In this document: piece by piece, positions 1 through 27,738 of the stretch
How positions within the stretch are numbered: position 1 is the first letter of the stretch
How the letters are laid out: each line of letters begins with the position of its first letter
DNA from: a virus
Length of the DNA stretch: 27,738 nt
IMG/VR virus record: IMGVR_UViG_3300042515_000093
Span: 1 to 27,738 of that record
Direction: 5' to 3' (one strand)
Notes under the pieces: model-generated
Seen by the model: the letters and a program-made list of their open reading frames with translations, nothing else
The model's database searches: none
What the model was told of the DNA's origin: nothing
Translations under genes and position numbers: made by a program

Positions 1-1728
1 GTCACGGTAACTGATACTGCGCATGGTGGGGCTACTGGCGACTTTGTGACTTTCAGCGGTGCTACGGGTACGTACGCAAGCACTTTCAATGCAGAGTTCC
101 AGATCACGGTTCTTACAGCTAACACGTACACAATTACAACAGGCAGTGCTATTCCTGCTGGTAACTATGGCGGCTCTTCCGTTGTTGCAGCGTATCAAAT
201 TGCTGTTGGTCCGGCTGTTCAAGCTCCGCTTGTTGGTTGGGGGTCTGGCGGTTGGGGGCTTGGGCCTTGGGGTACAGGCGCAGGAGTATCTGTCGGTATT
301 CAATTATGGAACCAGATGAACTACGGCGAAGACTTAGTCTTCGGCCCCCGTGGTGGCGGTCTGTATTATTGGGATGCAACCAACGGCATTACAACCCGTG
401 GCGTTGCGCTCAACACCCTTGGCGGCACAGTCACATTTACAAACGCTTCGCCAACAGTGGTTACATCCACAATACTGTACACAGAAGGCGCAGCGCTTCA
501 GTTCTCTGGCGGCTCACTCCCAACAGGCATTACTGCGGGAACTACGTACTACGTGTTCCAAGTTGACGGCCTTACATTTAACTTACTAAATGCGGCTGGA
601 ACTGAGGTCAATACTTCATCTTCTGGCTCTGGCTCCGTGTCGTTAATTGTCGACGTGCCTGTTGTGCAGAATACTTTGACCGTGTCGGATTCTTCACGCT
701 TCATAATGGTGTTTGGCACAAACGATTACGGCTCTAGCGCAATCGACCCTATGTTGATTCGCTGGTCAGGGCAGGACGACATCTACAACTGGACGCCTGA
801 CGCAACAAACCAAGCAGGGTTCACCCGCCTTTCTCACGGCTCTCAGATCATTACAACCGTGCAGGCTCGTCAAGAGATTGTGGTGTTTACCGACTCGGCC
901 ATCTACTCTTTGCAGTACCTTGGCCCCCCTTACGTATGGGCACCGCAGTTGCTTGGTGACAACATCTCTATCATGGGCCCTAATGCGGCGGTGATTGCTT
1001 CGGGTATTGTGTATTGGATGGGTGTTGACAAGTTCTATGCCTATGATGGCCGCGTGCAAACGCTTAACTGTGACCTGCGCCGCTATGTCTTCCAAGACTT
1101 GAACCAAGACCAGAATGAACAGGTGTTCTGTGGCACAAACGAAGGTTTCAACGAAGTCTGGTGGTTCTACTGCTCCGCTGGTTCCACCACAGTTGACAAG
1201 TATGTGGTGTACAACTACCTTGAGAAAATCTGGTACTACGGCACGATGGCGCGTACTGCTTGGCTTGACTCTGGCTTGCAGCCCTACCCTATTGCGGCAA
1301 CATACATCAACAACTTGGTGTACCACGAGAATGGGCTGAATAACAACGAGACCGCCACAACCACAGCCATCGACGCCTACATTTCCTCGTCTGAGTTTGA
1401 CATTGGTGACGGCCACAACTTTGGTTTTGTCTGGCGCGTGCTGCCTGACCTGACCTTTGAGAACGCTACGTCTTCTCCGACTGGCACTGCGGCTACTGTG
1501 AACATGACGCTATACGGACTTGCCAATTCAGGCTCCGGCACAACAAGTTCCGTAAGTCAGCCTGTGGTCAAGGGTAGTAATTATGTGATTACTGAAGAGT
1601 TCACAGGTCAAATCTTCACACGCCTTCGCGGTCGCCAAATGATCTTCAAGATCAGCTCAAACCAGATTAACACGGCTTGGCAGCTTGGCGCTCCTCGTAT
1701 TGACATCAGACCGGACGGTCGTCGTTAA
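1..1728 (+). CDS. P22 gp10-like tail/DNA stabilisation protein, 5' partial
   Basis: The reading frame is open from the first base, so the true start lies upstream; 575 codons are visible. A GTG at position 46 could be read as a start but is probably internal, because the residues before it (VTVTDTAHGG...GDFVTFSG) belong to the same beta module. The body (about residues 240-450) has the aromatic-rich, short-strand pattern of phage packaged-DNA stabilisation propellers such as P22 gp10: segments like RWSGQDDIYNWTP, EIVVFTDSAIYSLQY and VYWMGVDKFYAYDG. In P22, gp10 closes the portal and joins it to the tail needle; the same role is inferred here. Two Gly/Thr-rich beta modules (roughly residues 1-65 and 140-205) appear inserted into the propeller. 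The stop overlaps the next start (TAATG), suggesting translational coupling. The propeller call is from pattern recognition, not a search. Confidence 0.7.
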   Translation, partial: VTVTDTAHGGATGDFVTFSGATGTYASTFNAEFQITVLTANTYTITTGSAIPAGNYGGSSVVAAYQIAVGPAVQAPLVGWGSGGWGLGPWGTGAGVSVGIQLWNQMNYGEDLVFGPRGGGLYYWDATNGITTRGVALNTLGGTVTFTNASPTVVTSTILYTEGAALQFSGGSLPTGITAGTTYYVFQVDGLTFNLLNAAGTEVNTSSSGSGSVSLIVDVPVVQNTLTVSDSSRFIMVFGTNDYGSSAIDPMLIRWSGQDDIYNWTPDATNQAGFTRLSHGSQIITTVQARQEIVVFTDSAIYSLQYLGPPYVWAPQLLGDNISIMGPNAAVIASGIVYWMGVDKFYAYDGRVQTLNCDLRRYVFQDLNQDQNEQVFCGTNEGFNEVWWFYCSAGSTTVDKYVVYNYLEKIWYYGTMARTAWLDSGLQPYPIAATYINNLVYHENGLNNNETATTTAIDAYISSSEFDIGDGHNFGFVWRVLPDLTFENATSSPTGTAATVNMTLYGLANSGSGTTSSVSQPVVKGSNYVITEEFTGQIFTRLRGRQMIFKISSNQINTAWQLGAPRIDIRPDGRR

Positions 1729-2591
1729 TGGCCTCAGCTAAACGCATCATCAACCCTGCACCACCCAACTTACCACTGGGGCCGCAGGAGTACGAGCGTC
1801 GGTATCAGGATCAGTTTTCTAACGTCTTGCGTCTGTACTTTAACCAGCTAAAGAATGCGCTTGGTGAGTTGTTTGGCGATAACGGCGGCAGGTACATTGC
1901 CTTTCCCAACGGTGCGTTTTATCAAGACGGATACACAACGCTGACCGCCAACATGACGAACAACGGCACAACGCCAATACAGGTTACGTCCACCGCTAAC
2001 TTTTTTGCCCCCGGCGGTTTGATTATTGGTAGCGAGATTATTACCTATACAGGCAAGACCGCTACGACTTTCACAGGTATTACTCGTGGAGCGTATGGCT
2101 CTACCAACGTGGCGCACACTGCGGGGGTTTCTGTTTCGGAAGCCCAAACTCTTGCGTCTTCTAGTACCTCTACTGCACTGACTCTGCTTCAAACCACAGT
2201 AAGTAATGGCGTGTCTATTGATCCCGCCGACAAGACTAAAATTGTTCACTCAATTGCTGGTATCTACAACATTCAGTTCAGTATTCAGATGCTGACTTTT
2301 GACGGCACGATTGATAACGTGACAATCTGGTTTAGGCTCAATGGTGTGGACATCCCATACAGTGCGGGTATTGCAACGGTTCCGGGTATCCACGGTGGCA
2401 ACCCCGGTACGGCCATCATCTCTTGGAACTTGGTGCAACCAATGAACGCTGGGGATTACGTCCAGCTACTCTTCGCATCTAATACCGGCAACACGGTGGC
2501 GGCAACTTACCCACCCGGAACATCACCTGTGCATCCAGCATCTCCGTCCATTATTGTGACGTCAACATTTGTGTCTGCGTTACCAACATGA
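1728..2591 (+). CDS. Modular beta-rich virion protein, possible tail fibre or decoration protein
   Basis: This 287-residue protein starts on an ATG sharing one base with the preceding stop. Residues 1-68 form a polar N-terminus with an amphipathic stretch (YERRYQDQFSNVLRLYFNQL) that may attach it to the virion. Residues about 80-140 form a small module often seen in phage structural proteins, with the signature IGSEIITYTGK followed by GITRGAYGST and a histidine-alanine-glycine turn. Residues about 165-287 alternate short beta strands (AGIYNIQFSIQ, NVTIWFRLNGVDI, GDYVQLLFAS, PSIIVTSTFVS) in a layout like the C1q/TNF-type jelly rolls at the tips of phage fibres. I see no enzyme motif. The position between a tail-stabilisation protein and internal virion proteins suggests a tail or surface component. 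Receptor binding is possible but not shown. Confidence 0.6.
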   Translation: MASAKRIINPAPPNLPLGPQEYERRYQDQFSNVLRLYFNQLKNALGELFGDNGGRYIAFPNGAFYQDGYTTLTANMTNNGTTPIQVTSTANFFAPGGLIIGSEIITYTGKTATTFTGITRGAYGSTNVAHTAGVSVSEAQTLASSSTSTALTLLQTTVSNGVSIDPADKTKIVHSIAGIYNIQFSIQMLTFDGTIDNVTIWFRLNGVDIPYSAGIATVPGIHGGNPGTAIISWNLVQPMNAGDYVQLLFASNTGNTVAATYPPGTSPVHPASPSIIVTSTFVSALPT

Positions 2592-2625
2592 TATTATTGA
2601 CCAACCCCCATTTTGAGAGGCAAAC

Positions 2626-5496
2626 ATGAGCCTTGCTGTACTAGCCCAAGACATGGCATCCAAGGGTCGCAACGGCGATTCAATGCTTGTCCATATGACC
2701 CCCGGAGAAGTCGCTGGACTTCAGGCACTTGCCTTGAAACACGGCGGGTCTTTGACCATCAACCCAGATACTGGGCTCCCAGAAGCTAACTTCTTGAAGA
2801 AGTTACTGCCTATGTTGGCAGGCTTTGCGCTCGGCCCTGCTGGTTTTGGTATCGTGTCTTCAGGCTTAACTGCTGGCGCTATTGTGGGCGGTGTTACTGG
2901 TTTGGCTACAGGCAGCTTATCCAAAGGTTTGATGGCCGGATTGGGTGCGTATGGGGGCTTTGGCATAGGTGAGAGTCTGGCTAATCTAGGCTCTACGGCA
3001 GTAAGCGCCGAAGCTATGGCTGCGGCAAATGCTTCTGCTGACCCAATTGCAAGCCTTGCAGGTGCGAAAGATGCTGCCCTTGCAAGTGGGGCTGTTGCAC
3101 CAAGCGGCTTCGATGCCGCTATGCAGGGCGCAAAAATGGCTTTCGACAACCCCGCAAGTCTAGTTAACAGCGCTGGCGCAAAAGATTTGTTTAAGTACGG
3201 TATGGCGGCAGCGTCGCCAGTTTTGGCCGATCAGATGGTTCCAACAACCACAAAGCTCCCGCCAGTTGACACAGGCAATATTCGCAAGTTTAGCTTCGAT
3301 CCTTACAGCCAGCGCTATACACCGCAAGGTATTTTCCCAGCCGCAGGCTACAAAGGTGGTATGGCTAATGGCGGTATTGTGGCGTTGGCTGAAGGTGGTA
3401 CATCCAACCCTGCCCCACTCTCTGAGCAATACGTTACAAACATAAAGAATTGGTTCAACAATAACCCCACCGCTACGGCAGCAGACGTACAAAGCGCCAT
3501 GCAGCAATACGGGCTGAACCAGCAAGACGTTATGAATGCTATGGGCCAAGCGGGATTTTCAAAAGCCGCGCAGTTTGCAGCGTTCAATAACAATATTGGT
3601 AGCGCAAGCAACACTGCTGAAACTTACGGCGGCCTTAAAGGGCTAAGCGATAATATTAATTACTGGTTGCGAAACAATGCCAGCGCATCTGCTGACGACA
3701 TTAATAATGCAATGAACCAATGGAGTTTGTCAGACGCGGATTTCCAACGTGCTACTGGTAAATCAATAGCCGATTATTTGTCGGCCAATACAACTGGGGA
3801 TGACACAGTTACCGGTGGATCAGGTAACGACACAGTTGTAAGTGGTGCAGGCAATGACACAATCAGTGGTGCAGGCAATGACACAGTTGTAAGTGGCGCA
3901 GGCAATGACACAATCAGCGGTGGTGCAGGTAACGACACAGTTGTAAGTGGTGCAGGCAATGACACAATCAGCGGTGGTGCAGGTAACGACACAGTTACCG
4001 GTGGGGGCCTTAGCGACCTTATTACTACTCTGGCTACAAACGATAGCACTGCCAATGATTTCCTTACAGGCACTTCTGGCTACAACCAAGCTGACGTTAC
4101 CGCTGCGTTAGATGCTTCAGGTCTTTCAGACGCGGCTAAGTACGCGCTTACCCATTCAGATATTGGCAACGCTGCTAACACTTCTGAGACTTACGGCGGC
4201 CTTAAAGGTCTGAGCGACAACATCAACTATTGGCTGAAAAACCACCCCGGCGCATCTGCGCAAGACATTCGCAGAGAGATGGCAAAGTACGGTATATCGG
4301 AGGCTGACTTTATCCGTGCCACAGGTACTGACGTAAACAAATACGCCATGGGGCCTATTACAGAAGTACAGAATCTTGCTGAAGGCGCTGGTGGTGGAAC
4401 AGACGCCAAGGTAAACGAAAACGGTACGATTACTTCAACCGCTTTGAATGGTACAAACGTCCTTACAAACGCTGATGGTACTAAGACCGTGATGCCGACC
4501 AACACTATGTCGGACATCCGAAACTTGTACACGCGGGGCGGTGGTAGCACAGGCTACGTAGTCAATGCGCCCATAAACATGGAGGAGTTCAATCGGCGCT
4601 TTAACACATACAGACCCGGTAGTGACTCTGAGGCCGCATACAAATATTTGATGGGTCAGGGCGCATATCCAACCCAATCTAATGTGGGCGAGATCATGAG
4701 ACCGTACAGCGAAGCCGTGCTGGGCGTACCGCAAGACATAACCACTAAGAAGTATTTGTACGACAACAGAACACGTAAGATGGTGCTGAATCCTGACTAT
4801 GTGCCAATGTCGTTTGATACCAAAGGCGTGCAGAGTTTTGGTCTGTCTACGACCGATGTTAAAAAATATCTCACAGCAAACAACACTGCTACAGATGCAC
4901 AAGTTTACGCTTGGGCGTTATCTAACAACGTAGGCCCTGACCAAATTGCTGCGGCTTTGGATGTTGATCCTGCCTTGATCCGCGCTAAGTATGATGCCGC
5001 TAGAAAAGCGGCGGGTACTACTGGGGGCACAACCGGCGGCACAACCGGCGGCACAGAAGATTTATCAAACAAGGATAAAAAGCCAACTTCTGACCCCGGT
5101 ACAGATAAATTATGGACTTGGTCTGACAGCAGCAACAAATGGATTACTGTTCCTGTCACAGCGATGGCTGATGGCGGTATCACCGGCTACGCCCTTGGCG
5201 GTCTAGGTTCTTTGGGTGGTTACTCTGATGGTGGCCGCCTGCTCAAAGGCCCCGGTGATGGCGTGTCTGATTCCATCCCCGCAACGATTGGTCGTAAGAA
5301 ACAACCCGCACGCCTTGCCGATGGGGAGTTCGTAGTGCCCGCACGTATTGTGTCTGAGCTGGGTAACGGTTCCACAGAAGCTGGCGCACGTAAGTTGTAC
5401 GCCATGATGGATCGTGTGCAACGCGCACGGGGTAAGACCACAGGCAAAAACAAAGTAGCGGCCAACAGCCGCGCTGACAAATATCTTCCCGCATAA
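2626..5496 (+). CDS. Large virion protein with RTX-type repeats and duplicated helical module (putative internal/ejection protein)
   Basis: A 956-residue protein with a Shine-Dalgarno-like AGAGG 6 nt before ATG. Residues 20-45 carry MTPGEVAGLQALALKHGG, followed at 55-120 by hydrophobic Gly/Ala-rich segments of glycine-zipper type that could contact membrane. A 63-residue helical module occurs at residues 323-385 and 512-574, with a more divergent relative at about 265-307. Between the two good copies, residues 392-462 hold seven units of (S/G)GxGNDT(V/I)x, matching the RTX calcium-binding nonapeptide. The C-terminus (about 850-956) has MADGGITGYALGG, a glycine-rich linker and SIPATIG...ARLADGEFVVPARI, a pattern common in tape-measure and internal virion proteins. 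It precedes two further putative internal proteins and the giant gene. Ejection or tape-measure function is inference; no lysozyme or protease motif is visible. Confidence 0.65.
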   Translation: MSLAVLAQDMASKGRNGDSMLVHMTPGEVAGLQALALKHGGSLTINPDTGLPEANFLKKLLPMLAGFALGPAGFGIVSSGLTAGAIVGGVTGLATGSLSKGLMAGLGAYGGFGIGESLANLGSTAVSAEAMAAANASADPIASLAGAKDAALASGAVAPSGFDAAMQGAKMAFDNPASLVNSAGAKDLFKYGMAAASPVLADQMVPTTTKLPPVDTGNIRKFSFDPYSQRYTPQGIFPAAGYKGGMANGGIVALAEGGTSNPAPLSEQYVTNIKNWFNNNPTATAADVQSAMQQYGLNQQDVMNAMGQAGFSKAAQFAAFNNNIGSASNTAETYGGLKGLSDNINYWLRNNASASADDINNAMNQWSLSDADFQRATGKSIADYLSANTTGDDTVTGGSGNDTVVSGAGNDTISGAGNDTVVSGAGNDTISGGAGNDTVVSGAGNDTISGGAGNDTVTGGGLSDLITTLATNDSTANDFLTGTSGYNQADVTAALDASGLSDAAKYALTHSDIGNAANTSETYGGLKGLSDNINYWLKNHPGASAQDIRREMAKYGISEADFIRATGTDVNKYAMGPITEVQNLAEGAGGGTDAKVNENGTITSTALNGTNVLTNADGTKTVMPTNTMSDIRNLYTRGGGSTGYVVNAPINMEEFNRRFNTYRPGSDSEAAYKYLMGQGAYPTQSNVGEIMRPYSEAVLGVPQDITTKKYLYDNRTRKMVLNPDYVPMSFDTKGVQSFGLSTTDVKKYLTANNTATDAQVYAWALSNNVGPDQIAAALDVDPALIRAKYDAARKAAGTTGGTTGGTTGGTEDLSNKDKKPTSDPGTDKLWTWSDSSNKWITVPVTAMADGGITGYALGGLGSLGGYSDGGRLLKGPGDGVSDSIPATIGRKKQPARLADGEFVVPARIVSELGNGSTEAGARKLYAMMDRVQRARGKTTGKNKVAANSRADKYLPA
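3592..3780 (+). repeat. 63-residue helical module, copy A
   Basis: This codes residues 323-385 of the 956-residue protein. It aligns without gaps to the segment at 4159-4347, with about 38 of 63 residues identical by eye. The most conserved part is ETYGGLKGLSDNINYWL; at DNA level 3622-3641 and 4189-4208 are identical over 20 nt. The later half follows a pattern of NxxxSxxDIxxxMxxxxxSxADFxRATG. Confidence 0.85.
3829..3987 (+). repeat. 54-bp tandem minisatellite encoding RTX nonapeptides
   Basis: Three head-to-tail units begin with gacacagttgtaagtgg at 3829, 3880 and 3934. Units are 51, 54 and 54 bp; the first lacks one glycine codon. Units two and three differ at a single base by my reading. 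A partial unit follows from 3988. Each unit encodes two GNDT-containing turns, so the array yields the alternating GNDTVV/GNDTIS pattern. All length differences are multiples of three and keep the frame. Confidence 0.92.
4159..4347 (+). repeat. 63-residue helical module, copy B
   Basis: This codes residues 512-574 of the same protein and is exactly as long as copy A (3592-3780). Synonymous divergence outside the identical 20-nt block shows it is an older duplication than the neighbouring minisatellite. Copies A and B flank the RTX block. Confidence 0.85.
5026..5055 (+). repeat. 12-bp tandem repeat encoding Gly-Gly-Thr-Thr linker
   Basis: The unit ggcacaaccggc occurs twice exactly (5026-5037 and 5038-5049) and begins a third time. 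It encodes a flexible TTGGTTGGT-type linker shortly before the C-terminal GEFVVPARI region of the 956-residue protein. Confidence 0.8.
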
Positions 5497-5505
5497 GGAT
5501 AGGTC

Positions 5506-6546
5506 ATGGCTGATCCACAAATTCAACAAATAACGCAGTCGCAAACAACAATCCCTGACTACGCTAAGCCGTACGTCGAGAATCTGCTGGGGCAAACTGC
5601 TGCGCTGACTGACCTGAACTACAACCCCTATATGCAGTATCGGGGGGAGCGTGTTGCACAGTTCTCTCCATTGCAAAAACAGTCGTATGAAAATGCGGCT
5701 TTGATGCAGACCGCGCCTCAATTACAAGACGCAACAGCTTTGGCAGGGCAAGCGGGGTTAGCGGCAATTAACACGGGGTATACATACAACCCAATGACGA
5801 CTCAGTCATTTGGCGAAAACGCGCAAGCGTACATGAACCCGTACATAGACAATGTAATCAAGCGCCAGCAACAGGATGCTTCGCGTCAAGCGGCTATTGC
5901 TCAGCAAGCACAGGGTGCGCAGGCTGCTCGTTCTGGTGCGTTTGGTGGCAGTGGCGACTACCTCATGCGTGCACAAGGCGCGGCTAACTTAGCCCGTCAA
6001 AAAGGCGACATCATGGCCACCGGCATGAACAACGCCTACACACAGGGCATGAACCAGTTCAACCAAGAACAACAGCAGCGTCAGGCCGCAGCGCAGCTTA
6101 ACGCTCAACAAGGTCAGTTTGGTGCGGGTCTGGGACTGCAAGGCTTGCAGACAGCGCTCACTAGTGCCAACACTTTGGGCAACTTGGGCATGAACCAGTA
6201 CAACCAGAACATGGGTATTACGCAACAGCAGAACCAGTTCGGTGCCCAGCAGCAACAACAATCACAGAACATTCTGAACAATCAGTATCAGGACTTCTTG
6301 AACTTCCAAAACCACCCATACAAACAAGCGGCGTTCATGTCCGATATGTTGCGTGGTTTGCCACTGACTCAGCAATCAAATGCAATCTACAGCCCGCCCC
6401 CATCCTTGGCGTCGCAGGTGATTGGTGCCGGCACTGCCGCGTACGGGGCAAGCAGGGCGTTTGCTAAAGGCGGTAATGTTGAAGACGTTGCGTACAGAGA
6501 CAAACCCGCAGGTTTGGCCGATTTAGCTATCTATAACATGGGTTGA
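5506..6546 (+). CDS. Gln-rich putative internal virion protein
   Basis: A 346-residue protein with AAGGA about 8 nt before its ATG, 9 nt after the preceding stop. Residues 1-60 contain IPDYAKPYVENLLGQTAAL and a conserved-looking YRGERVAQFSPLQ segment. Residues about 110-150 are helical and rich in Gln/Ala, followed by SGAFGGSGDYLMRAQGAANLA. Residues 175-265 are very rich in Gln and Asn (runs such as QQNQFGAQQQQQSQ), suggesting an extended helical or disordered body. The C-terminus ends in AFAKGGNVEDVAYRD. Similar Gln-rich proteins sit beside internal-protein genes in podophages, so a core or ejected protein is likely. No enzymatic motif is visible. Transcription and translation probably continue directly into the next gene, whose ATG is 5 nt beyond this stop. 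Confidence 0.6.
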   Translation: MADPQIQQITQSQTTIPDYAKPYVENLLGQTAALTDLNYNPYMQYRGERVAQFSPLQKQSYENAALMQTAPQLQDATALAGQAGLAAINTGYTYNPMTTQSFGENAQAYMNPYIDNVIKRQQQDASRQAAIAQQAQGAQAARSGAFGGSGDYLMRAQGAANLARQKGDIMATGMNNAYTQGMNQFNQEQQQRQAAAQLNAQQGQFGAGLGLQGLQTALTSANTLGNLGMNQYNQNMGITQQQNQFGAQQQQQSQNILNNQYQDFLNFQNHPYKQAAFMSDMLRGLPLTQQSNAIYSPPPSLASQVIGAGTAAYGASRAFAKGGNVEDVAYRDKPAGLADLAIYNMG

Positions 6547-6551
6547 AGAAT

Positions 6552-8312
6552 ATGGCTTTTACACAGCAAACTACCGCAAGCGTTCCAAACGTTGATTTGA
6601 TTACGCAAACGCTGGCCAAGCTACAGCCAGATTCTGAGCTGCAAAAGTATGCGGCTATGCACAAGAACGACCCATACATCTTGTCGCTTGCTACGGCTGA
6701 GTCAAATCGCCGCAAAGCACTTCGCTTAGGTGCGCAAGGAAATGTTGGGCAAATGCCTAAAGTAGCAGACGCTGCTATTGCCGGTATGGCGCCAGCTCCC
6801 GGGGTCGCACAACTTCCAGAAGAACAAGGTATCGGAGCTTTGCCTGCCCCTAACATGCAGCGCATGGCTGATGGCGGTATTGCTGGCTACGACGATCAAG
6901 AAGGCATGGCTCAAGGCGGCATGTTTGACTTTGCCCAGACTAGCGAGCCTGTGGTTCGTATGGCTGATGGCGGGCATGTACCTCGTTACCAAGGTAACAC
7001 AGTAGACGGCAGTGTTGTTCGCAGCAACCCCTTGTTTAATGTCCCCGGCATGGTATCGGTACAGCCTAGGGCAAGCTTTACTCAAGCGGGGGCGCCTGAG
7101 AATCAAACGGTTTGGGAACAACTTTCTGGCAGTCTTCAAAAAGAAGGGGTTCAAAGACAACTTCAAATTATTGAAGACCGCATTGCACGTGGTATTGCAG
7201 GGCCTGAAGAAAAAGCTTACTACGCACAGTTAAAAGCTAAAGTTGAAGGTACACCACAACTGGCCGCACCTAAAGATTCTGTCAATCCTGATGAGGTTTT
7301 GATGGCTGCGGAAAAAGCAGCTAAAAATAAACCCGCCGCAACAAACGCTGCTGCTCCTTCTGCGGAGCCTAAACCAACAGTTAACAAACCCGCTGTCAAT
7401 ATGGGTGGCGGCCAAGGTATTAAAGCCTTATATGAGCAGTTTGCAGGGCCACAAAATGTTCGTGATACTGAACTGAATTCAATCGAACAACGTGTTCGTG
7501 AACAAGGCGAAGCAGAGACTTCTGCCGCTCAAAGACAACTGAACCAGTTAAAAGCAGACATTGCGGCTCAAGGCGAGTACGGCAAAGACCGCGAAACTAA
7601 ACTCAAAGCCAAAGAAGAGCGCATTGCCAAAGAAGAAGGCAGAGCTGGTGGACTAGCGCTTCTTGAAGCAGGTTTGGCCATGATGTCAGGCACGTCACAA
7701 AACGCATTTGCCAATATTGGTCAAGGCGCTATGGTTGGTACTGCCGCATACCGCAAGAGCATGGACAAACTTGAAGATGCGCGTGACAAACTTGAAGATG
7801 CGTATGGCCGTCTGGAAGATGTTCGCTTCAACCAAAAGAACCTGAACAACGCAGAGATTCGCAAAGCTACGGCTGACGTAGATAAAGCGGCCAATGCAGG
7901 TCTTAAGAGCCTCACAGATTTTGCGGTTACCCGTTACGGCATGAAGCGTGAAGATGCCAAGGCAATGTTTACTGGTGCTATACAAGAACGTGTGGCAAAT
8001 ATCAACGCAGGCGCTACGCTTGAGTCAGCACGTATGCGTTCCAAAGACCAGTCCGATTACTTGCAGGCTATTCGTGGTTCCGGCGCTATTGAGCAGGCCC
8101 GCAAGAACGTGATGGAGGGCGTTATGAAAGCCAACAAGTACGGCTCGCCTGAAGAAATCCAAGCGCAGTTTGAAAAAGAATGGGAAAAAACCTTGCAATT
8201 AAACCCAGCTCTGGCAAAATTAGCGGGCGCTGCCGGGGGCGGCAGTGCACCTGCATCTGGCGCTGATTTTGTGCTAAATCCGCAGACAGGAAAACTTGAA
8301 CCGAGAAAGTAA
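6552..8312 (+). CDS. Coiled-coil putative internal virion protein
   Basis: I chose the ATG at 6552 (MAFTQQTTAS, 586 residues) over a TTG at 6543 that overlaps the previous stop; GAAG lies a few bases upstream of the ATG. Residues 15-60 are helical (DPYILSLATAESNRRKALRL). Two copies of a short motif, RMADGGIAGYDD (about 104-115) and RMADGGHVPRY (about 136-146), match one in the 956-residue protein. Residues 310-440 are predicted coiled coil, broken at about 365-398 by a small-residue segment (GGLALLEAGLAMMSGTS...GQGAMVGTAAY) of a kind recurrent in phage internal proteins. A perfect heptad repeat, DKLEDAR/DKLEDAY/GRLEDVR, follows. The C-terminus is Gly/Ala-rich. It sits 3 nt before the giant gene. 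A role in the inner core or ejection apparatus is inferred from neighbours and composition. Confidence 0.6.
   Translation: MAFTQQTTASVPNVDLITQTLAKLQPDSELQKYAAMHKNDPYILSLATAESNRRKALRLGAQGNVGQMPKVADAAIAGMAPAPGVAQLPEEQGIGALPAPNMQRMADGGIAGYDDQEGMAQGGMFDFAQTSEPVVRMADGGHVPRYQGNTVDGSVVRSNPLFNVPGMVSVQPRASFTQAGAPENQTVWEQLSGSLQKEGVQRQLQIIEDRIARGIAGPEEKAYYAQLKAKVEGTPQLAAPKDSVNPDEVLMAAEKAAKNKPAATNAAAPSAEPKPTVNKPAVNMGGGQGIKALYEQFAGPQNVRDTELNSIEQRVREQGEAETSAAQRQLNQLKADIAAQGEYGKDRETKLKAKEERIAKEEGRAGGLALLEAGLAMMSGTSQNAFANIGQGAMVGTAAYRKSMDKLEDARDKLEDAYGRLEDVRFNQKNLNNAEIRKATADVDKAANAGLKSLTDFAVTRYGMKREDAKAMFTGAIQERVANINAGATLESARMRSKDQSDYLQAIRGSGAIEQARKNVMEGVMKANKYGSPEEIQAQFEKEWEKTLQLNPALAKLAGAAGGGSAPASGADFVLNPQTGKLEPRK
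7764..7802 (+). repeat. 21-bp heptad repeat in coiled-coil segment
   Basis: The 18-mer gacaaacttgaagatgcg occurs at 7764-7781 and 7785-7802, a 21-nt period that equals one coiled-coil heptad. A third, diverged heptad follows. This looks like a local duplication that lengthened the coiled coil by one turn pair. Confidence 0.8.
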
Positions 8313-8315
8313 ACT

Positions 8316-11300
8316 ATGAGCTACACCGTTGCTTTGCCTGATGGACGAACCGTTGAGTTTCCAGATAGCGTATCCAAAGAAAAAGCAGCGGAGATCCTTC
8401 GGGAACAACTTGGCATAGGCGGTTCCCCAGAAGAAGGTTTTGTACCTGCCGTCAAGGCAGGTATCTCTGGTTTAAAAAGCTCCGCTGCCGCCCTTGCTGG
8501 CCGCACAGGCGCTATGGATGCCGAACGTGCCAAGCAGGTCATGGCCGAGGAAGAAGCGTACCAAAGACGTACCTTCAAACCCACCGAGAAAGGCTGGACA
8601 GAAGCGCCAGTCACCAAATTCACAGAACTCCTTGGTGGCTCTTTGCCGTACATTGCAGCTCCTTTGGCTGCCGGTGCAGCCGCCACGATTGGCGGAGCTC
8701 CTGCCCTTGCCGCTACTGGCTTGGGTGCGTTGGTGTCAGGCGGTCAATTTACCGGTCAGTTCCTAAAGCGCCAGACTGAGGAAGGCACGCCACTTGAGCA
8801 AACAAACTTAGCTGCAGCCGCTGGCGCCGGCACAGTTGCAGGCGCACTTGATTTGCTGTCTTTCAAAATGTTCCCTGCTATTCGGGGTATTTTTGGTGCG
8901 GCGGGTAAAGAAATATCCCAAGATGCGGCTGAACAGATTGCCAAGCAAGGCATGACCAAAATGCTGGGCGACTACGCCAAAGCAACAGGCAAAGCAATTG
9001 GTGCAGAAAGTACTACCGAAGTAGCGCAGCAGTTCCTTGAGCGTTTGCAAGCCGGGTTGCAGCTTACGGACGACCAAGCCCGTGACGAGTACTGGGATAG
9101 TTTGATTGGCGGCGCGGTCTTGGGTGGCGCACTTGCCCCTGCTGGCCGTTACATTGAGCGCGGGAGAATTAGAACTGCTCAGGCAGAAGAAGCCCGTGCA
9201 GATCAAGCCAAACAAGTGCAGGCGCAAGAGGCTGAGAAGAAGCGCTTAGAAGCCGAGAAAGCTGAGTACCGCAAAACCCCCGAGTACTTAGACGAGATCC
9301 AGACCCGCTACGCTGACTTGCAAAAGCAAGAAGCTGACTTGCTGGCGCGTATTAAGGGCAAACCCGCTGAAGGCGATTTGGCCGCCGTAGCAGACAAACA
9401 AGAAGCCCGTACACAACTTAGAGAGCTACGCAAGACTGACGAGTACACAGGCACAGTTGAAGAGTATCGTCAAGCTAAGAAAGCGATTGATGAGCGTGCC
9501 AAAGAAACAACGGACAAAGCTGCGATTGCAGAAGCGGCCAAAGTGCCCGGCGCGCAGATGGATTTGTTTGGTGCGTTGCCTGAAGCCAAGGATCAGTCAC
9601 CAGTAGGTCAGTTGCGCACACTTGACACCCAGATCAAAGGTCTTGACGCACAGCTTGCCGAAGCTAAAAAGACAGGCGATCAAGCACAGATTCAAGCGCT
9701 TACCAACCAGCAGTTTGACCTGCAAAAGCAGTTCCAATCTATGGCCCCAACACCGACAAGCTATGCGGCTATGCGGGATACGGTCACCAAACAGATTGAA
9801 AACTTGCGCACCAAGTTGCAAGCGGCCACAAGTACTGACGACATGGAGCGCCTTGTCAACAGTATTAAACAGAACAAAGAAGCATTAACTCAGCTTGATG
9901 AACTAAAACCTTTTGTTGCTGCAGCCCCCAAGCAAACGGATGTTGCGTCCCGTGACGTTGAGATCAAAGACCTGCGCAAGAAAGTTGCACGTTACCAAGA
10001 GCTGGGCGACGACGAAGCGATTGCTAAGTTGTTACCGCGCCTAAAAGAACTGGAAGCCGTGCCCACATTGATGGAAGGCGATCAGTTCCGCAACGTTCCA
10101 ACAGACGACTTGTTTGCCGCTGAGATTGATGCTGGCGCAAAAGAAGCCCGTGAAACACGGGAGAGCGTTGAAGCTGAGATTGAAAAGCTTCGCGTGATGG
10201 CTGAAAGAGTTAAAACTACTTCGCCTGTTGCGCAAGCGTACCGCGATAGAGAACTTGGAAGAGCGCGTGCACTGCTGTCTTTGTTTGAAGAAAGTGAGCA
10301 GGATTGGGAAAAGCTTAAAAAAGATCCCGCCAACACTGAGTTCCGCGAAGACCGCGACAAGCTTAAAGCCACGCTTGAGAAAGACATCAAAGCGTTAGAA
10401 AAACGCGAAATCCCTAAAGATGCCGTACTTCCAACACGGGACACGTTTGAGCTTGGCGTTAAACGCAAAGCGTTGAAGAATTTAAATCGCCGTATGGAAG
10501 CGGCGGATCGCTTCAAAGACACGACCCCACTGGCGCAGAACATCATTGATGAGCGCACGGACGAGAACGTCTCGGCGTTGCTTGACTACTATTTGCCCAA
10601 GCTGACTCCTGCACAGGAAGGTTTTGATAAGCAAAACGACCGCGCCGCAATGGCTAGAGAGGTCAAAGAGCTGCGTGCCAAAGTACATGACGGTTTAATT
10701 GAAATTTACGACGCTGTCAAAATTAAAGACCTTGACGCTGTTCGTAACAACACTAGCAAGTTTCTGTTTAACTCAGATCGTCTGGTTAACCTTAATCGCA
10801 TTTTAAATAATGGCAAAGCATTAGAAGCGGAAGCCAAACTAGGTTTGCGTGAGCAATTGCTCACAGTAACAGACGACCTTAGAAAAACAGTTGAGAACCT
10901 AACACGTTCAAAAGCTGGGCTGCGCAAGTTAGACAAAGAAATTAAAGAAATTGGTCAGCCCACTTCCCCTGAGCAAGCAGAATCTTTGGGGGCAATGGAG
11001 AAGCGCAGAAATACGCTGGCGCTAGAAGTTAAAAAGCTGGAAGCAAAAACCGGTTGGGAAGACAAAGCCGACGCAGTAATTGACCGCTACAGCAGTGTTA
11101 TTCCCGAAGACCGTGAAGTCTCTAAAGCAGGTAAACAGCTTCCAATTGAGCGTGTTGAAGGGCGTGCTACCAGAATCGACGAAATTGTTCGTGAGTTGCG
11201 CCTTGTAAACGAAAAGGTGCAGAAGGCTGGCCGCCCAACAGACGAAGCTAAGATGGCTGCATTGGCGGAACTTAAAGACCGCCGTAAAGACCTTGGCAAC

Positions 11301-14300
11301 GAACTCAAAAAGTTAAGAGCTAGCGTGCCCTCAATTGAGGAAGCAAACAAGCTGGCAGGGGAATCCGTAGAGACAACGCCAGCCCAAGCACCCGATCTGT
11401 TTGGCATGTCTTCCAAAATGGAAAAGGTAACACGCGCCGCATTAGGCGACGTGTTGGCAAAACTGCGGGGGCTTTATGCCCAACGAACCAAACTTGTTGC
11501 GCAAGTAGAGAAACGCGGGCGTCTGCCTTCAACAGAAGGCGAACAAAAGCTTGTCGAGCTTTTTGACAAAGGACCGTCTGGCCAGATCAGAAGTATTAAC
11601 GCCAAGATACGGGAGTTAGAAGGTACCCGCGACGCACTGCAAAAACGTAGTGCTCGTGAATACCAGCAGTATCAGGAAGCGGCGCGTCAACCTGTTGTTG
11701 AGCCCGATCAGTTGGCTGAAATGCAACAGCAGCTTGGCAACATTGAGCGCCAGCTAAAAGGGCTGACTGTTCAATCCGGTGCCGGCAACATCCGCGCACA
11801 GTTGGAAAAAGCCCGTGACGACCTCAAGGCAAAGATTGCCGCTGGCACGCAAGAGGAAGAGATTGCACCCGCAGGCAAACAAAAAGAGTTGCCCGGCGTT
11901 CAGCCCCAGCGCCTTGCGCCCACACTGCGTGAGATTACGCCTGAAGAGTTGACCGAGGCTCGTACTGCGTTTGTGGCGGCAGAGACTAAGGTTGAAGAGC
12001 TGAAGAAAGCTGTACGCAATACAGAAGCAGTGCAAGAGAACCCACAGTACTTTAAGGAAGTGGCGCAAAGATTTAGAGACGAAGCCAAGGCTTTTAGGGA
12101 AGAGTTTGCCCAGACGCCTGACAACTTCCTTTTGCAAAAGCTTGAGTCTGACGCCAAATCACGCGAACAAAACGCACGCTACTTTGAAATGCTGGCAACG
12201 CTGTCGGAAGAAGGCCGTGCTGATTTACAAGCCGTTCAAAAAGAACTGACGCAAGCGCAAAAAGATTTGCCAAAGGCAGAAGCCGCATTCCGTGACTTAG
12301 AGCGCCGCCAGCGTATGCAACAGCAACAGCAAGCGGCTGTGACTGGCGCTGCTCCCGGACAGGTTGAAGCTGAGCGCATTAAAGCTGGGGAGTCTCGTGA
12401 GTTCCGTTCGCCAACAGGCAAGGCGCTTACTAAGCCTAAGAGAGCTGAAAGCTGGGACATTAAAAAAGAATCTGTCGCGCCCGTGGCCAAAGTGCCAGAA
12501 GTTGTTAAAGCACAGAAGGCGCTGTCCAGAGCAACAGAGTTAGCTCGTATGTCGAGCAGAGAGCTGACTACCGCTAGAGGTAAGTTGGCTGAGTCTGGCG
12601 TTACGCAAGAAATTAGACAACAGCAACAAGTCATACAGGAGCTTGAGCCGCTTGTTAAAGGCGCGTTCTCTGAAGACAACGTCAAGGCTATTGACGACGA
12701 GTTGGCAAAAATTGATGCGATATTGCAGGCGCGGGGATCTGATAAACAGAAACAGCCGTCTCCTGTAATTGCCAAGATGAAAGGGCCGTTGCCAAAAGAC
12801 TACGCAGCTTCTGTCGATTTTGCTGAGAAAGACGCCCGTAGCGAATATATGGCGGCCAAGAAGCTGAGCGACGCTTCTCAAAACGCATACGAGACTGCAC
12901 GCAAAGCAATTGACGACTTGCCTTCTACTGCTTCAGGCCTAGAGTTTGGCCGGTTAGATAGCGCTATGACTCGCGCTTCTAGTGCTACTGACAAGCTGCT
13001 ACCTAAGACACAAGCTGCTGAGCTGGCTTACTTGGCCGCACGTCGAGACAATCTGACTTTGAACAAGTTGATGGGGCAGGACTTGCGTGAAGCGTTTGTA
13101 AACACAAGCGCTCGTTTGGCTAAAGCTTTGGACAAAGAGTCGCCGCTTGTCAAACAAATTGAAGAAGCAAAAGCTACAGCCGCTAAAGCTGAAAAAGCAC
13201 GCGAAGAAGCGGAAGCCAAAGCCCGTGAGGAAGAGCGCAAAATACAGGCTGAAAGAAATGCCGATCTGGTAGAGAAACAGAAGGCGTTGGACGCGGCCAA
13301 GGCAGAGAAAGAACGCCTTGAGAAAGCCACATCTGGCGCTGGCTACGAGAGACGCCGCTTTACACGGGACACATCATCCCCCGAGATGACCGCCGAGCTT
13401 AACCGCCTCAAACGTGCCTTGGCTACGGCTGACACAAACTTGGGTAAAGCCAAGGAAAAGAACAACGCTGCAGACATCAAGAAGTACCAAGACGAGTACA
13501 ACCAGCTTGAGTCTAATATCGACACCCTGTACGCAGCAGCGCCTATTGTTGAGCGTGATCTGGAGCAGGGGGCTGGCCCACAGCCAGACGTTGCTGAAGG
13601 TATGCGTCTGCCTTCCCGTAAAGAAGGCCCTGTTGTTCGCAACATGACGGGCGCTAAGCGCGTGCGTCAATCGGGTGTGACTAAGCTTCGTGCAGATGGT
13701 CTGTCCCAAGAAGCTGCTAACGCAGTTCATTTGTTTACAGTCAAGGCTCGTTTGGATGGCGCTACAGAAGCCAGCCGTGCCAAGTTGGAGACAGCGTACG
13801 CAGAAGCTACCGAAGGTTTGACTGAAGAGCAAGTTGCCGCGCAGTTGGCTGAAGGTGAGCGTCTGTTGGGTCAAGGCCCGACGATTGAAATTATTGCCGC
13901 TCGTGAGCGCTTCCGTCAGGCTTTGATTGAAGTGGATAAAGCCCAAAAAGCTTTTGACGAAGCCAAGACACCTGCCACTAAAGAGTTGGCGCAAGACGCC
14001 CTCGATCTTGCAAACCAGCAAAGCGATTCCGCAGAGACCGCATACAAAAACGCTCGTGATGTTCGTGCGTCTAAGGCACTCAAAGGCGGAGCGCAAGCAG
14101 AAGTCGAAGCCGCAATCGATGCCGCTACTGCCAAGCAGGAAGCGGCCACACTGCCAGAGATTGACGAAGAAGGCCCGATCCAAGGTGCTGCAACGCAGTA
14201 CACCGAGATGGAGCAGGCACAGTTATCTGATGCGGCCAAAGAAGCGCTTGCCGATGGACGTTTGCTTGACGCTGTAAACGATGTGGCTGAGAACGGCCAG

Positions 14301-17300
14301 ACAGACTTTATTCGTCAGAACGCCAAGAACGTGGTCAACATGTTGCTTCGCACCAAGGTTGTGATCGATCCCGACTTGGTCGATGGTTTGGGCAACCCTG
14401 TGCCAGCGTTCTATGACAACGTGACAAACACGGTTAAGTTCCGTCCCGGAGAGCAAACAGAAGAGAACTTGATCCACGAGGTTACCCACGCCGCATCACT
14501 GCGCGGTTTGGTGATGCCTGCCAGCGATCTGACCAAGGAACAGCTTGCGGCGCGTAACGAGTTGAATGCCATGTTCAACCAACTGAAGAAAGACAAGGCG
14601 CTGGTAAACGAGTATGGCTTGACCAACGTTGCCGAGTTTGCGTCTGAGGTACAGTCTAACAAGGACTTCCGTGACCGCATCAACCAAAAGCCTTGGTTTG
14701 GCGGCAACATGCTGTCTCGTTTCTTCCAAGCGTTGTTGCGTTTGATCGGCTTTAAGACCGGCCAAGTTACCACCGATGTGGCTACCAAGAACATCGAGGC
14801 GCTGTACATGCCTTCGCAGAGGTTCCAGATGGTTGAGTCGCTCAACACTGCGTCTGTGTTTCGTACCAAAGCGCCAGCAACTAGTTCAGTGATTGTTGGC
14901 CAAGAAGCTGGCAGACTTAAGACGCTTAAAGAAAACTTGTTTGGCTTGGGCGGTCGCGTACAGTTAGTTGATAAACTGGCGGCGGCAGATGCCGCTATTG
15001 TGGCCGGTGAAAGCGCAGGTAAGCTGTCCTCTACTGAAGCGTTCCAAGCCCAGTACTTCATGCGCTTGGCTGACAACACTACGCAAACCGCTGGGCAGTT
15101 CATCACGCACGGCCCCGTGTCAATCGTGGCAGACAAAACTGCGTTAGGCACTGAGTACCGCTACCAATCATCCACAGGCGCTAACCTTGTTCAGATGACT
15201 GAGCACGTAGATGATGCCGCTAAAGCTGGCTTGGGTGAGGATGCCGAGCGCATCCTGACAGTTCAGATTGCTGGTGAGCGTGCGGAAGCTACGCCTAACG
15301 GCTGGGCGCGGTTACTGTCCTCTGATCCTGCGGCGGCTAAGGCTGAGTACTTGCGTGACAAGGCTACGCTTGCGGCTAACCCCGAAGCCAAGAAGAGCAT
15401 TGATGCTGCCAAGGCGGTGTACAAAGAGTACAACAACGGCCTCATAGACTTTATTGTCCAGTGCGGGTTTATCACCAAGCAAGAAGGCGCTCGTCTGAAG
15501 AAGACGCCGTTTATCCCGTTCTATCGTATTGAGAACAACGAGGTCAAGCTGTTCACCGACAAGGAGAGCAGCATCCGTATTGGCAACATCAAAGAGAACC
15601 CAGACTTGCAACGCATGTTGGGCGATGAGAAAACCATTTTGCCAATCCTGACCAGCGCTGTGCAGAACACGTTCATGTTGTCCCGTGCCGGTCTGAGAAA
15701 CAACGCTACACATAAGACAGCCGACGCGCTGTACAAGGCGGGGTTTGCATCCAAGATCGGCAAGGGAAGCGGCCCAACCGGAACCGATGTGGTTCGTTAC
15801 AAGGTTGACGGCGTCGATTACTTTGCTGTTATTGACACAGACACGTTTGGTATCCCTGCACATCTGATTGTCAAAGGCATGGAAGGTATCAAAACCACCA
15901 TCCCCGCGATTGTGCAGATGATGGGCATACCGGCTGACTGGGTACGTAAGTTTGTGACCCGTAGCCCTGCCTACGCTATTCGTCAGTTGATCCGTGATCC
16001 AGTTAACGCTGCGATTGTTGGTGGTGTGGATGGCGTGCCTGTGGTTAATGCTTTGAAGCAATTGGCTAAGATGCGTGCTGGCCGTAGCCCTGCCGAAGAA
16101 GCGCTGATGCGTGGTCTGGCTATCAGTAGCAACGTCTACACTGGCGATGAGAAGGACATGCAGAAGTTCTTGCAAGACATCGGCACAGGTCGCGGCAAGT
16201 GGGATAAGATGCTGGGTATGCTGGACACTGTGGCGCTTCAGGCAGATGCGGCTACCCGCGCTACCATCTACGAAGATTCGCTGAAGAAAGGCTTTACCGA
16301 AGCGCAGGCGCAGTTCCGTGCGTTTGAGTCTCAGAACTTTAGCCGTCGTGGTTTGTCGCCAAGCATCCAGATGCTGAGCACTATGGTTCCGTTCTTTAAC
16401 GCACAGATTCAGGGCTTGGATGTCTTGTATCGTTCGTTCAAAGGCACAACACCTTTTGCAGAGCGTCTGGAGATTCAGCGCAAGATCAAGGCGCGTGGAC
16501 TTATGTTGATGGCCGGAACCTTGGCGTATGCCTTGATGATGGAAGACGATGAAGACTACCGCAAGCTACCGCCCGAAGTTAAATACGGCAACTGGTTTGT
16601 GCGCATTCCAAACGTCAAAGACCCGCTGAAGATTCCTATCCCTTACGAGGTGGGTATCTTGTTCAAGGCGTTGCCCGAAGCCATTTTGGACGTAGCTCGG
16701 CGCGATACCAAGGCCAAAGAAGCCATTAAAGGTTTGGGCATGTTGCTCTGGCAGTCCACCCCGGGCGTTGTACCTGTGGCTGGCAAGCCGGTCATCGAGG
16801 CATCGATTGGCGCTACTCCATACGGACCGATTGAGTCGGCAAGGGAGAAGCAGTTGCCAGCGGCTATGCGCTACCGCGAAGAAACGACCGAAGTGGCCAA
16901 AGCTTTGGGCTCGTACACCGGTGCTGTTGGCGTGTCGCCCCTGATGATTGAGCACTTCGTGCGTAGCTACACCAGCGCCTTGGGGCTGTCAGCGTTGCAC
17001 ATGCTAGATCCGGTCTTGCGCTCGTCGACAGAAGGCGAAAAAGCTTCTACGTCTGCAAGCAAGTTGCCGTTCATTGGCGGTTTGTTCCAGTCAACCGATG
17101 GGCGTTTCATCATCGATCGTGCGTACAACCGCATGGAAGAAGTTGTCCAAGCGCAGCAGGGCTACGAGGACTTAGCACGCCGAGGCAAGAAGGCTGAAGC
17201 CAAAGCATGGGCGCAGGAGTATGCGTCGCTGTTGGCGCAAGCCGACATGGCTGGAAACTTCAAGAAAACTATGGGGGAAATGTTCACCGATGAGCGTACG

Positions 17301-17423
17301 GTGCGGGCTGACTCAAGGCTGTCAACAGCCGAGAAGGACAAGCTGATCGCACGCATCAAAGCGGCGCAGAATCGAGAGGCCGAGGCTTTCTATCAGGCAA
17401 CCGAAAGAAGAAGACCCCAGTAA
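8316..17423 (+). CDS. Giant polyvalent virion/ejection protein with zincin-like and LPD38-like domains
   Basis: A single uninterrupted frame of 3035 codons, starting 3 nt after the previous stop. Residues 1-35 form a small N-terminal module (YTVALPDGRTVEFPD...AAEILREQLG) seen on phage internal proteins. Residues about 105-185 and 255-280 are Gly/Ala-rich hydrophobic segments able to interact with membrane. About 285-1900 is almost continuous charged coiled coil rich in Lys, Glu, Ala and Gln. A metallopeptidase-like domain (about 1960-2190) carries H2054-E-V-T-H2058, with E2107/E2111 in NVAEFASEVQ as candidate third zinc ligand. Residues 2200-3035 contain PFIPFYR, SQNFSRRGLSPS and PFFNAQIQG, the pattern of the LPD38 domain (large polyvalent protein-associated domain 38). 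Very large virion proteins of this kind occur in podophages such as Bcep22. The ejected-core role is inference. No lytic transglycosylase motif was recognised. Confidence 0.7.
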   Translation: MSYTVALPDGRTVEFPDSVSKEKAAEILREQLGIGGSPEEGFVPAVKAGISGLKSSAAALAGRTGAMDAERAKQVMAEEEAYQRRTFKPTEKGWTEAPVTKFTELLGGSLPYIAAPLAAGAAATIGGAPALAATGLGALVSGGQFTGQFLKRQTEEGTPLEQTNLAAAAGAGTVAGALDLLSFKMFPAIRGIFGAAGKEISQDAAEQIAKQGMTKMLGDYAKATGKAIGAESTTEVAQQFLERLQAGLQLTDDQARDEYWDSLIGGAVLGGALAPAGRYIERGRIRTAQAEEARADQAKQVQAQEAEKKRLEAEKAEYRKTPEYLDEIQTRYADLQKQEADLLARIKGKPAEGDLAAVADKQEARTQLRELRKTDEYTGTVEEYRQAKKAIDERAKETTDKAAIAEAAKVPGAQMDLFGALPEAKDQSPVGQLRTLDTQIKGLDAQLAEAKKTGDQAQIQALTNQQFDLQKQFQSMAPTPTSYAAMRDTVTKQIENLRTKLQAATSTDDMERLVNSIKQNKEALTQLDELKPFVAAAPKQTDVASRDVEIKDLRKKVARYQELGDDEAIAKLLPRLKELEAVPTLMEGDQFRNVPTDDLFAAEIDAGAKEARETRESVEAEIEKLRVMAERVKTTSPVAQAYRDRELGRARALLSLFEESEQDWEKLKKDPANTEFREDRDKLKATLEKDIKALEKREIPKDAVLPTRDTFELGVKRKALKNLNRRMEAADRFKDTTPLAQNIIDERTDENVSALLDYYLPKLTPAQEGFDKQNDRAAMAREVKELRAKVHDGLIEIYDAVKIKDLDAVRNNTSKFLFNSDRLVNLNRILNNGKALEAEAKLGLREQLLTVTDDLRKTVENLTRSKAGLRKLDKEIKEIGQPTSPEQAESLGAMEKRRNTLALEVKKLEAKTGWEDKADAVIDRYSSVIPEDREVSKAGKQLPIERVEGRATRIDEIVRELRLVNEKVQKAGRPTDEAKMAALAELKDRRKDLGNELKKLRASVPSIEEANKLAGESVETTPAQAPDLFGMSSKMEKVTRAALGDVLAKLRGLYAQRTKLVAQVEKRGRLPSTEGEQKLVELFDKGPSGQIRSINAKIRELEGTRDALQKRSAREYQQYQEAARQPVVEPDQLAEMQQQLGNIERQLKGLTVQSGAGNIRAQLEKARDDLKAKIAAGTQEEEIAPAGKQKELPGVQPQRLAPTLREITPEELTEARTAFVAAETKVEELKKAVRNTEAVQENPQYFKEVAQRFRDEAKAFREEFAQTPDNFLLQKLESDAKSREQNARYFEMLATLSEEGRADLQAVQKELTQAQKDLPKAEAAFRDLERRQRMQQQQQAAVTGAAPGQVEAERIKAGESREFRSPTGKALTKPKRAESWDIKKESVAPVAKVPEVVKAQKALSRATELARMSSRELTTARGKLAESGVTQEIRQQQQVIQELEPLVKGAFSEDNVKAIDDELAKIDAILQARGSDKQKQPSPVIAKMKGPLPKDYAASVDFAEKDARSEYMAAKKLSDASQNAYETARKAIDDLPSTASGLEFGRLDSAMTRASSATDKLLPKTQAAELAYLAARRDNLTLNKLMGQDLREAFVNTSARLAKALDKESPLVKQIEEAKATAAKAEKAREEAEAKAREEERKIQAERNADLVEKQKALDAAKAEKERLEKATSGAGYERRRFTRDTSSPEMTAELNRLKRALATADTNLGKAKEKNNAADIKKYQDEYNQLESNIDTLYAAAPIVERDLEQGAGPQPDVAEGMRLPSRKEGPVVRNMTGAKRVRQSGVTKLRADGLSQEAANAVHLFTVKARLDGATEASRAKLETAYAEATEGLTEEQVAAQLAEGERLLGQGPTIEIIAARERFRQALIEVDKAQKAFDEAKTPATKELAQDALDLANQQSDSAETAYKNARDVRASKALKGGAQAEVEAAIDAATAKQEAATLPEIDEEGPIQGAATQYTEMEQAQLSDAAKEALADGRLLDAVNDVAENGQTDFIRQNAKNVVNMLLRTKVVIDPDLVDGLGNPVPAFYDNVTNTVKFRPGEQTEENLIHEVTHAASLRGLVMPASDLTKEQLAARNELNAMFNQLKKDKALVNEYGLTNVAEFASEVQSNKDFRDRINQKPWFGGNMLSRFFQALLRLIGFKTGQVTTDVATKNIEALYMPSQRFQMVESLNTASVFRTKAPATSSVIVGQEAGRLKTLKENLFGLGGRVQLVDKLAAADAAIVAGESAGKLSSTEAFQAQYFMRLADNTTQTAGQFITHGPVSIVADKTALGTEYRYQSSTGANLVQMTEHVDDAAKAGLGEDAERILTVQIAGERAEATPNGWARLLSSDPAAAKAEYLRDKATLAANPEAKKSIDAAKAVYKEYNNGLIDFIVQCGFITKQEGARLKKTPFIPFYRIENNEVKLFTDKESSIRIGNIKENPDLQRMLGDEKTILPILTSAVQNTFMLSRAGLRNNATHKTADALYKAGFASKIGKGSGPTGTDVVRYKVDGVDYFAVIDTDTFGIPAHLIVKGMEGIKTTIPAIVQMMGIPADWVRKFVTRSPAYAIRQLIRDPVNAAIVGGVDGVPVVNALKQLAKMRAGRSPAEEALMRGLAISSNVYTGDEKDMQKFLQDIGTGRGKWDKMLGMLDTVALQADAATRATIYEDSLKKGFTEAQAQFRAFESQNFSRRGLSPSIQMLSTMVPFFNAQIQGLDVLYRSFKGTTPFAERLEIQRKIKARGLMLMAGTLAYALMMEDDEDYRKLPPEVKYGNWFVRIPNVKDPLKIPIPYEVGILFKALPEAILDVARRDTKAKEAIKGLGMLLWQSTPGVVPVAGKPVIEASIGATPYGPIESAREKQLPAAMRYREETTEVAKALGSYTGAVGVSPLMIEHFVRSYTSALGLSALHMLDPVLRSSTEGEKASTSASKLPFIGGLFQSTDGRFIIDRAYNRMEEVVQAQQGYEDLARRGKKAEAKAWAQEYASLLAQADMAGNFKKTMGEMFTDERTVRADSRLSTAEKDKLIARIKAAQNREAEAFYQATERRRPQ

Positions 17424-17586
17424 AGCCTTCGTAGATGCCCGTTTTAGCACGGGCATCTAGTACGCGGCAAAGGACTGCCTTGCGCAGCCCTAGTTCACGG
17501 ACGGCGTCCGTGTCGAGGCAGGGGATGAAGAACCCCTGCCCCCTTTCAATCGTCTCCCAAGGGAATCGGATTAAGGATTGTTTCAT
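17356..17586 (-). CDS. Small conserved-looking phage protein of unknown function bridging the convergent junction
   Basis: A leftward ORF of 76-77 codons from the ATG at 17586 (a GTG at 17613 would add nine residues). It overlaps the last 41 nt of the primase-helicase gene in another frame and runs antisense through the last 68 nt of the giant gene. The translation looks like a real compact protein: FPWETIERGQGFFIPCLDT, then AVRELGLRKAVLCRVLDARA, then TGIYEGFTGVFFFRLP. This GFF(I/V)PCLDT...AVRxxGL...GVxFxR layout is one I associate with short uncharacterised phage proteins, but I cannot name a family. GACGAAG precedes the ATG as a weak ribosome binding site. The three hairpins at 17432-17540 lie inside it. 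The alternative is a chance ORF read through a terminator region. Confidence 0.6.
   Translation of the reverse strand: MKQSLIRFPWETIERGQGFFIPCLDTDAVRELGLRKAVLCRVLDARAKTGIYEGFTGVFFFRLPDRKPRPLDSAPL
17432..17459. terminator. 11-bp perfect hairpin just after the giant gene; possible (bidirectional) terminator
   Basis: tagatgcccgt (17432-17442) pairs perfectly with acgggcatcta (17449-17459) around the loop tttagc. It begins 8 nt after the giant gene's stop, where a terminator is expected between convergent units. No T-run follows on either strand, so an intrinsic terminator is uncertain. It also lies inside the 77-codon leftward ORF. Confidence 0.4.
17496..17540. other. Two further GC-rich hairpins at the convergent junction
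   Basis: A 17-bp palindrome with one central base lies at 17496-17512 (cacggacg, g, cgtccgtg). An 8-bp stem follows: ggcagggg at 17517-17524 with cccctgcc at 17533-17540, loop atgaagaa. With the hairpin at 17432 this makes three stems in about 110 bp. Neither is followed by a clear T-run. Confidence 0.5.
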
Positions 17587-20440
17587 CGACTTCGTCCATC
17601 TTACGTCTGACACGCATGACTGTTACGCGCATGGGAGGGCCCTTGGTCTTGGCAGTCATGTTCTTCTTCAAATATTCGATTGGGAATTGATCCTCAAGCT
17701 GGCGCTTGAATGAAGCGTAACCGAAACTTGTAGAAGCGCAATAGGACTTTAGCAGTTGCTCTTCAATGAAGTAGTCCACGTAACCGGATGTCATGCCGTG
17801 CTCAACACGCCCAAGAATCTTGTTGCGCGTGATCGTCTGGTCAATGATCTGACCGCTACCGAGTTCGGCCAGCAAGCCGCCAGTGCTAGGACGCACAACG
17901 ACAAAGCTGCCATAACTCTCACGGGTGTACGCGTTCAGGATGTCTTCAGCAGTGCGGACACTGTTCTTCATACTGGCGCGCATAGTAGCCACAACTTTCT
18001 TAAAAGCGTTCAAGACAGGGCGCAGGGGGATCTCGACAATGCCTGCCGCCTTAAAAGCGTTGCGTGCTTGCACTGCGGTTCCGATGCCTGCCATCCAGAA
18101 GCGCTCATCGTTGGTTGCGTTGAACTCTGTGTACATGGCGGCAACCGACTCACGCACAGATGTAGGGAACTCATCAGCATGCTCCACCATGTACTCGACT
18201 AGCTTGTAGCCAGCCACGCCATAGTTGTGTTGCAGTGCCTTGATGATCTCAATCTCATGGGGTTCCCATGACAGCTCTTCTTCAAAGGTGAACTCAAGCA
18301 GACGGCGAAGCTCGCCCTCAGATGAGTGATCGCGGCCACCAGTCAGGTAGTCCACAACGTGGGTGTTAGATGACATCAAGCACACAGTCATCCATGTAGA
18401 CAAGTTCAAGCGCTCTTTGTTGGAGCCGGACTCCATACGCTCCTTGCCACGACCCTCGGTCATATCCAAGAGAAACTCAGGTAACCACTCGGGGGCGGCT
18501 CTGTTCTTGGCGGTGATCTCATCCGTGATAAGCGGATGGCTGTTGAGCAAGCCTAGGCGTTGCTGCATGGCGACAGGTGAAGTGCTCTTGCCTGTGCGGT
18601 AGTGAGTTGGGTGTCCCCAAACAGAAGCTGCGGCTTCAAGAGACAAAGTCTTACCCGTCCCCGACTCCGTGGATGCACAATGGTACGTCATCCCGTAGAT
18701 GCCTGTAAAGCGCATGAAGGGTGCGCCAGCACCGGCAAGGATTACGGCTATGTGCCCCCACATCTTCTTGGTAATCAACAAGTTCATGAAGTCACGCCAA
18801 GCCTCAAGTGTGCCCTTGGGTTCGGTGTTCACTGTGATGTTCTCCAGCCCCGGCATAGGAACCTTGACTGGTGGTTTGCCCTTGCTAAAGATGCGTCCTG
18901 CATACACGTACGTGTTGTCGATCTGCCATCCGTAGCTGTCGGGCACTTTGATTGCCGGCTTGTTTGTACTAGCTTCCTCTACGCAAGCCCTCACATATTC
19001 AAACAAGTTCTTGTCGTTGCCGTGGCCAAAAGAAGCCACGATGTTTTGACTAGCCAGCGCTTTAACTGTTTCGTCTTTGCTAACGACTGCCCTTTGCGGC
19101 ATAGTCACATTCACTGCACCTTCAGGCTTGAGCGCTATCATGTGCACTGTGTGATCCCCGTTGCTGTTGAGAATGTCAACAACAAACAGTTCGTATGGCA
19201 ACAGCATGACCTGCTTCTTGGCCTTGTTGCCTTCGTCATCTTCTACTGTGCGCTCCATGAACGTGCCGCCGTTGGCTCCATAGGAGTAGCCGCGTGGCGG
19301 TGTCGGGCGCATGACCTTGATGATTTCTTTCTCGGTGACTGTGCTCTCGCTTGAGAGTTTCACCTCGATCTCTTTCTCCTCGACCTCAACCGCCAACTCA
19401 CGACCTAGGATCAGTGGGTTGGTGATCTTGCCCCAATGCGTGCATGTTGGGCACACGCCGGGGTTCTCGGAGTCCATCTTGACGCAGGGGTATGGGCCTT
19501 TGATGCTTTGCAGCTTTTGGTTCATACGCTCTGGCTCGTAGGGATGCATCTTGCTCAGCCATACAGCCGCCTTGTTGCCATCCTCACAGACTTTTGTCCA
19601 TGACAGTAAGCCACGCCAGATCGGCTCCATGCCCTCTTCGGTTGCGTGTTCAACGTAATGCGCAAGTTGGTTGCAACCCCGCGCATTTTGCGTAGCCAGC
19701 CAAATTGGTTTGAACTTGGTTACGCTGTTCTCAAAGAGTTTGACACTGGTTGCAGAAGGGGCGGAAGCCGCAGATGGGCGTGTGCCTGCCAAGTCTAGCT
19801 TGGGCGTGTTGGTAGGCTCGTATAGTGAGCCAGTCAGTTTTTCCCTGAACAGGGCGGCCAACCCTTCGAAGCTGAACACATCGCCTTCAGTTAGTATGCG
19901 CACAGGGCGCGGCGTTGCGTACTTCTTCTTGAAGTTGGTGGTGTCAGGCACACGCAAGACACGGGCGGCATCAGCCGTCACTGTCATGTCGATAGCCAAA
20001 CCTTCCTGTTTGCACAGGCGTTTGAAGTTCTCAGCCACGGGCTTCCAAGTATCGACAGGCACGGCTTGTAGAAGTGGCCAGTAGCAGTGCAAACCGCCGC
20101 CAGAACCAACGACATAAGGTGTGCCTAGGGCATCCATGCCTGTGTTACTTAAAAACGCACTGAGCGCTTGCGCTGCGTCCTTCTTCGATGCATACCCATC
20201 CATGTCAATAAACAAGGATTTCACGTACCGAGCGTTGGCCGCAGTTCGGTTGTCTTCATCGCCAAAGGTAGCCAAGGCAAAGTAGATGTCAAACTTACTG
20301 TCGTGCCAACGCTTGATGTGCGCAGGTGCGTCTTCCAGAGTCGCCGTGAAAACGTGCTCTTTCTTTGTGAGTTCTGCTACGCAGTACCGACCAAATTCTG
20401 GCGGCGGCAGAACAACCGCTAAAAACTCAAGCGGAGTCAT
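17546..20440 (-). CDS. Primase-helicase fusion (AEP/PrimPol-like primase plus DUF927-like superfamily helicase)
   Basis: A 964-residue protein with AAGGA about 6 nt before its ATG. The N-terminal part (residues 1-200) has PrimPol-type archaeo-eukaryotic primase motifs: SLFIDMDGY with D79 and D81, GSGGGLHCYW with H118, and DAARVLRVPDTTNFK with R163 and K171. Cysteines 319, 330 and 333 (with H335) in PYPC...CPTCTHWG suggest a small zinc-binding linker. The C-terminal half is an ATPase with Walker A STESGTGKT (590-598) and a Walker B-like LITDE (637-641), together with SVWGHPTHYRTGKST, resembling DUF927/phage D5-type replicative helicases. The protein would unwind the fork and lay primers for the family A polymerase encoded upstream. 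It ends the main leftward operon, apart from the small ORF overlapping its 3' end. The primase and ATPase calls are strong; exact family assignment is not. Confidence 0.82.
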   Translation of the reverse strand: MTPLEFLAVVLPPPEFGRYCVAELTKKEHVFTATLEDAPAHIKRWHDSKFDIYFALATFGDEDNRTAANARYVKSLFIDMDGYASKKDAAQALSAFLSNTGMDALGTPYVVGSGGGLHCYWPLLQAVPVDTWKPVAENFKRLCKQEGLAIDMTVTADAARVLRVPDTTNFKKKYATPRPVRILTEGDVFSFEGLAALFREKLTGSLYEPTNTPKLDLAGTRPSAASAPSATSVKLFENSVTKFKPIWLATQNARGCNQLAHYVEHATEEGMEPIWRGLLSWTKVCEDGNKAAVWLSKMHPYEPERMNQKLQSIKGPYPCVKMDSENPGVCPTCTHWGKITNPLILGRELAVEVEEKEIEVKLSSESTVTEKEIIKVMRPTPPRGYSYGANGGTFMERTVEDDEGNKAKKQVMLLPYELFVVDILNSNGDHTVHMIALKPEGAVNVTMPQRAVVSKDETVKALASQNIVASFGHGNDKNLFEYVRACVEEASTNKPAIKVPDSYGWQIDNTYVYAGRIFSKGKPPVKVPMPGLENITVNTEPKGTLEAWRDFMNLLITKKMWGHIAVILAGAGAPFMRFTGIYGMTYHCASTESGTGKTLSLEAAASVWGHPTHYRTGKSTSPVAMQQRLGLLNSHPLITDEITAKNRAAPEWLPEFLLDMTEGRGKERMESGSNKERLNLSTWMTVCLMSSNTHVVDYLTGGRDHSSEGELRRLLEFTFEEELSWEPHEIEIIKALQHNYGVAGYKLVEYMVEHADEFPTSVRESVAAMYTEFNATNDERFWMAGIGTAVQARNAFKAAGIVEIPLRPVLNAFKKVVATMRASMKNSVRTAEDILNAYTRESYGSFVVVRPSTGGLLAELGSGQIIDQTITRNKILGRVEHGMTSGYVDYFIEEQLLKSYCASTSFGYASFKRQLEDQFPIEYLKKNMTAKTKGPPMRVTVMRVRRKMDEVDETILNPIPLGDD

Positions 20441-20455
20441 TTGAATCCTTGCGGT

Positions 20456-20638
20456 TTAGAAGAGTTCGAGTTGGCGTGAGTCGGCTGTTGGTGGGCGCTC
20501 CATGATGGGGTAGCCCGCAATACGACTTAGCAATTCAAGTTGCCAGTTCTTTGGCAAGCCTTCTGGCTTGTGTACCAAGTCTTCGGCAAAGCGAATCAAC
20601 TCTTGCGTGCTGAGGGATCGAGGTTGTATTCCGTACAT
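20456..20638 (-). CDS. 60-residue protein ending in a QLELF motif (candidate sliding-clamp binder)
   Basis: The ATG at 20638 is preferred because GGAG lies 6-7 nt upstream; an upstream ATG at 20650 has GAGG too close to serve it. Both starts overlap the end of the HTH gene in another frame. The protein is MYGIQPRSLSTQELIRFAED..., then LPKNWQLELLSRIAGYP, and ends DSRQLELF before TAA. The C-terminal pentapeptide fits the bacterial beta-clamp-binding consensus QL[S/D]LF in four of five positions, with Glu in the variable place. It lies 15 nt before the primase-helicase start. Clamp binding is inference; the rest of the protein is unrecognised. Confidence 0.6.
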   Translation of the reverse strand: MYGIQPRSLSTQELIRFAEDLVHKPEGLPKNWQLELLSRIAGYPIMERPPTADSRQLELF

Positions 20639-20889
20639 ATTTTTCTCCATGCCTCATCTGCTGTGCGTGAGGTCTTCATTATGTGAGTTAAGAATTCGAC
20701 GCGGTCACGATAGGCCACAAACACTTCCGTGCCTGTGAACCAGTTGTAGACAGTCTGTCGAGAGACGCCAAGCGCATAGGCAATCTTCGTGACGGGGAAG
20801 TCAAGATGGATCGCCCAACGCCCAAGCTGGTTGCCCAGAGACTTGGGTGTCTTCGCTACTTCGTCAATGATTTTTTGTGAGTAAGCCAT
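20596..20889 (-). CDS. Helix-turn-helix DNA-binding protein
   Basis: A 97-residue protein with an HTH at about residues 32-53: VTKIAYALGVSRQTVYNWFTG. The first helix and the SRQTVYNW recognition helix are typical of phage regulators of the XRE or MerR-like winged type. The N-terminus (TPKSLGNQLGRWAIHLDFP) and the following helices are compact and charged. It follows an 82-nt structured gap after the candidate SSB gene and has no strong Shine-Dalgarno, so translation may be weak or regulated. It probably controls early gene expression, perhaps its own, from the adjacent gap. Its last 43 nt overlap the 60-residue gene as annotated. Confidence 0.75.
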   Translation of the reverse strand: MAYSQKIIDEVAKTPKSLGNQLGRWAIHLDFPVTKIAYALGVSRQTVYNWFTGTEVFVAYRDRVEFLTHIMKTSRTADEAWRKICTEYNLDPSARKS

Positions 20890-20971
20890 ATTGTTGGGTG
20901 GGGGGATTCACGGCGTCAAGCGGGATAGACCCCCGCCACTTTCAGGAATTACCGCTATCCCCCCGATTCAA
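20890..20971 (-). promoter_or_regulatory. Structured gap before the HTH gene; candidate operator or leader
   Basis: Nested and alternative stems are visible: ggggggat (20900-20907) with atcccccc (20957-20964), gcggg (20920-20924) with cccgc (20932-20936), and gggatag (20922-20928) with ctatccc (20955-20961). The last two are mutually exclusive with parts of one another. This is one of only two gaps over 50 nt in the leftward block. No sigma-70 promoter is obvious. Confidence 0.35.
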
Positions 20972-21943
20972 TTACTCATCGTCCCAATCAGCAACGATGT
21001 CGGCCAGCTTGCCTTTCTTAGCTGGTACGGATTCGACCTTGGGTGCGGGTTTACGCACTTCGGGTTCTTCTTCAGCTTCCACCTCGACGGCTTTGGCTTT
21101 CTTGGGCTTGGTCGCTTTGACTTCGGCCATAGCTTGCTCTTCGTCTTCGTCAAGCATTGCGCCCATGGGGCGCTTACCTTCCAGAGCCAAAGGTGCAGGG
21201 GCGGCAACGCCATCAGCGGCGGCAGGGGTAGACGCTACGGCTTTCTCTGCGTCTTTGGACACGGCTTGCTCTTGCGCAATCGCGTACTCTGCATCAGTCA
21301 ACCAACGCACAGGGGCGAAGATCAGCTTGGGTGACTCAGCCTTGGTGTCGAACTTCATACGAGTCACGATGGCATCCAAGTTAACAGGAGGGGTCTGAGC
21401 CGCCATGTAACGAGCGTATGCCTGTAGTGGGCGCTTCTCGCCTTCTTCCTTGCCGAAGATGGAAGTAGCTGGCAGGGTAACCTGCAACACATCGCCTTCG
21501 GGGTTGTTGGCCAAGACCACAGCCAAGCGCTGTTGGTAGCGGCAAGCACGGCTTTGACCATTGCCAGACCCAGCGATGTTCTGTGGGCAAGTAGAACAGC
21601 TTGAAGACTGCTTGTTACGCACGCCTGCATCGGGCTTGTCACCATCAGCAGAGGTGCAGTCAGGGGCGGCTGCAGCCGCGTCTTTGTCGTAAGAGCCTGC
21701 GTAGAAGATACGGCTGACCTTGGGGGCAGCTTTCACAACAATCACGTCCAAGTGGCGGTCTTCGATCGAGGCGATCTCCTTGCCACCAGACAGCAGACGG
21801 AACACACCGCCCTTGATTGAGACGCGCTTCATGCCTGCGCCGGTGCTTACACCGCCAGCCAAGGCCAAAGTAGTTGCGGACAGCTCTGCGTTCTTAGCGA
21901 AGGCAGGAACATTTGAGGGGTTGAACATTGCAATATTGCTCAT
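20972..21943 (-). CDS. Candidate ssDNA-binding protein with Cys4 zinc motif and acidic tail
   Basis: A 323-residue protein with GGAA 6-7 nt before its ATG. Residues 20-170 are a beta-rich globular core (MKRVSIKGGVFRLLSGG, HLDVIVVKAAPKVSRIFYAG, VLQVTLPATSIFGKE). Cysteines 96, 116, 119 and 134 form a C-x19-C-x2-C-x14-C pattern likely to bind zinc, inside a conserved-looking CSTCPQNIAGSG loop. Residues 230-310 are low-complexity Ala/Lys/Glu/Pro linker, and the protein ends DIVADWDDE. An acidic tail ending in an aromatic-acidic cluster is the protein-interaction hallmark of bacterial SSB and T7 gp2.5, and T4 gp32 also binds zinc. It is not recognisable as an ordinary OB-fold SSB by eye. Position between helicase and primase supports a single-strand binding role, which remains inferred. 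Confidence 0.6.
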   Translation of the reverse strand: MSNIAMFNPSNVPAFAKNAELSATTLALAGGVSTGAGMKRVSIKGGVFRLLSGGKEIASIEDRHLDVIVVKAAPKVSRIFYAGSYDKDAAAAAPDCTSADGDKPDAGVRNKQSSSCSTCPQNIAGSGNGQSRACRYQQRLAVVLANNPEGDVLQVTLPATSIFGKEEGEKRPLQAYARYMAAQTPPVNLDAIVTRMKFDTKAESPKLIFAPVRWLTDAEYAIAQEQAVSKDAEKAVASTPAAADGVAAPAPLALEGKRPMGAMLDEDEEQAMAEVKATKPKKAKAVEVEAEEEPEVRKPAPKVESVPAKKGKLADIVADWDDE

Positions 21944-21955
21944 TTTGATTTCCGA

Positions 21956-22357
21956 TTAAGTAGGTTTGCGTACAGAGATATCGAACTCAGATGTGGAGTT
22001 CAGGCCGGGCGGTACGACCCCGGGGTTTTCTTCTAAGAACTGTGACATGTTGGATTGCGCAATGCGCTTCTCCAAAAGCTCGACGGCCTCGTGTGCCAGT
22101 ACGAACTTCTTGAACTCATCCCAGTCCTGTGTGTAGTAGCGAGTCTTCACGGACATGACTGCCGTGCCCTCGGTAGTGCGAACTGATGTGACGCCCATCG
22201 CCTTCATCTGTTCCTTGATAGCGTTCTTGATCTCGTCCTGTTGCGCCTTGAGTACTTCAGTTTGCGTGTCGTACTCTTGGGTCAGTTCGGTCATCTTTGT
22301 GCGTAACTTGCGGTAAATTTTTACCAGCTTGTCTAGCGGTACTGCTTCTTCTTCCAT
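21956..22357 (-). CDS. Coiled-coil phage protein beside the SSB candidate (Gp157/Gam-like layout)
   Basis: A 133-residue protein with AGGAG six nt before its ATG and only 12 nt before the next gene. Residues 5-50 are a coiled coil (KLVKIYRKLRTKMTELTQEY, then LKAQQDEIKNAIKEQ). It is followed by a small beta element VTSVRTTEGTAVMSVKTRYY, then a helical segment DWDEFKKFVLAHEAVELLEK and the tail PPGLNSTSEFDISVRKPT. The coiled coil followed by a beta element and a short acidic C-terminal part recalls Siphovirus Gp157 and Gam-type proteins, which are encoded near phage recombination genes and can modulate host nucleases. That comparison is by layout only. Function unassigned. Confidence 0.65.
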   Translation of the reverse strand: MEEEAVPLDKLVKIYRKLRTKMTELTQEYDTQTEVLKAQQDEIKNAIKEQMKAMGVTSVRTTEGTAVMSVKTRYYTQDWDEFKKFVLAHEAVELLEKRIAQSNMSQFLEENPGVVPPGLNSTSEFDISVRKPT

Positions 22358-22392
22358 AGCTTCTCCTGTTAATTATTTGTCTAAGGTTGGAC

Positions 22393-22420
22393 AGTTTACA
22401 CAGATTTTTACACGTTGCAA
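22393..22420 (-). promoter_or_regulatory. Candidate sigma-70-like promoter in the helicase/coiled-coil gap
   Basis: On the minus strand TTGCAA (22415-22420) is followed after 16 nt by TAAACT (22393-22398). This lies in the 70-nt gap (22358-22427), the other gap over 50 nt in the leftward block, and would drive the coiled-coil and SSB genes. Both hexamers are imperfect. Confidence 0.3.
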
Positions 22421-22427
22421 CCCCCTT

Positions 22428-23987
22428 TCAAGATTTAATTTCAGTTTCAAACATGTCGGTCAAAAGTAAGTTGTCGCTAACTTTCCCTTCGAGCGCTTTA
22501 AACATCTTCTTCTCAATTGGGCTACTCTGAATGTGAATCACAGTAACTTTGTCTGAGTCTTGCCCCTTGCGGTCAGCACGCGCACAGCACTGGATGTACT
22601 GCTCAACAGACATGAGCGGCCCATAGAACACCACAGTATCAGCGGCTGTCAGCGTGATGCCATGCGCAGATGCCGCAGGTTGCATGACCAACACACGAGG
22701 ATCAGACTCAGTCTGGAAGCGGTTGATCGTCTGCCCACGCTTGCTTGGTGAGATGTCCCCGTGGATGCACTCATTGACAATACCCTTCTTGGTGAGGTAG
22801 TTGCTGATGGTGTCGATGGTGCTTCGGAACAATGCGAAGATGATGACCTTGCGATCCGTCTCTTCAAGTATCTCCTCCAGTACAGACAAGCGAGGCGCTG
22901 AATCAAACTCCACAACTTCCCTGTCGTCTGTGTATGCCGCACCACAACTGATCTGCAACAGCTTGGATACGCCAGCGGCGGCATTGACTGCCGTGATGGT
23001 CTCGCCTGCGGCTTGCACCAGCATGCGCTCCTTAAGCATGTTGTAGTACTTGGCTTGCTGTGGTGTCAGCGGCACTTCTCGCGTCATAGTAATGACAGGC
23101 GGCAAGTCAAGGCACTGCGCTTTGGTAAAGCGAATGGCCGGCTGTAGTGCTTCGTGAACCTTGTCCTTGGCGTCAGCCTTGGCCGCCCACTTAAACATCG
23201 TCACCTTGTTCATGACTTGGTCGCGCCACGCTGTGAAGAACTTGGGCACGCCCTCGGGGTTGACTAGCTTAGCCAAGCCGTACGCATCCACAGGCGACTG
23301 CGACGCGGGGGTTCCAGTCATCATCCACAGGTATGTGTTGGGTGTCAAGATGGAGTTGAGTGATTTCCACCGGCGTGTGGTGATGGTTTTGTATGCGTTG
23401 GCTTCGTCCACAATCACAAGATCGAAGCGGCCATCGTTACGTATCTCGTCAGCAATAAGGTTCAAGCCCTCGTAGTTGGCGATCACGATCTCGTAGTCAC
23501 GCTGGATCATCTCGATGCGGCGACTAGCCTGCGCATGGTGCGCGATAACGGCAGAGCGGTGAAGGATGCTGTTGTTGATGTCACCCATCCATGCGCTGTG
23601 CATGATCGACAAGGGGCACAGGATGAGAACCCTACGCACCTTACCTAGCTTCATCAAATAGTCAGCCGCCCAGAGTGCAGACAAAGTCTTGCCAGTGCCG
23701 GGCTCAGAGAACACGAATGCTCTCCTGTACATAGTCAAGAACGCTGCCGTCTCGATCTGGTGTTTCATGGGCTTGTAACGCCCCGGCCAGTCATAGCGCC
23801 TAGTGATAGGCGATGGTACGTTCTTAACACCTAGGTTACGCAAGACCCGCGCTTCATCAAGCCCCCAATACACAGCCACGTCGTAGCCACCATCCATGCG
23901 CTCGACAATCTTGTGTTTGGGTATGACTTTGTACTTGTGCGGGTTCCTTGTGCGTAAGACTAATGCTTTGTCTTCGATGATTTCCAT
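22428..23987 (-). CDS. SNF2-family helicase/ATPase
   Basis: A 519-residue protein with GGAG six nt before ATG. Superfamily 2 motifs occur in order: KPMKHQIETAAFL (Q-like, 73-85), motif I SEPGTGKT (94-101), motif II VDEAN (193-197), motif III MTGTPAS (223-229), the second RecA domain with VIIFALFRST (381-390) and CIHGDIS (407-413), and motif VI QYIQCCARADRKGQ (463-476), where R470 and R473 are likely arginine fingers. Motif II reads DEAN rather than the usual DEAH/DEGH. Short phage SNF2 proteins are thought to help with recombination, replication restart or fork remodelling. It sits downstream of the HNH and PD-(D/E)XK nucleases, supporting a recombination or end-processing role. Family call is strong; the in vivo job is inference. 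Confidence 0.88.
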   Translation of the reverse strand: MEIIEDKALVLRTRNPHKYKVIPKHKIVERMDGGYDVAVYWGLDEARVLRNLGVKNVPSPITRRYDWPGRYKPMKHQIETAAFLTMYRRAFVFSEPGTGKTLSALWAADYLMKLGKVRRVLILCPLSIMHSAWMGDINNSILHRSAVIAHHAQASRRIEMIQRDYEIVIANYEGLNLIADEIRNDGRFDLVIVDEANAYKTITTRRWKSLNSILTPNTYLWMMTGTPASQSPVDAYGLAKLVNPEGVPKFFTAWRDQVMNKVTMFKWAAKADAKDKVHEALQPAIRFTKAQCLDLPPVITMTREVPLTPQQAKYYNMLKERMLVQAAGETITAVNAAAGVSKLLQISCGAAYTDDREVVEFDSAPRLSVLEEILEETDRKVIIFALFRSTIDTISNYLTKKGIVNECIHGDISPSKRGQTINRFQTESDPRVLVMQPAASAHGITLTAADTVVFYGPLMSVEQYIQCCARADRKGQDSDKVTVIHIQSSPIEKKMFKALEGKVSDNLLLTDMFETEIKS

Positions 23988-24002
23988 TGCTTCTCCAAGC
24001 TG

Positions 24003-24242
24003 TTATTTTCCGTTGTCGCTCTGGTTGGCGCTCTTGTTACGGAGTCTGGTGTTGCCTGCTGTTGACTTACCTCCGGCACGCAAAGGTTTGATGTGGTCAA
24101 TGTCTTTGCCTGATCTGTCGATGCCCTTCTTGTCGTAGGCTCTGCGGGCTTTCTGACGCTCGATCTGATCGGCTGTCTCGCCGGTTTTCTTTTGCAGTTT
24201 GTATGCGTGTTTGTAGTCACGCTTGCCGTTGGTCTGTGTCAT
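24003..24242 (-). CDS. Small HNH endonuclease
   Basis: A 79-residue protein with AGGAG seven nt before ATG. The C-terminal half carries the HNH core: KDIDHIKPLRAGGKS with D49-H50, then GNTRLRNKSANQ with N64 and N73, matching the layout of small phage HNH nucleases (DHxxPLxxGGxxxxxNLxxxxxxxNxxK). The N-terminus is strongly basic and helical, suitable for DNA contact. No zinc-binding CxxC pairs are present. It lies 9 nt after the PD-(D/E)XK gene and 15 nt before the SNF2 gene, so it is co-transcribed with recombination genes. It could be a recombination or repair nuclease or a free-standing homing endonuclease; tight operon packing favours the former slightly. Confidence 0.8.
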   Translation of the reverse strand: MTQTNGKRDYKHAYKLQKKTGETADQIERQKARRAYDKKGIDRSGKDIDHIKPLRAGGKSTAGNTRLRNKSANQSDNGK

Positions 24243-24251
24243 TACTTTCTC

Positions 24252-24917
24252 CTAATGCTTAGGGTTGAACTCGCATCCGGTGACCTGACACCATCCGCAT
24301 AGTGGGGTTTGATTGGGGTTCCATACATCGTTCTCGAAGCATGCTTCAAGACGCGCAGTACGCTCACGATACTTCCACCAAAACTGCTCGGCTTGGTCTC
24401 GTGTCATCTGCATCTTGACCATATCATCTTTGACAATGAACAGCAACGCAGAGTTGACCTTGCGGATGTGGGGGAAGTGCGCAAAGACCATGAGCGACAT
24501 GAGCACAAGCTGATCCCTGTCGGGGTACTTGTTGTTGCCAGTCTTCCAGTCTCCCACCCACGCCGTAAGGTTGTCGTCATTAACGATCAGGATGTCAGCG
24601 ATGCCTCGAACCCAAACGTCAGGGGACTTCCAGCCCGTAGGCTTTAAGTCCACAGTAAGCGCCATCTCGTACTCAGCCAGAGCCCTTCCGGGCTTATTCA
24701 GCATGGCGTCCACTACAGGCTGGAACTGCGCATACTCAGGCGGTATCGGCTTCTTGTCCCTGATGTAGAACTCGATGGCTTCATGCACCTGATTGCCGTA
24801 CTTGGTGGCCTCAGTCTCTTGGAAGGGGTACTTCTTCAAGACCTTGACCTCGTGGTAGCGGCGCTGGCAACCCTCAAAGTCTTTGAGGGAAGAGTGTGAC
24901 CATGCTGGTTTTTTCAT
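24252..24917 (-). CDS. Cas4/RecB-like PD-(D/E)XK exonuclease with probable Fe-S cluster
   Basis: A 221-residue protein starting within the previous stop (ATGA). PD-(D/E)XK motifs are clear: WSHSSLKDFEGCQRRY (6-21), GNQVHEAIE with H45, RGIADIL with D108, VGDWKTGN with D123 and K125, and DRDQLVLMS with Q136. C17 and the C-terminal C207, C210 and C215 (CGWCQVTGC) reproduce the four-cysteine iron-sulphur staple of Cas4, AddB and related nucleases. Proteins of this family resect DNA ends. Here no cas gene or CRISPR array is near, so it most likely serves phage recombination or replication with the SNF2 helicase and the SSB candidate. Family call is strong; polarity and substrate cannot be read from sequence. 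Confidence 0.87.
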   Translation of the reverse strand: MKKPAWSHSSLKDFEGCQRRYHEVKVLKKYPFQETEATKYGNQVHEAIEFYIRDKKPIPPEYAQFQPVVDAMLNKPGRALAEYEMALTVDLKPTGWKSPDVWVRGIADILIVNDDNLTAWVGDWKTGNNKYPDRDQLVLMSLMVFAHFPHIRKVNSALLFIVKDDMVKMQMTRDQAEQFWWKYRERTARLEACFENDVWNPNQTPLCGWCQVTGCEFNPKH

Positions 24918-25219
24918 TCGAACTTCGCTGTCTTAATGGCTTCTGTTAATCTGTTGGCAAACTTGGTGACAAATACCTCGTTGGCATTGAGCCTGTGTTC
25001 GCCCATGTCTCTGAGGATTGCGTGCACCACTTCATGCCAAAACGTATCTGCGATTTGCTCTGGCTTGAACTGCCTGCCTGTGGTGTTACTTGTGCGGCCT
25101 AGTTGAATGCGTTGCTCGTTGTAATACGTGCGCCCCATGTCATGCTTGTCAAGCATGGCTTCAACTACTTCGACAGAGTACCACCGCCTACCTACTCTTA
25201 TTTTTGCTGGTAACTTCAA
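24914..25219 (-). CDS. Small zincin metallopeptidase-like protein
   Basis: A 101-residue protein. TTG at 25219 is taken as start because AGGAG lies 8 nt upstream and the next Met is at residue 22. The zincin motif is WHEVVHAIL with H62, E63 and H66; E81 in NANEVFVTKFANRL is the probable third ligand. This compact HExxH-NE pattern recurs in small phage metallopeptidase-like proteins of unknown substrate. Overlap with the nuclease start (ATGA) and 11 nt from the polymerase stop tie it to the replication operon. It could process a replication or host protein, or be a structural zinc protein. No signal peptide is visible. Confidence 0.75.
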   Translation of the reverse strand: MKLPAKIRVGRRWYSVEVVEAMLDKHDMGRTYYNEQRIQLGRTSNTTGRQFKPEQIADTFWHEVVHAILRDMGEHRLNANEVFVTKFANRLTEAIKTAKFE

Positions 25220-25230
25220 TATTGCTTCTC

Positions 25231-27216
25231 CTAGTTTTTAGCTAACCCATAACGACGGTGTGCGCCACCGTCAGCGTCCAATGGAATGCCCGGCATATAA
25301 GGCGGCTCCATAGTCATTTGCGCCAAGACCCAAGTCTTAGCTTCTTGCACCTCTGCGTCAGGAACCACAACGATCTGCTCGTCATGTACTGTTCCCGCCA
25401 CAAAGTACCTCTTTGCAGTACGTACCATCCCATCAGTCATCACGCATCTCGCTACGCCCTGCGTGACATTGTTGGTTATTTTTCCTGCGTATATCTTAGT
25501 ACGATCTGGCCCATATGTCCACTCGACTTGTTCTTTTTTTGTGTTCTCGTCTCTGTAGCGCCTGATGTTGAGGTCAGGATACAACAGCTTCATGCCAGAG
25601 GGCAGCTCGATCTCGCCCTTGCGGTACGTCAGGCACTTGTGTTTGTACTCTTTGCCCTTGTACAGCGACTCATGGATCAGCTCGGTGTTCAGCGCCCAGA
25701 AGTCCACAACAGGCGTAGCCGTAGCGCGGTACTTGTCGATGATGGCCTTGGATGCTAGGCAGTGGATGACTAGTTCCTTGGTTGTGCAAGTGTGCGGTAT
25801 GGACTGTAGCTTCTCCACATTGACTTCCCAATCAAGGAATTTCTGCGCCATGGCTTGGGTAACACCAAGTTTCTTCGCAAATGAAAGGTCGTAACGCTGT
25901 GGCGGGGCACCGAGGAAGCCTGTGAGAAGTTGCGATGCGAACGCCGCCCAACCAAGCCCATAGCCACAACCAAGGAGTGCGCTTTTGGCAGACTGCCGTA
26001 GGTCTGGGTGAGACTCTTTAGTAAGTCCGGGTATGTTAAACATCTGCGCACCGAACGCGGCATAAGGGTCACCGCCTGACCGGAATATGTCGAGCATGTC
26101 TGTGTAATCCGAAAGCCACGCAAGTACTCGCGGCTCAATCTGCGATAAGTCCCCAACGACGAGTTGGTGACCTTCGGGAGCCATAATCGCTTTGCGTAAG
26201 AACGAGCCACGCTTGAGGTTCTGCATGTTGATGGCCGAGCCTTTGCTTGCTGTCCAACGACCCGTCTGCGCACCATAGTAGGAGAGAGGAACTGGTAAGG
26301 CGCCACGTTTACTAATGTCGAGGAATCTCTGAGCCCTTGTGCGCTCGGTGGTTGACTTAACCCTAAGACGCGCTTCACATAGAAGGGCAACGTCTTCACG
26401 TTCACCGTTGAGTAGCGCCTGAAAGAGGGCATCATTCTTAGCCAACGCAAGTGTTTCTTTGCCGGTAGTTTTACTGATCTTCCTTGGGGGAACCACACCG
26501 AGGGTCTCGAGTAGTGCTGCAAACTGTGGGTTCGATGCAAGTGCAGTTTCGTCCACGCCGAGCTTCTGTAATAGTGACTCACGTTTTTCCTTTTCGTCTA
26601 GTATGGCATCGGTCAGCATGTTGGGGTCAAGTTGCAAGCACGCACGCGTGTACATCTTGAGGGTCATGTCGACTAGCCTGAGTTCCTTCGATGGGTAGGC
26701 AGCCACCAACCTTGTGAATATTTCCTCACACAGAAACACATCATGTTTGCAGTACTCAGCGAGCTCTCGCTCGAGCGTGGCGTCCAGCTTGTGAACTCCG
26801 TTAGTTGAATGAACAGCCGCCCCTTTGTCGGGTAGTCCGAAGTCACGGGCCAACTTTGCAAGTGAGTTTCCAACTTCCACGCCTCGTAAAGCTCGCGCCA
26901 TCGATAGCGTATCGAAGATGAAACATGGATGGACGCCATATCGCCACTCCATAATTGATACATCGAACTGTGCGTTGTGGGCAAGCACTGCGGTTCGTCC
27001 CCAGTCGATCCCAGCAAAGTATTCACGTAGCTCAGCGTCTCTGTACCATCGAATAGGTTCATCACTTCCGTATTCATGTACGCAGGCGCCGAATGGCTTG
27101 AACTTCTCATGGCGTATGTACTCCTCGGTTGTCATCTTGGTGAGCGTGTAACCTTCCTTGGTGTCCCAGTAGGTCTCGAAGTCGATCGTGATGATTCGTT
27201 TATATGGTGCGGTCAA
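25231..27216 (-). CDS. Family A DNA polymerase with 3'-5' exonuclease domain
   Basis: A 661-residue protein starting on TTG at 27216, supported by AAGGAG 8 nt upstream and by the exonuclease motif I (TIDFET, D12 and E14) lying too close to allow a later start. Exo II is HNAQFD (D85) and Exo III YCKHDV (Y155, D159), so proofreading residues appear intact. Polymerase motif A is VVGDLSQIEPR (D356), motif B RQSAKSALLGCGYG (R407, K411, Y419), and motif C VHDEQ (H611, D612, E613). The residue aligned with Klenow F762/T7 Y526 is L415. There is no 5'-nuclease domain, as in T7 gp5 (704 residues). It is the replicative polymerase of the phage by context. No thioredoxin-binding insertion was recognised. 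The TTGA junction with the preceding gene implies coupling. Confidence 0.93.
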   Translation of the reverse strand: MTAPYKRIITIDFETYWDTKEGYTLTKMTTEEYIRHEKFKPFGACVHEYGSDEPIRWYRDAELREYFAGIDWGRTAVLAHNAQFDVSIMEWRYGVHPCFIFDTLSMARALRGVEVGNSLAKLARDFGLPDKGAAVHSTNGVHKLDATLERELAEYCKHDVFLCEEIFTRLVAAYPSKELRLVDMTLKMYTRACLQLDPNMLTDAILDEKEKRESLLQKLGVDETALASNPQFAALLETLGVVPPRKISKTTGKETLALAKNDALFQALLNGEREDVALLCEARLRVKSTTERTRAQRFLDISKRGALPVPLSYYGAQTGRWTASKGSAINMQNLKRGSFLRKAIMAPEGHQLVVGDLSQIEPRVLAWLSDYTDMLDIFRSGGDPYAAFGAQMFNIPGLTKESHPDLRQSAKSALLGCGYGLGWAAFASQLLTGFLGAPPQRYDLSFAKKLGVTQAMAQKFLDWEVNVEKLQSIPHTCTTKELVIHCLASKAIIDKYRATATPVVDFWALNTELIHESLYKGKEYKHKCLTYRKGEIELPSGMKLLYPDLNIRRYRDENTKKEQVEWTYGPDRTKIYAGKITNNVTQGVARCVMTDGMVRTAKRYFVAGTVHDEQIVVVPDAEVQEAKTWVLAQMTMEPPYMPGIPLDADGGAHRRYGLAKN

Positions 27217-27608
27217 CTGTTCTTCTCCTTGAGTTTGGCTTCAACTTCACGGGCAAGAAACTTAGCCAATACATGCAATTGATGCCCCGGTTCGTATACT
27301 TGCTTCCAAAGATCCATGATTTCCTCATCCGTCAGCCCTACCCATGTGCGCTGTGGTGTGGCGTACAGCTTCATGCCCGCATATCTAGAAACCGCTGGGT
27401 TGAAAGCAAGGAACCCCGTCTCATGCACCCACGCCACAGGTTCAACCTTTGCTACTAGTGCGGCTTTACTGGCGGTGATGGCTTGGTCAGCAATGCGCCG
27501 CATCCTCTCCTCAAGACTTTCAATTGGCGGAGTTTCAATGTGATATTGAGTTCTGGAAATCTTTTCCAACGCCTCCAATGCAAGGCGTAATGCTTCGTCT
27601 TTAGTCAA
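27213..27608 (-). CDS. Small accessory protein typical of betaproteobacterial phages
   Basis: A 131-residue protein starting on TTG at 27608 with AAGGAG 8 nt upstream. It opens TKDEALRLALEALEKI, continues with a helical DQAITASKAALVAK, then EPVAWVHETGFLAF, then GMKLYATPQRTWVGLTDEEI and a charged helical tail. The combination EALxLALEAL, EPVAW and (K/Q)LYxxP...WVGLTDEEI recurs in uncharacterised proteins of phages and prophages of Burkholderiales and relatives, which is the main host hint here. No catalytic motif is visible. Its stop overlaps the polymerase start (TTGA), and its own start overlaps the preceding stop in the same way. Confidence 0.72.
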   Translation of the reverse strand: MTKDEALRLALEALEKISRTQYHIETPPIESLEERMRRIADQAITASKAALVAKVEPVAWVHETGFLAFNPAVSRYAGMKLYATPQRTWVGLTDEEIMDLWKQVYEPGHQLHVLAKFLAREVEAKLKEKNS

Positions 27609-27738
27609 TTAAAATTCTCCTTTGGTGGTGCGTCTAGCAAGTTTAGAAAGCCGAAAAAATCGTTTGCCGCCAACATGAGTTGCGACGCCTCCATCTCATC
27701 ACAGTTTAGGGTGACGACTCCTGCCATCTGATCTTCAG
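27605..27738 (-). CDS. Short or 5'-partial gene at the right edge
   Basis: A leftward frame open to the window edge, ending TGA at 27605-27607. From the ATG at 27727 it encodes 40 residues: AGVVTLNCDEMEASQLMLAA, then NDFFGFLNLLDAPPKENFN. Three more in-frame codons before the ATG are open, so the gene may continue beyond the window. The TTGA overlap with the next start and the dense packing argue that it is translated. The next gene's AAGGAG ribosome binding site lies in its last codons. Function unknown. Confidence 0.5.
   Translation of the reverse strand, partial: EDQMAGVVTLNCDEMEASQLMLAANDFFGFLNLLDAPPKENFN

Follow-up and report, generated by a model that had tools for sequence, protein, structure and literature searches.

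A giant LPD38 protein from a phage operon carries a zincin-like domain related to that of known ejection proteins

We describe a giant gene of a viral DNA stretch of 27,738 nucleotides (IMG/VR record IMGVR_UViG_3300042515_000093, analysed at full length and hereafter called the window), encoding a 3035-residue protein in which a zincin-like metallopeptidase domain precedes a conserved C-terminal module with an LPD38 core. Profile comparisons indicate that the zincin shares ancestry with domains of known phage ejection proteins, and each full-length relative keeps one of two metallopeptidase families but never both. Judging from these sequence relationships, the giant is probably an ejection protein with an active zincin. 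The record is probably a fragment; the related records that we looked at mostly measure 60-66 kb.

Results

The giant gene and its relatives

The gene occupies positions 8316-17423 (+ strand) as an intact, uninterrupted frame, as the first-pass annotation had read it, and its product has a predicted mass of ~333 kDa. Besides the open frame itself, conservation in many IMG/VR contigs supports the gene. When it was compared with five close relatives, dN/dS ranged from 0.035 to 0.13 across regions, with the exception of the N-terminal region versus one of them (L005, 0.24); we therefore conclude that purifying selection acts on the entire chain. Relatives are numerous: a first search returned 17 loci, a search with the zincin profile 49 loci, and one with the C-terminal module 404 confirmed matches. 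The plasmid collection that we searched contained none, and the C-terminal profile gave one weak match against bacterial and archaeal genome contigs.

Scans of the giant against Pfam, PHROG and NCBIfam recognised LPD38 only, the remaining hits being below threshold or of low complexity (e.g., Rad50-like), and a phmmer search of the whole giant against the PDB retrieved nothing notable. The PDB sequence matches reported below came from family profiles only.

A zincin-like domain with an invariant catalytic set

The zincin-like domain spans residues 1963-2188 (14202-14879, + strand), an assignment well supported by the invariant columns, the predicted fold and the profile matches. The H2054-E-x-x-H2058 motif and the downstream NVAEFASEV cluster, both pointed out in the first-pass annotation, are present. 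An alignment of 45 relatives, whose columns average 33% identity, leaves just six columns invariant: H2054, E2055, H2058, E2107, F2108 and E2111. The same annotation had proposed to abandon the zincin reading if structure prediction gave no such fold around residue 2054; the AlphaFold2 model is instead confidently zincin-like (pLDDT 89.1, pTM 0.83). It orders three helices, three strands, the HExxH helix, a linking helix and the Glu helix, and thus includes the zincin hallmark of a three-stranded sheet with one N-terminal and two C-terminal core helices. With Foldseek, the top PDB matches of this model were zincin families, although weak (best E 0.03), led by anthrax lethal factor, a M. tuberculosis regulator, MATCAP, IrrE/PprI and selecase; the PhiM1 protein discussed below was absent among the fold matches listed.

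The ligand set is of the gluzincin type, HExxH followed by a helix with Glu. E2107 is the likely third zinc ligand, since PhiM1 gp48 and 9sfn_G keep a Glu equivalent to E2107 and not to E2111; the E2107 position is also aligned in N4. On these residues, the domain would be an active zinc protease.

Homology to solved ejection proteins

We searched 177,635 distinct PDB sequences with a zincin profile built from 45 sequences. The tetrameric ejection protein gp48 of phage PhiM1 (E=5.1e-10) ranked first and an "Internal virion protein" (9sfn_G, E=7.9e-8) second; "gp10" (E=0.006) ranked lower, as did a virion RNA polymerase (E=0.57). Since the alignments to PhiM1 gp48 and 9sfn_G cover 117-121 profile positions and reach beyond the motif, these matches are not motif-only. 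N4 vRNAP (gp50) also aligns with the zincin profile (hhalign P=91%, E=1.3e-6), matching at HELVH (whose Glu is E2229), at NEF and at the third-ligand Glu, and its match sits in the domain named C1, which has a zincin-type HExxH (PMC12633501). We also observed a PHROG match to "virion RNA polymerase" in one relative, which was not located in the members re-scanned.

PhiM1 gp48 (PDB 8vb2; PMC11440229) resembles the giant in its homologous zincin, with HEAAH near residues 385-389 and an aligned Glu, and in being the largest of the ejection trio. On the other hand, it has 1263 residues, the equivalent of E2111 is Gln, and its C-terminal part lacks detectable similarity to that of the giant. Residues 268-528 of gp48 have been labelled endolysin/exotransglycosidase-like (PMC11440229). 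The zincin profile match, at residues 379-513, overlaps this region and suggests that it holds a zincin instead.

N4 gp50 is likewise a third ejection gene product, of ~3500 residues, with the zincin-like C1 followed by a large helical C2 domain (PMC12633501). It differs from the giant by its RNA polymerase domain and by C2, for which no similarity to the LPD38 module was detected when the two were compared.

The phage-type polyvalent proteins that combine MPTase and LPD38, described by Iyer et al. in 2017 (PMC5512222), share with the giant a near-C-terminal LPD38, a zincin-like metallopeptidase, the giant size and the late structural operon. The window's protein departs from them in that no further catalytic domain is recognised and its zincin has no significant Pfam match. 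Two recognised domains, zincin and LPD38, are combined in its single chain.

Among isolated phages, Burkholderia phage JC1 provides virion data: mass spectrometry of its CsCl-purified virions identified the DarB-like gp69 (4515 aa) by 51 unique peptides (PMC9144972). JC1 gp69 resembles the giant in its near-C-terminal LPD38 (residues 4195-4401), its HExxH motifs and its place as the last gene of the virion operon, behind smaller virion-associated proteins. However, it also has transglycosylase, methylase and helicase-like domains, and the C-terminal profile of the giant family stays below threshold in it. The giants of Synechococcus phage MinM2 and Planktothrix phage Pag-Yong1 have an LPD38 module 26% identical to that of the window, but in them a few hundred residues separate the zincin from the C-terminal module. 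MinM2 further shares the zincin, with HEAVH, and has RTX-like and ejection-protein genes in syntenic positions upstream, while its giant differs by a RelA/SpoT annotation.

Two mutually exclusive and exchanged protease families

We examined 69 distinct full-length giants, of which 40 have one HExxH, 28 have one HExxxH and one (MinM2) has two HExxH. Chance does not explain these motifs, because shuffling the family sequences leaves 0.010 HEx(2-3)H motifs per protein, whereas the real ones average 1.01. With profiles, and counting the window, the HExxH family was found in 41 giants, the HExxxH family in 28, and both in none; the downstream Glu is invariant in the HExxxH group as well. The giants retained from the C-terminal-module search, which is blind to the protease, gave the same picture, all 41 having one type or the other (18 and 23). 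We rejected the reading that the ~40% of relatives lacking a match to the zincin profile are protease-free, as the complete HExxxH and Glu set is present in them.

On the tree of the C-terminal module, the motif type switches 12 times, ~9 of these switches being forced by supported branches, although the tree is a quick model and recombination in the middle region may underlie each switch. Close sister pairs are among them (L082/L083 and L040/L049). Such an exclusive presence of one of two metallopeptidase families in 69 of 69 giants, with ~9-12 switches, argues for a required catalytic step. To our knowledge, mutual exclusion and repeated exchange of protease types within one family have not been described. 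The HExxH and HExxxH forms were both described in the 2017 survey (PMC5512222). The short LPD38 proteins of HTVC204P and Pascal, and the annotated frame of HTVC010P, have no HExxH, so that the rule covers giants and not LPD38 proteins at large.

Between protease and C-terminal module, some relatives hold exchangeable segments (L040, residues 2320-2503; L094, residues 1401-2243). One of these presumably reads like an ADP-ribosyltransferase, and one of them is a large domain common to about ten relatives. An FtsK gamma domain was seen in one giant of 18 scanned.

The C-terminal module

Pfam LPD38 (PF18857) matches residues 2745-2920 (16548-17075, + strand) with 104.3 bits against a curated cut-off of 27 (E=1.1e-29), which confirms the LPD38-like C-terminus of the first-pass annotation; a search of the giant's own record likewise supports the domain. 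LPD38 is a mere core of a longer module of ~830 residues (2205-3035; 14928-17420, + strand), delimited by conservation, which is mostly helical and the most conserved part of the giant. In all phage relatives the module ends 0-11 residues from the C-terminus. The AlphaFold2 model that includes it is weak (pLDDT 70, pTM 0.49); with this model Foldseek returned only chance helical matches, and at that confidence no relation to solved ejection proteins was detectable by sequence or fold.

The N-terminal region and the central helical stretch

The N-terminal region (residues 1-290; 8316-9185, + strand), delimited by alignment and hydropathy, opens with an LPDG motif and has a conserved AExxTExxQQxxERxQAGL block. 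When searched alone by tblastn against isolated phages, it had no match. Hydrophobic N-terminal segments spanning the envelope had been proposed earlier. Ala/Gly segments do occur near residues 105-183, but their hydrophobicity is mild, with Kyte-Doolittle 19-residue peaks of 1.36-1.51 against the usual transmembrane threshold of 1.6, and the spanning of the envelope is possible rather than established.

Residues 291-1940 (9186-14135, + strand), delimited by composition and heptad windows, are charged, rich in helix and almost without His and Trp, and include the least conserved part of the giant. Heptad-like windows are seven times commoner here than in shuffles (7% vs 1%). They cover ~556 residues in ~13 runs of 30-70 residues each, so this stretch is not one long coiled coil, and the some 1600 residues of coiled coil previously assigned to the protein were an overstatement.

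The operon and its neighbours

The giant is a large multidomain protein encoded among phage structural genes; the adjacent genes have matches in virion structural and DNA ejection families. Upstream to downstream, the order is a virion structural family gene, a tail-fibre-like gene, an RTX-repeat gene, a 346-aa gene, a 589-aa gene and the giant, followed by convergent replication genes; this order holds across the relatives sampled. The 346-aa gene (5506-6546, + strand) belongs to the DNA ejection protein family phrog_4287 (E=1.1e-9), which is matched by 30 of 31 aligned members of its gene family. The 589-aa gene (6543-8312, + strand) keeps its position directly before the giant. It is listed from a TTG that overlaps the previous stop; the ATG at 6552, three codons in, is the likelier start.

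The resulting small-medium-large order (346-589-3035 aa) is kept in relatives, with the giant third, as are T7 gp16 and N4 gp50. In Vibrio phage VvAW1, a P22-like example, the LPD38 giant comes after a gene annotated as DNA transfer protein and one further gene. The LPD38 protein of Pelagibacter phage HTVC204P is flanked by the genes for an internal virion protein and for the tail fibre. The two upstream proteins of the trio, searched alone by tblastn, had no match in isolated phages, and their profiles retrieved no solved relative. In the relatives' records we found no match to P22-type or T7-type portal, Tube, sheath or PhageMin_Tail families, two of which were silent in the controls too.

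Some further observations concern the gene content around the giant. The 346-aa ejection gene is held in an enlarged frame of ~830-865 aa in L048 (2466-5060), L066 (2108-4609) and L041 (1113-3611); in L048, both upstream trio genes match one frame and look fused. The RTX gene of the window (2626-5496) encodes a 956-aa protein with RTX calcium-binding repeats within the virion operon, and the MinM2 operon has a calcium-binding protein gene at the matching position. Downstream of the giant, a 92-aa frame (17435-17713) overlaps the 3' end of the opposite-strand primase-like gene (17546-20440) and recurs in relatives; it is possibly only the shadow of this conserved gene. Finally, a 133-aa protein (21956-22357) matches the PHROG "minor head protein" (E=3.9e-25), in an odd place among reverse-strand replication genes.

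Discussion

Packaging and ejection of the giant are probable and well supported by homology, because it shares its zincin with ejection proteins, it holds the third-gene position in the operon, and JC1 gp69 is found in virions. The packaged and ejected virion protein of the first-pass annotation is thereby upheld by homology, its virion status being read from relatives rather than seen in the window. We propose that the giant serves a tailed phage as its large third ejection protein, equivalent in position and role to T7 gp16, PhiM1 gp48 and N4 gp50, in the LPD38 "polyvalent" form. It would be made late and packed into the head alongside the smaller products of the two genes next upstream; its expulsion into the cell would then precede or accompany that of the DNA. 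Each N4 virion contains about four copies of gp50, an analogue of the giant, which threads a ~35 A channel and presumably anchors through its N-terminal domain; this domain inserts in nanodiscs (PMC12633501). By analogy, the giant may be packed, threaded out and then refolded, its N-terminal region probably docking to channel or membrane, its charged helical stretch acting as a flexible, threadable spacer, and its conserved C-terminal module constituting the delivered core.

As to the substrate of the zincin, our leading proposal, at somewhat less than even chances, is that it cuts the ejected giant itself after delivery, freeing the C-terminal module or dismantling the channel. Alternatively, the zincin could act as an effector on a host protein, for instance a defence or regulatory one, and cut it after injection, the remaining giant being the delivery vehicle; we consider this somewhat less likely. 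Effector domains are frequent in polyvalent proteins, host-protein cleavage is among the options named in the 2017 survey (PMC5512222), and the exchangeable extra segments that relatives bear between protease and C-terminal module fit such a role. However, effector domains usually come and go, whereas the metallopeptidase is kept in every full-length relative while its neighbours vary. This pattern fits self-processing, or the freeing of the C-terminal module, better than an effector that could be done without. Moreover, the same zincin domain is found in distantly related phages of different hosts.

Processing of the giant during head assembly, before packaging, is improbable. It has been proposed for P1 DdrB, which is processed at that stage, but N4 vRNAP, with its homologous zincin, reportedly enters the head in unprocessed form, which argues against pre-packaging cleavage in N4 (PMC5512222).

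We regard as slightly more improbable still that the zincin cuts cell-wall peptide cross-links for the passage of the ejection channel. The published label of PhiM1 gp48 overlaps the zincin match and would favour this role, as would the fact that no transglycosylase domain is recognised in the window's giant, but the octameric protein of PhiM1 has a separate lysozyme-like domain (PMC11440229). Likewise, the middle ejection gene of one relative carries its own endolysin domain, and the domain of the giant is an HExxH and Glu zincin, not a glycosidase. The peptidases that phages direct at the wall mostly belong to the M15/M23 types rather than to HExxH. Lastly, although we know of no podophage ejection-protein zincin for which protease activity has been shown, our literature search having found none, the fold is very unlikely to be a non-catalytic structural relic, in view of the complete invariance of its catalytic residues and of its repeated exchange for a clade with a complete HExxxH and Glu set.

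To prior knowledge, these results add the zincin homology with solved ejection proteins and the exclusive, exchangeable nature of the protease. The giant thereby joins two literatures that rarely meet, the comparative genomics of polyvalent proteins and the cryo-EM of ejectosomes, and our data suggest that the labelled region of PhiM1 gp48 likely holds a zincin common to N4 vRNAP and the LPD38 giants. Since every full-length LPD38 giant of this family keeps one metallopeptidase, exchanged repeatedly between two clades, and the HExxH-type domain is also found in PhiM1 gp48 and N4 vRNAP, we tentatively suggest, at less than even chances, that many tailed phages could need proteolysis by the third ejection protein in order to deliver their genome, and that the protease may cut the ejected assembly itself. 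If true, such cutting would explain the release or take-down of the channel after DNA entry. A kept, exchangeable protease in the largest part of the ejectosome offers a residue-level way into how this machine is dismantled once the genome has been delivered.

What the first reader, a model, noticed from the sequence alone, without database searches (positions are those of the whole stretch)
17356..17613. Unannotated-looking small ORF spans the convergent junction and overlaps both neighbours
The ORF overlaps the primase-helicase 3' end in another frame and runs antisense into the giant gene's last 68 nt, so automated callers could drop it. Yet its translation (GQGFFIPCLDT, ELGLRKAVLCRVLDARA, GIYEGFTGVFFFRLP) looks strongly protein-like. 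It would be the last gene of the leftward operon.
Basis: partly seen in the sequence, partly recalled or inferred. Interest (0 to 1): 0.55.

Follow-up and report, generated by a model that had tools for sequence, protein, structure and literature searches.

The report
Small phage gene with coded hairpins
A tiny unnamed phage gene wedged between two genes that point at each other is real and widely conserved, and its protein-coding letters also spell a row of RNA hairpins that seem to stand in for the transcription stop signal that related phages keep in the gap between these genes.

Summary
The ORF is a real gene. Its conserved start is the ATG at 17586 (76 aa), not the GTG at 17613. Relatives occur in hundreds of uncultivated phage contigs, behind the same primase-helicase gene and facing the same giant gene. 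dN/dS is 0.06-0.41 in 17 comparisons. A deeper family of such small ORFs lies behind 30%-identical primases.

Unexpectedly, the codons also form conserved hairpins. Synonymous codons are nearly fixed in the stem of hairpin H1 but not in its loop. Perfect stems of 8 or more pairs: 44 in 45 cores, 1.4 expected from same-protein sampling. Five windows of the neighbouring primase gene show no such signal.

In distant relatives, 48 of 51 junctions have a spacer with a U-tract terminator. In the window's clade the genes overlap and 3 of 43 have one. The two cores with the weakest H1 carry a U-tract hairpin in its place.

Best explanation: a primase-coupled small gene that also encodes the 3'-end/termination hairpins of a convergent junction. 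Gene, hairpins and terminator loss are shown by sequence; termination is inferred; the protein's function is unknown.

The parts
17356..17586 (-). Small gene, 76 aa, ATG start; last gene of the leftward operon
   Evidence: Relatives in IMG/VR, dN/dS 0.06-0.41 in 17 comparisons, beta-alpha-beta-beta model with pLDDT 89
17546..17586 (-). Overlap of the small gene with the primase-helicase 3' end (41 nt)
   Evidence: Same register in 79 of 80 loci and in the window; L040 is the exception
17356..17423 (+). Last 68 nt of the giant LPD38 gene, antisense to the end of the small gene
   Evidence: a convergent homologue of the giant gene's C-terminal part lies next to the small ORF in 42 of 44 clade representatives, the other two having 90 and 149 nt of flank
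17517..17540 (-). Hairpin H1, 8-bp perfect stem, 8-nt loop, coded by GQGFFIPCL, beginning 5 nt after the primase stop
17432..17459 (-). Hairpin H2, 11-bp perfect stem, coded by LDARAKTGIY, 8 nt beyond the giant gene's stop; the longest perfect hairpin in the window
   Evidence: present in part of the clade only
17496..17512 (-). 7-bp hairpin near codons 25-31; not conserved
   Evidence: absent in relatives
17471..17491 (-). Hairpin AGGGCTGC[GCAAG]GCAGTCCT, codons 32-39; shared with L011, L019, L100 only among the representatives
17546..20440 (-). Primase-helicase gene (DUF927; phrog_25314, phrog_8841), 964 aa
8316..17423 (+). Giant convergent gene, 3035 aa, with LPD38 domain

Best explanation
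A real, overlapping last gene of the leftward replication operon, whose mRNA carries a second conserved message. The small protein belongs to an unnamed family that sits directly behind this primase-helicase family. In the window's clade the intergenic spacer with its U-tract terminator is missing and the small gene overlaps the convergent giant gene. The job of ending or insulating the converging transcripts has passed to RNA hairpins (H1 just after the primase stop; H2 or clade-specific hairpins toward the giant gene's stop) written in the codons of the small gene. Most likely mechanism: hairpins without a U-tract pause and position RNA polymerase at the convergent junction and protect the mRNA 3' ends, as reported for convergent pairs in E. 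coli. Shown here: the gene, selection on the protein, selection on the hairpins, absence of spacer and U-tract. Inferred: the direction of the change, pausing, termination. Unknown: what the protein does.
For: H1 stem codons nearly fixed against background usage, loop codons much less so. Hairpins 44 against 1.4 expected in 45 cores. Core z -2.50, 30 of 44 below -2, against -0.04 to -0.46 in five primase control windows. Two-sided changes above shuffles and all slid registers. Spacer and U-tract terminator in 48 of 51 wide-family junctions, overlap and 3 of 43 (2 on the small gene's strand) in the clade, 1 of 55 in a primase-selected sample. The two weakest H1 of 115 cores, L179 and L174, are two of the three cores with a U-tract hairpin, placed where H1 would be. 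Hairpins in nascent transcripts position head-on RNA polymerase collisions (PMC13082048, passages).
Against: No U-tract after H1 or H2 in the window, so neither is a canonical intrinsic terminator. H1 lies inside the gene, so RNA polymerase must pass it to make the protein. H1-site hairpins also occur in 12 of 57 wide-family members (1.1 expected), 11 of which keep a U-tract terminator, so H1 may predate the loss and do something else. H2 is not universal (20 of 44 significant). Sense and antisense folding are similarly stable over 64 ORFs (46 and 49 below -2), although sense is stronger over the 44 cores. No expression data exist. Tests are not tree-aware.
Confidence: 0.5

Rival explanations
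1. The hairpins act on the mRNA rather than on RNA polymerase: they slow ribosomes or tune translation of the overlapping primase and small gene, or protect the mRNA from nucleases.
For: H1 sits at a fixed distance from the primase stop. Most small-gene starts lack a Shine-Dalgarno match (36 of 45), which fits coupling. H1-site hairpins recur in 12 of 57 wide-family members, 11 of which have a U-tract terminator. Within H1, G.U pairs on the sense strand outnumber A.C, 17 to 4.
Against: Does not explain why the rest of the hairpin chain is strong where the U-tract terminator is missing and weak where it is present.
Confidence: 0.3
2. A DNA element: the palindromes serve replication (priming or protein binding on single or double strands) next to the primase gene.
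For: Neighbouring gene is a primase-helicase. Palindromes look the same on both strands, and overall folding does not resolve the strand.
Against: H1 tolerates G.T more than A.C on the sense strand (17 to 4; partly forced by which codon positions are free). The hairpins between H1 and H2 differ in place and sequence between clades, unlike a fixed recognition site.
Confidence: 0.08
3. The small protein binds its own hairpins and regulates its operon.
For: Small beta-alpha-beta-beta model; R3H nucleic-acid-binding domains recur among the weak PDB matches.
Against: All matches are weak (best Z 4.7, none at 5 or more); the protein has no His, so no R-x3-H motif (motif recalled). Wide-family members have the protein with few hairpins.
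Confidence: 0.06
4. An ordinary overlapping small gene; the hairpins are by-products of codon bias, GC content, relatedness or a palindromic peptide.
For: In the window as a whole the number of perfect hairpins is what a Markov model gives (12 with stem of 7 or more against 7-18). Strong codon bias is also seen at codons outside the hairpins. No test is tree-aware.
Against: Same-protein, same-codon-usage sampling gives 1.4 hairpins against 44; primase windows of the same phages show no signal; pairing covaries; H2 changes amino acids and keeps the stem.
Confidence: 0.05

Closest known systems
Bidirectional termination at convergent gene pairs, with nascent-RNA hairpins that position RNA polymerase collisions (E. 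coli; PMC13082048, passages read; Ju 2019 and Wang 2023 seen only in its reference list)
   Same: Convergent genes, hairpin between or near the two stop codons
   Different: Here the hairpins lie inside a conserved protein gene and are read through by ribosomes; no transcript ends are known
I-shaped (U-tract-free) terminators of mycobacteria (PMC5335608, passages read)
   Same: G+C-rich hairpins without U-tract
   Different: That element lies downstream of a gene inside an operon; its action is itself disputed in the paper; here the hairpins are coding and at a convergent junction
U-tract terminators at the same junction in the wide primase family
   Same: Same synteny: primase, small ORF, convergent long ORF
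   Different: There the terminator is in a 31-237 nt spacer with a U-tract on the primase strand; here there is no spacer and no U-tract
R3H domain (KhpB/EloR, Smubp-2)
   Same: Similar beta-alpha-beta-beta layout in weak structural matches (Z up to 4.7)
   Different: No R-x3-H motif (no His in the protein); such scores are common for small folds

Membership tests
Primase-coupled small ORF family (defined here) | Directly behind and overlapping the primase-helicase gene | tested here: met
   Window overlap 41 nt; wide-family starts lie 8-47 nt before the primase stop in 63 of 65
Primase-coupled small ORF family (defined here) | Sequence profile of the small protein | tested here: met
   A profile of 45 clade cores matches 65 of 80 wide-family loci at E below 0.01
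Canonical intrinsic terminator | G+C-rich hairpin | tested here: met
   H1 and H2
Canonical intrinsic terminator | U-tract directly after the hairpin | tested here: not met
   None after H1 or H2; one search lists one weak U-rich candidate elsewhere in the ORF at 17430-17410, 9 pairs of which 3 G-C
Convergent bidirectional terminator with hairpin-positioned collision | Convergent gene pair with a hairpin at the junction | tested here: met
Convergent bidirectional terminator with hairpin-positioned collision | Transcript 3' ends of both genes at the hairpin | not testable with these tools
   No transcript data for these uncultivated phages
R3H domain | R3H fold | tested here: inconclusive
   Best Z 4.7, 60 aligned, rmsd 3.5; Foldseek E 0.19 or worse
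R3H domain | R-x3-H motif (recalled) | tested here: not met
   The window protein contains no His

The most novel reading that the evidence does not exclude
A dual code in which a conserved phage protein gene has taken over the termination signal of a convergent operon junction, so that ribosomes translating the small gene open H1 and gate termination: the small protein, and read-through antisense to the giant gene, would be made only when translation keeps up with RNA polymerase, linking primase translation to the meeting of the two operons.
Probability: 0.15. Interest if true: 0.75.

Novelty: new variant of a known kind. Interest (0 to 1): 0.55.

Why it matters
It adds a missing gene next to the replication primase of hundreds of uncultivated phage contigs. 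It also offers a natural comparative experiment (a U-tract terminator in a spacer versus hairpins inside codons where the two operons overlap) that can test directly whether U-tract-free hairpins at convergent junctions do the work of a terminator.

Tried and rejected
Programmed frameshift or stop read-through from primase into the small ORF (H1 sits just after the primase stop): not favoured, because the codon before the stop varies and the small ORF has its own start codon at a similar place in nearly all relatives (L018 lacks one). Another coding frame as the cause of the synonymous constraint: of 44 representatives the two other sense frames have a stop in 42 and 44, the antisense frames in 39, 39 and 44. 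The strong codon bias at codons 9-13 and from about 55 on lies in the overlaps with the primase and giant genes; bias of z 5-8 at codons 34, 35, 42 and 43 is not explained. The hairpin at 17496-17512 as a family feature: not conserved (my pair list for it was off by one base; read by eye).

Databases without help: PHROGs, Pfam and NCBIfam gave no family for the window protein; 20 of 36 clade members touch phrog_7597 and 19 phrog_10287, best E 0.024 and 0.017; INPHARED gave one match at E 0.9 and none for L070 or L281; GTDB genomes gave 30 pattern hits, none a relative; Rfam one match at E 0.32, far below its cut-off; PDB by sequence one match at E 1.4. Rollin and RHph_TM3_14A have the primase but other small genes behind it.

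Limits. L001-L234 hold many contigs more than once with different flanks. One search took 234 sequences, found the core motif in 225 and reduced them to 45 representatives below 88% identity (44 of full length). The 9 without the motif were dropped before the counts; seven were printed and are homologues ending in FxLP. The primase stop is TGA at the fixed place in 220 of 225. In one search, 43 of 45 clade representatives and 51 wide-family ORFs were evaluable, and the wide-family stretch scanned is longer because of the spacer; a nearly identical pattern found 0 in 225 primase segments. A few wide-family terminators are weak by eye (L260, L273). In the wide set 15 of 80 loci had no profile hit: 8 end within 103 nt of the primase stop (L251 with a truncated homologue), four (L309, L314, L315, L316) show a homologue by eye, three (L252, L274, L290) show none. 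Only 2 of 65 wide-family loci show a detectable match to the C-terminal part of the window's giant gene, and 1 to the rest, so their convergent long ORFs are mostly not shown to be homologous to it. The U-tract swap is clear in one lineage (L174 and L179, sisters at 85%). L317, from another lineage, folds similarly in a 66-nt stretch, but its U-run pairs downstream and a shorter stretch folds otherwise, so I count it as a possible second case only. L060/L353 hold a weak 6-bp U-tract candidate. The antisense strand of the window ORF also folds well, less so (z -2.05).

Papers: searches; I saw listings only, plus passages of PMC13082048 and PMC5335608. No listing names terminators or hairpins inside this gene. 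Ju 2019 and Wang 2023 were not held; what I say of them comes from PMC13082048.

Full report
What is there. The ORF 17356-17613 on the minus strand is as described. Its conserved start is the ATG at 17586, giving 76 aa. It overlaps the last 41 nt of the primase-helicase gene (17546-20440, DUF927) in another frame and the last 68 nt of the 3035-aa LPD38 gene (8316-17423) on the opposite strand.

It is a gene. IMG/VR holds many relatives: 128 of 159 pattern hits for the single protein, 318 of 365 and 338 of 402 for two alignments (80 kept each time). In 79 of 80 loci of the first scan, as in the window, the upstream gene's stop ends exactly 4 nt before the GQG codon; L040 is the exception. A convergent homologue of the giant gene's C-terminal part is found in 42 of 44 clade representatives; the other two have under 150 nt of flank. 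In a sample chosen by the primase alone, 74 of 80 loci carry the small ORF and the other six contigs end at the primase (many contigs are shared with the earlier scans). Over the 40 codons free of overlap, dN/dS is 0.06-0.41 in 17 of 18 printed comparisons, the 18th having one synonymous difference only. The other reading frames are closed in 39-44 of 44 representatives.

It belongs to a deeper family. Behind primases about 30% identical to that of Pseudomonas phage Rollin, a profile of the small protein finds a homologue directly after the primase in 65 of 80 loci, typically ~64 aa, starting 8-47 nt before the primase stop in 63 of 65. Of the 15 others, 8 contigs end near the primase stop (one with a truncated homologue), four show a homologue by eye and three show none. 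The next long ORF is convergent in 53 of 55 evaluable loci and long (the 30 listed run 1343-1416 aa), but only 2 of 65 match the C-terminal part of the window's giant gene. No PHROG, Pfam or NCBIfam model covers the window protein; five wide-family members tried against PHROGs and Pfam gave at best E 0.11. BFVD holds a 54%-identical uncharacterised protein. The AlphaFold2 model is confident (pLDDT 89) and beta-alpha-beta-beta. R3H nucleic-acid-binding domains recur among weak PDB matches (best Z 4.7), but the protein has no His and hence no R-x3-H motif, so this is at most a hint.

The second code. The ORF's mRNA folds far better than dinucleotide shuffles (z -3.94; antisense -2.05). Over 64 distinct ORFs it folds better than synonymous codon shuffles (46 below -2; antisense 49). 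With protein and codon usage held fixed, the core folds at mean z -2.50 (30 of 44 below -2; antisense -1.71, 15 of 44), while five windows of the neighbouring primase gene give -0.04 to -0.46 (1-4 of 44 each). The signal sits in hairpins: 44 perfect stems of 8 or more pairs in 45 cores (34 cores with at least one) against 1.4 expected. H1, coded by GQGFFIPCL, has nearly fixed stem codons: rare GGG for the two glycines in 37 and 39 of 44 (background 14%), CAG in 44 (62%), CCC in 38 (35%). The two Phe codons of the loop are near background (z 2.4 and 1.4), as is Gly33. H1 has 7.57 of 8 pairs on average, 5.80 expected; its region is significant in 33 of 44, H2's in 20, the stretch between in 15, the tail in 0. 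Pairing across H1 and H2 shows two-sided changes above shuffles (36 cells, 19.2 expected) and above all slid registers. In H2 some changes alter the protein and keep the stem, for example DARAKTGI to DAHASVGI or DARAHPCI. Between H1 and H2 some clades have their own 10- to 13-pair hairpins (G.U allowed) at other codons (L072, L194, L225; L122, L161, L171; L202, L228).

What it replaces. In the wide family the small ORF and the convergent gene are 31-237 nt apart (median 84), and 48 of 51 junctions carry a U-tract terminator on the small ORF's strand and none on the other. In the window's clade the genes overlap (median -38) and 3 of 43 have one on either strand, 2 on the small gene's strand; in the primase-selected sample 1 of 55. 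Ranking 115 distinct cores by H1 stability, the two weakest, L179 and L174 (sisters), carry a longer hairpin ahead of H1 that runs into a U-tract made by the Phe-Phe codons; a third core with a U-tract match, L060, is a weak 6-bp case with a good H1. L317, from another lineage, may be a second such case. In Rhizobium phage RHph_TM3_14A, which shares the primase but not the small gene, a hairpin flanked by A and T runs lies at the matching junction. In Rollin an 11-bp hairpin without U-tract lies in the 3' end of a small CDS at its convergent junction (both read by eye). The direction of change (spacer lost rather than gained) is an inference; no rooted tree was made.

How it most likely works. 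The primase operon ends in a small overlapping gene, probably translated by coupling, since 36 of 45 starts have no Shine-Dalgarno match by my simple list. RNA hairpins beyond each convergent stop codon are placed to pause RNA polymerase, fix where converging polymerases meet and protect 3' ends. Hairpins in nascent transcripts have been shown to position such collisions in E. coli (PMC13082048, passages). Everything after 'hairpins are placed' is inference. Against a simple terminator stand the missing U-tract, the need to transcribe past H1 to make the protein, and H1-site hairpins in 12 of 57 wide-family members (1.1 expected), 11 of which have a U-tract terminator. An mRNA-level or translational role for H1 therefore keeps substantial weight (0.3).

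Verdict. Observation confirmed, interpretation supported and extended. The gene alone would be a modest annotation gain. The coding-embedded hairpin chain found where relatives have an intergenic terminator is an unusual and testable variant of a known kind.

Noticed in passing
L235:7211-7244 (Pseudomonas phage Rollin): A perfect 11-bp hairpin without U-tract lies inside the 3' end of a small CDS that overlaps a convergent gene by 4 nt: a possible independent case of a coding hairpin at a convergent junction.
   Followed up: partly
wide-family loci, e.g. L281, L265, L312: Their junction terminators have a U-tract only on the primase strand (48 of 51), 0 of 51 on the convergent gene's strand by my scan, so the convergent long gene may rely on hairpin or collision in these phages too.
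   Followed up: partly
window 21956-22357 (-): 133-aa gene in the replication operon matches phrog_13900 'minor head protein' (E 3.9e-25) and weakly phrog_253 Mu Gam-like (E 0.0011); the head-protein label looks doubtful for this position.
   Followed up: no
L320 (IMGVR_UViG_3300027712_001081): A divergent relative in which the small ORF has lost the GQGFF and PC motifs and H1.
   Followed up: no
window 8316-17423 (+): The 3035-aa gene has one Pfam hit (LPD38) and no significant PHROG hit (best E 0.045).
   Followed up: no
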